Source of the DNA: Pseudomonas sp. KU26590
Lineage (GTDB): Bacteria > Pseudomonadota > Gammaproteobacteria > Pseudomonadales > Pseudomonadaceae
Direction: 5' to 3'
NCBI RefSeq assembly: GCF_026153515.1
Contig: NZ_CP110644.1
Coordinates: forward strand, 3,377,501-3,441,500
Length of the DNA: 64,000 nucleotides
Every line of letters begins with the position of its first letter. Within the stretch, counting starts at the first letter, position 1. The notes below the pieces were generated by a model. The model was given only the letters and a program-made list of their open reading frames with translations. It made no database searches and was not told the origin of the DNA. This document shows positions 1-64,000 of this stretch, one piece after another. The position numbers and the translations under genes are program-made.

Positions 1-239
1 GGCATGGCCTCGCCAACGTCGACAACATCGCCGTAGGACAACACCATCTTTAACCAGCCACCGGTGATTGCGTCTGCACGCACCGCCGGCGCGCTGCCAC
101 AGGTCGCCACCGTGTGCCACTGCTCGTCGTCTCGCAATATCAGGATGGCGCCCGACGCCCCGGTCAGATGGGAAGCCGCGTCCAGAAAATGACCCAAAAC
201 TTCATGATTCTTTAAACCGAGGTGAGCCTTGACGGCCAT
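1..239 (-). CDS. N-terminal fragment of a probable GAF-domain sensor protein (runs off left edge)
   Basis: An open minus-strand frame of 79 codons continues past base 1, so only the N-terminus is visible. The start at 239 is preferred over the in-frame ATG at 245 because an AGG lies 8 nt upstream of it but only 2 nt upstream of the other. The residues (helix with LGHFLDAAS, then GASGAILILRDDEQW and a VATCGSAPA strand) look like the beginning of a GAF ligand-binding domain, as found in histidine kinases and cyclic-di-GMP enzymes. The output domain is outside the window, so the function cannot be named. It is transcribed away from the chemoreceptor at 770. Confidence 0.5.
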   Translation of the reverse strand, partial: MAVKAHLGLKNHEVLGHFLDAASHLTGASGAILILRDDEQWHTVATCGSAPAVRADAITGGWLKMVLSYGDVVDVGEAM

Positions 240-304
240 GTGCATTACCTGAAAAAGGGGACGGGGTGCAAGGCGGTCATTCGACACCCGTAAAGATCGA
301 AAAG

Positions 305-342
305 ACCAGGAGCAGCCGGATAGAAGATCCGCGGCCCCTGGT
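305..342. other. Two-tier inverted repeat (hairpin)
   Basis: Outer arms ACCAGG (305-310) and CCTGGT (337-342) enclose inner arms GCCGGAT (315-321) and ATCC-GCGGC (327-335) around an AGAAG loop. There is no T-run on either side, so an intrinsic terminator is unlikely. It could be a leader structure for the minus-strand GAF gene or a protein site. Confidence 0.35.
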
Positions 343-584
343 GAGGCGCTAGCAGCTTCGGTATCGGCGAGTCGGCGAAGTTCAACAGGACGATCTGGCA
401 ACACCTGACTCGAATCCGGGGAATGAGTGCGGGCAGTCCATGATTTCAACCTAACATCATAGTGCCTGCGCACTGATGGGAAATATCACTCAATGGCACA
501 GGGTTCTAGCGTTGCACGCGCTTGGAGCCTGATGTCTGAAAGGTTCCAAAGTTATACAGGAAAAAATAAATGTACAACCCTGCC

Positions 585-612
585 TAAAGTTAATCGCACC
601 CTCTGCCGATGC
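585..612 (+). promoter_or_regulatory. Candidate sigma-28 (FliA) promoter of the chemoreceptor gene
   Basis: TAAAGTTA at 585-592 and GCCGATGC at 605-612 are 12 nt apart. The known FliA consensus is TAAAGTTT, 11 nt, GCCGATAA, so this differs by one spacer base and three bases in the boxes. Chemoreceptor genes are typical FliA targets. It lies about 160 nt upstream of the start at 770. Confidence 0.55.
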
Positions 613-769
613 GAATAGGCCAGCACATAAGCTTCGTCTGGCCGGGTCACTTGGAACTGGCTCTCAACCTCGCCCTGGATGACGACACCTTACCTTTGTA
701 GGCAACTGCGGTTGCCCGAACTATTTTTCGCCGGGCGGATTGATTGCGTGATGGCGTTTGAGGCTGGAA

Positions 770-2704
770 ATGGCAGTGGCATCGAGATTTTTAGACAACA
801 TCAAGGTTTCCCGGAAGCTGGGGATCGGCTTTGGCATTCTGCTGCTGGCCGTCCTGGCGGTGGCGTTCGTCGGTTACACCAGTAACAACCTCCTCGTGGA
901 TCGCCTGAACACTACGCGCTTGACCGGTACGCTCAATGATGCAGCGCAAGATATGCGCCTTTCCGAAAAACAGTACGAAGCGTCAGCTGATCAAGGCGCC
1001 CTTGACGCCTATCACACACAGCTCAGTGCGCTGCAAGCGCTGACCGCCCAGGCACTGCTGACGATGAAAAGGGCCGAGAGCCAACAAGCGCTGGCGCAAC
1101 TGCAAGCCAGTACCGCGTCTTACGATCAAAAGGTCAATCGCCTCGTAGACACCGACAAGTCCACCAGCGGTGCGCTGAAGCCGCTTGGAGCATTGTCCGA
1201 CAAGTTTGTCGACACCTTCTCCAGAATGCTTGAAACCACCACCGCCACCGCCTTGGGGCAACCCGGGGTCGAGCGTGTCACCGAGCTGCGCACGGTGGCC
1301 GACTTGCGCAATGGCATGACGATGTTTCGTCTCGTGCTGCGCCGCTACATCGCGGTTCAAGACACCACCAACAAAAAGCTGCTCATGGACACGACCGACT
1401 CGTTCCTGAGCAACATCAGCAAAGCCCGTACCAGCCTGCCTGCCGAACTGTCCAGCCAACTGGACGACGCCTATGCCGGGATGCGTCAGTACCGCGACGT
1501 GCTGGTTCAAGTCTCTGCTCTGTTCGAGCAGAAGCAGAGCCTGCGCCAGCAAGTGGATCAAGAAAGCGAGGCCATGGATAAAATCCTGACCGGCTTGATG
1601 GACACCCAGCAACGCCTGGCCCTTGCCGATCAACACGATGCATTGATTCAGGTGCTGATTCTGACCCTGTTTGCGCTGGTGGTAGGGCTCCTTGCTTCCG
1701 TCATCATCTCTCGTCAAATCACCACGCCGCTTGCGCTGACGGTCGATCTGGCACGCCGCATCGCCAAAGGCGACCTCACCGTGCAGGCCAAATCCACGCG
1801 CCGCGATGAGCTGGGCGACCTTCAGAATGCCGTGCAAGACATGGCGCAAAATCTCAACACGCTGGTGCAGGGCATCGGTGGTGGCGTGACCCGGATTTCG
1901 AGCTCTGCCGAGAAGCTGTCCGCCATGAGTGAGCAGACCAGCGCCGGTGTTCGTCAGCAAAAAGTCGAAGTGGACCAGGTGGCCACCGCCATGCATGAGA
2001 TGGCCTCCACGGTTCAGGAAGTGGCGCGCAACACCGCCGACGCGTCGGCCGCCGCAACCCTGGCCGAAGAGCAGGCACGTCATGGCAGCGCCGTGGTCAA
2101 GCAGGCCACGACGCAGATCAGCGAGCTCTCCCAGGCCATCGACGCATTGGGCGGCGCCATGAACGTGCTGACTCAAGACAGCGCGCAAATTGGCAAAGTC
2201 ATCGACGTGATTAAAGCGGTTGCCGAACAAACCAACTTGCTGGCACTCAACGCCGCCATCGAAGCCGCAAGGGCGGGGGAGCAGGGTCGTGGGTTCGCAG
2301 TGGTCGCCGACGAGGTCCGTTCACTGGCACAGCGCACGCAAGCCTCCACCCTGGAAATCGAAACATTGATCCTTGCTTTGCAGCAGGGTACCCAATCCGC
2401 CGCCAGCCTGATGGTGTCCAGCCGGGAACGAACACTGGACACGGTCGAACTGGCTCAGAAAGCCGAGCAGGCGATTGACCAGATCAACCACTCCATCGGC
2501 ACGATCCAGGAAATGAGCCTGCAGATATCCGCCGCCGTCGAGCAGCAAAGTGCCGTGGCCGAAGAAATCAATCGCAGTGTGCTGAGTGTTCGTGACGTCG
2601 CCGATCAGTCCGCGACAGCGAGCGAGGAGAGCGCAAGGGCGACCATTGAGTTGGCGTCTCTGGGGAGCGGTTTGCAAAAAATGACGTCGCATTTCAAAAC
2701 GTAA
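770..2704 (+). CDS. Methyl-accepting chemotaxis protein, transmembrane, helical periplasmic sensor
   Basis: Chemoreceptor of 644 residues. TM1 spans about residues 17-38, then about 250 residues of mostly helical periplasmic ligand domain, probably the bimodular HBM type judged by length and helix-rich Q/A-rich sequence. TM2 is about 291-313, followed by a HAMP domain and the cytoplasmic signalling domain. The hairpin tip ([19 protein letters not shown], about residues 486-505), which contacts CheA and CheW, is intact. The C-terminus lacks a CheR-binding pentapeptide. The ATG at 770 is preferred to the TTG at 758 because GAGG sits 6 nt before it. The ligand cannot be read from sequence. HBM receptors characterised in Pseudomonas bind organic acids or polyamines. 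Confidence 0.9.
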
Positions 2705-2868
2705 GGCGCTCTGAACACAGTTGCCCGGCGAGCACATAACTGGAAGTAGGGCTTTGCACAAGTCCTGCCTCTGGGAACGCCATTCAACGTCGGACAGTGA
2801 ACGGCATTTGCTTATCACTTCCAGGGAAGGAGTCCCGCCCACTCAATACCCTTTAGCGGACCTGCCCC

Positions 2869-4635
2869 ATGAACAATAAATCCAATCCAACCGCCGAACT
2901 TGCCCAGGCCGGCGCTGACCTGAACTCCCTCCTGAGCGCAATCGACCGCTCCCAGGCCGTGATCGAATTCGATCTGCAGGGGAACGTGCTGTACGCCAAC
3001 CAGAATTTTCTCGAGTGCATGGGTTACGAGCTCGAAGAAATTCGTGGGCGCCATCACCGGCTGTTTTGCATGCCCGACTATGCGACCAGCAAGGAATACC
3101 TGATGTTCTGGGAGAAGCTGGGGACCGGCAGTTTTGACGCCGGCCAGTACCAGCGTCAGGCCAAGGACGGGCGCCAGATCTGGTTGCAGGCCACTTACAA
3201 TCCGGTGATGGACAACAATGGCAAGCCCTTCAAGATCGTCAAATTTGCCAGCGATGTCACTGAAGTGCGCAATCGCAATGCCGAATGGGAAAGCAAGATC
3301 GAGGCAATCGAGCGCTCCCAGGCGCTGATCGAGTTTACACCTGAAGGCTATGTGGTGACCGCCAACAGCAAGTTCCTCTCGGCCATGGGCTACACGCTGG
3401 ACGAAGTCGTGGGCCAACATCACCGGATGTTTTGTGAGCCGGAATACGCGGCTTCCCTGGTGTACCGCGAGTTTTGGGAGAAGCTCGGCAAGGGCGAGTA
3501 TGACTCCAACGAATACAAGCGCCTGAACAAAGACGGTCAGGATGTGTGGATTCAAGCGTCCTATAACCCGATTCTTGATGCTCAAGGCCAGACCTACAAG
3601 ATCGTGAAGTTCGCCACAGATGTCACCGACACCAAACTTCGCACGATGGAGCACGAAGGCAAGGTCAACGCCATTAACCGCGCCCAGGGCGTGATCGAGT
3701 TCGACCTGAGCGGCAATATTCTCTCGGCCAACGCTAACTTCCTGGATCTGGTGGGTTACCGGATGGAGGAATTGAAAGGCCGGCATCATTCGCTGTTTTG
3801 CGAACCCGAATACGTCAAGACCACGCCTTATCGTGAATTCTGGGGCGCGCTGAGCAGCGGCAAGTTTTTCACCGGGCGCTTCATGCGCATCAGCAAATAC
3901 GGCCAGAAAATCTGGATTCAGGCCACGTACAACCCGGTGTTCAATGCGGTGGGGCAACCCTACAAGGTGGTCAAATTCGCCACCGACATTACCGCTCAGG
4001 TGGAGCTCGAAGAAGCCATTGAAGCCAAGACCCAGGCGATGGATGACTCAGTCACCCGCCTGATGCAGGCCATCGCCGAAGTGGTCAAAACCACGGGCGA
4101 CGCCAACGATCAGGCACGCATTACCCAAGATGAAGCCCAGCGCGGTTCCCAGACCCTCAACGAGGCGTCGGAGGCGATGGACACCATCGGCAAGTCAGCC
4201 GAAGACATCCAGGAAATCATTGAGGTGATCAGTACGATCGCCGGCCAGACCAATATGCTCGCGTTCAACGCCGCGATTGAAGCGGCGCGGGCGGGTGAGC
4301 ATGGGCTGGGCTTCTCTGTGGTGGCCGATGAGGTGCGCAAGCTGGCTGAAAAGTCTTCGCAAGCCACCACCAAAATCAACAAATTGATTCAGGAGACGGT
4401 GCGCCGCATCAACTCCGGCAGCGAGATCTCCCGTAGCGCGGGCAGTGCGTTCGAGCGGATCGTTGCCGGGGTTGAAAAGACCAATGGCGCGATGACGACC
4501 ATCGGCGCGGCCACCCAGGAACAGCATCATCTGGCTGAACGGGTCGCTGAACTGATCGGCGAGCTCAACCGTATCAAGCTGGCAAACGGGTTGGGCAAAG
4601 GCTTGAGCGCCCCAGGCCAGGTTGAAAGCCTATGA
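2869..4635 (+). CDS. Soluble chemoreceptor with three tandem PAS domains (BdlA/Aer-like)
   Basis: 588 residues with no transmembrane segment or signal peptide, so a cytoplasmic receptor. Three PAS+PAC repeats occupy about residues 13-128, 139-251 and 261-373. Each carries the same G-x-HH-[RS]-[LM]-FC motif near 62, 184 and 306, and each PAC part ends in KIVKFA/KVVKFA-[ST]-D-[VI]-T. The signalling domain (about 390-570) is short but keeps the hairpin tip [20 protein letters not shown] (about 458-477). Two-PAS relatives include the biofilm dispersion protein BdlA and energy-taxis receptors. The conserved His pair could mark a shared cofactor site, but that is inference. Its stop codon overlaps the start of the triple-CheW gene by 4 nt, so the two are translationally coupled. 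Confidence 0.9.
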   Translation: MNNKSNPTAELAQAGADLNSLLSAIDRSQAVIEFDLQGNVLYANQNFLECMGYELEEIRGRHHRLFCMPDYATSKEYLMFWEKLGTGSFDAGQYQRQAKDGRQIWLQATYNPVMDNNGKPFKIVKFASDVTEVRNRNAEWESKIEAIERSQALIEFTPEGYVVTANSKFLSAMGYTLDEVVGQHHRMFCEPEYAASLVYREFWEKLGKGEYDSNEYKRLNKDGQDVWIQASYNPILDAQGQTYKIVKFATDVTDTKLRTMEHEGKVNAINRAQGVIEFDLSGNILSANANFLDLVGYRMEELKGRHHSLFCEPEYVKTTPYREFWGALSSGKFFTGRFMRISKYGQKIWIQATYNPVFNAVGQPYKVVKFATDITAQVELEEAIEAKTQAMDDSVTRLMQAIAEVVKTTGDANDQARITQDEAQRGSQTLNEASEAMDTIGKSAEDIQEIIEVISTIAGQTNMLAFNAAIEAARAGEHGLGFSVVADEVRKLAEKSSQATTKINKLIQETVRRINSGSEISRSAGSAFERIVAGVEKTNGAMTTIGAATQEQHHLAERVAELIGELNRIKLANGLGKGLSAPGQVESL

Positions 4636-6116
4636 GCGAGGCACTGGCTTTTGGGGTAGTCAAGCTGGGCGGGCTGGAAGTGGCCATCGACGCCCAGGCA
4701 CTGGAGCAGGTGATCAACTGGCCCAGCCGGCTGCAGCCTCATCCGCTGCAAGGCAGCGCATTGCTCGGCATGTTCAGCCTCCGCGGGAAGGCGCTGCCAT
4801 TGATCGAGCTGCGGTCGTTGCTGGGTGAGCATGATGTCTCCCGACACGATCCGTTGGAGATGGTTGCCATCGTCAACCATCAAGGTCGGCGCCTGGGCAT
4901 TGCGGTCAGTGGCGTCAGTGACGTGATGAAAGTCGAGGCGCGAAACCTGTGCCGTCTCGGCGGGGAGGGCACCGCGGTTGCTCTGCTGCCGGAACTTGCG
5001 ATGCTGGAAAACGAGCGAATGATTTACCGGCTCGACCTGGACGCGCTGTGTGGCCTGCCGCAGGTGTTGACGGCGCAGGCGGCGGATGTCGGCCACCTGG
5101 TGCAGGTGCAGGATCAATCCCAAGAGCTGCATCACTTGCTGTTGTTTGAGTGCGAAGGGAAGCGCTATGCCGTGGACGCGAAAGCGATTACCGAGCTGGT
5201 CGACCGCCCGGACATGCTGCCAAGCAAGTTGGGGGGCGATTACTGCCTGGGCGTCGTCAACCGCCGTGGCGTTGATGTGCCTGCCTTGAGCCTGAACCGG
5301 ATACTGGGCATTGAACGCCCGGCCGCTGCGCAGGCCCAGAACCAGCTGCTGGTGTTGACCTCGCGAGAGGGCTATCGCATCGGCCTGGTCTATGACCGCA
5401 TGATTTCGATCGTGCGCAAGCGTGCCCATGAAATCCTGCCGTTGCCCCGCTATGGGTTGCGAGAGCCCGGGATGTTTGCCGGTGTTGTGGGGCTGGAGAA
5501 CGGGGAACAAGCGTTGTTGCTTGAATACCGCGAGTTGCTGGAGCGCAAAGAGACGCTGAGTTTTGCCAGGATCTATCAGACCAGCGTGCCCAACCAGGAT
5601 GCGTCGGGCTCTCGTCTCGCGCAGATGAACCAGACGTGCCTGATGTTCCAGGCGGCCCAGCCGTTCGTGGTGCCGCTGGATCAAGTGCTGGAAATCCTGG
5701 ACATGCCCGAGCACTTTGTCCGGTTCGCGCAACAGCAGTCCCATCTGCTGGGCAGTTTCAATTTGCGTGGCGAGCAGATTCCGCTGGTCTGCCTGAGCAG
5801 TCTGGTAGAAGGCGCAACGCCTCCCGGCAATACGCTGGAACGCGTCCTGCTGGTCAAAGGCGAGCTTAATAGCTTCGGCCTTGTGGTCAACCGGACCGAC
5901 TCTATCGAAACCTTCACCCACCCGGCCTTCGAGCATCCCGAGGGGTGGGAGCAAAGCGTGAGGGTCAGGGGGTCAGTCAATGACCGCATGCGCAGCCTGG
6001 TGAGTATCGGCAAGGGTGATCAGGTGCGCTGGATGACGCTGATCAATCTGAGCAACATCGTCAAGGGACTGGAGATGGCCGCGATTGAGGCACAGACCCA
6101 GCGCCTCGCGGGTTGA
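4632..6116 (+). CDS. Protein composed of three CheW domains
   Basis: 494 residues forming three consecutive CheW-like beta-barrels, about 1-150, 155-315 and 325-485. Each has the family pattern of an N-terminal strand with a hydrophobic E-x-V/I motif followed by GxxxLRG/NRRG and IPL/LPL-type strands: LLGMFSLRGKALPLIEL, CLGVVNRRGVDVPAL and LLGSFNLRGEQIPLV. CheW couples receptors to CheA, and three linked copies could cross-link several receptor or kinase units. No CheA, CheR or CheB is nearby, so it must use a kinase encoded elsewhere. The 4-nt overlap with the triple-PAS receptor gene suggests a dedicated receptor-scaffold pair. Confidence 0.88.
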   Translation: MSEALAFGVVKLGGLEVAIDAQALEQVINWPSRLQPHPLQGSALLGMFSLRGKALPLIELRSLLGEHDVSRHDPLEMVAIVNHQGRRLGIAVSGVSDVMKVEARNLCRLGGEGTAVALLPELAMLENERMIYRLDLDALCGLPQVLTAQAADVGHLVQVQDQSQELHHLLLFECEGKRYAVDAKAITELVDRPDMLPSKLGGDYCLGVVNRRGVDVPALSLNRILGIERPAAAQAQNQLLVLTSREGYRIGLVYDRMISIVRKRAHEILPLPRYGLREPGMFAGVVGLENGEQALLLEYRELLERKETLSFARIYQTSVPNQDASGSRLAQMNQTCLMFQAAQPFVVPLDQVLEILDMPEHFVRFAQQQSHLLGSFNLRGEQIPLVCLSSLVEGATPPGNTLERVLLVKGELNSFGLVVNRTDSIETFTHPAFEHPEGWEQSVRVRGSVNDRMRSLVSIGKGDQVRWMTLINLSNIVKGLEMAAIEAQTQRLAG

Positions 6117-6143
6117 GCCAGGGGCATTTGCCTCGCTGACGCT

Positions 6144-6827
6144 TCACGCGTCAGTGAGCTGAAACCGATAGCCCACGCCATACAACGACTCAATGGGCGT
6201 CTCACCCGGGCAGGCCTGTTCCAGCTTGCGCCGCAGGTTGCGGATATGGCTGTCCACCGTGCGGTCAGTGACCACGCGGTGGTCGGAGTAGAGTTTGTCG
6301 AGCAGTTGATCACGGGAAAATACCCGCCCAGCTGAACGCGCGAAGGTGCTGAGCAGCCGCAGTTCAATGCGTGTCAGGTCCAGTTCGACACCATTGAGTG
6401 ACGCGCGGTGTTGTGCGTCATCAATCAGCAGTCGCGGTGCGACGCTGGTCAGCATTTGGGGGCCGCGGCGCAGGATGGCCTTGACCCGGGCAACCACCTC
6501 GCGGGGGCTGAACGGCTTCCAGATATAGTCGTCAGCGCCCAGTTCAAGGCCCCGCAGGCGGTCCATTTCTTCAACGCGGGCGGTGATCATGATGATCGGC
6601 ACGGCGCTGAAACCGCGCAGGTCCTGGCAGACTTGCATACCGTCACGCCCGGGCAGCATGAGGTCGAGCAAGATCAGGCGAGGTGCCTGGGCGCGCACGG
6701 TCGGCACCACTTGCAAGCCGTTGTCCAGGCACCGGGTCGGATAGCCCGCCGCGATCAGATAATCCTGCAGTAATGCGGCCAGCTTCGGTTCGTCTTCAAC
6801 AATGAGGATTGGGGAGTCGTCGGTCAT
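6144..6827 (-). CDS. baeR: OmpR-family response regulator, BaeR-like
   Basis: 227 residues: receiver domain about 1-120, winged-helix DNA-binding domain about 130-225. Phosphorylation apparatus visible: acidic pair E11/D12, phosphoacceptor D55 in LILLDLMLPG, T82 and K104. The stretch from GLELGADDY to VARVKAILRR and the ILIVEDEPKLAALL start match E. coli BaeR closely. The gene begins 3 nt after the sensor kinase stop, so they form one operon. BaeSR responds to envelope stress and activates exporter genes in enterobacteria; here the divergently transcribed RND pump at 8360-14072 is the obvious target. Assignment to BaeR specifically is by resemblance. Confidence 0.85.
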   Translation of the reverse strand: MTDDSPILIVEDEPKLAALLQDYLIAAGYPTRCLDNGLQVVPTVRAQAPRLILLDLMLPGRDGMQVCQDLRGFSAVPIIMITARVEEMDRLRGLELGADDYIWKPFSPREVVARVKAILRRGPQMLTSVAPRLLIDDAQHRASLNGVELDLTRIELRLLSTFARSAGRVFSRDQLLDKLYSDHRVVTDRTVDSHIRNLRRKLEQACPGETPIESLYGVGYRFQLTDA

Positions 6828-6830
6828 GGT

Positions 6831-8216
6831 TCAGATATTCCGTGGCAGATGCAGCGTCAGCCAAAGCCCACCGAGAGGCGAATGAGCGGCGCTGAGGCTG
6901 CCGCCATGGGCGAGGGCGATGCTGTGACAGATCGCCAGGCCCAGGCCGGCCCCGCCACTGGCACGGGCGCGCGACGATTCGCCGCGATAGAAACGTTCGA
7001 ACAGGCGCGGCAGCTGCTCGTCTGACACCCCAGGGCCGGAGTTCAGGAATTCGATGCAGACGTTGTCGCGATCAAGGACCGCCCGGATGTGGATCAGCCC
7101 GTTCGGGTCGGTGTAGCGCACGGTGTTTTCCAGCAGGTTGCAAAACAATTGCTGCAGGCGATTGGCATCGGCCGACAGTTCCAGGGGCTGGGACGGCAGG
7201 TCCAGTTCAACGCGCAGGTGCCGGGCGTTCAAGCGCTCCTGGAACATCGACACGCTGTCCTGCAACAGTTGATCGAGTGCGCAGGGCTTTTTTCGGTAGG
7301 TCAGTGCGCCGACATCCGCCAGGGACAGCTCATACAAGTCATCCACCAGTTTGCTGAGCATGCTGACCTCACCTTGCAATGACTTCATCGACTCTTGGTT
7401 GAGGGTGCGTACGCCATCTTCGATGGCCTCCAGCTCACCGCGCAATACTGACAACGGGGTGCGCAACTCGTGGGACACATCCGCCATGAACTCGCGACGC
7501 ATCTGCTCATTGCGTTCCAGGGTGTAGGCGAGCTGATTGAAATCACGGGCCAGTTGACCCACTTCGTCATTGGAGGCCACCACCACCCGACCACTGTAGT
7601 CGCCGCTGGCCAGGCGATGGGTTGCGGCGGCCACCCGTTTGACCGGCTCCAGCAGTGTGCGGGCGATCCACCAGGCAATCAGCATCGCCAGCAGCAGCGA
7701 AAAGGCCCCCATGACCAGGCTGGTGCGCAACTGGTATTGCTGGAACCGTTCGCCGCCCGCTTCCGTCACGCTCTGGAACGGGGTAACAGCCAGCCAGCCG
7801 ACGGTTTCATCCGCTACCACGATCGGGCGTAACAGGGCGTCGTTGCCGATGTCCGGGTAGCCGTTCACGCGTTTTTTGTGTTTATCCAGCAACGCGATGC
7901 GAAACAAGGCCCCCGTCAGGTCCGAGGCCAGGGGTGTGCGCAAGTCGTTCTTCGCCGGATCCTCGCCGAGTTCAGGCCGCATGATGTCAAACCAGCGGTC
8001 CGGCTGGTTGCGCAGGAACTCCCAGTTTCCCTCACGCGCGTAGGCACTTTCCAGACGCGGTAACACCGGCGCCATGCGGTCCAGCGCCTGCTCATTGAGA
8101 TAGCCCAGAAAGCCCCGGCCAAAACTCCAGCCCGTCGCCAGGCCCATGCTCAGGATGACCAGCAGCGCGCCGGCCAGTACCGCAATAAACAGCTTGGTGG
8201 AAATACTCAACTTCAT
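6831..8216 (-). CDS. baeS: Membrane sensor histidine kinase, BaeS-like
   Basis: 461 residues. TM1 is about residues 9-29, a periplasmic sensor of about 135 residues follows, TM2 is about 165-186, then HAMP (about 186-240), the dimerisation/phosphoacceptor helix with H249 in DVSHELRTPLSVLRGE, and an ATPase domain with the N box (CNLLENTVRY), G1 (SGPGVSDE) and G2 (GGAGLGLAIC) motifs. All catalytic boxes are intact. It is the first gene of the kinase-regulator operon. No good ribosome-binding site precedes the ATG, so the start is less certain than the rest. The 143-bp gap to the divergent pump operon contains AAGATT and AATCTT arms 14 nt apart (8266-8291), a possible regulator site. Confidence 0.85.
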   Translation of the reverse strand: MKLSISTKLFIAVLAGALLVILSMGLATGWSFGRGFLGYLNEQALDRMAPVLPRLESAYAREGNWEFLRNQPDRWFDIMRPELGEDPAKNDLRTPLASDLTGALFRIALLDKHKKRVNGYPDIGNDALLRPIVVADETVGWLAVTPFQSVTEAGGERFQQYQLRTSLVMGAFSLLLAMLIAWWIARTLLEPVKRVAAATHRLASGDYSGRVVVASNDEVGQLARDFNQLAYTLERNEQMRREFMADVSHELRTPLSVLRGELEAIEDGVRTLNQESMKSLQGEVSMLSKLVDDLYELSLADVGALTYRKKPCALDQLLQDSVSMFQERLNARHLRVELDLPSQPLELSADANRLQQLFCNLLENTVRYTDPNGLIHIRAVLDRDNVCIEFLNSGPGVSDEQLPRLFERFYRGESSRARASGGAGLGLAICHSIALAHGGSLSAAHSPLGGLWLTLHLPRNI

Positions 8217-8359
8217 GGAGGCGGGCCGGTAAGAAGGGATGGGGCATTTAGGCCCTGACCAAAGAAAGATTCAAGCCGGCCGGGCAATCTTCAATTTTCC
8301 TGCACATTTGCCTTGCACGATGGCGCCGACTCAAGCCATTCCGTTTTGCAGAGGCAGCT

Positions 8360-9544
8360 ATGTCGACGAAAATACTCGCCAAATTCCTGGTAACCGCCGC
8401 GGTTCTCCTGTCCCTGATCATTCTGGTTCTGCTGGGCGGCTGCTCTGGCGGCGAGCCTGCACCGCAAGCGGTGATCCCGAAAGTCTCGGTCATCAGCATC
8501 AAACCCCAGAGCCAGGTGCTGACCACTGAGCTGGCGGGGCGCACCCAGGCGTTCATGGTGGCGCAGATTCGTCCGCAGGTCGGTGGCATCGTCCAGCGGC
8601 GTCTGTTTGTCGAGGGTGCGGATGTCAAGGTCGGGCAAGCGCTGTACCAACTGGATGCGGCGTCTTATACCGCCGCTCTGGCGCAGGCTCAGGCAAGTCT
8701 GGCCAAGTACCGCGCCACGCTCAATTCAGCGCAGGCCACGGCCAGGCGCAACGCCGGGCTGGTGAAAATCAATGCCATCAGCCAGCAAGACAATGAAGAC
8801 GCTCAGGCGACCTTGTTGACGGCCGCCGCCGACGTAAAAGTCGCCGAGGCCGAAGTCCAGACCGCCCGGATCAATCTGGCTTACACCCGTATCACCTCGC
8901 CGGTCAGCGGACGGATTGAAACCTCCACCGTGACCCCGGGGGCGTTGGTGGTGGCCAATCAGGACAGCGCGTTGACGACGGTGCAGCAACTCGATCCGAT
9001 CTATGTGGACGTTACCCAGTCGACCACCGAACTGCTGCGGCTCAAGCGTGACCTGGCCAGCGGCGCCTTGCAGTCCAGCGGCGAGGGCGAGGCACGCATC
9101 AGCCTGAAACTCGACGATGGCAGCACCTACAACCACGAGGGACGGCTCAAGGTCAGCGGCGTGAGTGTCAACGAGGGCACGGGCACCGTCACGCTACGCG
9201 CTGAGTTCGCCAACCCGGATCATCTGCTGTTGTCGGGCATGTATGTCCGCGGGGTGCTGGAGCAGGCGCGCAATGACCAGGCCATTCTGGTGCCGCAAAA
9301 GGCCGTGAACCGCAGCGCCAGCGGCGTGACCACGGCGTTGTTGGTGGTCGACGGCAAGGTGGAACAACGTGAACTGACCATCGACCGCGCCGTGGGTAAT
9401 CAGTGGTGGGTCACGGTTGGCCTGAAGGCGGGTGATCAGTTGATTGTCGAGGGCGGACAAAAAGTCCGTGCCGGGGCCGCCGTCCAGGTGCAGGACGCGA
9501 GTGATCAGGCCGCCACACCGTCCACCCCCGTGAAGGAGGGTTGA
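8360..9544 (+). CDS. RND efflux periplasmic adaptor lipoprotein (MexA/AcrA family)
   Basis: 394 residues. A hydrophobic signal ends in the lipobox LGGC (lipidated Cys28), so the protein is anchored to the inner membrane from the periplasmic side. The usual adaptor order is visible: biotinyl-lipoyl half motif ([19 protein letters not shown]), an alpha-helical hairpin rich in Ala and Gln (about 95-165), the second lipoyl half ([13 protein letters not shown]), then beta-barrel and membrane-proximal domains. It bridges the RND pump encoded 2 nt downstream and the outer-membrane channel. First gene of a three-gene efflux operon divergent from baeSR. Substrates cannot be predicted. Confidence 0.93.
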
Positions 9545-9546
9545 AC

Positions 9547-12500
9547 GTGGCGCACTTTTTCATTGATCGACCGATTTTCGCCTGGGTCATCGCCATCGTG
9601 ATCATGCTCGGCGGCGGCCTGTCCATCAGCCAGTTGCCCCTTGAGCAATACCCGGACATCGCGCCGCCCACCGTGAAGATTTCCGCCACGTACACCGGGG
9701 CCTCGGCCAAGACCGTGGAAGACTCGGTGACCCAGGTCATCGAGCAGCAAATGAAGGGTCTGGATAACCTGACCTACATGTCGGCCACCAGCAGTTCGGC
9801 CGGCAGCGCCAGCATCAGTTTGACCTTTACCGCAGGCACTGACCCTGATGTCGCCCAGATGCAGGTGCAGAACAAGCTGCAACAAGCCGAATCGCGACTA
9901 CCGCAAACGGTACAAAGCGAGGGGCTGACCGTGACCAAGGGCGGCTCGGACTTTTTGATGATTGTCGCCCTGGCGTCGGACGATCCCAGTGTCACCGGCA
10001 CCCAGATCGGTGACTACATCTCCACCACCTTGCTGGACTCGATCAGCCGAATAGACGGTGTCGGCGATGTGCAGACGTTGGGGTCGGGCTACGCCATGCG
10101 CATCTGGCTGGACCCCGCGCTGCTGGAAAAGTACGCCTTGATGCCTTCGGACGTCAGCAGTGCCCTGGAGGCGCAGAACACCGAAGTCTCCGCCGGCCAG
10201 CTCGGTGCCTTGCCGGCCGTCAAGGGGCAGCAGTTGAACGCCACTATCAGCGCCCGCAGCAAACTGCAAACCGTTGAAGAGTTTCGCAATGTGGTGGTCA
10301 AGTCCGACAGTGATGTAGCTGTGGTCCTGCTGGGCGACGTCGCGACCCTGGAGTTGGGCAGTGAAAGCTACGACATCAGTACGGCGCTCAACGGCAAGCC
10401 CGCTGCGGCCATGGGCGTGCAACTGGCGGCAGGCGCCAATGCGCTGAACGTCGGCGAGGCGGTCAAGGCCAAGCTCCAGGAGATGGAGCCGTTCTACCCG
10501 TCAGAAATGCAGCTCAAGAACGTCATTGCCTACGACACCACGCCGTTTGTGAGCCTGTCCATCGAGGAGGTGGTCAAGGCCCTGGGCGAGGCGATCGTGC
10601 TGGTGGTGTTGATCATGTTTCTGTTCCTGCAGAACCTGCGCGCAACGCTGATCCCGGCAATTACCGTGCCAGTGGTGCTGTTGGGCACGTTCGGCGTGTT
10701 GTCGCTGTTCGGCTACTCGATCAACACCCTGACCATGTTCGCCATGGTCCTGGCGATCGGCTTGCTGGTCGATGACGCCATCGTGGTGGTGGAAAACGTC
10801 GAGCGGTTGATGGGCGAGGGGCTGTCGCCCATGGCTGCCACGCGACAATCGATGAGTGAAATCAGCAGTGCACTGGTCGGCATCACCCTGGTGCTGAGTG
10901 CGGTGTTTATTCCGATGGCGTTTTTTGGCGGCTCCACCGGGATTATCTATCGGCAGTTTTCCGTGACCATTGTCTCGGCCATGGTCCTCTCGGTGTTGGT
11001 GGCCATGACCCTGACACCCGCGCTGTGTGCTTCGTTGCTCAAAGCGCATAACGACAAGACGCCGGGTGCTCAGCGCGGGTTCTTCGGCTGGTTCAACCGC
11101 ACCTTTGAACGGGCCAGCGCCGGTTATGAACGGTGGGTGGGTGTGGTGTTGCGGCGCTGGGGACGGAGCCTGCTGCTTTATGGGCTGGTGCTGGTGGTCA
11201 TGGCGGTGGGCTACATGAATCTGGCCACCTCGTTTCTGCCTGACGAAGACCAGGGGATTCTGCTGGCACAGATCCAGTTGCCGGTAGGCGCGACGGACGG
11301 CCGTACGCAAAGCGTGATCAAGCAGTTCGAGGACTACATTCTCAAACAGCCCGAAGTCGAATCGATGATCAGCATCAGCGGGCTGGGCATGGGCGGTAAC
11401 AGCCAGAATACCGCGCGGGCCTTTATCCGCCTCAAGGACTGGGCCGAGCGTGGCAGCTCCGGCCAGGATGCGGCCTCGATTGCCCAGCGGGCGACCCTGG
11501 CGCTGTCCAGCATCGGTGATGCCGACGCGTTCGTCATGCAGCCTCCCACGGTGCGCGGCCTGGGCCAGAGCTCGGGCTTCGACCTTCAACTCAAGGACCT
11601 CGGTGGCCTGGGCCATGATGCGCTAGTGGCGGCTCGCGAAAAGTTGCTTGAGCTGGCCAGAAAAGACCCACGCTTGCAGGGGGTTCGCAGTAATGGCCTG
11701 GACGATGCGCCGCAGCTAAAGATCAGCATTGACGACCGCAAGGCCGGCGCCCTGAGCCTGAGCACCAGCGACATCAACGCCACCCTGTCGACGGCGTTGG
11801 GCGGTACGTACGTGAACGACTTTCTCAATCAGGGCCGGGTGAAGAAAGTCTATGTGCAGGGGCAAGCCTCCTCGCGCATGCAGGCGGCGGACCTTGATCA
11901 TTGGTTTGTGCGCAACAGCAACGGTGACATGGTGCCGTTCTCGTCCTTTGCCAGCAGCGCGTGGAGTTATGGCTCGCCGTTACTGGAGCGCTACAACGGT
12001 AATGCGTCCCTGGAAATCGTCGGCGATCCCGCGCCAGGCGTCAGTTCCGGGGACGCGATGAACGCGGTTCAAGCCATCGTCGGGCAATTGCCCCAGGGCA
12101 TCGGCTACGAGTGGACAGGGCAGTCCTATCAGCTACGGCTGTCCGGGTCTCAGGCACCGCTGCTCTACGCGATCTCGGTGTTGTTTGTGTTCCTGTGCCT
12201 GGCCGCACTCTACGAGAGTTGGTCGGTGCCGTTCTCGGTGATTCTGGTGGTGCCCCTGGGGGTGATCGGTGCAGTGCTCGCGACCCGTGTCGCCGGGTTG
12301 AGCAACGACGTGTACTTCCAGGTCGGGCTATTGACCACCGTGGGGCTGGCCGCGAAAAACGCGATCCTCATCGTTGAGTTCGCCAAACACCTGCAAGAGC
12401 AGGGCAACAGCGTGATTGACGCGACGCTGATCGCGGTGCGCCAACGCCTGCGGCCGATCCTGATGACGTCCCTGGCGTTCATGTTCGGCGTGTTGCCACT

Positions 12501-12681
12501 GGCCTTGAGTACCGGCGCAGGCTCGGCCGGGCGTCAGGCCATCGGTACTGGCGTGCTGGGCGGCATGTTCAGCGCCACGGTGCTGGGGATCTTCTTCGTA
12601 CCGCTGTTCTTCTTGCTGATCCGCCGCCGCTTTGGCCGCGTACGCAACGCTAACCAATCTGCCCCGACAGGTGATGCATGA
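9547..12681 (+). CDS. RND multidrug efflux pump, inner-membrane subunit (HAE1/AcrB type)
   Basis: 1044 residues, the normal length for AcrB/MexB transporters. It starts [17 protein letters not shown], the family's TM1 signature. The proton-relay aspartates lie in TM4 ([13 protein letters not shown]409 and D410) and the partner lysine in TM10 ([13 protein letters not shown]937). Two large periplasmic loops follow TM1 and TM7. The GTG at 9547 is preferred over an upstream in-frame TTG because GGAGG lies 7 nt before it. It is proton-driven, trimeric, and exports amphiphilic compounds together with the flanking adaptor and channel. Its stop overlaps the outer-membrane factor gene by 4 nt. Confidence 0.94.
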
Positions 12682-14072
12682 TCAAGTCGCACTGGCCCTT
12701 GCTGGCCGCATTGGCCCTGGGGGGCTGCGTGAATCTGGCGCCGCAGTATGAGCGCCCTGAAGCGCCCGTCTCCGAGCAATGGCTGCCGGCCGCCAGCCTG
12801 CCGAAAGGGCAGGTCAGCGCCGATATCAAATGGCAGCAGTTCTTTACTGACCGCCGCCTGGCGCAGTTACAGACGCTGGCGCTGGCCAACAACCGTGACT
12901 TGCGCCTGGCCAGCCTGAACGTTGAAAAGGCCCAGGCGCAGTACCGTATCAAGCGCGCGGACCTGTTTCCCGCCGTTGACGCAAGCGTCAGCGGCACCCA
13001 CAGCCGTACGCCGGGAGGACTGTCCAACACTGGCACCGCAGTCACCACCCATGATTACAGCGCCGAACTGGGGCTGAGCAGTTATGAGCTGGACGTGTTT
13101 GGCCGGGTACGCAACCTGCGTGACGAAGCGCTCGAAGACTACCTGGCCCTGACGGAGACCCGGCGCAGCACGCAAATCAGCCTGGTGGCCGAGGTCGCCA
13201 CCGCCTGGCTGACGTTGGCCGCCGACAACGAACGGTTGTCGCTGGCCCAGCAAACCCTGACCAGCCAGTTGGCCACCTACGACCTGACCCAGCGCAGCTA
13301 TGCCTTGGGCGGCTCTGCGGAGTTGGCCGTGGCCCAGGCACAGACCACGGTCGAAACGGCACGGGGCGATGTGGCCCTCTATGAGAGCGAGATTCTGCAG
13401 GACCGCAACGCCTTGCGCCTGCTGGTGGGCAGTGATCTGCCCGAAGCGCTTTTGCCGGGCACGCACCTGGAATCGGCGGCGGTGTTGGTGGAAATTCCAC
13501 CAGGCTTGCCCTCCAGCCTGTTGCAACAGCGTCCGGATGTGTTGTCAGCGGAGCACACGCTCAGGTCCGCCAATATTGACATTGGCGCGGCCCGTGCGGC
13601 GTTCTACCCGAGCATCACCCTGACCGCCAGCGCCGGCTCATCCAGCTCTGCGCTGGCCGGCCTGTTCAAAGCCGGCAGCGGCGCCTGGACCTTTGCGCCG
13701 AGTATCAGCGTGCCCATTTTCAACGGGGGAAGTAACCGCGCGACCCTGGATTCGGCCAGAGTCGAACGTGACATCCAGGTACAGACCTATCAGCAAACCC
13801 TGCAGACCGCGTTCCGTGAAGTGGCCGACGCATTGGCCGTGCGCAGCACGCTGGATCGCCGTATCGCCGCGCAACAGGCGCTGACCGACGCCAGCCGTAA
13901 AAGCTTCGAACTCTCGGATGCCTTGTATCGCGGCGGCTCGAAAAGTTACCTCGAAGCCCTGGATGCACAACGCTCGCTCTACAGCGCCCAGCAAGACCTG
14001 ATCACCCTGCGCCTGACCGAGCAGAGCAACCGCATCACCTTATACAAAGTGCTGGGGGGCGGCGGGTACTGA
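12678..14072 (+). CDS. Outer-membrane efflux channel lipoprotein (OprM/NodT family)
   Basis: 464 residues with a lipoprotein signal ending ALGGC (Cys17). The two repeated OEP halves are seen as long Ala/Gln/Leu-rich helices (about 65-250 and 265-455) separated by the typical [20 protein letters not shown] linker, followed by the second conserved strand region ([17 protein letters not shown]). It forms the trimeric outer-membrane exit duct for the adaptor and pump encoded immediately upstream, to which it is joined by a 4-nt overlap. The C-terminus ends KVLGGGGY, as in many OprM relatives. Confidence 0.93.
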
Positions 14073-14183
14073 GGGTTCAGTCGAATTGACGCCGCCACGT
14101 GCACACACACACATACAACGACCGCAGCAATGGAACGGCCTGCGCGCAACAAATCGGGTTACTTCACTCACTGGGGAATAAAC

Positions 14184-14885
14184 ATGTGCGCTTTTCGTTC
14201 CGCACCAAGCCGGCGCCTGCAAGGGCTCACCTGCGCCTGCTTGATCACCGTTTCACCGCTTTGCCATGCGGACCCGGACACGGACCCATGGGAAGGTTTT
14301 AACCGGCCGGTGTTTTCGTTCAACGACACCTTGGATACGTATGCGCTCAAACCCCTGGCTCAAGGTTATCAATTCGTCACCCCCCACCTTGTCCAGGATG
14401 GAATTCACAACGTGTTGAACAATCTGGGAGAGGTGAAAAATCTGGCTAACAATCTACTTCAAGCCAGGTTTCATAGCGCCGGCGTTGATACGAGCCGATT
14501 TTTGTTCAACAGCACGATTGGCCTGGCGGGTTTGATCGACGTCGCCACGCCGATGGGGTTACAGCGCAGTGATGAGGACTTCGGTCAAACCCTCGGTCAC
14601 TGGGGGGTCGGTAGCGGCCCGTACCTGGTACTGCCCTTTCTGGGGCCGAGCACATTGCGCGATGCACCGGCAATCCTGCCCGATGCCTACGCCAACCCGA
14701 TTCGCTACATCGGCGACGTCCCTACGCGTAATAGCCTGTATGGCGCGAGCATCATCGACGGACGGGCTCAATACCTGAAGTCTGAAAAACTCATCACGGG
14801 CGACAAGTACAACTTTATCCGAAGTGTCTATCTGCAAACCCGAGCGTTCAAGATCAAGGGGGGAGAGGTGCAGGATGACTTTTGA
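14184..14885 (+). CDS. mlaA: MlaA/VacJ-family protein (outer-membrane phospholipid asymmetry)
   Basis: Family hallmarks: DPWEGFNRPVFSFNDTLD near the N-terminus, repeated GLIDVATPMGL and DFGQTLGHWGVGSGPYLVLPFLGPST, then the DAYANPI segment. MlaA sits with porins in the outer membrane and removes misplaced phospholipids from the outer leaflet. The ATG at 14184 (233 residues) is preferred to 14130 because GGGGA lies 6 nt upstream and translation then starts at a signal peptide, MCAFRSAPSRRLQG. The likely cut is after CHA, and the lipobox expected in classical MlaA is not clear. It is co-directional with the efflux operon but 111 nt away. It may be a paralog rather than the housekeeping mlaA copy. 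Confidence 0.85.
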   Translation: MCAFRSAPSRRLQGLTCACLITVSPLCHADPDTDPWEGFNRPVFSFNDTLDTYALKPLAQGYQFVTPHLVQDGIHNVLNNLGEVKNLANNLLQARFHSAGVDTSRFLFNSTIGLAGLIDVATPMGLQRSDEDFGQTLGHWGVGSGPYLVLPFLGPSTLRDAPAILPDAYANPIRYIGDVPTRNSLYGASIIDGRAQYLKSEKLITGDKYNFIRSVYLQTRAFKIKGGEVQDDF

Positions 14886-14934
14886 TCAGTTGGACGACGC
14901 GCAACCCCGTGCATGCCAAGATGAGTCACCCTGA

Positions 14935-15001
14935 CGGGCTTGCCCGCTCTCATCCCCCAGCCCGCGCTATCTTTCGTCTGCCAGGGATCGAAACCCCTGG
15001 C
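14935..15001. repeat. REP-like stem and hairpin between convergent genes
   Basis: CGGGC-TT-GCCCG at 14935-14946 resembles the core of Pseudomonas REP elements. A second hairpin has arms GCCAGGG (14980-14986) and CCCTGGC (14995-15001) with an 8-nt loop. Neither is followed by a T-run. Their position between two convergent stops suggests a transcription-ending or mRNA-stabilising role. Confidence 0.35.
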
Positions 15002-15015
15002 TGGAAACAACGCGT

Positions 15016-16254
15016 TCAACTGGCTTTCGGCTCTCCCTGTCCGATTTGCCAGACATAGGGTGGCTCTGTGCCGTTGATGCTCCAGTCACCGACGATCTTC
15101 GCCTTGTAGATGAGCGGGTTATGGGACGCGACGGTACGCGCGTTACGCCAGTGTCGATCCAGGGCTTTATTGACGCTGATGCCTGAGGCGCCGAGCGCAT
15201 TGAACAGGTCGGTAGCGGCTCGCAGAATGAGGTCAGAGACCACGACCTGTGCTTTCGCCGTTTCGATTTCTGCTGCAATGTTCGCCGTTCGCTCTGCCTC
15301 GGCATTCCCCGAAAACCGCGCTTCGTAGGCGTGCTGCAAGGGCCTTGCAGAGCGAAGGGTGGTGGCCTGTGCAGCGTAAACTTGCGCGGAAATTTGACCG
15401 ACCACTTGCTGGATCTGAACATCGGCGCTCACGCGGGTGGCATTGCCGTGGCTGTAAACACGTGTGCGCTCGCGGATCTGCTGGGTAATGTCGCGTTCTA
15501 TCGCCCGACCTGTGCCCGCCAATACGGCGAGCAATACCAGTTGATAAAAAGCAGTTTGATATTTGAAACGGTTTTCGAAGGGGATGATGTGTGTCGCGGG
15601 AACCGGAACGTTATTGAACACCGACGTCCCGCTGCCCGTCGTGCGTTGTCCAAAACCGTCCCAATCATCACTTTGCTGTACACCGGCGTGACGGGCATTC
15701 ACTACGGCAATAATGTCCGCACCCGTGTCTGAGCGCTGCGCGTACACGTCGATCCAGTCAGCAAATAGACTGCCGGTGCTGTAGTATTTTTTTCCGCTCA
15801 AAAGAAACTGTGCTCCGTCCGGAGTCGCTTTGGTGATGACTTCACCGAGCTTTACATCGCCTGTTTCGGTCCAGGCGTTACCCACTAAGTCGCCTGCAAC
15901 GAAGCGCCGGAACCATGTGTCGCGTTCGGCCGTCGGGGGCGAATTCAGTTGATCTTCCACGAAGGCAAAATGGCCGCGCAGGGACTGCGGAATGTTGGAG
16001 TCGGCTTCGGCCAGTTCGATCAGCAACTCGAACAGTTGCTCAACAGAAGCGCCGGCGCCGCCATATTCTGTGGGCACTCGGATAGCACCGAACCCGGCCT
16101 GTTTGAGCCACTTAATGGGTTCGTAAGGAAGAGTTCGAGCGTTTTCCCGCTCAACGGTGCCCGCTGCAATGTGCTGGAACAGCGGCCGAAAACGATTAGC
16201 CAGTGCTTCGTAGTCGGTACCCAGAGAAAGCGGATTGTTTGGCGTGTCAGGCAT
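15016..16254 (-). CDS. Acyl-CoA-dehydrogenase-fold flavin oxidoreductase, DszC/SfnB-like
   Basis: 412 residues with the three-part acyl-CoA dehydrogenase layout: N-terminal helices ending in VPTEYGGAGAS, a middle beta domain (WTETGDVKLGE, LSGKKYYSTGSLFADW, DDWDGFGQRTTGSGT), and a C-terminal four-helix domain ending RHWRNARTVASHNPLIYK. The STG-x-LFADW and GFGQR-x-T-x-SGT signatures belong to flavin-dependent monooxygenases of the DszC/SfnB group, which use FMNH2 supplied by a reductase, not to fatty-acid dehydrogenases. GGAG lies 7 nt before the ATG. It is divergent from sfnG across a region with sigma-54-type elements, so use of organic sulfur under sulfate limitation is likely. The exact substrate is unknown. 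Confidence 0.75.
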   Translation of the reverse strand: MPDTPNNPLSLGTDYEALANRFRPLFQHIAAGTVERENARTLPYEPIKWLKQAGFGAIRVPTEYGGAGASVEQLFELLIELAEADSNIPQSLRGHFAFVEDQLNSPPTAERDTWFRRFVAGDLVGNAWTETGDVKLGEVITKATPDGAQFLLSGKKYYSTGSLFADWIDVYAQRSDTGADIIAVVNARHAGVQQSDDWDGFGQRTTGSGTSVFNNVPVPATHIIPFENRFKYQTAFYQLVLLAVLAGTGRAIERDITQQIRERTRVYSHGNATRVSADVQIQQVVGQISAQVYAAQATTLRSARPLQHAYEARFSGNAEAERTANIAAEIETAKAQVVVSDLILRAATDLFNALGASGISVNKALDRHWRNARTVASHNPLIYKAKIVGDWSINGTEPPYVWQIGQGEPKAS

Positions 16255-16314
16255 GGGGCAACTCCGGTGACCATGAAAGCCGTCCGGTGCTGGCGGCTTT
16301 GATACACCCGCTTT

Positions 16315-16329
16315 GCATGCTCCATGCCG
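16315..16329 (-). promoter_or_regulatory. Weak sigma-54-type promoter match facing the DszC/SfnB-like gene
   Basis: On the minus strand CGGCAT and ATGC place GG and GC exactly 10 nt apart, as sigma-54 promoters require, 61 nt upstream of the ATG at 16254. Both boxes differ from the TGGCAC/TTGC consensus, so this is tentative. Confidence 0.3.
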
Positions 16330-16381
16330 AACGCTATCGGGCCGATTATTCTGGGTGAATGCTTCGAATTGAGGGACATCG

Positions 16382-16399
16382 CTGTTGATGCATCAACAG
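16382..16399. promoter_or_regulatory. 18-bp perfect palindrome, candidate activator site
   Basis: CTGTTGATGCATCAACAG is a perfect palindrome about 160 bp upstream of the sfnG -24 box, the usual distance for a sigma-54 enhancer site, and about 50 bp upstream of the weaker minus-strand promoter match. SfnR is the known sigma-54 activator of sfn genes in P. putida; binding here is inference. Confidence 0.45.
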
Positions 16400-16415
16400 T
16401 TGTGTTGTTTCGCTG

Positions 16416-16431
16416 GCTGTCTTGCGACAGC
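16416..16431. promoter_or_regulatory. Inverted repeat GCTGTC-TTGC-GACAGC
   Basis: Perfect 6-bp arms with a 4-nt centre, 16 nt from the 18-bp palindrome. It could be a second activator site. Confidence 0.3.
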
Positions 16432-16558
16432 GTTTCGCAGCGTGCGGGAAACACGACTGTTTGCCTGGAAACACCTGTTCAGCAAAACGTTGTTTGCCGA
16501 CAGATCTAAAACCCGTGACCCGGTCGTTAACCCGTTGAAATGGCTCTAAATAAACAAC

Positions 16559-16574
16559 TGGCACAGTTGCTGCT
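16559..16574 (+). promoter_or_regulatory. Sigma-54 (-24/-12) promoter of sfnG
   Basis: TGGCAC at 16559-16564, then 5 nt, then CTGC at 16570-16573, giving GG and GC separated by exactly 10 nt. Only one base differs from TGGCAC-N5-TTGC. It lies 80 nt upstream of the sfnG ATG. sfnG homologs are reported to be sigma-54-dependent. Confidence 0.65.
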
Positions 16575-16654
16575 ATTTCCTCAACAGGCAGGTAAACACA
16601 CCGTACTTGGCGACCACGCCGGGCGGCTCCCTTGCTCTATTTGGAGATCGGTAG

Positions 16655-17755
16655 ATGAGTCAGAACGCAATTAAATTCGCATACTGGGTACCTAACGTCA
16701 GCGGCGGTTTGATCGTCAGTAAAATCGAACAACGCACCCACTGGGGCATCGAGTACAACCGCAAGCTGGCTCAAATTGCCGAGCAGTCGGGCTTTGAGTA
16801 CGGCCTCACGCAAATCCGGTTCACGGCCGGTTATGGCGCCGATAACCAGCATGAGTCTGTTGCGTTCAGCCATGCATTGCTGGCGGCGACCGAGAAACTC
16901 AAGGTCATCGCCGCCATCCTTCCCGGGCCCTGGACGCCCGCCGTCGTTGCCAAGCAACTGGCGACGATCGATCAACTGACGGCCGGGCGTGTGGCGATCA
17001 ACATTGTCAGTGGCTGGTTCAAAGGTGAATTCCAAGCCATCGGCGAGCCCTGGCTGGAGCATGACGAGCGCTATCGTCGTTCGGAAGAGTTCATCCAGGC
17101 GTTGAAAGGCATTTGGACAACCGACAATTTCACCTTCAAAGGCGATTTCTATCGCTTCCACAATTACACACTGCGTCCGAAGCCGATTCAGCAGCCCCAT
17201 CCTGAAATCTTTCAGGGCGGCAGCTCCCGCGCCGCCCGCGACATGGCTGCGCGCGTGTCTGACTGGTACTTCACCAATGGCAACACGGTAGAAGGCATCA
17301 AGGCGCAGGTGAATGATATTCGCGCCAAGGCAGCGGCCAACGGGCATTCCGTGAAGATCGGGGTCAACGCGTTCATCATCGCCCGCGAAACCGAAGAGCA
17401 AGCGCGCGCGGTGCTTCAGGAAATCATCGATCAGGCAGACCCTGAAGCGGTGAATGCATTCGGCGATGCGGCAAAACAGGCCGGGAAGGCCAGTCCTGAA
17501 GGCGAGGGTAATTGGGCCAAGTCCACGTTTGAAGACCTGGTTCAATACAACGACGGGTTTAAAACCAATCTGATTGGAACGCCGAAACAGATTGCGGAGC
17601 GCATTGTGGCGTTAAAAGCCGTGGGCGTGGATCTGGTGCTCTCTGCGTTTCTGCACTTTCAGGAGGAAGTCGCGTATTTCGGTGAACACGTACTGCCGCT
17701 AGTACGCGCGCTGGAAGCCTCACATCACAGCGTTTCTGCTGCTCAAAGCGCCTGA
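16655..17755 (+). CDS. sfnG: FMNH2-dependent dimethyl sulfone monooxygenase SfnG
   Basis: 366-residue luciferase-like (LLM) TIM-barrel flavin monooxygenase. It starts KFAYWVPNVSGGLIVSKIEQRTHWG and carries the family stretches AAILPGPWTPAVVAKQ, GRVAINIVSGWFKGEF, HDERYRRSEEF and PHPEIFQGGSSRAARDMAA, all recognisable as SfnG. Known reaction: dimethyl sulfone + FMNH2 + O2 to methanesulfinate and formaldehyde, part of the route from dimethyl sulfide to usable sulfite. It needs a separate flavin reductase, and none is encoded next to it. The upstream sigma-54 promoter fits known regulation. The downstream LysR gene is convergent, and a short weak stem followed by TTTTTT occurs just after the stop. 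Confidence 0.92.
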   Translation: MSQNAIKFAYWVPNVSGGLIVSKIEQRTHWGIEYNRKLAQIAEQSGFEYGLTQIRFTAGYGADNQHESVAFSHALLAATEKLKVIAAILPGPWTPAVVAKQLATIDQLTAGRVAINIVSGWFKGEFQAIGEPWLEHDERYRRSEEFIQALKGIWTTDNFTFKGDFYRFHNYTLRPKPIQQPHPEIFQGGSSRAARDMAARVSDWYFTNGNTVEGIKAQVNDIRAKAAANGHSVKIGVNAFIIARETEEQARAVLQEIIDQADPEAVNAFGDAAKQAGKASPEGEGNWAKSTFEDLVQYNDGFKTNLIGTPKQIAERIVALKAVGVDLVLSAFLHFQEEVAYFGEHVLPLVRALEASHHSVSAAQSA

Positions 17756-17782
17756 GGTTTTTTGATGAGCGACTCCCGGACA

Positions 17783-18694
17783 TCAGTGTTCTCTCTGCCC
17801 CATGACGTGCTCAATCCTGCTTCGTAGCCATCGCTCGGCCGGGTCACTGTCCATGACACTCAACCATGTCATGGACAACTCCAGCGTCGGCGTGACAAAG
17901 GGCAGGGGTTCGGCCTGTAACGCGCTGGTCTGGCTCAAGGCCAACGCCAGGTAGTCCGGCAGATTGCACAGCATGTTGCTGCCAGCCATGAGGGCAGGGA
18001 GCGTTGTGTACTGGGGAATGGAAAGCACGGCCTTGCGCGTGCGTCCCACGGCTTCCAGCCACTCATCAGCGAAGCTGGAAATGTTGGCCACATGGGACAC
18101 CACCACGTGAGGACGCGTGCAGTATTCATCCAGGGTAAGCGGCGTAGCGGACAGATCAGTACGCAACACCATGGGGACTACTTTTCGGAGCAGTTTGCGC
18201 TTGGCATTGGCCGGGAGATCTTTGGTGATGCAAACCCCTGCGGTGATCTCGCCAGAGGCCAATAGCTCGGAAATGCTCCAATAATTTGCCTGTTTAATCA
18301 CAATCACGACATGGGGAGCCTCCTCACGCAGCGCCTGTAGCAACGCTGGCATCAGGCTGTATTCGACATCGTCAGACAGTCCGATTCGAAACGTCATGTC
18401 GCTGCTGGCGGGGTCAAAATCGTGGGTCAAACTCAGTGCCACCGACATGGCATCCAGCGCCGGGGACAGATGATGGATGATCTCGTTGGCCCGCGCGGTA
18501 GGCTCCATTCTGTTGCCCACACGAATGAACAGCGGGTCATTGAAGAGCGCGCGCAGGCGGTTCAGTGCGGAGCTGATGGTGGGCTGACCGAGGAAAAGCT
18601 TTTCAGCTGCTCGCGTGACATTGCGCTCCAGCATCAAGGTCTCGAACACCACCATCAGGTTAATGTCGGCCTTGCGTAGCTCATTTCGATTCAT
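17783..18694 (-). CDS. LysR-family transcriptional regulator
   Basis: 303 residues from ATG 18694, which has AGAGGGAA about 9 nt upstream; the longer open frame to 18829 lacks homology and a ribosome site. The winged helix-turn-helix covers about 1-65 (LMVVFETLMLERNVTRAAEKLFLGQPTISSALNRLR) and the periplasmic-binding-protein-like effector domain about 95-300. The ADINLMVVFETL start and NDPLFIRVGNRMEPT resemble the NodD/NahR branch. It is convergent with sfnG and separated by 366 bp from another, divergent LysR gene, so its target is not obvious. It may act on that shared region. Confidence 0.85.
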   Translation of the reverse strand: MNRNELRKADINLMVVFETLMLERNVTRAAEKLFLGQPTISSALNRLRALFNDPLFIRVGNRMEPTARANEIIHHLSPALDAMSVALSLTHDFDPASSDMTFRIGLSDDVEYSLMPALLQALREEAPHVVIVIKQANYWSISELLASGEITAGVCITKDLPANAKRKLLRKVVPMVLRTDLSATPLTLDEYCTRPHVVVSHVANISSFADEWLEAVGRTRKAVLSIPQYTTLPALMAGSNMLCNLPDYLALALSQTSALQAEPLPFVTPTLELSMTWLSVMDSDPAERWLRSRIEHVMGQREH

Positions 18695-19060
18695 AAGCCG
18701 CTTCCCTCTCAACCGCCATTGTCTGTGCTCTGGATTATTGAGCGATGCCCATTCTAGGGAGGCTGCGGGGCTTGCGCCAGCGCGTGTGCCACCACGCAGA
18801 ATGGACTGGCGGATTGCCGTCCCCGTCAACGTTCAATAACGGCTCTTGATCCGTTCCTTCATCAAGCGGTACCGGGTGTTGATGTTCAAAAAATCACTGG
18901 CCAACAATCAATAACCGTTATCACTGTTTGCCATGCCGAGGTTCATACACTCATTGCTAAGGTAGCTCCGGCCGCTCTGTACTCTTGCTTAGCGTTGGCC
19001 TGTCACCGGTCGCGCACCTTGAAGCACGACCTTCCGATTTTCAGAAAAAAAGGAGCGGTC
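18695..19060. other. 366-bp region between two divergent LysR genes
   Basis: No gene is supported. It contains the inverted repeat at 18910-18922 and another half-match (AATAACGG) near 18834. Confidence 0.5.
18910..18922. promoter_or_regulatory. Inverted repeat ATAAC-C-GTTAT, copy 1
   Basis: AATAACCGTTATC contains a perfect ATAAC/GTTAT inverted repeat with a 1-nt centre, 139 nt upstream of the LysR start at 19061. The same motif recurs at 20019-20031 upstream of marR. Confidence 0.45.
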
Positions 19061-19993
19061 GTGAACCTTCTCGACCACATGCGGATTTTTGTATTCGTCG
19101 CTAAATTCAGCAGTTTCACGGGTGCCGCGAAAGCGTTGAACCTGACGTTGCCTGCCGTTTCCCGAAGTATCTCGAGACTGGAAAGACACCTCAATGCAGC
19201 GTTGTTGACCCGAACAACTCGACGTCTGGCGTTGACCGATGTGGGTCAGGATTTTTTTTACAAGTGCACGAAAATCATTGTCGGCGTGGACGAGGCCGTA
19301 CAAACGGCGTCGGACACTAATGTGCAGCCACAAGGTCATTTGCGGGTGCATGCCGCCCATGAAATCGGCAGGCACCAGCTCATGCCCCTGATTGCCGACT
19401 ACCGGCGAGACCACCCCCTGGTCACCTTTGATCTCGTGCTTGATGACTGTCCTGCCGATCAGTTGCGTGAGAGTGCGGATGTCTCGGTTTCAGTCCTGCC
19501 CATGGGCGGTGAACGGTGGGCTTCGAGGAATATCGGTGCGACCTACAGCGTGATGTGTGCTTCCCGAGCCTATCTTGCTCAAAACCCCGCCCCCAAGGTG
19601 CCCGAGGACCTGAGCCTGCACGAGTGCCTGAATCCGCTGGAGGCGCCTTCGAACGCCCAAGACACCTGGACCTTCGAAGGACCTTACGGCCCGGTCAACA
19701 TCTACCTTCCACCGTCGTCCTTTCAGTTGAACGCCCGCGACGCGATCGTCGATGCGGTGCGCGCGGGCCTGGGAATTGGCTGCATCCCAGCGTTCATGGC
19801 CGCTGAGTTATTGCGTGATGGGGAGGTGGTCCGCGTGTTGCCTGACTACCATCTCGCGTCTTGCGGGATACATGCCATTTGCGCGGAGCATCGGGTGAAT
19901 GACGTATGCGTGAGAAGTTGGATCAATTACTTGAGTGCTCATTTTCCCAGGCGCCTGGCGGCAGGCGTGCACGCGTTGCCGGCCCATGACTGA
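19061..19993 (+). CDS. LysR-family transcriptional regulator (CrgA/DmlR branch)
   Basis: 310 residues from GTG 19061, chosen because AAGGAG lies 6 nt upstream; an in-frame TTG at 18995 has no such site. The helix-turn-helix is FSSFTGAAKALNLTLPAVSRSISRLERHL, followed by LTRTTRRLALTDVGQDF, the signature of the CrgA-like branch, and an effector domain with RDAIVDAVRAGLGIGCIPAFMA. It stands upstream of and co-directional with marR and the EmrAB-type pump. The ATAAC-S-GTTAT repeat appears in front of both this gene and marR, which suggests one regulator controls both promoters. Confidence 0.87.
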   Translation: MNLLDHMRIFVFVAKFSSFTGAAKALNLTLPAVSRSISRLERHLNAALLTRTTRRLALTDVGQDFFYKCTKIIVGVDEAVQTASDTNVQPQGHLRVHAAHEIGRHQLMPLIADYRRDHPLVTFDLVLDDCPADQLRESADVSVSVLPMGGERWASRNIGATYSVMCASRAYLAQNPAPKVPEDLSLHECLNPLEAPSNAQDTWTFEGPYGPVNIYLPPSSFQLNARDAIVDAVRAGLGIGCIPAFMAAELLRDGEVVRVLPDYHLASCGIHAICAEHRVNDVCVRSWINYLSAHFPRRLAAGVHALPAHD

Positions 19994-20018
19994 CCAGCGT
20001 CAGCCCATCGGGAACGGG

Positions 20019-20031
20019 GATAACGGTTATC
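20019..20031. promoter_or_regulatory. Inverted repeat GATAAC-G-GTTATC, copy 2
   Basis: Perfect 6-bp arms with a 1-nt centre, 128 nt upstream of the marR open frame, and the same core as at 18910-18922. It is a candidate operator for the adjacent LysR or MarR protein. Confidence 0.5.
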
Positions 20032-20158
20032 GACCTTGCCAATGAGTGCGAAAAAAAAACACTGATAGCATCGTCTGCCAACGCCGGGGCAATGCCTGAT
20101 TCAACTCAATCAACCCTGTTGACAACGCAGTCGTCAGGACACCGCTGGCGTCGTTGCA

Positions 20159-20617
20159 GTGTTCAACTTTCAGACCATGATGAGTCCCTCAATGATGACC
20201 CCAACGTGCGCCGATATTTACTGTTCGGTGGGCAAAATTCATCGTGTGCTGGAACACGCGATCAAATCGGCAATAGCCCGCTTCGACCTGACCGTGGCGC
20301 AGTTTCAGTTGCTGGAGACCGTTGCGTCAGGCCGAGCCACTTCACCGGCCCAATGCGGCCGTGAGATCAATCTCACGTCTTCGGGCATGACCCATGTACT
20401 GGACAATCTGGAACTTCGCGGATTGGTGAGCAGGGGGCGGGGAGACACTGACCGACGGTTTATCACCATCCACCTGTTGCCGGACGGTCTTTCGCTGTAT
20501 CAGCGGGCAGCACAGGCTGTTTCAACGTCCTGGGATGAAGTCATGAAGTCTGTGTCCGCCGAACAGTCCTTGTTGTTTTCGATGGTCTCCCATCAGGGCC
20601 CCGTCGTCGCTGTTTAG
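20159..20617 (+). CDS. MarR-family transcriptional regulator (short)
   Basis: Up to 152 residues from GTG 20159, or 146 from ATG 20177; neither has a good ribosome-binding site. The MarR winged helix-turn-helix is clear: FDLTVAQFQLLETVASG, INLTSSGMTHVLDNLELRGLVSRGRGDTDRRFITIHLLPDG. The last 30 residues are short compared with most MarR proteins, so the C-terminal dimerisation helix may be abbreviated. It directly precedes the outer-membrane factor and EmrAB-like genes, the same arrangement as emrR upstream of emrAB, and probably represses them until an effector binds. Confidence 0.82.
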   Translation: MFNFQTMMSPSMMTPTCADIYCSVGKIHRVLEHAIKSAIARFDLTVAQFQLLETVASGRATSPAQCGREINLTSSGMTHVLDNLELRGLVSRGRGDTDRRFITIHLLPDGLSLYQRAAQAVSTSWDEVMKSVSAEQSLLFSMVSHQGPVVAV

Positions 20618-20702
20618 CGTGAATCGAACTGCCCATCCCATCGACTTTTTACGGCATTGCGTGAAGGCAACTTCTCAGCGACCTGTTTGCGGAGACACAC
20701 GA

Positions 20703-22175
20703 TTGATCATCGAACATCCCAACCGATTTATCTTGACCGCTCTGGTTGCCGTAGTGCTCGGTGGATGTTCCTACAGCGATTTGAAGCCGCAGTCTTCGTT
20801 ATGGGAGGGGCTGCAGACCAGCAGCAAAGAGACCCTGAATGAGACGCCAGTATCTGACGCCCATTGGCCCGGGCAGGACTGGTGGAAGGCGTTCGGCGAC
20901 CGCCAGCTCGACGACCTGATTGGCGAAGCCTTGAAGGGAAATCCCGGCGTCGCCAGCGCTGCGGCCCGAGTGCGGCAAGCCCAGGCCATAACCGGTCTCA
21001 ACGACGCGTCGCTGTTGCCACGGGTCGACGCCAGTTTTTCCGCTACTCGACAACGCTACAGCGCCAACGGCACAGCGGGTGGGGTTTCAGGCACTTGGCA
21101 GACGCTTTATCAGACCTCGCTGGGCGTGGGTTACGAGCTGGACTTCTGGGGCAAGAATCGATCCGCACTGGACGCCGCCATTGGCCGCCAACATGCCGCC
21201 GACGTGGACCGTTACGCGACCACGCTGATGATCTCCTCGGCGATGGTGCAGGCCTACATCGAGCTGCAAAAGAACTACGAGCAGATCGATCTGGCCGAAA
21301 AGGTGCTGGCCCAGCAGCAGTCGATCCTCGACCTCACGCAACGCCGCTTCGCCGCCGAACTGGATTCGCAGGTCGATATCAAACAGGCGCAAGCGAGCGT
21401 CCCGGCCAGCAAAGCCACTATCTCCTCACTCAAGGAAGCCGTCGAACTCGATCAGAACCGGTTGGCGGCGTTGATGGGCGATGGTCCGGACCGTGGTCGT
21501 TCCATCCGCAGGCCCGCCATCAGCCAGGTTCAGCCGTTTTCGATACCCAGCCGCCTGCCGGCCGAACTCCTGGGCGGACGTCCCGACGTGGTGGCCCAGC
21601 GCTGGCGAGTCGAAGCGGCCGGGCATGACATCGCTGTGGCCAAGGCCAACTTTTACCCCAACATCAACCTGGCGGCGTCCCTGGGCTTGCAGAGTTTTGG
21701 CTTCGGGGACTTCAAGGACAGCAGCAGCCGGATGCTGGGCATCGGGCCTGCCATCAGTCTGCCGATCTTCGACGGCGGACGCTTGCGCGCCAATCTGGCG
21801 AGTCAGGATGCGGCCTACGACATTGCGGTTGAGGGCTATAACCAGACGCTGGTCGACGCGATCCACGATATTGCCGATCAGTTGACCTCGCTGCGCTGGC
21901 TGAAAGAACGCGTGGATCAGCAGCAACAAGCCGTGCAGACCGCCAACGATGCCTACGACCTGATCAACAACCGCTACGGCGCGGGCCTTGCGACCTACAT
22001 CCAGGTGCTGATCGCACAGAACGCTGCACTGGCCGAACAGCGCCAGCTCGTTGACTTGCGCGCCAGAGGCCTTTCACTCCAGGCCAGTCTGAGCAGGGCG
22101 TTGGGGGGCGGCTTCAGCCCCGATGCCATTGCGTCGGACGCTAACCCGATCACTCATCTTTCGAGCACACAATGA
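20703..22175 (+). CDS. Outer-membrane efflux lipoprotein (NodT family) of an EmrAB-type system
   Basis: Translation from TTG 20703 (GGAG 9 nt upstream) gives 490 residues starting with a lipoprotein signal that ends VVLGGC. An open frame from 20619 would add 28 residues without a signal. The OEP repeats are present: a long helical half, the LPAELLGGRPDVVAQRWRVEAA linker, and AKANFYPNINLAASLGLQ, then the second helical half. It probably provides the outer-membrane exit for the HlyD-like adaptor and MFS pump encoded next. It overlaps the adaptor gene by 4 nt. Confidence 0.88.
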   Translation: MIIEHPNRFILTALVAVVLGGCSYSDLKPQSSLWEGLQTSSKETLNETPVSDAHWPGQDWWKAFGDRQLDDLIGEALKGNPGVASAAARVRQAQAITGLNDASLLPRVDASFSATRQRYSANGTAGGVSGTWQTLYQTSLGVGYELDFWGKNRSALDAAIGRQHAADVDRYATTLMISSAMVQAYIELQKNYEQIDLAEKVLAQQQSILDLTQRRFAAELDSQVDIKQAQASVPASKATISSLKEAVELDQNRLAALMGDGPDRGRSIRRPAISQVQPFSIPSRLPAELLGGRPDVVAQRWRVEAAGHDIAVAKANFYPNINLAASLGLQSFGFGDFKDSSSRMLGIGPAISLPIFDGGRLRANLASQDAAYDIAVEGYNQTLVDAIHDIADQLTSLRWLKERVDQQQQAVQTANDAYDLINNRYGAGLATYIQVLIAQNAALAEQRQLVDLRARGLSLQASLSRALGGGFSPDAIASDANPITHLSSTQ

Positions 22176-23365
22176 GCACTCAATCCCCAGCGCCGAGCGT
22201 CCCGGACACGGCACCGCGCACGTCAGGCCCCCTTGTCTTTATCGGCGCAGGCCTGATCGTTATTGCGCTATTGGCCGGAGGGTACGTGTATCAGGATGGC
22301 ACCGAGCGCACTGAAGACGCGTACGTAGACGGCAATGCTGTTCAAGTGACCTCGCAGATCAGCGGCACGGTCACCGGCATCGGCGCGGACAATACCGACT
22401 ATGTGCGCGCCGGCAATCCGGTGGTGCGGCTCAATCCCGTGGACGCCGAAATCCAGTTCGAGCGCAGCAAGGCGGCGCTGGCCAGGGCCACACGCATGGC
22501 GCGCACCCAGTACTCCCAGGTGGAGCAACTGCAGGCAGAAGTCGATCAGCGCAATAACGATGTCAGCAAGGCTCGGGCGGATGTGCAGCGGCGCGCGCAA
22601 TTGGCGTCCAGCGGGGCGGTGTCCCGTGAAGAGATCAGCCACGCCGAAGATATCCTGAAAAACGCCCGCGCCGGGTTGGCCTCGACCCGCCAGTCCCTTG
22701 CTCAGCGCAAGGCGATGGTGGACGGCACCACGTTGCGCTCGCACCCGGACGTGCTGACGGCCGCCGCCAATCTGCGCGATGCCTTCGTCGCCCGTGACCG
22801 CACGGTGATCCTGGCGCCGGTGACCGGCATTGTCACCAAGCGCAGCGTCCAGGTGGGCCAGCGCATCAGTCCGGGCGTGGCCATGATGACAGTCGTGCCG
22901 CTGGATCACTTGTGGGTCAACGCCAACTTCAAGGAATCGCAGCTGGAGCATATCCGTATCGGCCAACCGGTCACGCTGACCGCTGACTCTTATGGCACCG
23001 ACATCGTGTTCCACGGCACCGTCGCGGGACTGGATGCGGGAACCGGCAGCGCTTTCGCCTTGCTCCCGGCGCAGAACGCGACCGGCAACTGGATCAAGGT
23101 CACTCAGCGCGTGCCCGTGAAGATCGCACTCGACGCGCAGGAAATCACCCGCAACCCGTTGCGCCTCGGCATATCCATGCGCGTGAAAGTCGACACCAGC
23201 GCCCGTAACGGTGACGTGTTGCGCGAGGACGTGCCGCGTGACGATATTTACAGCACCGCGGTGTTCGAGGACGAACTGAAGAATGCTGACGCATTGGTCG
23301 ACAGCGTCATCAGCGAAAACGAGGGAACACAACGGGCTCCAGCGCTCAGCAGTGCAACGCGCTAG
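22172..23365 (+). CDS. HlyD/EmrA-family membrane-fusion adaptor
   Basis: 397 residues. A single N-terminal membrane anchor (about 20-40, PLVFIGAGLIVIALLAGGYVY) is followed by TEDAYVDGNAVQVTSQISGTV, the EmrA/FusE signature. A long coiled-coil hairpin (about 90-190) and the second lipoyl half (ILAPVTGIVTKRSVQVGQRI) follow, then a beta-barrel with the VNANFKESQLEHIRIGQPV motif. It links the MFS pump in the inner membrane to the outer-membrane channel encoded upstream. Gene order channel-adaptor-pump, with a 4-nt overlap and then a 9-nt gap, argues for one operon controlled by the upstream MarR gene. Confidence 0.9.
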   Translation: MSTQSPAPSVPDTAPRTSGPLVFIGAGLIVIALLAGGYVYQDGTERTEDAYVDGNAVQVTSQISGTVTGIGADNTDYVRAGNPVVRLNPVDAEIQFERSKAALARATRMARTQYSQVEQLQAEVDQRNNDVSKARADVQRRAQLASSGAVSREEISHAEDILKNARAGLASTRQSLAQRKAMVDGTTLRSHPDVLTAAANLRDAFVARDRTVILAPVTGIVTKRSVQVGQRISPGVAMMTVVPLDHLWVNANFKESQLEHIRIGQPVTLTADSYGTDIVFHGTVAGLDAGTGSAFALLPAQNATGNWIKVTQRVPVKIALDAQEITRNPLRLGISMRVKVDTSARNGDVLREDVPRDDIYSTAVFEDELKNADALVDSVISENEGTQRAPALSSATR

Positions 23366-23374
23366 GGGAACAGC

Positions 23375-24898
23375 ATGTTCAGGAAATACGGACTACTGCT
23401 GACAACTATCACGCTGTTGTGCAGCCTGGAGTTTTTGCAGACCGGCATGATCGCGTTCGCCTCGGCGCCGATTCGCGGGGAGATCGAAGCCAGTCCTGAA
23501 GAATTCAGCCTGGTGGCCGCGCTTTACGCTTGCCTGGCCGTGATCTCCATCTCCAAGCAACGCTGGATGACCGAGCGTTTTGGCTGGCGCAATTACCTGC
23601 TGACGTCCATCGGCATCTATATCGTCGGCGCGGTGATCTGCAGTGTCAGCGCCGATCTGGTCACGTTCACCACCGGCCGCGTGGTGATGGCGCTGGGTGG
23701 CGGCGCTTTCATGACCTCGGCCCGGGTCATGGTGCAGATGATCGCACCGGGACCGGGGCGGTTTACCGGCATCAAGGCCTTCGCCATTGGCCTGGCGTGC
23801 GGCACCTCGGCCGCCCCGGTGCTTTCTTCCCTGGCGGTGGCGTATTCCACGTGGCAGGCGATTTTCTGGATGCTGATTGTCGTCGCCGTACTGGTTGCGA
23901 TCCTGGCGCTGAGGTTTCTCCCCACAGATCGCCACCCGGTGGAGCTGCGTAGCCAGAGCCGTCTCGGCCAGGTGTTGCTGCTGGCCGTCAGTTCGTTCTC
24001 GATCCTGTACGTGCTTCAGCGTTCTTATTACGACTTTTACAACGAAACCGCCATTATTCTGGTGTTCGCCGTATTAGCGGCGTTTGCACTGTTCGCCTAT
24101 TTGCGCAATGAGAAGAAACACCCAAGGCCACTGCTGAAAGTGCACCACGTGATCAATCGCCGCTACGCCTACGGTATCGGCTTGTTCTGCTTCAGTTATC
24201 TGTTGCTGGGCGCGAACAACTATGTGTTGCCGTCCTTCCTTCAGTCAGCGCTGGGCTACTCGTGGGAAACCGTCGGGCACTTCCAGTCGCTGGGGCTATT
24301 GGGCACGCTGGCAGCCTGGCTGCTGATGTCGTGGCTGTTGCCAAAATTCCCGGCACCGAAGAAGTTTTTCACCCTGGGCTTTTTATCCTTGATCGCGTTC
24401 AGTTACCTGCTCGCGCGCATCACCCCGGGCGCTGAAATGTGGGGCAATATTCTGCCTGCCCTGTTCCTCAACGGCTGCTTCGTGATGTTTCTGCTGGCCA
24501 CGGCGGCCACTCAGACCTTCAAGGACGTCGGTCACGACGATGCGCTGTTTACCAACGCCCAGCAGCTGAAAAACATGGCCGGGCAGATCGCGACCGCCTC
24601 GGGCACGGCGCTGGCGACGATCTTCATGCAGTGGCGCAGCACCGTGCAGTACGACGCGCTGAGCGTGCGCTTGCATCCGGATAATCCGATCTACGCGCAG
24701 TACGTTCAGCAGCTCTCGCACTTCTTCGCTCAGTCTTATGAGGCGTCTGTCGCCGCACGTATGGCGGTTGCGGCAGTCGGCCAGAGCATCAGCCAGCAAT
24801 CCACCCTGGTGGCGAGCCTCGACTATTTTTCCGTGGTCACCGTCATCGGTGTCGTCGGGCTGATTTTCTCCCTGGTCCAAAGGGTGTTTCGTACCTGA
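23375..24898 (+). CDS. MFS drug/proton antiporter, EmrB-like
   Basis: 507 residues of almost continuous hydrophobic helices, consistent with a 12-14-helix major facilitator protein. It starts in a membrane helix and has motif-A-like and motif-C-like stretches (TTGRVVMALGGGAFMTSARVMVQM, with GPGRFTGIKAFAIGLACGTSAAPV). It is more divergent than E. coli EmrB, but its position directly after an EmrA-like adaptor and an outer-membrane channel identifies it as the pump of the tripartite exporter. Probable substrates are aromatic or phenolic toxins, as for other EmrAB/FusE-type systems; this is inference. Confidence 0.87.
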   Translation: MFRKYGLLLTTITLLCSLEFLQTGMIAFASAPIRGEIEASPEEFSLVAALYACLAVISISKQRWMTERFGWRNYLLTSIGIYIVGAVICSVSADLVTFTTGRVVMALGGGAFMTSARVMVQMIAPGPGRFTGIKAFAIGLACGTSAAPVLSSLAVAYSTWQAIFWMLIVVAVLVAILALRFLPTDRHPVELRSQSRLGQVLLLAVSSFSILYVLQRSYYDFYNETAIILVFAVLAAFALFAYLRNEKKHPRPLLKVHHVINRRYAYGIGLFCFSYLLLGANNYVLPSFLQSALGYSWETVGHFQSLGLLGTLAAWLLMSWLLPKFPAPKKFFTLGFLSLIAFSYLLARITPGAEMWGNILPALFLNGCFVMFLLATAATQTFKDVGHDDALFTNAQQLKNMAGQIATASGTALATIFMQWRSTVQYDALSVRLHPDNPIYAQYVQQLSHFFAQSYEASVAARMAVAAVGQSISQQSTLVASLDYFSVVTVIGVVGLIFSLVQRVFRT

Positions 24899-25036
24899 GT
24901 GCCTGGCGGCTGTCGACGTGTGATCAGCCGGGTTGCGCATCGAGCTGCGGCACCGGGTCGATGGGCACCGACGACCTGAACACAAAGTCCGGCGATGACC
25001 TGGGGCAGGTGACCAGCAAATAGAAAACCGGCAATG

Positions 25037-25087
25037 AAAAAAGGGCCGGGGAGCATCACGTCAGTGATCGGCTCCCAGCCCCTTTGT
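25037..25087 (-). terminator. Rho-independent terminator of the catBCA operon
   Basis: Read on the minus strand, a long stem (GGGAGC at 71-76 pairing with GCTCCC at 49-54 of this block, extended by ATCA/TGAT inside and CCCTT/AAGGG outside) is followed by TTTTTT (25042-25037). It lies 66 nt after the catA stop. Confidence 0.7.
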
Positions 25088-25152
25088 GCTGTCCCGAATG
25101 TCAGCTTTAGGGCTTGCACGGGGTGCTGTCAGGATAGACCGTGCGGTTGGGT

Positions 25153-26082
25153 TTACTCTTCCAGGGCGCGGGCTCGCTCCAGACGCTGCTCGGCCTTGGG
25201 TTCTGCCGTGCGCTGCAGGGTGAAGTCAAACTCCATTTCGGCGTAACGCCCGGTCGTGCCATGGGCGCGGGCCTTTTCTTCATCGTCGATGAAATGGATG
25301 TCGGCAATCAGTTCATCGCGCGTGGCATAGGCAAAGTCATCATGCAGGTACTGGTCCCCCGCCAGGTTGATCTGGGTGGTCAGGTGGCGATGATTCGGCG
25401 CTGAGATAAAGAAGTGGATATGCGCCGGGCGCTGGCCGTGACGGCCCAATTGGTCGAGCAAGTGCTGCGTCGGACCGTCTGGCGGGCAGCCGTAGCCTGA
25501 CGGCACGATGCTGCGAAAGCGGAAGCGTCCCTCAGCGTCGGTTTCGATACGTCGGCGCAGGTTGAACGCTGATTGCGAGGCGTCGAAATAGGAGTAGGTC
25601 CCGCCGGTGTTGGCATGCCAGACATCGACAATTGCACCGGCCAGCGGCTCGCCGGCGGTGTCCAGAACCCGACCCTGCATGAACAGCACCGTGCCGTTGT
25701 CCTGCCCGTCATCCAGGCGCGCTTCGTGTTGGCTCAATGGAGCGCCGGCTACATACAGCGGGCCTTCGATGGTCCGTGGCGTGCCGCCGGTCAATCCGGC
25801 CACCTGGTCTTCGGCATCCATCAGCAGGTCGAGGTAGTGTTCCAGGCCGAGGCCGGCCACCAGCAGTCCGGCTTCCTGACGGCTGCCCAGTTCATTGACG
25901 TAATTGACCGCTTTCCAAAACTCCTCGGGGCTGATTTGCAGGTCCTCAATGATCTTGATCGAGTCGGTCAGTACTCGATGAACCACCGTCTTCAGTCGTT
26001 GGCTGCCTTGATCGTTGTCAAAGCCGCTGGCTTGCTCGAAAAACTGTTGCACGTCGGCTGTCTGGGATATCCGCACAGTCAT
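25153..26082 (-). CDS. catA: Catechol 1,2-dioxygenase
   Basis: 309 residues, the normal length. It performs intradiol ring cleavage of catechol to cis,cis-muconate using non-haem Fe(III). Ligands are visible at Y163 (GTYSYFD), Y197 (PSGYG), H221 and H223 (RPAHIHFF). The N-terminal helical linker domain (about 1-105) precedes the beta-sandwich catalytic domain, which begins near GGTPRTIEGPLYVAGAP. It is the last gene of catB-catC-catA, 61 nt after catC, with a good terminator beyond. A second catechol 1,2-dioxygenase lies at 54126-55064 in the salicylate cluster. Confidence 0.95.
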   Translation of the reverse strand: MTVRISQTADVQQFFEQASGFDNDQGSQRLKTVVHRVLTDSIKIIEDLQISPEEFWKAVNYVNELGSRQEAGLLVAGLGLEHYLDLLMDAEDQVAGLTGGTPRTIEGPLYVAGAPLSQHEARLDDGQDNGTVLFMQGRVLDTAGEPLAGAIVDVWHANTGGTYSYFDASQSAFNLRRRIETDAEGRFRFRSIVPSGYGCPPDGPTQHLLDQLGRHGQRPAHIHFFISAPNHRHLTTQINLAGDQYLHDDFAYATRDELIADIHFIDDEEKARAHGTTGRYAEMEFDFTLQRTAEPKAEQRLERARALEE

Positions 26083-26143
26083 GGCTTATTCCTCATTTTG
26101 TTTTTATAAACGTCGCTCAGCATCAGGTCGGGCTGGCGGTGGA

Positions 26144-26434
26144 TCAGCGGTCGTCGTCATGCACCGAAGAGGGATGACGACACAGCGCCATGACTTCGAT
26201 GTCCATGAAGGGGTAGAGCGGTAATTGCATCAGCGTGTCGTGCAGCGCCTGGGTGTCGGCCACGTCGAAAATGCTGACGTTGGCGTACAACCCGGCGATG
26301 CGCCACAGGTGGCGCCAGGTGCCTTCGTCCTGCAGACGCTGGGCCAGGGCCTTTTCATCGGCTTTCAAGCGCGCGGCCTGTTCGGCGGGCATGTCGTGGG
26401 GCAGTTTGACGGTCATGCGAACGTGAAACAGCAT
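26144..26434 (-). CDS. catC: Muconolactone delta-isomerase
   Basis: 96 residues, typical of CatC. It begins MLFHVRMTVKLPHDMP and contains KADEKALAQRLQDEGTWRHLWRIAG and the LPLYPFMDIEV segment that the family shares. It isomerises muconolactone to 3-oxoadipate enol-lactone in the ortho-cleavage (beta-ketoadipate) pathway, as a cytoplasmic decamer. It sits between catB (48 nt upstream) and catA (61 nt downstream) in one operon. Confidence 0.95.
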   Translation of the reverse strand: MLFHVRMTVKLPHDMPAEQAARLKADEKALAQRLQDEGTWRHLWRIAGLYANVSIFDVADTQALHDTLMQLPLYPFMDIEVMALCRHPSSVHDDDR

Positions 26435-26482
26435 TGATCTAGTCTCCCTTTTGGTGCGTGGGTCAGTCAGGTGATTCGCGGT

Positions 26483-27598
26483 TCAGCGGCGCTGGAAGTG
26501 CTTCAGACGCTCTTCATCGAGCGCGACACCCAGCCCGGGCAGGTCGGGAATCATCAGTTGAAAATCGCGATAGACCAAAGGCTCGGTCAGGATGTCGTTC
26601 GTCAGCAGCAGTGGGCCGAACAGCTCCGTGTGCCATTCGATGCGCCCCAGTGTGGCAAAGGCATGGGCCGAGGCCAGGGTGCCGATACCGCCTTCCAGCA
26701 TGGTGCCGCCATACAGGCCCAGACCTGCCGCTTCGGCGATGGCCGCTGTACGAAGCACGGCCCTGGGTCCGCCATTTTTGGCGATTTTCAGCGCGAACAC
26801 CGGCGCGGCGCCCGCGCGGGCGAGGGCGAAACTGTCTTCGACGCTTTCAATGGCTTCGTCAGCCATGATCGGCACCGGACTGCGGGCACTGACCCGGGCC
26901 TGGGCTTCGCGATCCTGTCGGGGAATCGGCTGTTCGATCAAATCCACGCCGGCATCGCCGAGCATCTGGCAGCCACGCATGGCAGTGGCTTCACTCCAGG
27001 CTTGGTTGAGATCGACCCGCACACTGGCGCGGTCACCCAAGGCCCGTTTGATCGCCGCCACATGGGCGATGTCTTTGGCGGGATCGCCAGCGCCGATCTT
27101 GAGTTTGAAAACACGATGACGGCGGATGTCGAGCATCCGCTCCGCCTCTTCGATGTCTTTCTCGGTATTGCCACTGGCCAGCGTCCAGGCGACTTCCAGA
27201 CCGTCCCGTACGCGTCCACCGAGCAGTTCGGCAACGGGCAACCCCAGGCGTTTGCCTTGAGCATCCAGCAAGGCCGTCTCGACCGCGGATTTGGCGAAGG
27301 TATTGCCCCGCACCACTTTCTCGATGCGCAGCATCGCGGCGTTGATGTTGGTGGCATCCTGGCCCGTCAGCAGTGGCGCGAAATAGGCGTCGAGATTGGT
27401 TTTGATGCTTTCGGGGCTTTCGTTCCCGTAGGACAGGCCGCCAATGGTCGTGGCTTCGCCCAGGCCTTCGATGCCATCGCTGCAACGCAGACGCAGGATC
27501 ACCAGGGTCTGGCTTTGCATGGTATGCATGGCCAGCTTATGGGGACGGATGGTGGGCAAATCGACGATGAAGGTTTCAAGGCGGGTAATGCTGATCAT
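26483..27598 (-). CDS. catB: Muconate cycloisomerase
   Basis: 372 residues from ATG 27598 (AGGA 8 nt upstream; an open frame to 27667 adds 23 unrelated residues). Member of the enolase superfamily, Mn2+-dependent, converting cis,cis-muconate to muconolactone. The KLKIG base motif (FKLKIGAGDP), RVDLNQAW, LIEQPIPR, MADEAIES and ALKIAKNGG mark the catalytic lysines and metal-binding Asp/Glu residues of the barrel. First gene of catBCA and divergent from catR, with the LysR-type operator in the 134-bp gap. It is the only muconate cycloisomerase in the window, so the salicylate cluster must depend on it or on a copy elsewhere. Confidence 0.95.
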   Translation of the reverse strand: MISITRLETFIVDLPTIRPHKLAMHTMQSQTLVILRLRCSDGIEGLGEATTIGGLSYGNESPESIKTNLDAYFAPLLTGQDATNINAAMLRIEKVVRGNTFAKSAVETALLDAQGKRLGLPVAELLGGRVRDGLEVAWTLASGNTEKDIEEAERMLDIRRHRVFKLKIGAGDPAKDIAHVAAIKRALGDRASVRVDLNQAWSEATAMRGCQMLGDAGVDLIEQPIPRQDREAQARVSARSPVPIMADEAIESVEDSFALARAGAAPVFALKIAKNGGPRAVLRTAAIAEAAGLGLYGGTMLEGGIGTLASAHAFATLGRIEWHTELFGPLLLTNDILTEPLVYRDFQLMIPDLPGLGVALDEERLKHFQRR

Positions 27599-27696
27599 AG
27601 GAAGATCCTGTTCGAGGATGTATGGAGCGTGTCCATATCCCTGAGGTTTGTTTTTATCTGAGGCCAAGGTTGCATCGCAGCGGGAGCAAGGTCCAA

Positions 27697-27719
27697 TATC
27701 AAGTGGGTCTGACTTGATA
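27697..27719. promoter_or_regulatory. Probable CatR operator in the catR-catB intergenic region
   Basis: Arms TATCAAG (27697-27703) and CTTGATA (27713-27719) form a perfect inverted repeat with a 9-nt centre and fit the LysR T-N11-A pattern. It lies 13 nt before the catR start and 98 nt upstream of catB, where CatR could repress itself and activate catBCA with muconate. Confidence 0.7.
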
Positions 27720-27732
27720 CCTGGGAGGTATC

Positions 27733-28623
27733 GTGGAGCTGCGTCATTTGCGTTATTTTCGAGTGGTTGCGCAAACCCTCAACTTCACCCGGGCGGCTGA
27801 GCGTTTGCATCTGGCGCAGCCGCCCTTGAGCCGACAGATCCAGCAACTGGAAGAAGAGTTGGGCGTGGTGCTGCTGGAACGAAGCCGCCCTTTGCGTCTG
27901 ACCGAAGCGGGGCGCTTTTTCTACGAACAGTCCGCTCAGCTGCTGGAACGGCTCGACCGGATCTGTCATGACACGCAGCGAATCGACCAGGGTCAGCGCC
28001 GCTGGCTGGGCATCGGTTTTGCTCCTTCGACGCTGTACGGGGCACTGCCGGAACTGATCCGACGGTTACGCAGTGACGGGGGGGTCGAGCTGGGGCTGTC
28101 GGAGATGATCACCTTGCAACAGGTCGACGCCTTGAAGAGCGGACGCATCGACATCGGCTTCGGGCGCATTCACATCGACGACGCCGCGGTCGTGCAGAAG
28201 GTGATTCACCAGGACCCGCTGGTGGCCGTGCTGCCCGCCGGGCATCACTTGCTGGGCACAGCGGTGAGCCTGGAACAACTGGCCCGGGAACCCTTTGTGC
28301 TGTACCCGGGTAATGTCCGGCCCAGCTACGCCGACCATGTACTCAAGCTTTTCGCGCGTAATGGGCTGGACATCCATGTGGCACAAATGACCAACGAATT
28401 ACAGACGGCCATCGGACTGGTGGCGGCCGGCATGGGTATCACCCTCGTGCCGGCGTCCGTTCAGCGTCTGCATCGCGACGATATTGGCTATGCGCCGCTT
28501 CTGGATCCGTTGGCCACTTCGCCCATCATCGTCAGCTACAGGGCGGCCGATACGTCGGCGCTTGTTCGTCAATGCCTGCACTGGATCGAAGAGCAATCGG
28601 CGGACACGCTGAGCGGCGACTGA
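27733..28623 (+). CDS. catR: LysR-type activator CatR of the cat operon
   Basis: 296 residues from GTG 27733 (GGGAGG just upstream). The helix-turn-helix MELRHLRYFRVVAQTLNFTRAAERLHLAQPPLSRQIQQLEEELG is the CatR/BenM/CatM signature, and the effector domain has GFAPSTLYGALPELIRR and GLVAAGMGITLVPAS. CatR activates catBCA in response to cis,cis-muconate. Its divergent position and the inverted repeat in the promoter gap support this role. It is convergent with the TetR gene that follows (24-nt gap). Confidence 0.92.
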   Translation: MELRHLRYFRVVAQTLNFTRAAERLHLAQPPLSRQIQQLEEELGVVLLERSRPLRLTEAGRFFYEQSAQLLERLDRICHDTQRIDQGQRRWLGIGFAPSTLYGALPELIRRLRSDGGVELGLSEMITLQQVDALKSGRIDIGFGRIHIDDAAVVQKVIHQDPLVAVLPAGHHLLGTAVSLEQLAREPFVLYPGNVRPSYADHVLKLFARNGLDIHVAQMTNELQTAIGLVAAGMGITLVPASVQRLHRDDIGYAPLLDPLATSPIIVSYRAADTSALVRQCLHWIEEQSADTLSGD

Positions 28624-28646
28624 ATAGCCAGAGCGACAGATGCGCG

Positions 28647-29261
28647 TCACCCGTCGACAAAATTTGAGATCAGTAGCTCTACCATTCGCGGAAGGGGGAC
28701 CAGGTCTATTTCGGTCTGGCTGAGCAGCCAACCCATGACGGTCCCGACAAGCAACGCCTTTACCGCCGTCGCCGCGGCAGGAATGTTGTCATGGGGGCTT
28801 CCGTCAGGGTTGTGGTAGCGCCAACTCAACGCCGCGACGAGGTAGCGTTTGATGCGCTCGTGTATGGCGGTGAGTCGGTCCTGGACGGGATGGTTATCAC
28901 TCACCAGTTCTGTGCGAAGCAGCAAGATGAGAGTGACCCGCTGCAAGCTGGGATCACCGACGATGGTGGCCAGGCCTTTGGCAAAGGTCTGGCCCAGGTC
29001 GCTCAGCGAAGGGCATTGTTCCAGCGAGGAAAACTGCTGCGGCAGACCGTCCCATGGCAATCGGGCACGACGCAGCACGGCATCGAGCAACTGATGTTTG
29101 GCGCTGAAGTGCCAATAGATCGCGCCACGGGACAGCCCGGCCTGTTCAGCGATTTCATGGAAGGTCGCTCTGGCGTATCCCTTCTGGCTGAACACCTGTT
29201 CCGCCGCGTCCAGCAGCATCGGGTAGGTTCTGTCTGAATCTTCCTTGCATTTTCTGGCCAT
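28647..29261 (-). CDS. TetR/AcrR-family repressor
   Basis: 204 residues from ATG 29261 (GGAG 11 nt upstream). The N-terminal helix-turn-helix (about 8-55) reads MLLDAAEQVFSQKGYARATFHEIAEQAGLSRGAIYWHFSAKHQLLDAV, very like TtgR/AcrR-type efflux repressors. The C-terminal half is helical and probably binds a ligand. No pump gene is adjacent. It is divergent from the tannase-family esterase gene 116 nt away, which is the most likely local target. Confidence 0.87.
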   Translation of the reverse strand: MARKCKEDSDRTYPMLLDAAEQVFSQKGYARATFHEIAEQAGLSRGAIYWHFSAKHQLLDAVLRRARLPWDGLPQQFSSLEQCPSLSDLGQTFAKGLATIVGDPSLQRVTLILLLRTELVSDNHPVQDRLTAIHERIKRYLVAALSWRYHNPDGSPHDNIPAAATAVKALLVGTVMGWLLSQTEIDLVPLPRMVELLISNFVDG

Positions 29262-29377
29262 GCAAATGGTTCTCCAGCGCCTCAAGAGCGCTTGTATCAG
29301 TTATTGCCTGCCACCATAGTGACGGCTGCCTCGCAGGTATCATTTGGTCACTGTTAGCAATCGCCACGTTAACCTTT

Positions 29378-31060
29378 ATGAGTATTTCAATGTTGATCGG
29401 CACAAGAGACCTGGCACTTTACGGATTGCTGACGGCGGGGCTGTCGATAGCGACGGCCCCGCAGGCCGCCACACCCACGCAACCGAATCTGACGCCGCAG
29501 GCCTGTGAAGCGCTTGCGGCCAAAGCGTTGACGGGCGGACGCATTCTGGCGGTTGAGCCCGTCGCCGCAGGGGCATTCAACGTCGCGCGAGCGCCCTCGG
29601 GTTCGCCGCTCGCCCAGCGCATGAGCTCGCTGCCGGCCTTCTGCCGGGTGCAGGTGCTGGCAACGCCGACACCGGACAGCCGAATCGGCATCGAAGTCTG
29701 GTTGCCGCTTCAGCACTGGAACGGACGGCTACTGGGGACGGGCAATGGCGGCGGCGCCGGCGCGATCGCTTATGAAATGGGCATGATCGAGGGATTGAAA
29801 CGTGGCTTTGCCGTGACCAACACCGACATGGGCACGGCGCCTGATATCAATCTCACGATTGACCACCCTGAGCGCTGGACTGACTTCGGTTACCGGGCAA
29901 CCCACGAAATGACCCGAATCGCCAAGTCGTTGGTGACCTCGTTTTATAACGAACACTCGTTTCGTGCCTATTTCGAAGGCTGCTCGACCGGTGGCCAACA
30001 GGCACTGAGCAATGCACAGCGTTACCCGGATGATTACGACGGCATTCTGGCCGGTGACCCGGGCAACAATCGAACCCACGTCGCCAGTTACTTTTTGTGG
30101 AATTACGCGGCGCTGAATGCCTCCCCTGAGGCGAAGCTCTCATCAGGGCAATGGTCGACGGTCTCCAAGGCCGTCATCGCCAGCTGCGCCGGGAAAGATG
30201 GCGGCGCTCCGGGCGATCAGTTTCTCACCGATCCTCGGCAGTGCCACTTCGACCCTGCGAAGCTCCCGACCTGCGACGCAGGTTCCGCGACGGATCAATG
30301 CCTGACCTCGAAGCAGATCGATACGGTGCGCAGGCTCTACGCCGGGCCGGTGAATCCGCGCACGGGCGAGCGCATCTACGCAGGACTCACCGTCGGCAGT
30401 GAAGATCAGCCGCTAGGTCCTGCCGCGCAGGGTGATCCTGCCGCGTGGCCCAAGGAGCAATTTTATCTGTTCAACTGGAGTCTGGGCACGGGCTTTGAAC
30501 CGCGGCGCTTTGATTTTGACCATGACCTCGACCGCCTGGATGCGCAGCTCTCAAGCACACTCAATGCCAATGCTGCGGACCTTTCTACATTTGCCAGGGG
30601 AGGGGGCAAGTTGCTGATGTACACCGGCCTTGCTGATCCGGCGGTGCCGTTTGCTGAGGTCGTTCATTACTACGATCGCGTGGTCGCCAGCACTGGAAAA
30701 GCGAAAGGAGAAGGAGAAGAGGATTTTGCGCGACTGTTTCTTGTGCCAGGCATGGGCCACTGCGTGGGTGGGCCGGGCGTGACCGACATAGGTCAGCCGT
30801 TTTCGTCGGCGGTGCCTCCCACCGTCCGTAACGATGCGCTGATGACGCTCGTGGCATGGACCGAAGGAGGTAAAGCCCCTTCGGTCCTTATCGCCCGTCA
30901 ACCGGCTGAGGACGGCTCGCCTGTCAAAGAGCGCCCTGTGTGTGCCTACCCCGCGCTACCTGAATTTCGTGGCGGTGATCCGGCTAAAAGCGAGAGCTTT
31001 GTCTGCACGGATCACCCACCAGGCGTCAATCAGGTGCCAGCGTCAAGGTACCTCAACTGA
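29378..31060 (+). CDS. Secreted tannase/feruloyl esterase family hydrolase
   Basis: 560 residues with an N-terminal signal peptide (hydrophobic YGLLTAGLSIATAPQA, cut about residue 30). The alpha/beta-hydrolase triad carries the CS-D-HC signature of this family: nucleophile in GCSTGG, Asp in GLADPAVPF and His in GMGHC, with the Cys next to Ser and His expected to form a disulfide. Family members cleave gallate, ferulate or similar aromatic esters outside the cytoplasm. The products would be phenolic acids, fitting the aromatic catabolism encoded around it. A second in-frame ATG lies at 29390. Exact substrate unknown. Confidence 0.88.
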   Translation: MSISMLIGTRDLALYGLLTAGLSIATAPQAATPTQPNLTPQACEALAAKALTGGRILAVEPVAAGAFNVARAPSGSPLAQRMSSLPAFCRVQVLATPTPDSRIGIEVWLPLQHWNGRLLGTGNGGGAGAIAYEMGMIEGLKRGFAVTNTDMGTAPDINLTIDHPERWTDFGYRATHEMTRIAKSLVTSFYNEHSFRAYFEGCSTGGQQALSNAQRYPDDYDGILAGDPGNNRTHVASYFLWNYAALNASPEAKLSSGQWSTVSKAVIASCAGKDGGAPGDQFLTDPRQCHFDPAKLPTCDAGSATDQCLTSKQIDTVRRLYAGPVNPRTGERIYAGLTVGSEDQPLGPAAQGDPAAWPKEQFYLFNWSLGTGFEPRRFDFDHDLDRLDAQLSSTLNANAADLSTFARGGGKLLMYTGLADPAVPFAEVVHYYDRVVASTGKAKGEGEEDFARLFLVPGMGHCVGGPGVTDIGQPFSSAVPPTVRNDALMTLVAWTEGGKAPSVLIARQPAEDGSPVKERPVCAYPALPEFRGGDPAKSESFVCTDHPPGVNQVPASRYLN

Positions 31061-31072
31061 TTGTGCGGGAGG

Positions 31073-32212
31073 TTATGCCGAAGGCTTGAGTACCACTTTG
31101 GTCCAGCCGTCCGCCCGCGCATCAAATTGCTTGTAGGCTTCCGGGCCTTCAGACAACTTCAGGCTGTGGGAGATAATCTGCGATGGCTTGGCGCGGTCAT
31201 GGTGGATCAACTCGGCCAGACGACGGTTGTACGCCTTGACGTTGGCCTGGCCAGTACGGATCTGCTGACCTTTGAACCAGAACGAACCGAAGTCGAAGGC
31301 CATCTTGCCTTCCTTCGCCAGATCGCTTGCAGCGTTCGGGTCTTGCGGCACGAAAACACCCACGACACCGATACCGCCCGTTGGCTTGGTGGAGGCCACC
31401 AGGTTGTTCATGGTCTCGTGATTGGCTTCATGGCCATGCTTGTCGCAGCACTGATAACCCACGCATTCGCAGCCACGGTCCGTGCCTTTGCCGTTAGTCA
31501 GATTCAGAATCTGCTCCACGGCTTGCGTTTGTGAGGTGTTGATCGGCGTAGCGCCCAGCTTGGCCGCCAGTGCCAAGCGGTCTGGATGGCTGTCGACGAC
31601 GAAGACTTGTGACGCACCTTTGATCATCGCTGAATGGGCAGCCATCAGTCCGACCGGACCTGCGCCGTAGATAGCGATGCTCTCACCGGGTAACAAGCCG
31701 GACAATTCAGTCGCGTGCCAGCCCGTTGGAAGGATGTCCGAGAGCATGACGTAGTCGTCTTCTTTCTCCTTGGCGTCCTCAGGGAGCACCAGGCAGTTGA
31801 AGTCGCCATAGGGCACGCGCAGCAGTTCAGCCTGGCCACCCTGGTAAGGGCCCATGTCCGCAAAACCGTAGGCACCGCCGGCGCTGCCGGGGTTGACGGT
31901 CAGGCAGTAGCCCGTCAGGCCCCGCTCGCAGTTGTCGCAGAAACCACAACCGATGTTGAACGGCAGGCAGACCATATCGCCTACTTTCACGCGGTCAACT
32001 GCGGCGCCCACTTCGATGACTTCACCCATGTTCTCGTGGCCCAGGATTCTGCCGGTTTCGAAGCTGGTGCGTCCTTCGTACATGTGCAAGTCAGAACCGC
32101 AAATATTGGTCGTGGTAATTCGGACCAGGACATCAGTTGCTTTTTCGATCTTTGCATCGGGAACGTTTTGAACGCTGACGTCGTGAGGACCGTTGTAAAT
32201 GATGGCTTTCAT
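31073..32212 (-). CDS. Zinc-dependent alcohol dehydrogenase, glutathione-independent formaldehyde dehydrogenase-like
   Basis: 379 residues of the medium-chain dehydrogenase family. Catalytic zinc site: NICGSDLHMYEGRT and GHENMGEV; structural zinc site: GCGFCDNCERGLTGYC; NAD(P) Rossmann motif GAGPVGLMAA. The GGAYGFADMGPYQGGQAELLRVPYGD and ECVGYQCCDKHGHEA stretches place it in the group of Pseudomonas glutathione-independent formaldehyde dehydrogenase, though it is about 20 residues shorter than P. putida FdhA. It stands near the glutathione-dependent formaldehyde genes at 32649-34741. It may act on another alcohol or aldehyde. TTAGGAG precedes the ATG. Confidence 0.8.
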   Translation of the reverse strand: MKAIIYNGPHDVSVQNVPDAKIEKATDVLVRITTTNICGSDLHMYEGRTSFETGRILGHENMGEVIEVGAAVDRVKVGDMVCLPFNIGCGFCDNCERGLTGYCLTVNPGSAGGAYGFADMGPYQGGQAELLRVPYGDFNCLVLPEDAKEKEDDYVMLSDILPTGWHATELSGLLPGESIAIYGAGPVGLMAAHSAMIKGASQVFVVDSHPDRLALAAKLGATPINTSQTQAVEQILNLTNGKGTDRGCECVGYQCCDKHGHEANHETMNNLVASTKPTGGIGVVGVFVPQDPNAASDLAKEGKMAFDFGSFWFKGQQIRTGQANVKAYNRRLAELIHHDRAKPSQIISHSLKLSEGPEAYKQFDARADGWTKVVLKPSA

Positions 32213-32648
32213 TAGTTCTCCTAAGATTGAATGTTTGTTGCGTTTGTATACGCCAGATTTAGTGCGCTTATTTAGAGGTATCGTTCAAGAAGAAAGGCTG
32301 GAGACGACGAACGGTAAAAGGCCTCGACGGCTCTAGAATGCGCGTCTTGGCGTATAGTTAAAGGGTGTTTGCCGATGAGCAGACGTGACGATGCGATCAG
32401 TCTTACGCCGGGCCTGCGCGGTAATCAAGATGCTGTATTAGAAGCTGATAATGACGGCAAAACTTAATAGGATTTGCACGGATACCCTGTATTTAGTGCT
32501 GTTTGAGTTTCGACATTATTAATGTCTAACAGTGCGTGATAAAAAAGTGCACCCACTGGCTCGCATTAAGCGGACGAGCAGGTGCGCCAGATAACTAAAA
32601 GTGTTATCGACTTTTTGCGAGTTGCAAATCAGTGATAAAGCCGGTCGG
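32213..32648. other. 436-bp intergenic region downstream of gfa and upstream of the zinc dehydrogenase
   Basis: No gene is seen and it is more AT-rich than its surroundings. It carries the terminator at 32541-32588, a GTATAC palindrome near 32247 and presumably the promoter of the gene starting at 32212. Confidence 0.55.
32541..32588 (-). terminator. Rho-independent terminator of the frmR-frmA-gfa operon
   Basis: On the minus strand a stem (GCACC/GGTGC outer arms, GCTCG/CGAGC inner arms) is followed by TTTTTT (32546-32541), about 60 nt after the gfa stop at 32649. Confidence 0.7.
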
Positions 32649-33218
32649 TCAGAGCACGCCGTTTTGCTTGGCGGTATGAGTGGCCAGGGCATCCATCAAT
32701 GCTGGAGACAAGCAGTCGTAAGTAGGCAGGCCGATCTCGTTGAAGCGCGCGCGGATGCCGTCCATCTCGGCCGGAGGGGTGCCGGTTTCGATGACCGACG
32801 ACACGAATGCGGCGAAGCCTGGAGCAGCCCAGCCGGTCTGAGGCGAGAGTTCGGTGTGCACGAAGTCCAGACCGTGGAACGCGTGGCCCGTGTTTTCGAT
32901 GCGACCGTAGAGATGCGCGCCGCACTCTTTGCAGGCGTGACGCTGGATGGTGGCGCTTTCGTCAACGATGGCCAGTTTTTCAGCGTTGGCGGTCACGCTG
33001 ACGGTGTCGCGTGGAACGACAGCGATGACAGCGAATTTCGCGCCTTCAGGCTTCCAGCATTTGCTGCAACCGCACGCGTGGTTGTGCAGGGTCTGAGCGT
33101 CGATCTTGACTTCGACCTTGTTGCTCGCGCACAGGCACTGCAGGGTACCGCCATCGAAGCCGGCGGCGGCGGGTTTGATGCCGTTGTCTAGCGAAGGGTG
33201 CAGTTTTACGTTGCTCAT
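32649..33218 (-). CDS. gfa: S-(hydroxymethyl)glutathione synthase
   Basis: 189 residues. Gfa-type zinc protein with Cys motifs [21 protein letters not shown] and [13 protein letters not shown], which hold the zinc centres of the family. It promotes condensation of formaldehyde with glutathione to S-hydroxymethylglutathione, the substrate of the dehydrogenase encoded 71 nt upstream. GGAGAT precedes the ATG. Last gene of the frm-type operon, followed by a terminator. Confidence 0.92.
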
Positions 33219-33289
33219 TATGGATCTCCAGATCTATGTGTGATTTGGACCGAGCGCTGTGGAAAATGCCCCAGCGCAGCGGTGAGACG

Positions 33290-34465
<1,176 letters not shown>

Positions 34466-34741
34466 CTATTTCAGGTACGTGCGCACCAGAGAAACCACTT
34501 CATCAATCGACGAGCGCTGCGCCTCGGTCGTTTCTACCAAATTAGTGAATTCTTCTCTGAGGTGGCTTTCCAGCACGCCAGCCATCAGACCGTTGACGGC
34601 GCCGCGTATGGCGGCGATCTGTTGCAGGACCGGCCCGCAATCAGCGCCTTTTTCAAGCGCTGCTTCCAAGGCATCCAACTGGCCCCTGACACGTCTCACC
34701 CTTCCCAGTACGCGTTTCTTCTCAGCAGGTGAATGTGGCAT
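34466..34741 (-). CDS. frmR: Formaldehyde-sensing repressor FrmR (RcnR/CsoR family)
   Basis: 91 residues, all-helical DUF156-type repressor. The residues known to detect formaldehyde in E. coli FrmR are all present: Pro2, Cys35 and His60. Formaldehyde cross-links Pro2 to Cys35 of a neighbouring subunit and releases DNA. The gene heads the frmR-frmA-gfa operon, and GGAG lies 8 nt before the ATG. The three 23-bp repeats at 34783-34851, with G-tract centres flanked by TACT and AGTA, look like its operators. Confidence 0.92.
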   Translation of the reverse strand: MPHSPAEKKRVLGRVRRVRGQLDALEAALEKGADCGPVLQQIAAIRGAVNGLMAGVLESHLREEFTNLVETTEAQRSSIDEVVSLVRTYLK

Positions 34742-34782
34742 CTATGTTCTCCAGGTGTGGACTCGGACAGCATTTTTACACA

Positions 34783-34851
34783 GGTACTGGCAGGGGGTAT
34801 GTCTAGGTACTGGTGGGGAGTATATGCAGATACTGGCGGGGAGTATATAGA
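34783..34851. promoter_or_regulatory. Three tandem 23-bp repeats, probable FrmR operator array
   Basis: Units start at 34783, 34806 and 34829, exactly 23 bp apart. Consensus GRTACTGGYRGGGRGTATRT. In each, TACT and AGTA (GGTA in unit 1) flank a 7-nt G-rich centre, the operator architecture of CsoR/RcnR/FrmR proteins (AT-rich inverted ends around a G/C tract). The array sits 42-110 bp upstream of the frmR start and is unlike the single-site control of E. coli frmR. Confidence 0.65.
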
Positions 34852-34894
34852 TCTGTCTGTGTCGAGATGCCGCAGGCGCGGATTTGCGCCTGTT

Positions 34895-35239
34895 TCATTC
34901 AGCCTGCAGTTGCCTGCTCACGAGGGTTGCCAAGCTGCGAATGCAGGCTTCATTGCGCCGGAGAAAGTGCACAGTCCCGGATTTGCGCTGTTCCACCAGA
35001 CCGGCAGCCTTGAGGAGTGCCAGGTGACTGGAAACAGTTGATTGGGGGAGATCGCATCGCAGCACTATCTGGCCGATGCACACCCCAAGGTGCTGGCCGT
35101 ACTCCTGATCTGGGAAATACCGCAACGGCTCCTTGAGCCACTGCAGGATTTCACGCCTGACGGGGTGAGCGATGGCGCGGATTGAAACCTGGAAATCCGG
35201 GGGCACCAGTGGCAAGTCTTCTTCTGAATGCGATGACAC
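34895..35239 (-). CDS. ArsR-family winged-helix regulator
   Basis: 114 residues from GTG 35239 (AAGGA 8 nt upstream). ArsR/SmtB fold: AIAHPVRREILQWLKEP, then the recognition helix DLPQSTVSSHLALLKAAGLVEQRKSG and the beta wing TVHFLRR. Cysteines are scattered (VCIGQIVLRC, EAC) and do not form the classical CVC metal motif, so it may respond to an organic or redox signal. It begins 20 nt after the stop of the luciferase-like monooxygenase gene and is probably the last gene of that operon. Its position just before the frmR operator array raises the possibility of cross-control. Confidence 0.85.
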   Translation of the reverse strand: MSSHSEEDLPLVPPDFQVSIRAIAHPVRREILQWLKEPLRYFPDQEYGQHLGVCIGQIVLRCDLPQSTVSSHLALLKAAGLVEQRKSGTVHFLRRNEACIRSLATLVSRQLQAE

Positions 35240-35259
35240 GGTTTGTCCTTTTTGTCGAA

Positions 35260-36243
35260 TCAGTCCAGCAGGTCTGCGATGGATTCAGCGGCAAGCTGAT
35301 AGGAGCGGCACCGTGCATCGGGATCATGAATCCTCGCATCGATGATCACTTCGTCAGCCTGGGTCGTGGCGATGAACTGCCGCAGCCAACTGCCAACATC
35401 GTCTTTGTCGCCAACAGCGGTACAGGACATGGTCTGCGTCAGGGTCTGTCGATCCAACTCTGAGAGCCGCTCGATGTAACCTTCTTCGGGGAGTGGCAGC
35501 AGCCCTGGCTTGCCGGCATACAGCCTGCTCACCCATTGCTGATGAGAGCTGGCGTGGTACTGCGCTTCTGCACGGGTTGCTGCTGCAAAGACATTGGCGC
35601 CGGCAATCACGTAGGGTTGCTTGAGCATGGCCGAGGGCTTGAATGTGGCGCGGTAGTGGGCGATTGAATCCATCAGAAACCGCGGTGCGAAATGCGAGGC
35701 GAACGCGTAGGGAAGCCCCAGTTTCGCCGCCAGATCTGCACTGTTGGGGCTGGAGCCCAGCAGCCAGATCGGCACGCTGTGATTGCCCGGAATCGCACGC
35801 ACAGGCTGGCGGCCGTCGTCCGCCAGGTAGTCGGTCAACTGACGTATGTCCTGGGTGAAATCCCGTTCCGACGAATCACCACGCAGGGCGCGAATTGCCG
35901 GCCCCGCCGAGCCCGGCGCTCTCCCTACGCCCAAATCAATACGCCCTGGAAACAAGGTGTCCAGCGTACCAAACTGTTCCGCGACGCTTAGCATCGAGTG
36001 GTTGGGCAACATGATGCCGCCTGAGCCGACACGCAGGTTTTGGGTAGCGCCAGCCAGGTGTTGAATAAGCAGCGCAGTCGCTGCCGAGGCAATACCGGGC
36101 AGGTCGTGGTGCTCCGCGACCCAGTATCGTGTGTAACCGCTGCGCTCGACGCTACGTGCCAAAGTGGCGGCATCGGCGAGGGTGTGGGCGAAGGTCTTGC
36201 CTTCGCCGATCATCATCAGGTCAAGAACCGAAAGCGCTGTCAT
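35260..36243 (-). CDS. Luciferase-like (LLM) flavin-dependent monooxygenase, MsnO8/YhbW type
   Basis: 327 residues. TIM-barrel with LLM hallmarks: SGYTRYWVAEHHDLPGIASAATALLIQHLA, LRVGSGGIMLPNHSMLSVAEQFGTLDTLFPGRIDLGVGRAPGS and the PIWLLGSSPNSADLAAKLGLPYAFASHFAP block. Known relatives use FMNH2 or F420; Pseudomonas relatives more probably use FMNH2. Substrate unknown. It is fourth in a five-gene operon with two TIM-barrel isomerases and another LLM enzyme, and 45 nt downstream of the isomerase gene. AGGAA lies 7 nt before the ATG. Confidence 0.87.
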   Translation of the reverse strand: MTALSVLDLMMIGEGKTFAHTLADAATLARSVERSGYTRYWVAEHHDLPGIASAATALLIQHLAGATQNLRVGSGGIMLPNHSMLSVAEQFGTLDTLFPGRIDLGVGRAPGSAGPAIRALRGDSSERDFTQDIRQLTDYLADDGRQPVRAIPGNHSVPIWLLGSSPNSADLAAKLGLPYAFASHFAPRFLMDSIAHYRATFKPSAMLKQPYVIAGANVFAAATRAEAQYHASSHQQWVSRLYAGKPGLLPLPEEGYIERLSELDRQTLTQTMSCTAVGDKDDVGSWLRQFIATTQADEVIIDARIHDPDARCRSYQLAAESIADLLD

Positions 36244-36288
36244 TGCATATTCCTGGTTGTGGGCTCAAGGGGAGGGCAGAGAGCGTGA

Positions 36289-37095
36289 TTACTTCAACGG
36301 AAAGTCTGCCCAGTTCAAATGCTTCTCCAGCCTGCGGTCCATGTCTCGAAGCGTGACCAGACAGCGCTGCAATTTAAGGTAGATATCGCCACCGTAGTCC
36401 CAGCCGAGCACACCGATACTGCCGGTGTAACCGATGCGGTCCAGTGCCGCGAGCACGGCGAAATTGTCCATCTCGCCCCGGTCTACCGGCTCCATGGTTG
36501 CAACGCCGCCCCAGCCCAGCTGCGACAGTGCGCTGCCAGAGGTCACGACCTGCATCAGCCAGGGTTTCATGGCGTCAAGCCGTTCCTGGAGTTTGCCTTC
36601 CTGGCTGGCGTACCAGTGGTACGCATTGAAAGAGGCGCCCAGGCGTGGATGGTTGAAGTGCTCGCAGATCTCCACGACCTGCGTGGTGGTTTGCGTCACG
36701 TGGTGCAGGTGCGGATAAAGCGCGATGCGCAACCCGCGCCGCTCGGCGATGGGCAGCAAGGACTCGATAAACCGAAGGATCGCTGGACTGCCGTTGACTG
36801 AGGTCTGGACCGCCAGTTCGATCAGCTCCACGCCTTCGACTGACTCGATGATCCGCCTCAAGACGTGGTCATTGCGGCCTTCGTGCAGCACCAGGTAGAG
36901 CGCCTCGACCTTCAGGCCATGTTGTTCCCTGACGCGGGGGAGCAGCGTCAGATCAGTCAGCGGGCTACCGCTCCATGCAGAGACGGTGATCCCGTCATAG
37001 CCCAGGTCTGCGAGCATCTCGCACTGGCTCTGGAACGCGTAAACGCCCATGGACGAGTAGAAGAACGAGTCCAGGGCATGAATGGAATGAGTCAT
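36289..37095 (-). CDS. TIM-barrel sugar isomerase/epimerase-like protein (AP-endonuclase-2 family), paralog 1
   Basis: 268 residues. Pattern of the xylose-isomerase-like superfamily: QCEMLADLGYDGITVSAW, VEALYLVLHEG, VELIELAVQ, GLRIALYPHLHHVTQTT, LGASFNAYHWYA, GGVATMEPVDRGEMDNFAVLAAL and GVLGWDYGGDIY. The His, Glu and Asp residues in these strands are the usual metal ligands. It closely parallels the next gene along almost its whole length, so the two arose by tandem duplication. Natural members isomerise or epimerise sugars or cleave related compounds. Nothing here fixes the substrate. 16 nt separate it from paralog 2. Confidence 0.8.
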   Translation of the reverse strand: MTHSIHALDSFFYSSMGVYAFQSQCEMLADLGYDGITVSAWSGSPLTDLTLLPRVREQHGLKVEALYLVLHEGRNDHVLRRIIESVEGVELIELAVQTSVNGSPAILRFIESLLPIAERRGLRIALYPHLHHVTQTTTQVVEICEHFNHPRLGASFNAYHWYASQEGKLQERLDAMKPWLMQVVTSGSALSQLGWGGVATMEPVDRGEMDNFAVLAALDRIGYTGSIGVLGWDYGGDIYLKLQRCLVTLRDMDRRLEKHLNWADFPLK

Positions 37096-37111
37096 TGAAT
37101 CGCTCCTGCGC

Positions 37112-37912
37112 CTAGTAAGGCAGCTCGTTCAGCACGGCCCATTCGGGGTGGGCCGCCAACCTTTGCTCCATGGAGCGGAAAGCCTTCTCGGATCGATGCA
37201 GATTGCCGTACACATCGCCTCCCATGCTTTCCCAGCCCAGCACACCCACCCGGCCGTTGAAGCCGCGGCGCAGCAGCGCACCCATGAGCACGAAGTTGTC
37301 CATCTCGCCCTCATCCAGCGGCTCGATGGTTGCCAGGCCGCCCCAACCCAGGGGGGAGCGTCTGGTTCCGGCGATAATGACCTGGTGTAGCCATGGCCAC
37401 ACCGCGTCAAGCCGTTGCTCCAGCAATTTCTCCTGAGTGGCGTACCAGTGGTAACCGTTGAACACGATGCTTAGAAGCGGGTGGTTGAACTCCTCGCAGA
37501 GCGCCACGGCTTGCGACGTGGTTTGCATGCCATACCGTGCATGGGGATAGAGCGCGATTTTCAGACCGCGACGCTCGCAGATGGGAAGCAGATGCTCAAG
37601 CATCCGTCGGTCCAGGTCGGTGACGGTTTCGCCGGAATGCAAAGCCAGTTCGATGGTTGAGCAGCCTTCGACCGATTCGAAAATCTGTGTGACGAACGAC
37701 TCCAACCCCTGGCGGTAGATCAGATAGATCGCGCCAACATCCAGGCCCCATGTGGGCTTGATAAGCGGGATCGATTTGAGATCGTTGCTCCATGCCGACA
37801 TCGTGAGGCCCTGGTAGCCGTTCTCGGCGAGCATCTCGCACTGCGCAGCCAGCGGGTAAGTCCCCAGCGCGGTCTGAAAGATGAAATCCATATGGTGAAG
37901 ATCGAGTTTCAT
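37112..37912 (-). CDS. TIM-barrel sugar isomerase/epimerase-like protein (AP-endonuclase-2 family), paralog 2
   Basis: 266 residues, collinear with paralog 1: QCEMLAENGYQGLTMSAWS, GAIYLIYRQGLES, GLKIALYPHARYGMQTT, LSIVFNGYHWYATQEKLLEQRLDA, GGLATIEPLDEGEMDNFVLMGALLRRGFNGRVGVLGWESMGGDVYGNL. The putative metal residues are kept in both copies, so both are probably active, perhaps as a heteromer or on successive intermediates. The ATG overlaps the stop of the upstream LLM gene by 4 nt, which implies tight co-expression. Confidence 0.8.
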   Translation of the reverse strand: MKLDLHHMDFIFQTALGTYPLAAQCEMLAENGYQGLTMSAWSNDLKSIPLIKPTWGLDVGAIYLIYRQGLESFVTQIFESVEGCSTIELALHSGETVTDLDRRMLEHLLPICERRGLKIALYPHARYGMQTTSQAVALCEEFNHPLLSIVFNGYHWYATQEKLLEQRLDAVWPWLHQVIIAGTRRSPLGWGGLATIEPLDEGEMDNFVLMGALLRRGFNGRVGVLGWESMGGDVYGNLHRSEKAFRSMEQRLAAHPEWAVLNELPY

Positions 37913-38925
37913 CGAGAAGCACTCCCGTGGGGCGGGTGAAGGGGTGAGGTACGCGTCGGGAAGTGCGGCAGTACATATTCCCCCAACTCGTCCACGACCT
38001 CGGCGGCATGGCGGCGTTGCGGCTTGAAGTGCAAGGCAACGTGGCCCACCCCCAATTCCTCCTGGCGCTTCCAGAGTTCGATCAACGCATTGCGGCCCGC
38101 ACGCAAAACGCGGCCTGGCTGCACCGGACAGTTGGGGTCACGGTCCAGATCAAACAGCGTGCCGTAGCCGTAGGGCTTGTAGCCATTTACGCCGCAAGCG
38201 ATACGCCAGCGCTCAGTGACCTGGGCGACCAGCGCAGGATTGGAAATGTAGGAAAGAATCCCGTCGGCGTTTTCCCCAATCCACTCCAGCGACTGGCCTG
38301 ACTGGCCGATGACAATGGTGGGAATCCGTGGACCCACGGGTTTGGGAACCAGATCGATCGCACCGTCCAATTGCCCGTAGAACTCGGTCGAGCGCCGCGG
38401 CCACGACTGTTCCGTTACCGTGCGGATCAACGCAAACGCATCGCGAAAGCGCGCCGCACGGCTGTCGAAATCGATGCCGAAGGCCGGGTACTCGGTAGGG
38501 CGATCACCGGTGGCGACGCCCATGATGAATCGACCGCCCAGCAGTTGGTCGACGCTGGTGGCTTGCTTGGCGACGATCAGTGGGTCGCGTAACGGGAGCA
38601 CGATGCCCGCAGTGCCGATGGTGATCTGGCGGGTCACGGCAGCCAGATAGCCGGCATAGATCATCGGGTCAAGGATCTGGCCGACGTCCCCGAAATTCGG
38701 GTCCCAGAACGGCACGTCCCGCAGCCAGATGGCGGCAAAGCCGGCTTCGTCAGCCTTTTGCGCCATGGCGACATGATCCTGCAAGGTCGGTCCGGGGCTG
38801 TCGGGGTAGCTTTCCAGCGGCGCGATGAAGCCGAAGGTTAAATGGCCCGGTTCAAACACGCGCGAATAACCGGGGTGAAGCTGGAGTTGCGATGAAAGCC
38901 CCTCGGTGGGGGATACAGAAGACAT
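37909..38925 (-). CDS. Luciferase-like (LLM) flavin-dependent monooxygenase, first gene of the operon
   Basis: 338 residues. LLM features: HLTFGFIAPLESYP, AQKADEAGFAAIWLRDVPFWDPNFGDVGQILDPMIYAGYLAA, ITIGTAGIVLPLRDPLIVAKQATSVDQLLGGRFIMGVATGDRPTEYPAFGID and IPTIVIGQSGQSLEWIGENADG. It resembles LLM oxidoreductases of the TIGR03571 sort rather than its 327-residue operon partner, so the two LLM enzymes are not recent duplicates. No flavin reductase gene is adjacent. It is divergent from the LysR gene at 39081, with a T-N11-A inverted repeat in the 155-bp gap. GGGAAG precedes the ATG. Confidence 0.85.
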   Translation of the reverse strand: MSSVSPTEGLSSQLQLHPGYSRVFEPGHLTFGFIAPLESYPDSPGPTLQDHVAMAQKADEAGFAAIWLRDVPFWDPNFGDVGQILDPMIYAGYLAAVTRQITIGTAGIVLPLRDPLIVAKQATSVDQLLGGRFIMGVATGDRPTEYPAFGIDFDSRAARFRDAFALIRTVTEQSWPRRSTEFYGQLDGAIDLVPKPVGPRIPTIVIGQSGQSLEWIGENADGILSYISNPALVAQVTERWRIACGVNGYKPYGYGTLFDLDRDPNCPVQPGRVLRAGRNALIELWKRQEELGVGHVALHFKPQRRHAAEVVDELGEYVLPHFPTRTSPLHPPHGSASR

Positions 38926-39036
38926 GGACGGCTTCCCGAATGGATGGATGGCCGTTAGGCGGCACCCGGATTTGAGCGATAAATGCTGATGACGAAGACT
39001 ATATCGGTAATTCCGTTGGCGAAAAATAGGCTAGAA

Positions 39037-39053
39037 TTCCGATCATTACGGAA
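39037..39053. promoter_or_regulatory. Probable LysR operator TTCCG-N7-CGGAA
   Basis: A perfect 5-bp inverted repeat with the LysR T-N11-A spacing, midway between the divergent LLM operon and the LysR gene starting at 39081. A further AATTCCG half-site occurs at 39009-39015. Confidence 0.55.
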
Positions 39054-39080
39054 CAGAAAGCTTAAATAGGAAGACGCGCA

Positions 39081-39962
39081 ATGGATCACTTTGGGGCGCT
39101 GGGCGCGTTTGTCCGTACTGCGGAAACCCGCAGTTTTACCGAGGCGGGGCGTCGTGTTGGCGTGTCCTCATCGGCAGTGGGAAAGGCTGTGGCCCGGCTT
39201 GAGGCGGAGCTCGGTGTCAGGCTTTTCCACCGGTCGACACGGGCGGTCACCTTGACCGCAGAGGGCGAGCTGTTTCTGGAACGCTGCCGGCGGATTTTCT
39301 CTGAGTTTGAAGTCGCCAAGCGCGAGCTCTCCCAGGCTGCCGGCAAGCCTCAAGGCAAACTCAGGATCGGTTTGCCACAGTTGGGCATGAGCCTGATGCC
39401 GCACCTGATCGCGTTTCAGCAAGCCTACGGCGAAGTCGAGCTGGAGCTTGAATTCAGCGACCGTCTGGTCAACGTTATCGAGGACGGGTTTGATGCGGTC
39501 ATACGCATCGGTGAGGTGGAAGATTCGCGGCTGACCATGCGCAGGCTCAAGGGCTACAGCCATCGGCTGGTGGCGTCGCCGTTGTACCTTGATGAAAAAG
39601 GCACCCCGACGCATCCATCCGAACTGGGCGCTCATTCCTGCTTGCGCTATCGCTACCCCACCAGTGGCAAACTCGATCCCTGGCCGCTGGTGGTGCAGGA
39701 GGATGAACGCAGCATTGACGTGGCGGCCACGGCGACAGCAAACGCCATTGAGCCTTTACTCGCCATGGCGCTGGCAGGCCGGGGCATCGCTTGCCTGCCG
39801 GACTTCTTTGTTGAAAGCGCCGTGGCCGAGGGACTGCTCGTCCCTGTCCTGGAAGGGTATCTGCGTGATCACCGAACGGTCAGCATTCTCTGGCCCTCAA
39901 GCCGTCAATCCCTGCCCAAAATCAGCGCCTTCGTGGAATTCATGGTCGCCCGACTGGCCTGA
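39081..39962 (+). CDS. LysR-family regulator divergent from the LLM/TIM-barrel operon
   Basis: 293 residues. The helix-turn-helix is ETRSFTEAGRRVGVSSSAVGKAVARLEAELGVRLFHRSTRAVTLTAEG, of the CrgA-like branch, with the effector domain about 90-290 (KLRIGLPQLGMSLMPHL, EDGFDAVIRIGEVEDSRL, LLAMALAGRGIACLPDFF). AGGAAG lies 7 nt before the ATG. Position and the inverted repeat at 39037-39053 make it the likely activator or repressor of the five-gene operon at 34895-38925. The inducer is unknown. Confidence 0.88.
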   Translation: MDHFGALGAFVRTAETRSFTEAGRRVGVSSSAVGKAVARLEAELGVRLFHRSTRAVTLTAEGELFLERCRRIFSEFEVAKRELSQAAGKPQGKLRIGLPQLGMSLMPHLIAFQQAYGEVELELEFSDRLVNVIEDGFDAVIRIGEVEDSRLTMRRLKGYSHRLVASPLYLDEKGTPTHPSELGAHSCLRYRYPTSGKLDPWPLVVQEDERSIDVAATATANAIEPLLAMALAGRGIACLPDFFVESAVAEGLLVPVLEGYLRDHRTVSILWPSSRQSLPKISAFVEFMVARLA

Positions 39963-40060
39963 ATACCCAGCAGGTAAGGCGGCTTGAAACGCCAAGCGTG
40001 GTACGTGCATATATCTAAGTGACGCCACGCTCTTTCGAGGCTTCACTCAGGCGCCTGAGC

Positions 40061-40084
40061 AAAAAAAGCGCCCGTGAGGGCGCT
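40061..40084 (-). terminator. Rho-independent terminator downstream of the doxX operon
   Basis: AGCGCCC-GTGA-GGGCGCT stem (40067-40084). On the minus strand it is followed directly by seven T (40067-40061), 140 nt after the doxX stop. A 14-bp palindrome CTCAGGCGCCTGAG (40046-40059) adjoins it. Confidence 0.7.
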
Positions 40085-40224
40085 AAAACTTCACCTTGGC
40101 CAAAGGAGCACGGAGCTTCCAGGGTGAAGGGGGAGTGAAGCAAACACCCGGTGCATCATGGGTGCCGCCATTCAGACGTTGCGATGCAGCTGCAGCACTT
40201 CGGTGCGCAACTGCATCGGGTTCG

Positions 40225-40623
40225 TCAGGCCCTGGACGGCTTTGCAGCGAAGGCACCTTCGCCGAGCAACGCTACGACCAGCGCCGTGACAGCCAGATAG
40301 ATCGGGTATTCCCAGCCGCCATTCGGGTTGGTAAAGCTCCAGCCGTTGGCGAAATGCACGGTCGCTGCGACAAACAGCTGAACAACAGCGAGTGCTGCCA
40401 CCAGGCGGGTATACACGCCGAGTATCAACATTAAGCCGCCGATGACTTCAAACGCCATGACGGGGTAAGCCAGGAAGCCGGGGAAGCCGATGGACTCGAA
40501 AAAGCCTACGGTGCCCGCCGGCGTGAAGACCAATACCTTGGTCAGGCCATGGGCGAGAAACATGACGCCCAAGGCCAGGCGCATAACCAGTGCTGCGTAA
40601 GGGGCAGTGCGTGAATCAATCAT
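40225..40623 (-). CDS. DoxX-family membrane protein
   Basis: 132 residues with four hydrophobic helices (about 8-28, 48-68, 72-92, 108-125). DoxX signature stretches are RLALGVMFLAHGLTKVLVF, GFFESIGFPGFLAYPVMAFEVIGGLMLILGVYTR and FANGWSFTNPNGGWEYP. Bacterial DoxX proteins are inner-membrane proteins, some tied to quinone or thiol redox stress; the activity is not established. Last gene of a four-gene operon with an esterase, a DODA-like dioxygenase and an NADPH oxidoreductase. AAAAAAGGA precedes the ATG. Confidence 0.85.
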   Translation of the reverse strand: MIDSRTAPYAALVMRLALGVMFLAHGLTKVLVFTPAGTVGFFESIGFPGFLAYPVMAFEVIGGLMLILGVYTRLVAALAVVQLFVAATVHFANGWSFTNPNGGWEYPIYLAVTALVVALLGEGAFAAKPSRA

Positions 40624-40651
40624 GATGAAGTCCTTTTTTGATGGGTCGTTG

Positions 40652-41323
40652 TCAGTTGGAAAGCGAGAGTGTCTGGGTCAGCCAGCGGGAAAAATCCGCC
40701 AGCTCTTGCGGTACGATCTCGTGAGCCATGTCGTAAAAATGCGTCTGGTGTTCCACGCCAATCCGGCTCAGCCATGCATCGGCTTCGTGGGCCCAATCAA
40801 CCGGCAGGACGTTGTCCTGATGTCCGTGCGCAATGAAGGCCGAGACCGTTTTCAGCCGCTCTGGCGCAGCGATCAGCGGTTCGATTTCCCGCAGCATCCT
40901 TCCGCTCAGCAGTGCAAAACCCGCCACCAGTTCCGGCTGCGTGACGCCAACGCTGGAACTCATGATTCCGCCCTGACTGAAACCTGCAATCACGGTAGGC
41001 AGCGCAGGGAGAGCCTCGATGAACTGGATCAACAGCTGTCGGCTGGCTTCGGCCTGCTGCTGGTTGAAAGACGGGCCGTTGCTGGTGAAGTTGACCTGAT
41101 ACCAGGCAAAACCCTGGGGGCCAAGCTGCAACGGGCCGCGCAGCAAGAGGATTTCAATGTCTTCAGGCAGCGAAGTTGCCAGAGATGCCAGATTCGCTTC
41201 GTTCGAGCCCACGCCATGGAGCAGCAGCAGACGACCTTTCGGGCTAACGCTGTTGCACGCCTTGCGGAAGAAAATACCCGACTCGGCCTCGCGTGCCGGA
41301 TCTGAAAAACTGATGGTCTGCAT
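40652..41323 (-). CDS. Carboxylesterase/phospholipase-type alpha/beta hydrolase
   Basis: 223 residues, normal for the YpfH/carboxylesterase-2 family. Nucleophile Ser in GFSQGG, oxyanion region LLLLHGVGSNE, acid in HGHQDNVLPVDWA and His near FYDMAHEI. It hydrolyses small or lipophilic esters in the cytoplasm; no signal peptide. It begins 4 nt after the dioxygenase stop and is 28 nt from doxX, so all three are co-transcribed. Confidence 0.86.
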   Translation of the reverse strand: MQTISFSDPAREAESGIFFRKACNSVSPKGRLLLLHGVGSNEANLASLATSLPEDIEILLLRGPLQLGPQGFAWYQVNFTSNGPSFNQQQAEASRQLLIQFIEALPALPTVIAGFSQGGIMSSSVGVTQPELVAGFALLSGRMLREIEPLIAAPERLKTVSAFIAHGHQDNVLPVDWAHEADAWLSRIGVEHQTHFYDMAHEIVPQELADFSRWLTQTLSLSN

Positions 41324-41327
41324 GAGG

Positions 41328-42161
41328 TTATGCCACGCCTTTTAGGGGTTGAAGGGATGTGGACGGCTCGTTAACGGGTAACGTGAAGAGGTAACTGTCC
41401 ATGGCCAGTACGCCGTGGGTAATGCCCCCCTCCAGAACGTGCGTCTGATACGTTTCGCCCGCTGCACCCAGCGCTATGAACAGGGGCAGAAAGTGTTCAT
41501 CGGTCGGGTGCGCCCGCTGGGCGGAAGGCGCGAATTGCTTGTAATCGAGCAATTGATCGAAGTTTCGCGCTTGCAGGGTCTGGGCCGTCCAGGCTGCAAA
41601 CTGTTTGACGTAATCGGCCCCATGGGGTGTTGCCCCACGGAATTCGTACAAGTTATGGGTCAGGCTGCCTGACGCCACGATCAACACATTCATCTCGCGC
41701 AGCGGCTTGAGGGCTTCGCCCAGTTTCCAGGCGCTGCGTGTATCGAGTGATGCGGGCATGGAGACCTGAACCACCGGTATGTCGGCGTCTGGCGCCAGGT
41801 AGCGCAGGGGTACCCAGGCGCCATGATCGAGCCCGCGGTTCGCGTCCAGCCGCGAGTCCCAACCGGCCGTTTGCAACAGCTCCACGATATGGCTCGCCAA
41901 CTCTGGCGCACCGGGTGCCGGGTAGGACAACTCATACAGCGCGTCGGGAAAGCCGCCAAAGTCGTGAATGGTCTTTGGAAAAGTACTGGCGGTGACACTG
42001 ACGTGATCGCGGGTCATCCAGTGCGGAGAAAGGATCACGATGGCGTCAGGTCGCGGCATTGCTTGACCGAGCGCAGTGAGGTTCTTGCCTGCCAGGCCAG
42101 GTTCCATGGCGAACGAGGGAGCGCCATGAGACACAAAGAGCAGTGGGAATAAGGTGTTCAT
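41328..42161 (-). CDS. DODA-type extradiol aromatic ring-opening dioxygenase (YgiD-like)
   Basis: 277 residues of the LigB/DODA superfamily. Metal-site His candidates lie in FVSHGAPS, ILSPHWMTRDHV, GSLTHNLYEF and HPTDEHFLPL. It also has the family segments FGGFPDALYELSYPAPGAPELA and NRGLDHGAWVPLRYL. Relatives open the ring of DOPA-like catechols with Fe or Zn; in bacteria the physiological substrate is generally unknown. Second gene of the operon 42818 to 40225, in which an NADPH oxidoreductase, esterase and DoxX protein suggest quinone/catechol detoxification. AGGAG lies before the ATG. Confidence 0.86.
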   Translation of the reverse strand: MNTLFPLLFVSHGAPSFAMEPGLAGKNLTALGQAMPRPDAIVILSPHWMTRDHVSVTASTFPKTIHDFGGFPDALYELSYPAPGAPELASHIVELLQTAGWDSRLDANRGLDHGAWVPLRYLAPDADIPVVQVSMPASLDTRSAWKLGEALKPLREMNVLIVASGSLTHNLYEFRGATPHGADYVKQFAAWTAQTLQARNFDQLLDYKQFAPSAQRAHPTDEHFLPLFIALGAAGETYQTHVLEGGITHGVLAMDSYLFTLPVNEPSTSLQPLKGVA

Positions 42162-42188
42162 GACGACTCCTGTTTGATGACGTGGGTA

Positions 42189-42818
42189 TTACTTGCTCAG
42201 CCAGACCGGGGCGACGGTGGTGCCCAGACCTGCGCCATAGCCCAGATAAATATTCAGACCTGCCAAAGGCTCCAGGTAGCGAGCGTTGACCAGACCACCG
42301 GCATCCACCGTGTTCCAGCCCAGGCTGCGGGCCAATGCGATGGCCGTCTGCTTGGCGCGCTCGCTGTCGCTGGCGACAAACACGCTGCCGGTCTGGTCGT
42401 TGGCGAACGTGGGACCGTCGGCCAGCACTTGAGCGAACAGGGTGTTGAACGCCTTCACGACATGGGCCTGTGGCACGGACTTGGCGATCTCTTCCGAGGC
42501 GCTGGTCACGTGGCCAACCGTCAGCGACATGAAGTCGGCGCTCAGAGGGTTGGTGATGTCGATGATGACTTTGCCGCTCAGATCGCCCAGGCTTTGCAGC
42601 GCTGCAGCGGCATCCGGGTAAGCGGTTGCAAGGACAACCACGTCGCTGTCGTTCAGTGCTTCAGATGCGGTGTGAGCGCTGACATTGGCGAACTGATCAG
42701 CCAGGGCCTGTGCCTTGCCAATGTCACGTCCAGTGACCCGAACGGTGTGGCCTGCAGCCGAAAGCTGTTTCGCAAATGCCGAACCCATGTTGCCGGTACC
42801 AATCAATGTAATTTTCAT
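42189..42818 (-). CDS. NADPH-binding oxidoreductase of the F420-reductase-like family
   Basis: 209 residues from ATG 42818 (GAGG 7 nt upstream; the open frame extends to 42926 without support). Rossmann start MKITLIGTGNMGSAFAKQLSAAGH with the NADP-type VTGRD after the second strand, followed by DVVVLATAYPDAAAAL, VIIDITNPLS, HVVKAFNTLFAQVL and SVFVASDSERAKQ. Pseudomonads generally lack F420, so the acceptor is probably another compound. First gene of the operon, divergent from the LysR gene at 42929 with a 110-nt gap. Confidence 0.83.
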   Translation of the reverse strand: MKITLIGTGNMGSAFAKQLSAAGHTVRVTGRDIGKAQALADQFANVSAHTASEALNDSDVVVLATAYPDAAAALQSLGDLSGKVIIDITNPLSADFMSLTVGHVTSASEEIAKSVPQAHVVKAFNTLFAQVLADGPTFANDQTGSVFVASDSERAKQTAIALARSLGWNTVDAGGLVNARYLEPLAGLNIYLGYGAGLGTTVAPVWLSK

Positions 42819-42928
42819 AAGTGCCTCGTTTTGAGTTGAGTTGCGTTTCGATGGGCTCAGTTTATAGATTGCCCTACTGGGATAAACCGGGCTAAATGTG
42901 ATGAATAGTTCCGCATAGTGAGACAATC

Positions 42929-43825
42929 ATGGATCGTGCGCTGGAAATGCAGGTGTTCTGCACCGTGGTCGATAAAGGCAGCTTTGTGGGCGCGGCCGAG
43001 CCACTGGGCATGTCCAAGGCGGCGATATCCCGCTACGTGAGCGGGCTTGAAGCGCGGCTGGGCGCAAGGCTTTTACACCGCACGACCCGGCGGCTTTCGT
43101 TGACGGACGAGGGCCGCCAGTTCTATCTCCAGGCGCGTGAAGTCCTGTTGATGATGGACGAGGCTGAGGACGCGGTTTCGTCTGCTTCACCAGAGGCCAG
43201 CGGCGTGCTACGGGTGAATGCCCCGGTCAGTTTTGGCGTGTTGCACCTGGCGCCGGTCTGGGCCGATTTCATGAAGGCCTATCCCAAGGTCGAGTTGGAG
43301 ATCAGCCTGAGCGATCGTCTGGTGGACCTTGTCGATGAAGGCATTGATGTCGCTGTGCGGATCGCACGGATGGAGAACTCTTCATTGGTGGGCAGACGCC
43401 TGGCCAGCACCCGGATGTGCCTGTGCGCGTCGCCGGCCTATCTGAGCAACCATGCGCCCATCCGCGAATTGTCAGATGTGGCGGAGCACGGCGCCGTTGC
43501 CTACAGCAACTATGCCAGCGGCAATGAATGGCAATTCGAAGGGCCCCACGGCCTGGAAACCGTCATCACCCGTTCAGTGGTGCGGTGCAATAACGGGGAC
43601 ACCTGTCGGGCCATTGCCATGGCCGGCGGAGGCGTTTCGCTGCAACCAAGCTTTATGGTGGCGGATGATCTGCGTCGAGGTGACCTGATCGAAATCCTGC
43701 CTCGGTTTCGTTCGGTCGAGCTGGGTATCTATGCGGTCTACCCGACGCGTAAACATCTGCCCGCCAAGGTGCGTGCGCTCATCACGTTTCTGGCGGAGCG
43801 ATTCGCCAAGCCATCGTGGGAGTAA
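42929..43825 (+). CDS. LysR-family regulator divergent from the DODA/DoxX operon
   Basis: 298 residues, CrgA-like branch: VFCTVVDKGSFVGAAEPLGMSKAAISRYVSGLEARLGARLLHRTTRRLSLTDEG, then VLRVNAPVSFGVLHLAPVWADFM and the DEGIDVAVRIARMENSSLVGRRLAS effector core, and AMAGGGVSLQPSFMV. Position suggests control of the oxidoreductase-dioxygenase-esterase-doxX operon. The inducer is unknown. Confidence 0.88.
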   Translation: MDRALEMQVFCTVVDKGSFVGAAEPLGMSKAAISRYVSGLEARLGARLLHRTTRRLSLTDEGRQFYLQAREVLLMMDEAEDAVSSASPEASGVLRVNAPVSFGVLHLAPVWADFMKAYPKVELEISLSDRLVDLVDEGIDVAVRIARMENSSLVGRRLASTRMCLCASPAYLSNHAPIRELSDVAEHGAVAYSNYASGNEWQFEGPHGLETVITRSVVRCNNGDTCRAIAMAGGGVSLQPSFMVADDLRRGDLIEILPRFRSVELGIYAVYPTRKHLPAKVRALITFLAERFAKPSWE

Positions 43826-43906
43826 CACGTTCCGCGTCCAGTCATGACCTCGACTGGCCGTTAAGCGTTGACCCTGGCGACAGGGTCAAGTGGTCTGGGG
43901 AGCGAC

Positions 43907-44857
43907 TTATCGCTCGATAAAGCCGCGCAGATCCGCCGCGAATTTTTGCGGATTTTTGAAGGCCAGGAAGTGATCGCCTTGCTCTTCCTTCGTGTACACA
44001 TGCAGCACCGAATCCGGGATCACCGAACTCATCCAGCGTTGGCTCTCCAGCCAGTCGCTGTGCTCGCCGGTAAAGATCGCCGTCGGCACATCGATCTTGG
44101 TGCGGATTACATCCCTCCAGTCATTGGTGGCGTGATCGAACAACACCTGCGCGGTGAAGGCCATGTCATCGTTCACCGCTGCCTGCACCAGACTGATCAC
44201 GTTATGGAAGTAGGGCGATTCCATGGCCATGGCCCGTTCCAGTACCCGGCTTCCGGAGACGAGCATGTTGGTGGCGGTGCCTTGTGTATAGGATGCGATC
44301 ATGCGCTCGGGCGAGGTGGTGAACGCGCCAGCCTGAACACGTTCCTCCTCGCTCCAGTCGGCATGGCAATACACCGACGGCGCCTGGTCGATGATGCTCA
44401 GCGTCTGGATACCTTGAGTCCCGAACAGGTCGATGTAGGCCCACATGACCGAGGCGCCCATCGACCAGCCGCAGTAGTGGGCCTGGGAAAGCCCCAGGTG
44501 ATCCGCAAACTGTTTCACGTCCATCGCAAACCGGGAAATTCGATTGCCCGAATTGACCCGTTCTGAAAGGCCCTGATTCCTCACGTCCAGCACGTAGACA
44601 TGGTAGTGCTTGCTCAGCATGTGCATCAGGTGGAAATACATGGCGCCATTGGCAGACCAGCCAGGGATGAAAATCAGCGGCTGTCCTTCCCCTGCTTCCC
44701 AATAAGCGAGATTGACCCCATCGCTCGTGACAAAGCTGCTGAGGCTCAGGTCTTCGAAGTCTGAGGTGCGGAAGGGCTGACCCATGATTTCGTGGGGAAA
44801 GAAAAAGTCTTCGCCGAGGAGGGTGTTAAGCGGTATGGCGTTCAAGGGGTATTTCAA
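43907..44857 (-). CDS. Alpha/beta hydrolase
   Basis: Up to 316 residues. Alpha/beta-hydrolase fold with oxyanion PLIFIPGWSANG, nucleophile Ser in CGWSMGASV, acid in FTGEHSDWL and His in QGDHFLAF. Family members are esterases, lactonases, haloperoxidases or C-C hydrolases, and this one cannot be placed further. The start is uncertain: the longest frame begins at TTG 44857 without a clear ribosome site, and ATG 44785 (25th codon) is the alternative. It is divergent from the LysR gene at 45036. Confidence 0.8.
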   Translation of the reverse strand: MKYPLNAIPLNTLLGEDFFFPHEIMGQPFRTSDFEDLSLSSFVTSDGVNLAYWEAGEGQPLIFIPGWSANGAMYFHLMHMLSKHYHVYVLDVRNQGLSERVNSGNRISRFAMDVKQFADHLGLSQAHYCGWSMGASVMWAYIDLFGTQGIQTLSIIDQAPSVYCHADWSEEERVQAGAFTTSPERMIASYTQGTATNMLVSGSRVLERAMAMESPYFHNVISLVQAAVNDDMAFTAQVLFDHATNDWRDVIRTKIDVPTAIFTGEHSDWLESQRWMSSVIPDSVLHVYTKEEQGDHFLAFKNPQKFAADLRGFIER

Positions 44858-45035
44858 GAAGGAGTGCCTGCAGTCGTTTGAAGATGGATACCGACGTATT
44901 GCACCAACCTGTGAGGTTGATGCTCATGTACTGCCTGGTTTCACCTTGGGGAAAATAGGTGCGTCCAGAATAGGGCTTGAAGTGCAGGGCGATAAATACT
45001 GAAAATGGCGTCACATTCGAAACGGATCATTTTTA

Positions 45036-45944
45036 ATGGATCGGCTTAGCAGTATGGCGACGTTCGTCAGGGCAGTCGAAACGGGCTCGTTCAGCGCTGC
45101 CGGGGATTCGCTGCAAATGTCGGCGCAGATGGTGGGCAAACATGTCCTGCACCTCGAGCAGCACTTGGGCGTGCGGTTGCTCAATCGTACGACCAGACGT
45201 CAGAGCCTGACCGACTTTGGTCGCACGTTTTACGACCGCTGCAAGATCATTCTTGCGGAGGTGGAAAGCGCAGAAAATATGGCAGCCGAGATTCAGGCCA
45301 CGCCCACAGGCCAACTGCGGGTCAACGCGCCGGTCAGTTTCGGCATGCAGTCGCTGGCACCTCGACTGCCTGATTTTATGAGGGCCAATCCCATGATCAG
45401 CGTCGAGTTGACGCTGGCTAATCGCGCCGTTGACGTCATCGACGAAGGCTTTGACGTTGTCTTCAGGGTCGGTCAGTTGTCCGACAGTGGCCTGATTGCG
45501 CGTCCCCTGGCACCTTATCAACTGATGCTGTGCGCGGCGCCATCGTACCTGCGCGACAAGCCCGCCATACATACGCCATGGGACTTGCAGGACCACGAGT
45601 GCCTGGGCTTTTCCCACACTGAGTTACGGACCCATTGGACGTTCGCCGGGCCGGAGGGCAAAGTGATCGTGCCGGTGAACAGTCGTTTGATGGCCGATCA
45701 TGGCGAGCCGCTTCTGTGTGCCGCGCTGGCAGGTCTGGGCGTGTTGTTGCAACCGGTGGAACTGGTACGGGCATCGTTACTGCGAGGCGACCTCGTGCCA
45801 CTGCTGCCGACTTATCCGATTCCCTCTCGCCCCTTGCATGTTCTTTACGCGCCCGATCGACGGCTGACGCCCAAGCTGCGCAGTTTTCTGGACTTCGCGC
45901 TGCACACATTCGGCAAAGAGGCGGTGAACCCGGAGGTGTTTTGA
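45036..45944 (+). CDS. LysR-family regulator
   Basis: 302 residues, CrgA-like branch: FVRAVETGSFSAAGDSLQMSAQMVGKHVLHLEQHLGVRLLNRTTRRQSLTDFG, then QLRVNAPVSFGMQSLAPRLPDFM, DEGFDVVFRVGQLSDSGLIARPLAP and ALAGLGVLLQPVELV. It lies between a divergent hydrolase gene (178-nt gap) and a co-directional SDR gene (134-nt gap). The 19-bp palindrome before the SDR gene has LysR spacing and could be its operator. Confidence 0.88.
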   Translation: MDRLSSMATFVRAVETGSFSAAGDSLQMSAQMVGKHVLHLEQHLGVRLLNRTTRRQSLTDFGRTFYDRCKIILAEVESAENMAAEIQATPTGQLRVNAPVSFGMQSLAPRLPDFMRANPMISVELTLANRAVDVIDEGFDVVFRVGQLSDSGLIARPLAPYQLMLCAAPSYLRDKPAIHTPWDLQDHECLGFSHTELRTHWTFAGPEGKVIVPVNSRLMADHGEPLLCAALAGLGVLLQPVELVRASLLRGDLVPLLPTYPIPSRPLHVLYAPDRRLTPKLRSFLDFALHTFGKEAVNPEVF

Positions 45945-46017
45945 AACCGGCGGTTGTTAATCCCTCTCCCGAATCGAGATTTATCCCGCTGGCTCAATTC
46001 TCTACAGTGGTGGATTG

Positions 46018-46036
46018 CTTCTACAGTCTGTAGAAG
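46018..46036. promoter_or_regulatory. 19-bp palindrome upstream of the SDR gene, probable LysR operator
   Basis: CTTCTACAG and CTGTAGAAG are perfect arms around one T, and another TCTACAG half-site lies at 46001-46007. The T-N11-A pattern fits inside. It is 43 nt before the SDR start. Confidence 0.6.
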
Positions 46037-46078
46037 TCCCAATCGGGGCTATGCCCGTCCATTATTGATGGAGACATG

Positions 46079-46873
46079 ATGAAAATCGAATTGAATACCA
46101 AGCGTGCGCTGGTGACCGCCTCCACCAGTGGGATCGGATTCGCGATTGCCAAAGGGCTCGCCGAGGCCGGCGCAGAAGTGGTGATCAATGGCCGCAGCGA
46201 GGGCTCGGTCAATGACGCCGTCGCCAGACTGAAAAGCGCTGTCCCAAGCGCTACCGTTTCGGGCGTGGCCGCAGATCTCGGCTCGCCGGACGGCGTTCAG
46301 ACACTGGTGCAGGGTGCGGGGCAGATCGACGTTCTGGTTAACAATGCCGGTATCTACGGCACCCAGGATTTTTTCGAAACCGACGACGATGTCTGGGACA
46401 ACTACTGGCAGACCAACGTCATGTCCGGTGTGCGTCTGAGCCGCGCATTGTTGCCGGCGATGGTAGACAAGCACTGGGGCAGGGTGGTGTTCGTATCCTC
46501 TGAGTCTGCACGCAACATCCCGGCGGACATGATTCACTACGGCGTCTCCAAAACCGCACAGCTGGCGTTGGCGCGCGGCCTGGCAAAGCGGGTCGCGGGC
46601 AGCGGTGTGACCGTCAACAGTGTGCTGCCGGGCCCGACGTTGTCCGACGGGGTTGCAGGCATGATGCAAAGCGAAGTGGAGCGGACTGGCAAATCCCTTG
46701 ACGAGGTTGCCAAGGCGTTCATCCAGGAGCACCGGCCAAGCTCGATCATCCAGCGGGCGGCAACGGTTGAAGAAGTCGCCAACATGATCGTCTACGTCTG
46801 TTCACCTCAGGCGTCTGCTACGACAGGCGCAGCGCTGCGGGTAGACGGTGGTGTGGTTGACGACATTGTTTGA
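46079..46873 (+). CDS. Short-chain dehydrogenase/reductase
   Basis: 264 residues. The cofactor loop is TASTSGIGFAIA (about 13-24), followed by LVNNAGIYG and the catalytic S140/S141, Y154 and K158 in VVFVSSESAR...HYGVSK. The C-terminus RVDGGVVDDIV matches SDR ends. ATG 46079 is favoured over the adjacent ATG 46076 because GGAG then lies at a normal 5-nt spacing. It acts on an unknown hydroxy or keto compound with NAD(P). It probably belongs to the regulon of the preceding LysR gene. Confidence 0.88.
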   Translation: MKIELNTKRALVTASTSGIGFAIAKGLAEAGAEVVINGRSEGSVNDAVARLKSAVPSATVSGVAADLGSPDGVQTLVQGAGQIDVLVNNAGIYGTQDFFETDDDVWDNYWQTNVMSGVRLSRALLPAMVDKHWGRVVFVSSESARNIPADMIHYGVSKTAQLALARGLAKRVAGSGVTVNSVLPGPTLSDGVAGMMQSEVERTGKSLDEVAKAFIQEHRPSSIIQRAATVEEVANMIVYVCSPQASATTGAALRVDGGVVDDIV

Positions 46874-46911
46874 TATGAACGGCTGACGCCGACTGGCGAA
46901 AGGGCCTTGCA

Positions 46912-46936
46912 GGGTCGATGGCACTGCCATCGACCC
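46912..46936. terminator. Perfect hairpin between convergent genes, probable bidirectional terminator
   Basis: GGGTCGATGGC and GCCATCGACCC form an 11-bp stem with a 3-nt loop, flanked by further GGGCC repeats. There is no T-run. It lies between the SDR stop (46873) and the stop of the minus-strand gene at 46970. Confidence 0.5.
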
Positions 46937-46969
46937 CAGGGCCAGCCAGCAAGCAGGCGGGCATCAGTC

Positions 46970-47554
46970 TCAACCCTTGATCCAGCTGCCATCCTGCTGC
47001 GCATCAATCTCGATGTTGAAGGTCTGGAGATAGCCAGACACCATCCGGTAGTAACCGATGACGATGACTGCGTCGCTCAATTCCTGAAGCGAGAAGTGCT
47101 GCTGTGCATGCTTGAACAGCACACCGGGCGCCTTGCCCTTGTCAATAATGGCTTGTCCGAACCGAAGCAGAACGCGCTCGTCTTCTTTGAACGCGACGGT
47201 ATCATCGAGGCGGCCTTCTGCAATGGCGACGAACTGCTCCGGACGAACACCCGCCACCTGAGCGATGGAAATATGCTGCTCCCATTCATAAGCAACGTTT
47301 TCGTGGGCAGCCAGCAGCAACACCAGCAACTCTTTATGGTAATCGGAGATCGTCAGGTCCCTGAATATCGCGTTGGTCAAATCGATGACGGGAATAAACG
47401 CCCCGGCGCTGTAACCCAGCATCCGAAAGAAATTAACTTTCGTTGGCAGGTTCTCAAACTTTTCTCTGACCGGATCGGGCAGTTTTGAAAAATCCGGATA
47501 CTCGATCTCAACCTTGGAACTGATGGTGTCATTGGCGAGGGTGGGCTTGCTCAT
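46970..47554 (-). CDS. AhpD/carboxymuconolactone-decarboxylase-fold protein lacking CxxC
   Basis: 194 residues from ATG 47554 (AGGAG 7 nt upstream). Helical AhpD-like fold with YHKELLVLLLAAHENVAYEWEQHISIAQVAGV and DAVIVIGYYRMVSGYLQTF. The E-x7-H pattern remains, but the CxxC pair of peroxidase-active AhpD is absent, so peroxidase activity is unlikely. Some such proteins decarboxylate or isomerise aromatic lactones. It lies just downstream (45 nt) of the MFS exporter gene on the same strand and is probably co-transcribed. Confidence 0.8.
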   Translation of the reverse strand: MSKPTLANDTISSKVEIEYPDFSKLPDPVREKFENLPTKVNFFRMLGYSAGAFIPVIDLTNAIFRDLTISDYHKELLVLLLAAHENVAYEWEQHISIAQVAGVRPEQFVAIAEGRLDDTVAFKEDERVLLRFGQAIIDKGKAPGVLFKHAQQHFSLQELSDAVIVIGYYRMVSGYLQTFNIEIDAQQDGSWIKG

Positions 47555-47599
47555 AGGGCACTCCTGTAGAGGCAAATAGATTGTCGTTTGGTAGTTTAT

Positions 47600-48967
47600 T
47601 CACGTGGCCACCGGTAAACGGGACGGGCGAGTGACCCAGTGGCTCACGCCGAGACAGAGCAGCAGCGCCAGCGCACAGACGACCATCGCCATGGACAAAC
47701 CGTGAGAAAAAGCGGCAGGTTCGGTGCTGGTGATCATCGCCCCGAAGACCGCGACGCCGACGACCCCTCCCAACTGCCGTGCCGATGCCATCAAGCCTGA
47801 TGCCATGCCCGCATCCTCCTTGGAGACAGCTGACAACATGGAGTTGGTGATGGAGGGCACCGATGCTGCGCTGCCAATACCCACCACCATCAAGGCGATG
47901 TTCAGGTACCAGAGCGAAGAGTCTGGAGTGACCCTTGACAGCGCCAGAAACCCCACGACCTGAACTAGAAAACCGGTGGTGATGATGCGCGTCGCGCTTA
48001 CCCGTTTGGCAATGCGTGACGAAACCATGGTGGAGACGGTCAGCACTGCCGTCAGCGGTATGAATGCAAGGCCCGTTCTGAACGCGTCATAGTGCAGAAA
48101 CGATTGGAAGTAAATGCTGAAGACGAACACCGTCCCATAGAACGTGAGGTTGATGGCCGATCCTGCCAGTGCAGTGGTCGCCAATATCCTGTTGCTGGCC
48201 AGCCGTTTAGGCAGCAGAGGGTGTTTTATCCGGCGCTCGATCACCACGAATGCAATGGCGCACGCCACGGCGATGCCCATGACCGAGACCGTTTCGGTAC
48301 CCCAGCCCTTTGCGCTCAACTCGGTCAGTGCGTAGGTCAGTGACGCCAGACAAAGGGCAATGGTGATCTGTCCCGGTACATCGACTTTCTGTTCAATGCG
48401 CGGGGATGTCGGGGCATAGCGCATGACAAGCCCGATCGCCAGCACGCCGATGGGTACGTTAACCCAAAAAACGCTGCGCCAGCCCAGGTACTCGATCAAC
48501 AGCCCACCCATTACGGGCCCGGCCGCCAAGGCAATACCGCCACAGGCACCCCAGATCGCGACAGCAGACCTGCGTTTATCAGGGTCTTCGAACGCCAGCC
48601 TTATCAGCGTCAGGGACGTCGGGACCAACAGAGCCGCGCCGACGCCCTGAACGATCCGCATGCCGATAAGCATGCTCATGCTGTTGGACAGGCCGCAGCC
48701 GATCGAGGCGAGTGTGAAAATCCCAAACCCCGAAGCGAAGACTGTCTTGGCGCCGAACTTGTCGCCCCAGGCGCCGCCGAGAATCAGCAGGGCGGAGAAC
48801 GCCAGCGCGTAGCTGTTGATGACCCATTGCAAGCCAGTGAGGTTGGTGTCGAAAGCCGTTTTCAGTGCGCCTAAACCGACGTTCACCACGCTGACGTCCA
48901 GCTGGACCACGAGGAATCCGAGGCAGGCTGCGACTTGAATCGCGGCCAGAGAGGTGGTTCTTGACAT
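47600..48967 (-). CDS. MFS drug exporter, DHA2/EmrB type
   Basis: 455 residues from ATG 48967; the longer frame to 49066 adds a non-membrane leader. About 14 transmembrane helices. Motif A-like region GGAWGDKFGAKTVF; motif C-like GACGGIALAAGPVMGGLLIEYLGWRSVFWVNVPIG, the signature of DHA2 exporters. QLDVSVVNVGLGALKTAFD in the first helix carries the conserved Asp of the family. It exports drugs or toxic metabolites with proton exchange. No adaptor gene is adjacent. It is divergent from a LysR gene 104 nt away. Confidence 0.88.
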   Translation of the reverse strand: MSRTTSLAAIQVAACLGFLVVQLDVSVVNVGLGALKTAFDTNLTGLQWVINSYALAFSALLILGGAWGDKFGAKTVFASGFGIFTLASIGCGLSNSMSMLIGMRIVQGVGAALLVPTSLTLIRLAFEDPDKRRSAVAIWGACGGIALAAGPVMGGLLIEYLGWRSVFWVNVPIGVLAIGLVMRYAPTSPRIEQKVDVPGQITIALCLASLTYALTELSAKGWGTETVSVMGIAVACAIAFVVIERRIKHPLLPKRLASNRILATTALAGSAINLTFYGTVFVFSIYFQSFLHYDAFRTGLAFIPLTAVLTVSTMVSSRIAKRVSATRIITTGFLVQVVGFLALSRVTPDSSLWYLNIALMVVGIGSAASVPSITNSMLSAVSKEDAGMASGLMASARQLGGVVGVAVFGAMITSTEPAAFSHGLSMAMVVCALALLLCLGVSHWVTRPSRLPVAT

Positions 48968-49071
48968 GGCTATATCGTCACATTGCTCAAACAGTGGATG
49001 GAAAGTAGCGTTTGACAGTCCATGCGTAAATACTAGAATCCGCAGACACTCAATGCATATGTGCATGGCTT

Positions 49072-49947
49072 ATGAACTGGGAAGACCTTCGATTTTTTTT
49101 AACCATCGCACGGTCGGGCAGTTTGTCGGGCGCGGCGCGGGTATTGGGCGTCAATCAGGCCACCGTAAGCCGGCGTCTGGCCTCGCTGGAAGCGCAACTT
49201 AATGTCCGTCTGGTGGACAGGCTGTCCCGCGAGTCCCGCCTGACAGCGGTGGGGCAACAGATACTGCAGGATGCTTTGGACATAGAGGCGAAGTCCTTTG
49301 CCATCGAGCGCAAGTGTCTGGCATCCAGCACAGCCGTGAGGACAAAGGTCTCCATTACGGCCCCGCCCATACTCGCCAGACACTTCCTGGCCCCCCATCT
49401 CGCTGTGCTGGCGCGTCTGCACCCGCTTGTGCAGTTGAGCATTCTCAGCGAGTCCCATGTGGCGTCGTTATCGCGCCTTGAGGCGGACCTGGCGTTGCGC
49501 CTGGCGCTACCGATCGAAGACACGGATATCATCAGGAAGGTAGGCCAGATGCCGTTCGCACTGTACGCCGGACGTGATTATCCCTGCCTAGACGATCCGC
49601 AGCAGTGGGCGTTCGTTGGCTATACCGAACGTCAAACCGACTTCGCCCACAAACGCTGGCTGTACGACGTCATAGGCGCAAAGCGCGTGGCCTGCGAACT
49701 GTCGGATTTGAGCCATCAATATGAGGCCGCATGCACGGGTATCGGCGTGGCAGGATTACCGTGTTTTCTCGCGGATCCCGATCCACGCCTTGTCAGGCTT
49801 CAGAGTAGCCTCCCCATGCTTGATCTCGACATCTGGGTCGCCATGCACCCGGACAGTCGCGGCGACCCGGTGGTCCGTCATATCTCGCAGACCATCGCGC
49901 AGTTGCTTGAATCCATCGGCCTGGGTTTACCGTTGGTTAGCCGGTGA
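49072..49947 (+). CDS. LysR-family regulator divergent from the MFS exporter
   Basis: 291 residues: MNWEDLRFFLTIARSGSLSGAARVLGVNQATVSRRLASLEAQLNVRLVDRLSRESRLTAVGQ, a helix-turn-helix of the branch whose members often start MNWDDLRFFLA. The effector domain (about 88-285) includes LAPHLAVLARLHPLVQLSIL and CTGIGVAGLPCFLAD. Likely controls the divergent MFS gene and perhaps the AhpD-like gene behind it. Confidence 0.86.
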   Translation: MNWEDLRFFLTIARSGSLSGAARVLGVNQATVSRRLASLEAQLNVRLVDRLSRESRLTAVGQQILQDALDIEAKSFAIERKCLASSTAVRTKVSITAPPILARHFLAPHLAVLARLHPLVQLSILSESHVASLSRLEADLALRLALPIEDTDIIRKVGQMPFALYAGRDYPCLDDPQQWAFVGYTERQTDFAHKRWLYDVIGAKRVACELSDLSHQYEAACTGIGVAGLPCFLADPDPRLVRLQSSLPMLDLDIWVAMHPDSRGDPVVRHISQTIAQLLESIGLGLPLVSR

Positions 49948-49974
49948 GGCCCTCCACCTGACCGGTCTACATGA

Positions 49975-50328
49975 TCAGCGGCTGAAGCCGTCAAACGGTG
50001 TCATGTACACAGCGCCGAACGGATCCAGACGTTTACGGATCTCTGCATCGGGGGTGCCATACACGATCAGGCTGGTGATGGTGCACAACTCCAGAAAGCG
50101 CTCACCGAAAGGGGCGAAGGTCGTGTCCACGTGGCTGACCACGGACTCCACCTTGTAACGCTCAAGGATGTGGGCAACGCTTTGGTCTTCGTTGACGCTG
50201 TACTCGTAAACCAGCGTGTCCGGCTCTTTTTTGGTCGCTTCAACGATACGGGCAATCAGGGCCTTGAACTCAGGAAAGTCGCCGGGCTTGATGGCAAGGG
50301 AAAACTGGCAGGAAATGTAGGGATGCAT
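49975..50328 (-). CDS. Antibiotic-biosynthesis-monooxygenase (ABM) domain protein, quinol monooxygenase-like
   Basis: 117 residues from ATG 50328 (GGAAGA 7 nt upstream). Small ferredoxin-like ABM fold: YISCQFSLAIKPGDFPEFKALIARIVEATKKEPDTLVYEYSVNEDQSVAHILERYKVESVVSHVDT. Relatives such as YgiN oxidise quinols without cofactor, and others degrade haem or modify polyketides. It probably forms an operon with the tautomerase gene 86 nt upstream, divergent from the LysR gene at 50756. Suggested role is handling aromatic or quinone compounds. Confidence 0.78.
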   Translation of the reverse strand: MHPYISCQFSLAIKPGDFPEFKALIARIVEATKKEPDTLVYEYSVNEDQSVAHILERYKVESVVSHVDTTFAPFGERFLELCTITSLIVYGTPDAEIRKRLDPFGAVYMTPFDGFSR

Positions 50329-50414
50329 GGGGATGTCTTCCATCGAGGGCGTAAAACACGCCTTGGGAGGATGCATCGCTCGCTTGGCCGATGCATTGAA
50401 TGCGCTGTATCAGA

Positions 50415-50612
50415 TCAGGGCTTTGCCGGCTCTTCACCAAACAACTTGCCTGCACCGGCCCAGTCGGAAGGGGCTACGTCTTCAAAAATAACGTAGATGT
50501 ACTCGGCCGGGGTACCGGTGTTTTTTACGATGCTTTCAGTGATCTCAGCGGCGACGGTTGCTTTCTGAGCGTGCTCTTTTCCTTCGAACCAGCTAACACG
50601 TACTACGGGCAT
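50415..50612 (-). CDS. 4-oxalocrotonate tautomerase family enzyme
   Basis: 65 residues from ATG 50612 (AGAGGAA upstream), close to the 62-residue classic form. After Met removal Pro is N-terminal (MPVVRVSWFEGKEHAQK), the catalytic base of this family. EITESIVKNTGTPAEYIYVIFEDVAPSDWAGAGK matches tautomerases. It tautomerises 2-hydroxymuconate or related enols; the actual substrate is unknown. First gene of a probable two-gene unit with the ABM protein. Confidence 0.84.
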   Translation of the reverse strand: MPVVRVSWFEGKEHAQKATVAAEITESIVKNTGTPAEYIYVIFEDVAPSDWAGAGKLFGEEPAKP

Positions 50613-50724
50613 GATGTATTCCTCTTGGGGGATCGAAAACCGGGCCTGAGCTCCCAGGCCACCAGATGACACCCATCCTAGTGTAGATAAGTCTCGTGAT
50701 AAACGGCCTGAAACTATAAAGTGG

Positions 50725-50741
50725 GTAGACATAATATCTAC
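50725..50741. promoter_or_regulatory. Probable LysR operator GTAGA-N7-TCTAC
   Basis: A perfect 5-bp inverted repeat with T-N11-A spacing between the divergent tautomerase gene and the LysR gene starting at 50756. Confidence 0.5.
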
Positions 50742-50755
50742 AGTTGACGGTTTTC

Positions 50756-51658
50756 ATGATTCCGATTGATTCGCTTCAAGGTGTGATCACCTTTATTACA
50801 GCCGCGCGCTCGACCAGCTTCACCGAGGCGGCTGCACGATTGGGCGTATCGAAATCGGCCGTCGGCAAGTCTATCGCTCGCCTTGAAGAAAGACTGGGGG
50901 TGCAGCTCTTCCACCGAACCACGCGGCGAATTTCGCTCACCGCTGATGGCGATGCTTATTTCATCGCCTGCTCAAACGCACTCGAAGAAATCGGCGCGGC
51001 AGAAAGTGGCTTGGGGCCCGGCACTCGCGAACCTTCCGGCCGACTGCGGGTGGATATTCCCGTGGCATTCGGGCGGCGGGTGATTGCGCCCCTGCTGTTT
51101 GAGATTGCCAAAAAATACCCGTCATTGCGGCTGAACATGACGTTTTCGGATCATCTGGTCGATCCGATTGAAGAAGGCATCGACTTGCTCGTGCGCTTTG
51201 GCGAAATCAAGGATACCAGCGGCCTGGTGGCCCGCCGGCTCGCGCGCCAACGCTGGGCGATCTGTGCGGCCCCGGATTACCTGGCGCGCTTTGGCGTCCC
51301 CGCCAGCCTCGAGGATCTGGACCGCCACCATTGCATCGTCGGACATCGACGGGGCCAGCCGCTCTCCTGGCGGGTCACGCAGAATCAGGAAACCGTTCGC
51401 TTCTCGCCGCCGTTTACCCATCAGATCGGTGACGGGGAAGCGATGATTCTCGCCGCGTTGGCCGGCGTGGGTCTGTGTCAGATGCCGCGCTGCCTTTTCA
51501 GGGATGATATTGAAGCCGGAAGGTTGGTCGAGGTGTTGGGAGGCTATGAGCCGGAGCCAGTCGAGGTCCATGCGGTATGGCCGAAGGTGTCGCACTTGCG
51601 GCCAAAGGTGAGGTATGTCGTGGATGAATTGGTCCGGCTATTCGAGGACTGGCAGTAA
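50756..51658 (+). CDS. LysR-family regulator divergent from the tautomerase/ABM genes
   Basis: 300 residues from ATG 50756 (a TTG at 50744 is the alternative; neither has a strong ribosome site). Helix-turn-helix SLQGVITFITAARSTSFTEAAARLGVSKSAVGKSIARLEERLGVQLFHRTTRRISLTADG, CrgA-like branch, with RLRVDIPVAFGRRVIAPLL and EEGIDLLVRFGEIKDTSGLVARRLA. Likely controls the divergent pair. It is convergent with the nahR-like gene. Confidence 0.86.
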   Translation: MIPIDSLQGVITFITAARSTSFTEAAARLGVSKSAVGKSIARLEERLGVQLFHRTTRRISLTADGDAYFIACSNALEEIGAAESGLGPGTREPSGRLRVDIPVAFGRRVIAPLLFEIAKKYPSLRLNMTFSDHLVDPIEEGIDLLVRFGEIKDTSGLVARRLARQRWAICAAPDYLARFGVPASLEDLDRHHCIVGHRRGQPLSWRVTQNQETVRFSPPFTHQIGDGEAMILAALAGVGLCQMPRCLFRDDIEAGRLVEVLGGYEPEPVEVHAVWPKVSHLRPKVRYVVDELVRLFEDWQ

Positions 51659-51743
51659 GCTGTCGGGACACTTCTTGCCACTTCGGTAGAGCCGACGTGT
51701 CACCTGAACTTTAGCGCCTTTCTCTCCCGACGCCCCATCCACA

Positions 51744-52643
51744 TCAGTCGCTGAACAGATCAAACATCAACTGTCGAAACCAGCGATTGGCGGGATCTCG
51801 TACGCATCGGGCGTGCCAGAACAGGTTGATGGCGATTTCCGGCAACGGCATGGGCAACGGCAAAATGGTCAGTCCGAATGGCTCAATGCAACTCATTGCA
51901 AACCGCTCCGGTACGGTGGCGATGAGGTCGGTGTTTTGCAGGATGTGGCCGACAGCGACGAAGTGCGGTACTTCAAGTTTGATGTCTCGATGCAGGCCGG
52001 CGCGCTGCATGATCCCATCGATCTCGCCGTGCCCCGTGCTGGTCGCACTGACCCTTACGTGGCCGTATTCACAGTAACGCGCGCGCGTCATGGCGTGCTG
52101 TGTAACGGGATGCCCCGTTCTGCACAGGCCGACATAGCGATGATGGAAAAGTCGTCGCTGATAAAAGCCCGCTTGCAGATCGGGTAGCAGCCCGACTGCC
52201 AGATCCACCTCGCCGTTCGCCATGCCTTCGGAAAGGCCGGCATGGCTGCGCAGCGTACTCACTGTCACGCCCGGCGCCAATTCCAGCAGCGTCTGAATCA
52301 ACTTGGGCATGAAGTAGATCTCACCGATGTCCGTCATCGCAATAACGAAGCGCTTGTGGGTCGTCGCCGGATTGAAATCGTCAAGACGGTTCAATGCGCC
52401 GTGCAGCGTGCCAATGGCGTTTGCCACCGGTTCAGCCAGTTGCAACGCGTAAGGCGTCGGCTGCATCCCGCGATGGGTCCGCACGAACAGATCATCCTTG
52501 AGCGCTGTGCGTAAACGTTTAAGGGCATTACTCAGAGCCGGTTGCGTGAGTCCAAGACTCTGGGCAGCGCCGGAGACACTTCGGTCAATCAGTAGCTGAT
52601 GGAAAATCACCAGCAAATTCAAATCCAGATCGCGTAGCTGCAT
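51744..52643 (-). CDS. nahR: NahR-like LysR activator of the salicylate cluster
   Basis: 299 residues from ATG 52643 (AAGG 8 nt upstream; an open frame to 52721 is unsupported). MQLRDLDLNLLVIFHQLLIDRSVSGAAQSLGLTQPALSNALKRLRTALKDDLFVRTHRGMQPTPYA and later MTDIGEIYFMPKLIQTLL, DLAVGLLPDLQAGFYQRRLFHHRYVGLCR and the FVAVGHILQNTDLIATVPERFA block follow P. putida NahR almost position for position. NahR activates naphthalene/salicylate operons when salicylate binds. It is divergent from a nahG-like gene, and a near-consensus NahR box lies in the gap. Confidence 0.88.
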   Translation of the reverse strand: MQLRDLDLNLLVIFHQLLIDRSVSGAAQSLGLTQPALSNALKRLRTALKDDLFVRTHRGMQPTPYALQLAEPVANAIGTLHGALNRLDDFNPATTHKRFVIAMTDIGEIYFMPKLIQTLLELAPGVTVSTLRSHAGLSEGMANGEVDLAVGLLPDLQAGFYQRRLFHHRYVGLCRTGHPVTQHAMTRARYCEYGHVRVSATSTGHGEIDGIMQRAGLHRDIKLEVPHFVAVGHILQNTDLIATVPERFAMSCIEPFGLTILPLPMPLPEIAINLFWHARCVRDPANRWFRQLMFDLFSD

Positions 52644-52676
52644 TGTGCTGCCTTCAAGCCCCAAGCCAGAGCCGTT

Positions 52677-52691
52677 ATTCATACTGGTGAT
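52677..52691. promoter_or_regulatory. NahR-type binding site
   Basis: ATTCATACTGGTGAT matches the published NahR motif ATTCACGCT-N2-TGAT at all but two positions. It lies 34 nt from the nahR start and 88 nt from the salicylate hydroxylase start. Confidence 0.6.
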
Positions 52692-52778
52692 AGATTTTAT
52701 GCATGTTACGCCATTTATCAATAACTCTGAGTATGGGCATGATCAGGACATTCCAAAAACAAAACGCAGGTCCGTCCC

Positions 52779-54068
52779 ATGAGCAGTACTCAATCAAAAC
52801 TACAGATCGCAATCGTCGGTGGCGGTATTGCAGGCATCGCGCTTGCGCTGGATTTATGCCGCCACGCTCATCTCGATATCCAGCTGTTTGAAGCCGCCCC
52901 TGCATTCGGTGAAGTCGGGGCAGGCGTATCTTTTGGTGCCAACGCCGTACGTGCCATCGAAGGGTTGGGCATTGGCAAGCCGTATCAGCGCATCGCTGAC
53001 CGCACCCCCGAACCCTGGCAGGACATCTGGTTTGAATGGCGTCGTGGCACAGACGCCGGCTATCTGGGGGCAAGCGTTGCGCCGGGGGTAGGCCAGTCGT
53101 CGGTGCACAGAGCCGACTTTCTGGACGCCCTGGCCCACGAGTTACCCCCTGGCATCGCTCGGTTTGACAAACGTGCGGTCACCCTCGAAGAGGTCGCCGA
53201 CCGGGTTCGAATTGGTTTCCTGGACGGCACCGAACACACCTGTGATCTGCTGATCGCGGCCGACGGCATCAAGTCCTCGATTCGTGATTATGTCTTGCGG
53301 GGTCTGGGTGAGCCTGCTGTCGCACCCCGTTTCAGTGGCACCTGCGCTTACCGTGGAATGATTGACAGCGAGACGCTCAGGGAAGCTTATCGCGCTGCCG
53401 GCATCGATGAGCATTTAATCAATGTCCCGCAGATGTACCTGGGCCTGGATGGCCACATCCTCACCTTCCCGATCAAACAAGGCCGGCTGATCAACGTCGT
53501 GGCCTTTGTCTCCGATCGTAGCGTTCCTGACCCGCAATGGCCCCAGGACAAACCCTGGGTAAAAAATGCGACCCAGGCCGAAATGCTCGATGCGTTTTCG
53601 CAATGGGGAGACGCGGTTCGGGTGCTACTCGAGTGCATTCCTGCGCCCACTCTCTGGGCACTTCATGATTTGGCCGAGCTGCCCGGCTACGTCCACGGTC
53701 GTGTGGCCCTGATCGGTGACGCAGCGCACGCCATGCTTCCCCATCAAGGCGCCGGAGCCGGTCAAGGCCTCGAAGATGCCTGGTTGCTGGCGCGGTTACT
53801 GGCTGATCCTCAGCTGGGCCACGAAAACATAAAGCGCGTACTGGAGGTTTACGACGCAGTACGCAGACCGCGTGCGTGCAGGGTTCAGCGGACTTCATGG
53901 GAAGCCGGTGAACTGTACGAATGGCGTGATCGTCAGGCCGGCGATGACCCGGCCGTGCTGTCAACGACTCTCGCCAACCGGTTCGACTGGCTGTGGAACC
54001 ACGACATGGAAAACGACCTGGCAAGCGCTCGCGTTCAGCTCGGGTGGCAAACGGCAGCCGTACGCTGA
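52779..54068 (+). CDS. nahG: Salicylate 1-monooxygenase (salicylate hydroxylase), NahG-like
   Basis: 429 residues. FAD monooxygenase: GxGxxG in IAIVGGGIAGIALALDLCR, middle motif DLLIAADGIKSSIR, and the second FAD motif GRVALIGDAAHAMLPHQGAGAGQGLEDAWLLARLL. FEAAPAFGEVGAGVSFGANAVRAIEGLGIG and APGVGQSSVHRADFLDAL match NahG closely. It converts salicylate to catechol and CO2 with NADH and O2. First gene of the operon nahG-catA-alcohol dehydrogenase-aldehyde dehydrogenase-outer-membrane protein, under the NahR-like protein. Confidence 0.93.
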   Translation: MSSTQSKLQIAIVGGGIAGIALALDLCRHAHLDIQLFEAAPAFGEVGAGVSFGANAVRAIEGLGIGKPYQRIADRTPEPWQDIWFEWRRGTDAGYLGASVAPGVGQSSVHRADFLDALAHELPPGIARFDKRAVTLEEVADRVRIGFLDGTEHTCDLLIAADGIKSSIRDYVLRGLGEPAVAPRFSGTCAYRGMIDSETLREAYRAAGIDEHLINVPQMYLGLDGHILTFPIKQGRLINVVAFVSDRSVPDPQWPQDKPWVKNATQAEMLDAFSQWGDAVRVLLECIPAPTLWALHDLAELPGYVHGRVALIGDAAHAMLPHQGAGAGQGLEDAWLLARLLADPQLGHENIKRVLEVYDAVRRPRACRVQRTSWEAGELYEWRDRQAGDDPAVLSTTLANRFDWLWNHDMENDLASARVQLGWQTAAVR

Positions 54069-54125
54069 TTTCCCCGGACTCTTGGTCCACTGCACACCCT
54101 TCAATAATAAAAAAGGAGCCTTAAC

Positions 54126-55064
54126 ATGGCGGTCAGCATTGCAGACACACCGCAGGTTCTCGCGTTTTTCGAGGACGCTGCGGGGTTGAAAAATACAGAT
54201 GGAAATCCGCGAAACAAGCAAATCGTCTTTCGACTGCTACAGCAAACCTTTCGCTTGATCGAGGAGCTGGACGTCAGCGATGACGAATTCTGGTCGGCGG
54301 TGGAATACCTCAACCGACTGGGCGCAAGCCATGAGGCCGGCCTGCTGGTGGCGGGGCTTGGCATCGAGCATTTCCTCGACCTGCGCCACGACGCCGAACA
54401 GGCACACGCCGGCCAGACGGGGGGGACGCCGCGCACCATCGAAGGCCCGCTGTATGTCGCCGGTGCCCCTTTATGTGAAGGCTACGCACGGCTGGATGAC
54501 GGGGGCGAGGGCGATGCCGCAACGGTCCTGTTCGTCGAAGGCAAGGTTGTCGACCTGCAAGGCCAGCCGATCGCCGCCGCGTTGGTCGATGTCTGGCAAG
54601 CGGACACCAAGGGCAATTATTCGCACTTCGATAAAAGCCAATCGGCATACAACCTGCGCCGCCGAATAGTGACGGATGAGCAGGGACGTTACCGTTTTCA
54701 AAGCATTGTGCCGTCGGGCTACGGCTGCAATCCATCAGGTCCGACCCAGGAATGCCTGAACCAGCTTGGGCGCCATGGTCAACGTCCGGCGCACATTCAT
54801 TTTTTCGTGTCTGCGCCAGGCTTTGAGCATCTGACCACGCAGATAAACCTCTCGAACGACGCCTACCTCTGGGATGACTTCGCTTACGCCACCCGCGATG
54901 GATTGATCGGTGAGGTTCGCTTTGTCGAAGCCGCTGAGGAGGGCCAGCAGCAGGGGGTTCAAGGGCGGTTCGCAGAGATGACTTTCGACTTCCAGCTGCG
55001 CACCGCGCGTGATAACGCAGCCGAGCAACGCAGCAATCGTCTGCGGGCACTTCAGGCCTCGTAA
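54126..55064 (+). CDS. catA: Catechol 1,2-dioxygenase, second copy
   Basis: 312 residues, clearly related to the copy at 25153-26082 but distinct (different N-terminus, an extra residue before the first ligand). Iron ligands Y165, Y199, H223 and H225 are present in GNYSHFD, PSGYG and RPAHIHFF. It cleaves the catechol made by the salicylate hydroxylase encoded 57 nt upstream. A dedicated copy would prevent toxic catechol build-up when salicylate floods the pathway. GGAG lies 8 nt before the ATG. Confidence 0.94.
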   Translation: MAVSIADTPQVLAFFEDAAGLKNTDGNPRNKQIVFRLLQQTFRLIEELDVSDDEFWSAVEYLNRLGASHEAGLLVAGLGIEHFLDLRHDAEQAHAGQTGGTPRTIEGPLYVAGAPLCEGYARLDDGGEGDAATVLFVEGKVVDLQGQPIAAALVDVWQADTKGNYSHFDKSQSAYNLRRRIVTDEQGRYRFQSIVPSGYGCNPSGPTQECLNQLGRHGQRPAHIHFFVSAPGFEHLTTQINLSNDAYLWDDFAYATRDGLIGEVRFVEAAEEGQQQGVQGRFAEMTFDFQLRTARDNAAEQRSNRLRALQAS

Positions 55065-55112
55065 CCCACGGATTCCATACGTTCGATCGACAATAAAAAA
55101 GAGGATCACCGC

Positions 55113-56261
55113 ATGTCCCCGAGTCATTTGAAACCTATTGAAGTCACCGTCGCTGTCTTGCGTGAGGCCGGTGCAGAGCTGCGCATGGAACAGGCTGAGC
55201 TGGGCGTCCCGCGTAACGACGAAGTGCGTGTGCGCGTTGTCGCCACCGGTGTGTGTCATACGGACATGGTTGTTCGGGATCAGCTGTTTCCCACGCCACT
55301 GCCGATTGTTCTGGGGCATGAAGGCGCCGGCGTGGTCGAGTCCGTGGGCTCGGCCGTGACCACCGTCGCGCCTGGCGACCATGTGGTGATGACGTACATG
55401 TCGTGCGGGCTGTGCCTGCCGTGCGAAACCGGACACCCGGCCCATTGCTCCCATATGCACCCGCTGAACTTCGGCGGCGGTCGTCTGGATGGCAGCACAG
55501 CAACGTGCAGTTGCGAGGGAAATACGCCAATCCATGACCATTTTTTCGGTCAATCTTCCTTTTCGACGTACGTCGTCGCCAACGAACGCAACGTGGTCAA
55601 GGTTTCCAAAAATGCCCCGCTTGAACTCCTTGGCCCTTTGGGTTGCGGCATCCAGACCGGGGCAGGCTCTGTGCTCAAGGCCATGAAAGTGGAGGCGGGC
55701 GCAAGTTTCGCCGCGTTCGGTGCGGGCGCAGTAGGCCTGGCGGCCGTGATGGCGGCGAAGGTCGCAGGCGCGACCATCATCATCGCGGTGGACGTGACCC
55801 CCAGTCGTCTTGAGATGGCGCTTGAGCTGGGCGCCACTCATGTGATCAACAGCCGCGACGAAGACCCGGTGCAGCGCATTCGTGACATTACCGGGGGTGG
55901 CGTCAACTACAGCCTGGAGTGTTCCGGGCGCGCAGAGGTGCTGCGACAAGCCATTGATGCGGTGACCACGCTGGGGACGTGCGGCATTGTCGGCGCGACA
56001 AAGATGGGCACCGAGGTGGCCTTCAACATCAACGACGTGATGATTCCCGGCAAGCGAATCATGGGCATCGTTCAGGGCGATGTCGTCGCCAATGCGTTCA
56101 TTCCTACCTTGGTCGATCTGTACCTGCAGGGCCGTTTTCCCTTCGACAAGCTGTGCCGTTTCTACACGTTCGATCAGATCAACGAAGCCATGGCTGACAG
56201 CGAAAGCGGTATCACGATCAAGCCAATCCTGCGCATGCCGACAGCGACTGACGCGGCTTGA
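55113..56261 (+). CDS. Zinc-dependent aryl-alcohol dehydrogenase (XylB/AreB-like)
   Basis: 382 residues, medium-chain dehydrogenase. Catalytic zinc motifs ATGVCHTDMVV and GHEGAGVVESVG; structural zinc CGLCLPCETGHPAHC; NAD motif GAGAVGLAAVMAAKVAGA. The HDHFFGQSSFSTYVVANERNVVKV and LLGPLGCGIQTGAGSVL stretches are typical of benzyl-alcohol dehydrogenases such as XylB and AreB. In this operon it would oxidise an aryl alcohol, for example salicyl alcohol, to the aldehyde. It lies 48 nt after catA and 27 nt before the aldehyde dehydrogenase gene. Confidence 0.88.
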   Translation: MSPSHLKPIEVTVAVLREAGAELRMEQAELGVPRNDEVRVRVVATGVCHTDMVVRDQLFPTPLPIVLGHEGAGVVESVGSAVTTVAPGDHVVMTYMSCGLCLPCETGHPAHCSHMHPLNFGGGRLDGSTATCSCEGNTPIHDHFFGQSSFSTYVVANERNVVKVSKNAPLELLGPLGCGIQTGAGSVLKAMKVEAGASFAAFGAGAVGLAAVMAAKVAGATIIIAVDVTPSRLEMALELGATHVINSRDEDPVQRIRDITGGGVNYSLECSGRAEVLRQAIDAVTTLGTCGIVGATKMGTEVAFNINDVMIPGKRIMGIVQGDVVANAFIPTLVDLYLQGRFPFDKLCRFYTFDQINEAMADSESGITIKPILRMPTATDAA

Positions 56262-56288
56262 ACCCCTGACTGATAAAGGTAGCGAAAG

Positions 56289-57740
56289 ATGAATGTGAAA
56301 CTGGTTATCGACAACCAAAAGCAGGACGCCGCCAGCGGCAAAACCTATTGCCGGATGGACCCTGTCAGCGCTCAACCGATCACCGAAGGGGCTGCGTGCG
56401 GCATTGAAGATGCATTGAGGGCAGCGGCCTCCTCGCAAAACGCGTTCAAGACCTGGTCCAGGGTTGGACCGACCGAACGCCGTCGGCTGCTGCTGGCGGC
56501 GGCCGACGTGCTGGAAAGCAAGATGGCGACGTTCTGCAGCGTGATGGCAGAAGAAATCGGCGCGTCCCAGCTGTGGGCGCAATTCAACGTGGGGGCCTCT
56601 GCGAATCTGTTGCGTGAGGCTGCGGCACTCACCACTCAGATCAAGGGTGAAACCATTCCGACGGACAAAACCGGCACCCTGTCCATGACCCTTCGCCAAC
56701 CGGTGGGCACCGTGTTGAGCATCGTCCCGTGGAATGGGCCGGTGATATTGGGCGCGCGGGCCATTGCCTACCCACTGGCGTGCGGCAATACCGTCATTCT
56801 CAAAGGGTCGGAGAACAGCCCGCGTACCCACGAACTGTTGGCCGAGTGTTTCTACGAAGCAGGCTTTCCCCCGGGTGTCTTGAACTTCATTATTTCGGCG
56901 CCCGAGGATGCATCGGCCGTCACCGAAGCCTTGATCGCTCACGACACTGTGCGGCGAATCAACTTCACCGGTTCGACCAAGGTCGGGCGGATGATTGCGC
57001 AGACCAGTGCCAAATACCTCAAGCGATGCTTGCTGGAGCTGGGCGGTAAAGCGCCGTTTATTGTTCTCGAGGATGCCGATCTCCAGGGTGCCGTGAACGC
57101 AGCGGTATTTGGCGCCTTTCTCTATCAGGGGCAGATCTGCATGTCGACGGAGCGCTTTGTCGTTGACGAAACGATCGCCGACCGATTCGTTGAAATGTTT
57201 GCCGCGCGTATCAGCCGCCTGGAGACGGGGGACCCGGTCTCGTCGCCTGCCAGTGTGATCGGACCGATGATTTCCCGGGGCTCGGTCCAACGCATCAATC
57301 AACTGCTCGACGACGCCACCCGCAAGGGCGCAAAGATTGTGGCGGGTGGTTTGGCGGAGCAGGCGCTGATGAGCGCAACGCTGGTCGATCACGTCAGTTC
57401 GGCAATGGATATCTACGATGAGGAAACCTTTGGACCTGTTACCACCATTGTCCGGGTCAAGGGGGCCGGGCACGCGTTGGCGGTCGCCAATGACACTGCG
57501 TACGGACTGTCATCGTCGATTTTCAGCCGTGATGTCAGCCGGGCACTTGAGCTGGCGAGTCGTCTGGACGCTGGCTGCGTGCACATCAACGGGGCGACGG
57601 TACAGAACGAGCCTCAAGCGCCTTATGGCGGTATGAAAAACAGCGGATACGGTCGATTCGATGGCAGCGCTGTCATCGACGAGTTCACCGAAGTGAAATG
57701 GGTCACCGTGGAGCCGTCGGACCAGCCCTATCCATTCTAG
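56289..57740 (+). CDS. nahF: Aromatic aldehyde dehydrogenase, salicylaldehyde dehydrogenase (NahF)-like
   Basis: 483 residues, the length of NahF. NAD-dependent aldehyde dehydrogenase with SIVPWNGPVILGARAIAYPLACGNTVILKGSE, INFTGSTKVG, catalytic Glu in LLELGGKAP (about residue 250), nucleophile Cys in QICMST (about 284) and YDEETFGPVTTIVRVK. NahF oxidises salicylaldehyde to salicylate. The upstream alcohol dehydrogenase and salicylate hydroxylase make that the logical step here. Other aromatic aldehydes may also be used. Confidence 0.88.
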   Translation: MNVKLVIDNQKQDAASGKTYCRMDPVSAQPITEGAACGIEDALRAAASSQNAFKTWSRVGPTERRRLLLAAADVLESKMATFCSVMAEEIGASQLWAQFNVGASANLLREAAALTTQIKGETIPTDKTGTLSMTLRQPVGTVLSIVPWNGPVILGARAIAYPLACGNTVILKGSENSPRTHELLAECFYEAGFPPGVLNFIISAPEDASAVTEALIAHDTVRRINFTGSTKVGRMIAQTSAKYLKRCLLELGGKAPFIVLEDADLQGAVNAAVFGAFLYQGQICMSTERFVVDETIADRFVEMFAARISRLETGDPVSSPASVIGPMISRGSVQRINQLLDDATRKGAKIVAGGLAEQALMSATLVDHVSSAMDIYDEETFGPVTTIVRVKGAGHALAVANDTAYGLSSSIFSRDVSRALELASRLDAGCVHINGATVQNEPQAPYGGMKNSGYGRFDGSAVIDEFTEVKWVTVEPSDQPYPF

Positions 57741-57834
57741 GGGGACCCTTCTTCGCGTTTTCACGACGTCAGGCAGCCCTGGAGGCGGCTGATTCCAGGG
57801 TTGGCGCGTCATCACCCATTTATGGTTGCGAACA

Positions 57835-58758
57835 ATGAATAATAATAAATCGTACGAACCAACGCGTCTTTTCAAGCCCTTTCATTATTTGATGGTGGGA
57901 TCAGTGCTGGTCATGGCGCTGCCGGACGCACAGGCCACCGAAGGAGGAGGATCTTCTTACCCGATGGGGGCGGAAAACTACATGACCGGGGCCATGCCGC
58001 CTCCCGGTTTCTACGGCCAGATATTCGCCGAAAGTTACCGGGCCGACACGCTGCGTGACAATCGAGGTGGCAAGGCCGTTGACGATTTTCATCTGAGTGC
58101 AAATGTCATCGCGCCGAGGCTGATCTGGGTCACGGAGCAAAAGGTGTTCGACGGCGCCTTGGCCTTTCACGTCAACGTTCCACTGGTTGACCTGAAGGTT
58201 GATGTCAATGGCCAGCATCAAAGCAAGAAGGGCATGGGTGATGTGATCTTCGGCCCTGGCCTGGGCTATCACTACAGTGAAAGATTCCATGCGATCTACG
58301 CCCTGGACATCTTTGCGCCGACAGGCCGCTACGATCGAGGTGACCTGGCCAACATCGGGCGCAATTACTGGGCATTCGAACCCATTGCGGCCTTCTCTTA
58401 CGTCGACCCCGTGGGGCTTAATGCCGACCTCAAGGTGATGTACGACTTTAACCTGCGTAACTCGGACACCGACTATCGCTCGGGCCAGGAACTGCACGCA
58501 GACTATTCCCTGGGCTGGGGCGTCGGCCATGGCTGGGTCCTGGGCGTAGGGGGTTACATTTACCGCCAGACCACCGATGACCGCCAAAACGGTGACCGGC
58601 TGGAAGACAACAAAGGGCGCGCATTTGCCATAGGGCCGTCGATCAAATATAGCGGCGCGTCGGGGTGGTTCCTCACCGCTAAGTGGCAACGGGAAAGCGA
58701 CGTTCGCAACCGTCCGGAAGGCGAAGCGTACTGGCTCAAGCTTACCGTGCCACTTTAG
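57835..58758 (+). CDS. Outer-membrane protein of the SphA/phenol-degradation MetA family
   Basis: 307 residues from ATG 57835; no good ribosome site, and a TTG at 57826 is in frame. It has a signal region (LMVGSVLVMALPDAQATEGG), then a glycine-tyrosine-rich beta-barrel: NYMTGAMPPPGFYGQIFAESYRADTLRDN, IAPRLIWVTEQKVFDGALAFHVNVPLVDLKV, YALDIFAPTGRYDRGDLANIGRNYWAFEP and an aromatic terminal strand. Family members occur next to aromatic degradation genes and probably admit hydrophobic substrates. Last gene of the salicylate operon. Confidence 0.84.
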   Translation: MNNNKSYEPTRLFKPFHYLMVGSVLVMALPDAQATEGGGSSYPMGAENYMTGAMPPPGFYGQIFAESYRADTLRDNRGGKAVDDFHLSANVIAPRLIWVTEQKVFDGALAFHVNVPLVDLKVDVNGQHQSKKGMGDVIFGPGLGYHYSERFHAIYALDIFAPTGRYDRGDLANIGRNYWAFEPIAAFSYVDPVGLNADLKVMYDFNLRNSDTDYRSGQELHADYSLGWGVGHGWVLGVGGYIYRQTTDDRQNGDRLEDNKGRAFAIGPSIKYSGASGWFLTAKWQRESDVRNRPEGEAYWLKLTVPL

Positions 58759-58770
58759 GGCAAGAGCGAT

Positions 58771-58796
58771 CCGACGGTGATCATGATCGCCGTCGG
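58771..58796. terminator. Hairpin between convergent genes, probable bidirectional terminator
   Basis: Arms CCGACGG (58771-58777) and CCGTCGG (58790-58796), extended inside by GATC/GATC. It fills the 45-bp gap between the outer-membrane protein stop and the stop of the glutaredoxin gene. No T-run. Confidence 0.5.
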
Positions 58797-58803
58797 GCCG
58801 ACA

Positions 58804-59448
58804 CTAGACGGCGATGTGATCGTGAAGATCGATGCCGGTGCGTTCCGACATGCGCAGCCGGTAAGCCTGTACAGCGGGGGGGTACACGATGCCCCGTACG
58901 ATGGACATGCTGCGCAAGGTGGCGAAGAGGTGGATGTCGTCTTCCGACAGCTCGCCATTCACCGCATCCGGCGACTGGATCATTGGCTCAAGGATGAGCA
59001 AATGACGGTTTAGCGTGGCGATGTAGTCGGCGCTGGCCGCCAGATGATCCTTGAAGCTGCCGAGCATGGCCTCTTTGTTGCGCGTGAAGTAGGCGCGCGC
59101 ACTTGGGGTGGAGAACTCTTCGAAGTCTGCAGTCGCCCATCTCGGAATCGCCAGGGAATAAAGAGGACCGGTCACCTCGCTGTTCCACTGGGACAGGAAC
59201 GGGTTGCTGACGCCGGACAACACTCTTGCGCCGGACAGGCCATCGACATGCGCAACGATGTCCATGCTCTCGGCGATGTAGCGCCCGTCGTGCTCCAGGA
59301 TCGGCGCCATTTTCTTGCCAATCATGCGCGTCGGAGTGGCTTCATCGTCGTTCAACATAATGACGAGATCGAAGGCTGTGGTCTTAAGGCCGAAAATCGT
59401 GCGCGCTTTCACGCAGAACGGGCAATGATCGTAAACGTAGAGTTTCAT
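58804..59448 (-). CDS. grxB: Glutaredoxin 2 (GrxB type)
   Basis: 214 residues from ATG 59448, the size of E. coli Grx2. Thioredoxin-like N-domain MKLYVYDHCPFCVKARTIFGLK with active cysteines C9 and C12, cis-Pro region GKKMAPILEHDGRYIAESMDIVAHVD, then a helical glutathione-transferase-like domain. Reduces protein and glutathione mixed disulfides. It is convergent with the salicylate operon and shows no operon partner. The longer frame to 59496 lacks a ribosome site. Confidence 0.9.
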   Translation of the reverse strand: MKLYVYDHCPFCVKARTIFGLKTTAFDLVIMLNDDEATPTRMIGKKMAPILEHDGRYIAESMDIVAHVDGLSGARVLSGVSNPFLSQWNSEVTGPLYSLAIPRWATADFEEFSTPSARAYFTRNKEAMLGSFKDHLAASADYIATLNRHLLILEPMIQSPDAVNGELSEDDIHLFATLRSMSIVRGIVYPPAVQAYRLRMSERTGIDLHDHIAV

Positions 59449-59639
59449 GAGGTTTGAATTCCAAAGCAGGGCTGCGTGGCGCAAGGGCGACAGCACGTTG
59501 AGGGTCTACAACTTCAGCGGATGTTGAAGGCGATGGCAGCGACGGGAAGAAACGCAGCCCGCGCACGTGGCCGTAGTGCAGTTCTGGCGATGACAACAAA
59601 GGCAGATAACGGCACTTCAGTATTTCTTTTATAGAGAAA

Positions 59640-59906
59640 TCAAACGATCGAGAGGATGTCGCTAGTGGCCTTGCGTGGTTTTTGCGGCCAATTCGTTTTA
59701 CCCCCACGACCCACCGTCACCAACATCTTTGCTTTCGCCTCTTTGGTATGCACGGCAATGAAACGCCAGTGTTGCAAATTAAATGCAGACGGCGCATGGC
59801 GAGCAAGGTCGATCAAGCCAGTAACGTCCTGCTCCGATAAAACATGAGTCGGGTCATAGCTGTGGGCGGAGAAGCGCGACTGGATGGCTTCGGTAACGGT
59901 TGGCAT
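59640..59906 (-). pseudogene. N-terminal remnant of a nitroreductase-family gene
   Basis: 88 codons from ATG 59906, preceded by a strong AAGGGGGAA. MPTVTEAIQSRFSAHSYDPTHVLSEQDVTGLIDLARHAPSAFNLQHWRFIAVHTKEAKAKML is the FMN-binding start of nitroreductases of about 190-200 residues. After about residue 62 the sequence changes to unrelated VGRGGKTNWPQKPRK and stops. No continuing nitroreductase sequence was seen in the 190 bp downstream. It is therefore a truncated gene, probably from a deletion, with an intact start. Confidence 0.7.
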
Positions 59907-60018
59907 ACGTGTTCCCCCTTGAGATGTAGAGACGCTAGGCAGCACTCTATGGGGTGGATGATTGAAAGAGAATGCCTGCCAGTGAGACCATGGGTTTCAT
60001 AAATGAGAGGGCCCAACC

Positions 60019-60939
60019 ATGGATCTCAACGCGGTACAGATGCTGGTGACCATCGTCCAGGCCGGCAGCATGACCGCCGGAGCTGAACGTTTGGGCGTAC
60101 CACTGACCACCGCGAGCCGGAGGATTCGTGCGCTTGAGCAGGCGCTGAAGGTCGAGTTGCTGGAGCGCTCAGCGAGGGGCGTGAAGCTGACTGAAGCCGG
60201 CACTCGCCTCTTCGAGCATGCAAGTCGGGGCCTGGAACTGCTGCAGGAAGGCCACGATGCGGTGGTGAGCGATCAAGCTCACGTTCAGGGGAAGCTGCGT
60301 CTTTCAGTGCCGCCATCGTTCTCGCCCTGGTGGCAGCTGATTACTGACTTTCAGAACGATCATCCCGATATCCGCGTTCATCTGCTGTCGACGGAGCGTC
60401 GTGTTCACCCGGTCGAGGACGGCATCGACGTGGCATTGCGCGTCGGTGAGGTGGAGCATGAAGCGTTGATCGGCAGGCATTTGCTCGACTATCGACATGT
60501 GCTGGTCGCCAGCCCCCGGTTTATCTCGACCCACGGCCGGCCGAGCACGCCACATGATCTAGGCAGGTTGCCCTGTGCTACGTGGAGTCTTGGCACCAAT
60601 ACGAACGCGACTTGGCGATTCGCAGGCACATCAGTGACGCCGAACACCGTGCTGTCGACAAACGACAGCATGCATTTGCTGCACAGTGTGTTGGCTGGCG
60701 AGGTAATAACCGAACTGCCGCCCTTCATCGTGAAGGACGCTATAGAAGGGGGCTTACTGGTGCCGCTGTTACCGGAATGTCCACTGCCGTCAGTGGCTTT
60801 GAATCTTCTCTATCCTGCGCATCGTCATCCTTCTGCCGTTGTGCGCACTTACCTTGAATACTGTCGACGAAAAATCCCATGGCTGGTGGACGCTTGTACG
60901 GCTGAGGCGCCCGCACACCTAGTGCTACACAGATCATGA
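60019..60939 (+). CDS. LysR-family regulator
   Basis: 306 residues: MDLNAVQMLVTIVQAGSMTAGAERLGVPLTTASRRIRALEQALKVELLERSARGVKLTEAG, with LRLSVPPSFSPWWQLITDFQ and EDGIDVALRVGEVEHEALIGRHLLD in the effector domain. GAGAGGG lies 7 nt before the ATG. It is divergent from the nitroreductase remnant and 78 nt upstream of a co-directional haloacetate dehalogenase gene. Either could have been its original target. Confidence 0.87.
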   Translation: MDLNAVQMLVTIVQAGSMTAGAERLGVPLTTASRRIRALEQALKVELLERSARGVKLTEAGTRLFEHASRGLELLQEGHDAVVSDQAHVQGKLRLSVPPSFSPWWQLITDFQNDHPDIRVHLLSTERRVHPVEDGIDVALRVGEVEHEALIGRHLLDYRHVLVASPRFISTHGRPSTPHDLGRLPCATWSLGTNTNATWRFAGTSVTPNTVLSTNDSMHLLHSVLAGEVITELPPFIVKDAIEGGLLVPLLPECPLPSVALNLLYPAHRHPSAVVRTYLEYCRRKIPWLVDACTAEAPAHLVLHRS

Positions 60940-61017
60940 ACTGTGCGTCTACGCTTGGCATATTGCCGCCCGGTTCGGTTGATCTCAGGATTGAGCCAGC
61001 ACCTATGGAGTCAAATC

Positions 61018-61902
61018 ATGTTCGCCGGTTTCCAAAAACAACAACGCCAGGTCAACGGCCTCACCATCAGCTATCGCATCGGCGGCACCGGCCCCGCGTT
61101 GTTGCTGTTGCACGGCCACCCTCAGACCCACGTTATCTGGCACAAGATCGCCGAGCAACTGGCCGCCGAATTCACCGTGGTCGCCGCTGACCTGCGTGGC
61201 TACGGCGATAGCGACAGGCCGGCTGCCGATGCTGAGCACGCTCATTATTCAAAGCGTGAAATGGCGCTCGATGCTGTCGAGTTGATGCAGTCGCTAGGCT
61301 TTGAGCAGTTCAGGGTGCTTGCCCACGACCGGGGGGCGAGGGTGGCCCATCGCCTGGCCCTCGACCATCCACAAGCGGTCACGCAAATGGTGCTGCTCGA
61401 CATCGCGCCCACCCTGGCGATGTATACGCAAACGGACGAAGCCTTTGCCCGGGCCTACTGGCACTGGTTCTTCCTCATCCGTCCGGCGCCGTTGCCGGAG
61501 AGCCTGATCGAGGCCAACCCCGACCTCTATTTGCGCAGTGTGATGGGCAGCCGCAGCGCTGGCCTTGATCCTTTCACCCCAGAGGCGTTCGCCGAGTACC
61601 TGCGCTGCCTGCACATTCCCGGCAGTGCGCGGGGCATCTGCGAAGATTACCGCGCTTCGGCCGGTATCGACCTTGAACACGATCGCGCAGATCTCGCCGC
61701 GGGTCATCACCTGACGCCGCCACTGTTGGTCCTTTGGGGCGCCAAAGGCACCGTGGGGCGTTGTTTCGATCCGCTCAAGGAATGGCAGCAAGTAGCGACT
61801 GATGTACGCGGAAAGGCGTTGCCTTCAGGCCATTACATCGCCGAGGAAGTGCCCGAGTTACTGCTTGAAGAGGTGCTGGGATTTTTCGCTGAACCCCTTT
61901 AG
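61018..61902 (+). CDS. Haloacetate (fluoroacetate-type) dehalogenase
   Basis: 294 residues from ATG 61018 (GGAG 7 nt upstream; the frame is open from 60943). Alpha/beta hydrolase with HGHPQTHVIWHKIA and AADLRGYGDSDRP, and all known fluoroacetate dehalogenase residues in place: nucleophile D104, R105 and R108 for the carboxylate (HDRGARVAHR), D128, halide-binding H149, W150 and Y211, and general base H272. These lie 6 to 8 positions before those of Rhodopseudomonas FAcD (D110, R111, R114, D134, H155, W156, Y219, H280). It hydrolyses haloacetates to glycolate and halide. Whether it defluorinates was not determined. Confidence 0.88.
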   Translation: MFAGFQKQQRQVNGLTISYRIGGTGPALLLLHGHPQTHVIWHKIAEQLAAEFTVVAADLRGYGDSDRPAADAEHAHYSKREMALDAVELMQSLGFEQFRVLAHDRGARVAHRLALDHPQAVTQMVLLDIAPTLAMYTQTDEAFARAYWHWFFLIRPAPLPESLIEANPDLYLRSVMGSRSAGLDPFTPEAFAEYLRCLHIPGSARGICEDYRASAGIDLEHDRADLAAGHHLTPPLLVLWGAKGTVGRCFDPLKEWQQVATDVRGKALPSGHYIAEEVPELLLEEVLGFFAEPL

Positions 61903-62005
61903 CCAAGAGGCGTGAGGAGGGCAATAATTTGCCCGTTGATGCGATGCTATCCTCGCAATTCACACCGCGACTTGTGCCATTTTGATGACTGACAAGAAAG
62001 GCTCC

Positions 62006-62899
62006 ATGCCCCTCCCCGAAGACCTGCGGGTCTTCCTCACCGTGATCCGCAAGGCCGGTTTTGCAGCGGCCGCCGATGAGCTTGGCGTGTCGGCGGCTTA
62101 CGTCAGCAAACGTATCCAGATCCTCGAAAAGACCCTGGCGACCCGTTTGCTGCACCGTACCAGTCGCCGTATCACGTTGACCGACGATGGCGAGCGTGTA
62201 AAAGGCTGGGCGGCGCGGATCCTGGAAGACTTTCAGCATCTGTCCGACCAGTTGATCGATGCCCATGACAACCCCTGTGGCCGACTGCATATCTGCAGCA
62301 CCTTCGGATTTGGCCGCCATCACGTGGCACCCGCGCTGGCGTTGCTGACCGACCGATACCCTGAGCTGGAAATCCGCCTGGACCTGTTCGACCGGGTGGT
62401 GGATATCGTCAACGAAGGCTTCGATCTGGAAATTCGCGTGGGTGACGACATTCCCGGCCAGCACATAGGGCGTCAGTTGGTCAGCAACCGACGCATCCTG
62501 TGCGCGGCCCCCGGCTACCTCGAACGCCATGGAGCACCCCAGCAACTGAGTGACCTGGAGCACCATGAGTGCCTCGTTTTGAAGGAGCGCGATAACGCGT
62601 TCGGGGTCTGGGTGCTGGAGCGCGACGGCCAGCAGGAAAGCGTGCGGGTAGGCGGCCCCTTGTCATCCAACAGCGGCGAGATCGTGTTGCAGTGGGCGTT
62701 GCATGGGCGAGGTGTGTTCCTGCGTTCGCTGTGGGATGTGAAACCATTACTCGAGCAGGGCAGGCTGGTTCAGGTGCTCCACGATTACGGGCAAAGCGCC
62801 AACGTGTGGGCCGTCTACCCCACGCGGCTTGCTCACTCGGGAAAGCTGCGGGCCTGCGTCAAATTTCTTGTGGCGCACTTCGCGCAGCTGTCGATCTGA
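62006..62899 (+). CDS. LysR-family regulator (DmlR/TtuA-type branch)
   Basis: 297 residues from ATG 62006 (AAAGG 4 nt upstream) or 304 from ATG 61985. LPEDLRVFLTVIRKAGFAAAADELGVSAAYVSKRIQILEKTLATRLLHRTSRRITLTDDGE, then HICSTFGFGRHHVAPALALL and NEGFDLEIRVGDDIPGQHIGRQLV. This branch commonly regulates hydroxy-acid genes such as tartrate or malate dehydrogenase. It is convergent with the leuDC-like genes (61 nt between stops) and 104 nt after the dehalogenase, so its target is uncertain. Confidence 0.86.
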   Translation: MPLPEDLRVFLTVIRKAGFAAAADELGVSAAYVSKRIQILEKTLATRLLHRTSRRITLTDDGERVKGWAARILEDFQHLSDQLIDAHDNPCGRLHICSTFGFGRHHVAPALALLTDRYPELEIRLDLFDRVVDIVNEGFDLEIRVGDDIPGQHIGRQLVSNRRILCAAPGYLERHGAPQQLSDLEHHECLVLKERDNAFGVWVLERDGQQESVRVGGPLSSNSGEIVLQWALHGRGVFLRSLWDVKPLLEQGRLVQVLHDYGQSANVWAVYPTRLAHSGKLRACVKFLVAHFAQLSI

Positions 62900-62959
62900 A
62901 CAAGGCGGGCCGCACAGGATTGTGCGACCGACCGCGCATCTATCGAGATACCCCTTACT

Positions 62960-63574
62960 TCAAGACAGCCACGGGTTTGCGACCAGATGCTCGCGTTCAA
63001 ACGCCAGTATCTGGTCGCTGCGCTGCAGGGTGCTGCCGATGGCATCCAGTCCAAGCAACAGTGCGGTTTTGCGCAGCGTGTCGATCTGGAAGCGAACCAC
63101 TTCATGGCCGTGCAGCAGGATGGTTTGTTCTTGCAGGTCGATCGATATCTCGGACGTCTCCGGCTGCCCGACGATCTCGCCGATGCGTTGCACGGTGGCC
63201 GCCTCAAGGCTGATCAGCAGCACACCGTTACGCTGGCAGTTGTCGTAAAAAATGCCGGCGAAGCTCGTGCCAATCAGCGCACGAATGCCCCTCTGCTTGA
63301 GGCCCCACACGGCATGTTCTCGGCTGGAACCGCAGCCAAAGTTAGGGCCAACCACCATGAAGCGCGCACGCTGCCAGGCGGGTTGGTTGAGCACAAATGC
63401 AGGGTCTGGCTGCCCTGAGGGCAAAAAGCGCACGTCATGAAACAGCCCCTGGTCCAGGCCGTTGCGATCAATCCCTTTGAGGAATTGCTTGGGCATGATC
63501 ACGTCAGTGTCGATATTGGCCGCCAACATCGGCGCGGCGGCGCCGGTGACGCGGGTGAAGGGGTTCATGCTCAT
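62960..63574 (-). CDS. Isopropylmalate dehydratase small-subunit-like protein (LeuD family)
   Basis: 204 residues from ATG 63574 (GGAG 7 nt upstream). LeuD pattern: [80 protein letters not shown]. It is the swivelling domain of a dehydratase of the aconitase superfamily. It differs from the usual Pseudomonas LeuD (which begins near MKAFTQHTGL) and no leuB follows, so it may be a paralog acting on another 2-alkylmalate. It overlaps the large subunit stop by 4 nt. Confidence 0.87.
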
Positions 63575-64000
63575 ACGCGTTCTCCGGATTGCCGGACATC
63601 CGTCAGATGCCCGCTGATTGCAGCCGCTGCCACCATTGCCGGGCTCATCAAGTGGGTGCGTGCTCCAGCACCCTGGCGGCCTTCGAAATTGCGATTGGTA
63701 CTCGACGCGCAGCGGTTGCCCGGGGCGAGCACATCGTCGTTCATGGCCAGGCACATGGAGCAGCCCGATTGACGCCATTCGAATCCGGCATCCCGAAAAA
63801 TGGCTGCCAGCCCCTCCGCTTCAGCCTGATCGCGAACGGCGGTGGAGCCTGGCACGACCATCGCCCGCACGTGCGTTGCCACTCGCCTGCCGCGGATCAC
63901 GCTGGCTGCATCACGCAGGTCTTCAATACGGGCATTCGTGCAGGATCCGATGAATGCATGGCTGATGACGATTTCATTCAAAGGCTCGCCCGCCGTGAGT
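63571..64000 (-). CDS. Isopropylmalate dehydratase large-subunit-like protein (LeuC family), C-terminal part
   Basis: The last 142 codons are visible and the rest lies beyond base 64000. Iron-sulfur cluster cysteines are present in [17 protein letters not shown] and in [12 protein letters not shown]. The C-terminus has [29 protein letters not shown], standard for LeuC. It pairs with the small subunit encoded just downstream to hydrate and dehydrate an alkylmalate through a [4Fe-4S] cluster. The TTG at 63981 is internal, not the start. Confidence 0.88.

Follow-up and report, generated by a model that had tools for sequence, protein, structure and literature searches.

Comparison of loci across relatives indicates that the real unit in this stretch of Pseudomonas sp. 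KU26590 DNA (the window, 64,000 nucleotides) is an accessory, patchily distributed module of four genes encoding a divergent LysR-type regulator, a luciferase-like oxidoreductase (LLM1) and two tandem xylose-isomerase-like barrels (TIM1 and TIM2). We tentatively favour the reading that these genes provide an inducible step that may detoxify, or less likely catabolise, a reactive phenol- or quinone-derived compound, possibly with release of formaldehyde. Neutralisation or breakdown of a reactive plant-type compound is a likelier role for the gene set than conversion of a sugar, since the barrels appear from their sequences to have lost the metal site required by sugar isomerases and since formaldehyde- and quinone-type genes are often found as neighbours.

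A preliminary description of this DNA listed five minus-strand genes, LLM1, TIM1, TIM2, LLM2 and ArsR, with spacings of -4, 16, 45 and 20 nt and a divergent LysR gene. Coordinates and Pfam searches bear out their order, lengths and gaps, with matches above cut-off to Bac_luciferase (twice), AP_endonuc_2 (twice), HTH_5 (ArsR) and HTH_1/LysR_substrate. The borders of the five-gene set (34895..38925) cut a natural neighbourhood, in which frmR, frmA and gfa continue on the same strand from 34741 to 32649.

Table 1. Genes and sites in and around the LysR-LLM1-TIM1-TIM2 module (positions within the window).
Feature	Position	Strand	Remarks
Gfa, glutathione-dependent formaldehyde-activating enzyme	32649..33218	-	neighbour; TIGR02820 340.2 bits, cut-off 234.55
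FrmA, S-(hydroxymethyl)glutathione dehydrogenase	33290..34399	-	neighbour; TIGR02818 731.7 bits, cut-off 543.95
FrmR, formaldehyde-responsive repressor	34466..34741	-	neighbour; NF008464 146 bits, cut-off 133
Three tandem FrmR-type operator-like sites	34785..34845	+	34785-34799, 34808-34822, 34831-34845; 23 nt apart; 0, 0 and 2 mismatches
ArsR-type regulator	34895..35239	-	114 aa; loosely linked; HTH_5 36 bits, cut-off 22
LLM2, MsnO8-family luciferase-like oxidoreductase	35260..36243	-	327 aa; accessory; TIGR03558 393.6 bits, cut-off 166.95
TIM2, second barrel paralogous to TIM1, likewise lacking the canonical ligands	36289..37095	-	268 aa; core
TIM1, xylose-isomerase-like barrel, canonical metal ligands absent	37112..37912	-	266 aa; core
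LLM1, TIGR03571 (BA3436) family luciferase-like oxidoreductase	37909..38925	-	338 aa; core; 379.3 bits, cut-off 303.9
Promoter-like TTTTTC - 17 nt - TATAGT ahead of LLM1	38998..39026	-	read from sequence; putative function
Conserved palindrome TTCCG-N7-CGGAA	39037..39053		probable LysR operator (predicted); 29-sequence alignment
LysR-type regulator	39081..39962	+	divergent; HTH_1 and LysR_substrate; conserved core
Neighbour block: DoxX, esterase, LigB-type dioxygenase, F420_oxidored-like reductase	40225..42926	-	Pfam; recurs in other loci

The divergent LysR, LLM1, TIM1 and TIM2 genes co-occur in all 26 loci on genome contigs, and also stand together at L051, L067 and L068. Across a set of 32 loci, LysR was found in 31 (at least 40% identity), LLM2 in 24 and ArsR in 15 (at least 40% identity). 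The gene-neighbourhood check therefore upheld only part of the five-gene set: LLM1 with both barrels is conserved, but LLM2 is missing from eight loci and ArsR from 17, and the five-gene operon was dropped as a functional unit because both genes are dispensable across relatives. Two regulators of different classes had also been proposed; here LysR looks like the cognate regulator and ArsR like a looser neighbour, adjoining esterase and LigB genes in two of its 15 loci (L051 and L052). The ArsR protein scored 52.4 bits against the ArsR/SmtB metalloregulator model NF033788, below the cut-off of 55.

Family counts over the 32 loci accept any tblastn piece of at least 35% (at least 40% for LysR, LysR2, FrmA, FdhA and ArsR), so that the count of 32/32 for TIM1 includes cross-matches to TIM2. 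The single-barrel loci L048-L050 were left out of the 32, as were the repeat strains L030-L034, L040, L042-L045, L055, L057, L060, L061, L063 and L066; the counts still hold non-independent loci, including the near-identical L009 and L012, two Sphingobium loci and many other close relatives. Some gene calls came from a simple codon-usage script and not a standard gene finder. The spread is sparse, with matches in 11 of 298 Pseudomonas genomes, three of them by the single-barrel type only; this more distant version likewise adjoins LLM1. Judged by best position, L058 has TIM1 missing, TIM2 broken and LLM1 gone, and at L052 the barrels are frame-broken and LLM1 is absent. A copy on an Erwinia plasmid has probably decayed, since its TIM2 is split over two frames and neither barrel appears in the gene table. 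Distances among the core proteins correlate at 0.82-0.88 (435 pairs), which reflects shared descent as well, because FrmA distances also correlate with core distances (0.66-0.79, 105 pairs).

TIM1 and TIM2 are 49% identical, in agreement with their earlier description as tandem paralogs. Both belong to the AP_endonuc_2 superfamily (49.3 and 49.2 bits, Pfam cut-off 31.1), and the structure prediction that had been suggested as a check, together with PDB matches, gave a xylose-isomerase-like fold for each. Databases name this family "sugar phosphate isomerase/epimerase", though its defining metal site has apparently been lost here. The canonical ligands on strands 5-8, which we take to be Glu, Asp, His/Gln and Glu, are replaced in 78/78 rows of alignment A2 and 35/35 rows of alignment A3, which partly shares its rows with A2, the strand-5 position being of uncertain placement. 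In order, the residues are Y (78), N (77) or S (1), V (59), N (9), T (8) or D (2), and L (77) or M (1) in A2, and Y (35), N (33) or H (2), N (19), V (11), T (3) or I (2), and L (33) or M (2) in A3. Other residues are invariant across the alignments.

Both barrels, as aligned, thus lack the four ligands of a metal-dependent sugar isomerase or epimerase, which makes ordinary sugar isomerisation unlikely and argues against the previous suggestion that they isomerise or epimerise sugar-like compounds. They are also only 8-18% identical to the metal-dependent, xylose-isomerase-like epimerases UlaE (3cqj), Art22 (9koj) and IolI (1i60). That the metal site has moved, leaving the barrels as metal-dependent isomerases in an operon that catabolises an unusual sugar-like compound, is quite improbable: the ligands are gone from every row of both alignments, but these positions still read E (H-rich in the IolE-like one), D, Q/H and E in four ordinary proteins of the family encoded by the same genome. 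An invariant His two residues past the strand-5 position might play the same part here as in the IolE-like protein. The barrel tree, which is arbitrarily rooted and flagged by the program for long-branch joining, recovers TIM1 (100/99) and the single-barrel type as separate groups, with weak grouping of TIM2 (50/90). One old duplication likely lies behind the two barrels.

The match of LLM1 to TIGR03571 spans the whole profile, and its nearest solved chain is 2b81 (E 3.3e-67, aligned residues 16-324). The 2b81 entry is named only "luciferase-like monooxygenase", and the TIGR03571 model carries no function. LLM2 resembles the MsnO8-type, YhbW-like enzymes, exceeding the TIGR03558 cut-off well, but reached only 342.9 bits against the PRK10508 equivalog NF007802 (cut-off 540), which we take to be the YhbW model. 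There is no flavin reductase gene within the operon. A search for CofH gave no match at E<=0.001 in the host genome; the same search matched 11 of 14 control genomes, three of them over the cut-off. Reduced flavin is therefore likelier than F420 for LLM1, and F420 was dropped as a candidate cofactor.

A sulfonated substrate had been put forward, and in its fuller form this reading makes LLM1 and LLM2 two-component sulfonate or sulfone monooxygenases that scavenge organosulfur compounds and release sulfite and formaldehyde. PMC8234197 describes SfnG and MsuD as luciferase-like enzymes with a reduced flavin co-substrate, presumably yielding formaldehyde from methyl groups, and an SfnG gene lies 17 kb from the operon (16655-17755). 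However, LLM1 and LLM2 fall in other subfamilies: LLM1 scored 35.6 bits against the SfnG dimethylsulfone monooxygenase model (cut-off 382.95) and 30.8 bits against NtaA/DmoA (cut-off 279.7), and no alkanesulfonate monooxygenase model was among the matches listed for it (25 of 33 families). No sulfur gene was identified among the recurring neighbours, some of whose clusters were left unnamed. We consider organosulfur scavenging very improbable.

The formaldehyde genes next door recall the frmRA(B) operon, since FrmR and FrmA reach their model cut-offs and operator-like sites precede frmR. These sites resemble the RcnR site TACTGGGGGGNAGTA and the ATAC/GTAT-flanked FrmR sites quoted in PMC5146963. 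The genes differ from that system in being neighbours of the LLM1 operon and not members of it, in having three sites, and in carrying Gfa in place of the E. coli FrmB. The genome carries another frmA copy (74% identical) at a separate site. The gene at 31073-32212 scored 336.5 bits against TIGR02819 (glutathione-independent formaldehyde dehydrogenase), below the cut-off of 636.95. FrmA occurs in 15 of the 32 loci and in five of the ten outside Pseudomonas. It is absent within the examined stretches of the Vreelandella, Zobellella and Pseudoxanthomonas loci, so formaldehyde release would not be required. An operon-linked frmA in Pseudoxanthomonas was dropped as a candidate: there are two copies, the stretch examined around one holds no operon, and locus L024 is without frmA.

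Formaldehyde and electrophile- or phenol-type neighbours recur in differing arrangements. Among the 32 loci we counted LigB (21), esterase (20), DoxX (17), alpha/beta hydrolase (17), tautomerase (11) and ABM (10), and among the ten non-Pseudomonas loci tautomerase (8), ABM (6), alpha/beta hydrolase (5) and LigB (4). The background for these counts consists of two control stretches, of which L053, picked for frmA, held formaldehyde genes only and L054 none of the families. Loci L019 and L006 carry none of the ten detoxification families scored, apart from a weak DoxX match in L019. The single-barrel locus L048 has N-ethylmaleimide-reductase-type and quinone-reductase-like genes nearby.

Some of the surroundings have a catabolic look and speak against detoxification. 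An OprB carbohydrate-type porin lies downstream in eight of the 26 genome-contig loci, mostly accompanied by a gene for aldehyde dehydrogenase, which recurs in 11 loci, one of them in Halotalea. A flavin-binding monooxygenase gene recurs downstream in six loci. SDR genes also recur beside some Pseudomonas loci. Transporter genes stand near single loci (Sugar_tr/MFS at L048, a sodium:solute symporter at L022), and the window itself includes genes for salicylate 1-monooxygenase, two catechol 1,2-dioxygenases, muconate cycloisomerase and muconolactone isomerase. These would fit growth on a plant phenolic or cyclic compound, in which LLM1 oxygenates or demethylates the substrate, the barrels process the product and the carbon enters central routes. 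Nevertheless, the OprB group is restricted to some Pseudomonas loci and lies on the opposite strand, the module is sparsely spread, and the cat and salicylate genes are roughly 6-13 kb from the operon. The catabolism proposed previously thus draws some favour from OprB and aldehyde dehydrogenase. We regard growth on a plant phenolic or cyclic compound as somewhat unlikely and prefer detoxification.

In the detoxification that we favour, LysR would sense a reactive phenol- or quinone-derived compound and switch the operon on, and LLM1 would oxygenate that compound with FMNH2 and O2. The two barrels, which probably form a heteromer, may then hold the product or act on it in a metal-independent acid-base step, for which tautomerisation, ring opening and bond cleavage are candidates. 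Formaldehyde, perhaps one of the products, could be drained by the adjoining FrmR-controlled frmA and gfa, and LLM2 and ArsR would be add-ons at some loci. The purpose would be detoxification more than growth. The salicylate and catechol genes of the window count for this reading as well. A bolder version, which we hold to be unlikely, makes TIM1-TIM2 an obligate heteromer and a new metal-independent enzyme of the xylose-isomerase fold, which with LLM1 dismantles a quinone-type or methoxylated aromatic poison and releases formaldehyde, a new two-step detoxification that soil and plant bacteria would have acquired from one another by gene transfer.

A search of open-licence papers found no published account of the operon or of the LLM-barrel pairing, consistent with the earlier opinion that the gene set is unlike any described pathway. 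The yqjF product is a DoxX-type protein linked to quinones. To our knowledge, the E. coli YhaJ/yqjF system is without LLM or barrel genes. PMC5031710 describes this system as a response to aromatic compounds, and the likeness to our locus lies in a LysR regulator accompanied by DoxX-type and detoxification genes. A function found here would give TIGR03571 enzymes a role, which the solved structure 2b81 lacks. In addition, the barrels retain invariant residues of their own and are steadily partnered with a flavin oxygenase. Solving the system would test metal-free use of the fold and reveal the compound handled by a patchily spread island.

The shared intergenic region between LysR and LLM1, in the promoter region of LLM1-TIM1-TIM2, carries the palindrome TTCCG-N7-CGGAA, as is expected of a divergent operon under LysR control. 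An inverted repeat T-N11-A had been read here; in the conserved repeat the T to A spacing is N13 (or N15). The pattern is found in 28 of 29 aligned loci, and L024 departs from it in a single base on the far left. With a palindrome so conserved, a reporter could be used to test directly for the inducer. The 6.18 Mb genome has a single occurrence of an extended 33-base palindrome (up to three mismatches), and a wider LysR regulon was dropped for this reason. The TTTTTC-like and TATAG-like blocks of the putative promoter are kept in most of the aligned loci.

The window gene calls returned the five minus-strand genes with the gaps that the preliminary description had listed, and Pfam and NCBIfam profile searches agreed with the families it had named. 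At 379.3 bits against a cut-off of 303.9, LLM1 falls within TIGR03571, a family of luciferase-like oxidoreductases that carries no stated function. LLM2 is a member of the MsnO8 family (393.6 bits, cut-off 166.95) and scores 342.9 against the PRK10508 equivalog cut-off of 540, which it does not reach. For the paralogous barrels TIM1 and TIM2, the score against Pfam AP_endonuc_2 is about 49 bits each, and the profile search gave no match for either among the NCBIfam models. The window sits in a 6.18 Mb chromosome; the nearest locus belongs to Pseudomonas graminis, whose module proteins are 97-99% identical. The operon had been called uncharacterised, which holds as far as our literature search reached: it is an undescribed conserved combination of known kinds of enzyme, with a divergent barrel family.

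The five genes do not, as had been supposed, form the unit. We compared 26 loci, the annotated plasmid of Erwinia pyri (no other among 72,556 plasmid records matched TIM1) and stretches from further genomes, and found LysR-LLM1-TIM1-TIM2 to be constant in 26/26 loci. Over 32 loci, TIM2 is present in all, LysR in 31, LLM1 in 30, LLM2 in 24 and ArsR in 15, while TIM1 is absent by position from one, the Sphingobium-family locus L058, where the gene set has decayed. LLM2 is missing from two Sphingobium loci, Pseudoxanthomonas, Halotalea, its relative L067, Erwinia, a Pseudomonas MAG contig and L058, and the ArsR gene adjoins esterase and LigB genes in two loci (L051 and L052). Distances of the four core proteins correlate at 0.82-0.88 (435 locus pairs). 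Plain descent explains part of this, because FrmA distances also correlate with the core four (0.66-0.79, 105 pairs); the value for FrmA against LLM2 is 0.09 (45 pairs). At the P. fildesensis locus L007 (about 8843-9124), the start of LLM2 runs into the end of frmA, apparently through a deletion of the intervening genes.

An alignment of 29 LysR-LLM1 intergenic regions (the window, L001-L026, the Erwinia locus L029 and L041) contains one sharply conserved block, which in its window form is a TTCCG-N7-CGGAA palindrome followed by CCTATTTTTC and, 17 nt later, a TATAGT-like box. The palindrome pattern is present in 28 of these regions, the Pseudoxanthomonas locus (L024) being one base off at the left edge; the T-N11-A spacing suggested previously does not fit it. 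Since a 33-base extended form occurs once genome-wide at up to three mismatches, LysR is most likely dedicated to local regulation. Genes resembling LysR-type regulators are densely packed along 39081-62899, several of them adjoining small detoxification-type genes. One protein encoded among the latter (46970-47575) has no Pfam or NCBIfam match, and its start resembles that of a protein next to the L023 copy in Sphingobium.

Among the families that recur at distances up to about 10 kb in the 32 loci are LigB (21), esterase (20), DoxX and alpha/beta hydrolase (17 each), F420_oxidored-like (16), FrmA (15), Gfa (12), FrmR and tautomerase (11 each) and ABM (10). The 10 non-Pseudomonas loci have tautomerase (8), ABM (6), FrmA and alpha/beta hydrolase (5 each), LigB (4), FrmR and Gfa (3 each), esterase (2) and DoxX (1). 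Neighbour order and orientation differ between loci; in the window, the hydrolase, ABM and tautomerase lie 5-12 kb upstream. The ABM label follows the Erwinia annotation and similarity, and a Pfam search gave no match for that gene. The Erwinia plasmid neighbours also include glutaredoxin 2, gamma-glutamylcyclotransferase and a GST-type gene, and at the single-barrel locus L048 there is a gene for an N-ethylmaleimide-reductase-type enzyme as well as a quinone-reductase-like one. Gene sets of this kind would suggest quinone, aldehyde and other thiol-reactive stress.

FrmA is linked to the module in Pseudomonas, Sphingobium, Halotalea with L067, and Erwinia; the Zobellella, Vreelandella and Pseudoxanthomonas loci show no such linkage. 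Chance linkage seems unlikely because there are one or two strong FrmA copies per genome (five genomes checked). Scanning the window for FrmR-type sites gave 7 matches at up to three mismatches, two of them exact, where 2.6 would be expected. The three sites 5' of frmR resemble the type I sites in PMC5146963, which places tandem sites 31 bp apart at the E. coli promoter; the sites here are 23 nt apart. By a strict pattern, 6 of 15 relatives have such sites (three in L001, L004, L009, with one apart, and L011; two in L010; one in L014), and the other nine have none.

We also found catabolic-type neighbours. In 8 of 26 loci, all Pseudomonas (L003, L005-L007, L012, L015, L016 and L018), the opposite strand downstream carries an OprB carbohydrate-type porin, mostly accompanied by aldehyde dehydrogenase (11 loci in all, one Halotalea), SDR genes and a flavin-binding monooxygenase (6 loci). 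Loci L048 and L022 have transporter genes nearby. The recurrence of these families downstream weakens a purely detoxifying role; the group is perhaps a separate catabolic operon. Further genes of the window are listed in the table; in addition, one ADH-family and one aldehyde-dehydrogenase-family gene come after the second catechol 1,2-dioxygenase.

Features of the window discussed in the text
Feature	Position	Basis
Five minus-strand genes, ArsR to LLM1	34895-38925	window gene calls
Salicylate-to-muconate set (salicylate 1-monooxygenase, two catechol 1,2-dioxygenases, muconate cycloisomerase, muconolactone isomerase)	25153-27667 and 52779-55064	all above curated cut-offs
SfnG dimethylsulfone monooxygenase and adjoining SfnB-like oxidoreductase, opposite orientation	15016-17755	SfnG 623.6 bits, cut-off 382.95; SfnB-like 287.6, below cut-off 430.9
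Glutaredoxin 2	58804-59496	
Three tandem FrmR-type sites 5' of frmR	34785-34845	pattern scan

The chemistry proposed in the preliminary description, alternating oxidation and isomerisation of a blocked compound, is probably wrong. We suggest instead that LysR, whose palindrome is seen in the alignment, would sense a putative reactive phenol- or quinone-type inducer and switch on LLM1-TIM1-TIM2, and that LLM1 would oxygenate this compound using reduced flavin. F420 is an unlikely cofactor because no CofH match was found in the strain's own genome. The canonical metal site has likely been lost from both barrels, which may act metal-free on the LLM1 product or hold it. Formaldehyde might be released and then sensed by FrmR, a step that we regard as rather unlikely; the luciferase-like enzymes SfnG and MsuD are presumed, in PMC8234197, to convert methyl groups to formaldehyde. 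Detoxification as the role of the module is placed slightly below an even chance, with the OprB and aldehyde dehydrogenase-type neighbours counting against it.

A more distant version, found in three Pseudomonas genomes, has a single barrel, with about 40% identity to TIM2, adjoining an LLM1 relative (about 45%), which at L048 is also TIGR03571 (425.9 bits). In the barrel tree, TIM1 and the single-barrel type split apart, and the TIM2 group is less sure. Matches were found in 11/298 genomes of the Pseudomonas sample: seven stop-free two-barrel, one broken (G655) and three single-barrel, one with an internal stop. The class sample gave 1/369 (the strain's own genome), the phylum sample 3/398 (all Pseudomonas, including its own), the Sphingobium family 2/298 (one broken) and the Halotalea family 4/250. 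Sphingobacterium, Paenirhodobacter, Azotobacter and Rahnella are among the holders in the protein-search matches, and this patchy spread suggests gene transfer. The trait carried by the module is dispensable. The Erwinia plasmid copy has probably decayed, since TIM2 lies in two frames and both barrels are absent from the incomplete gene table. In L052, a Pseudomonas genome, the barrels are frame-broken and LLM1 is gone, and L058 retains only LysR and a broken TIM2.
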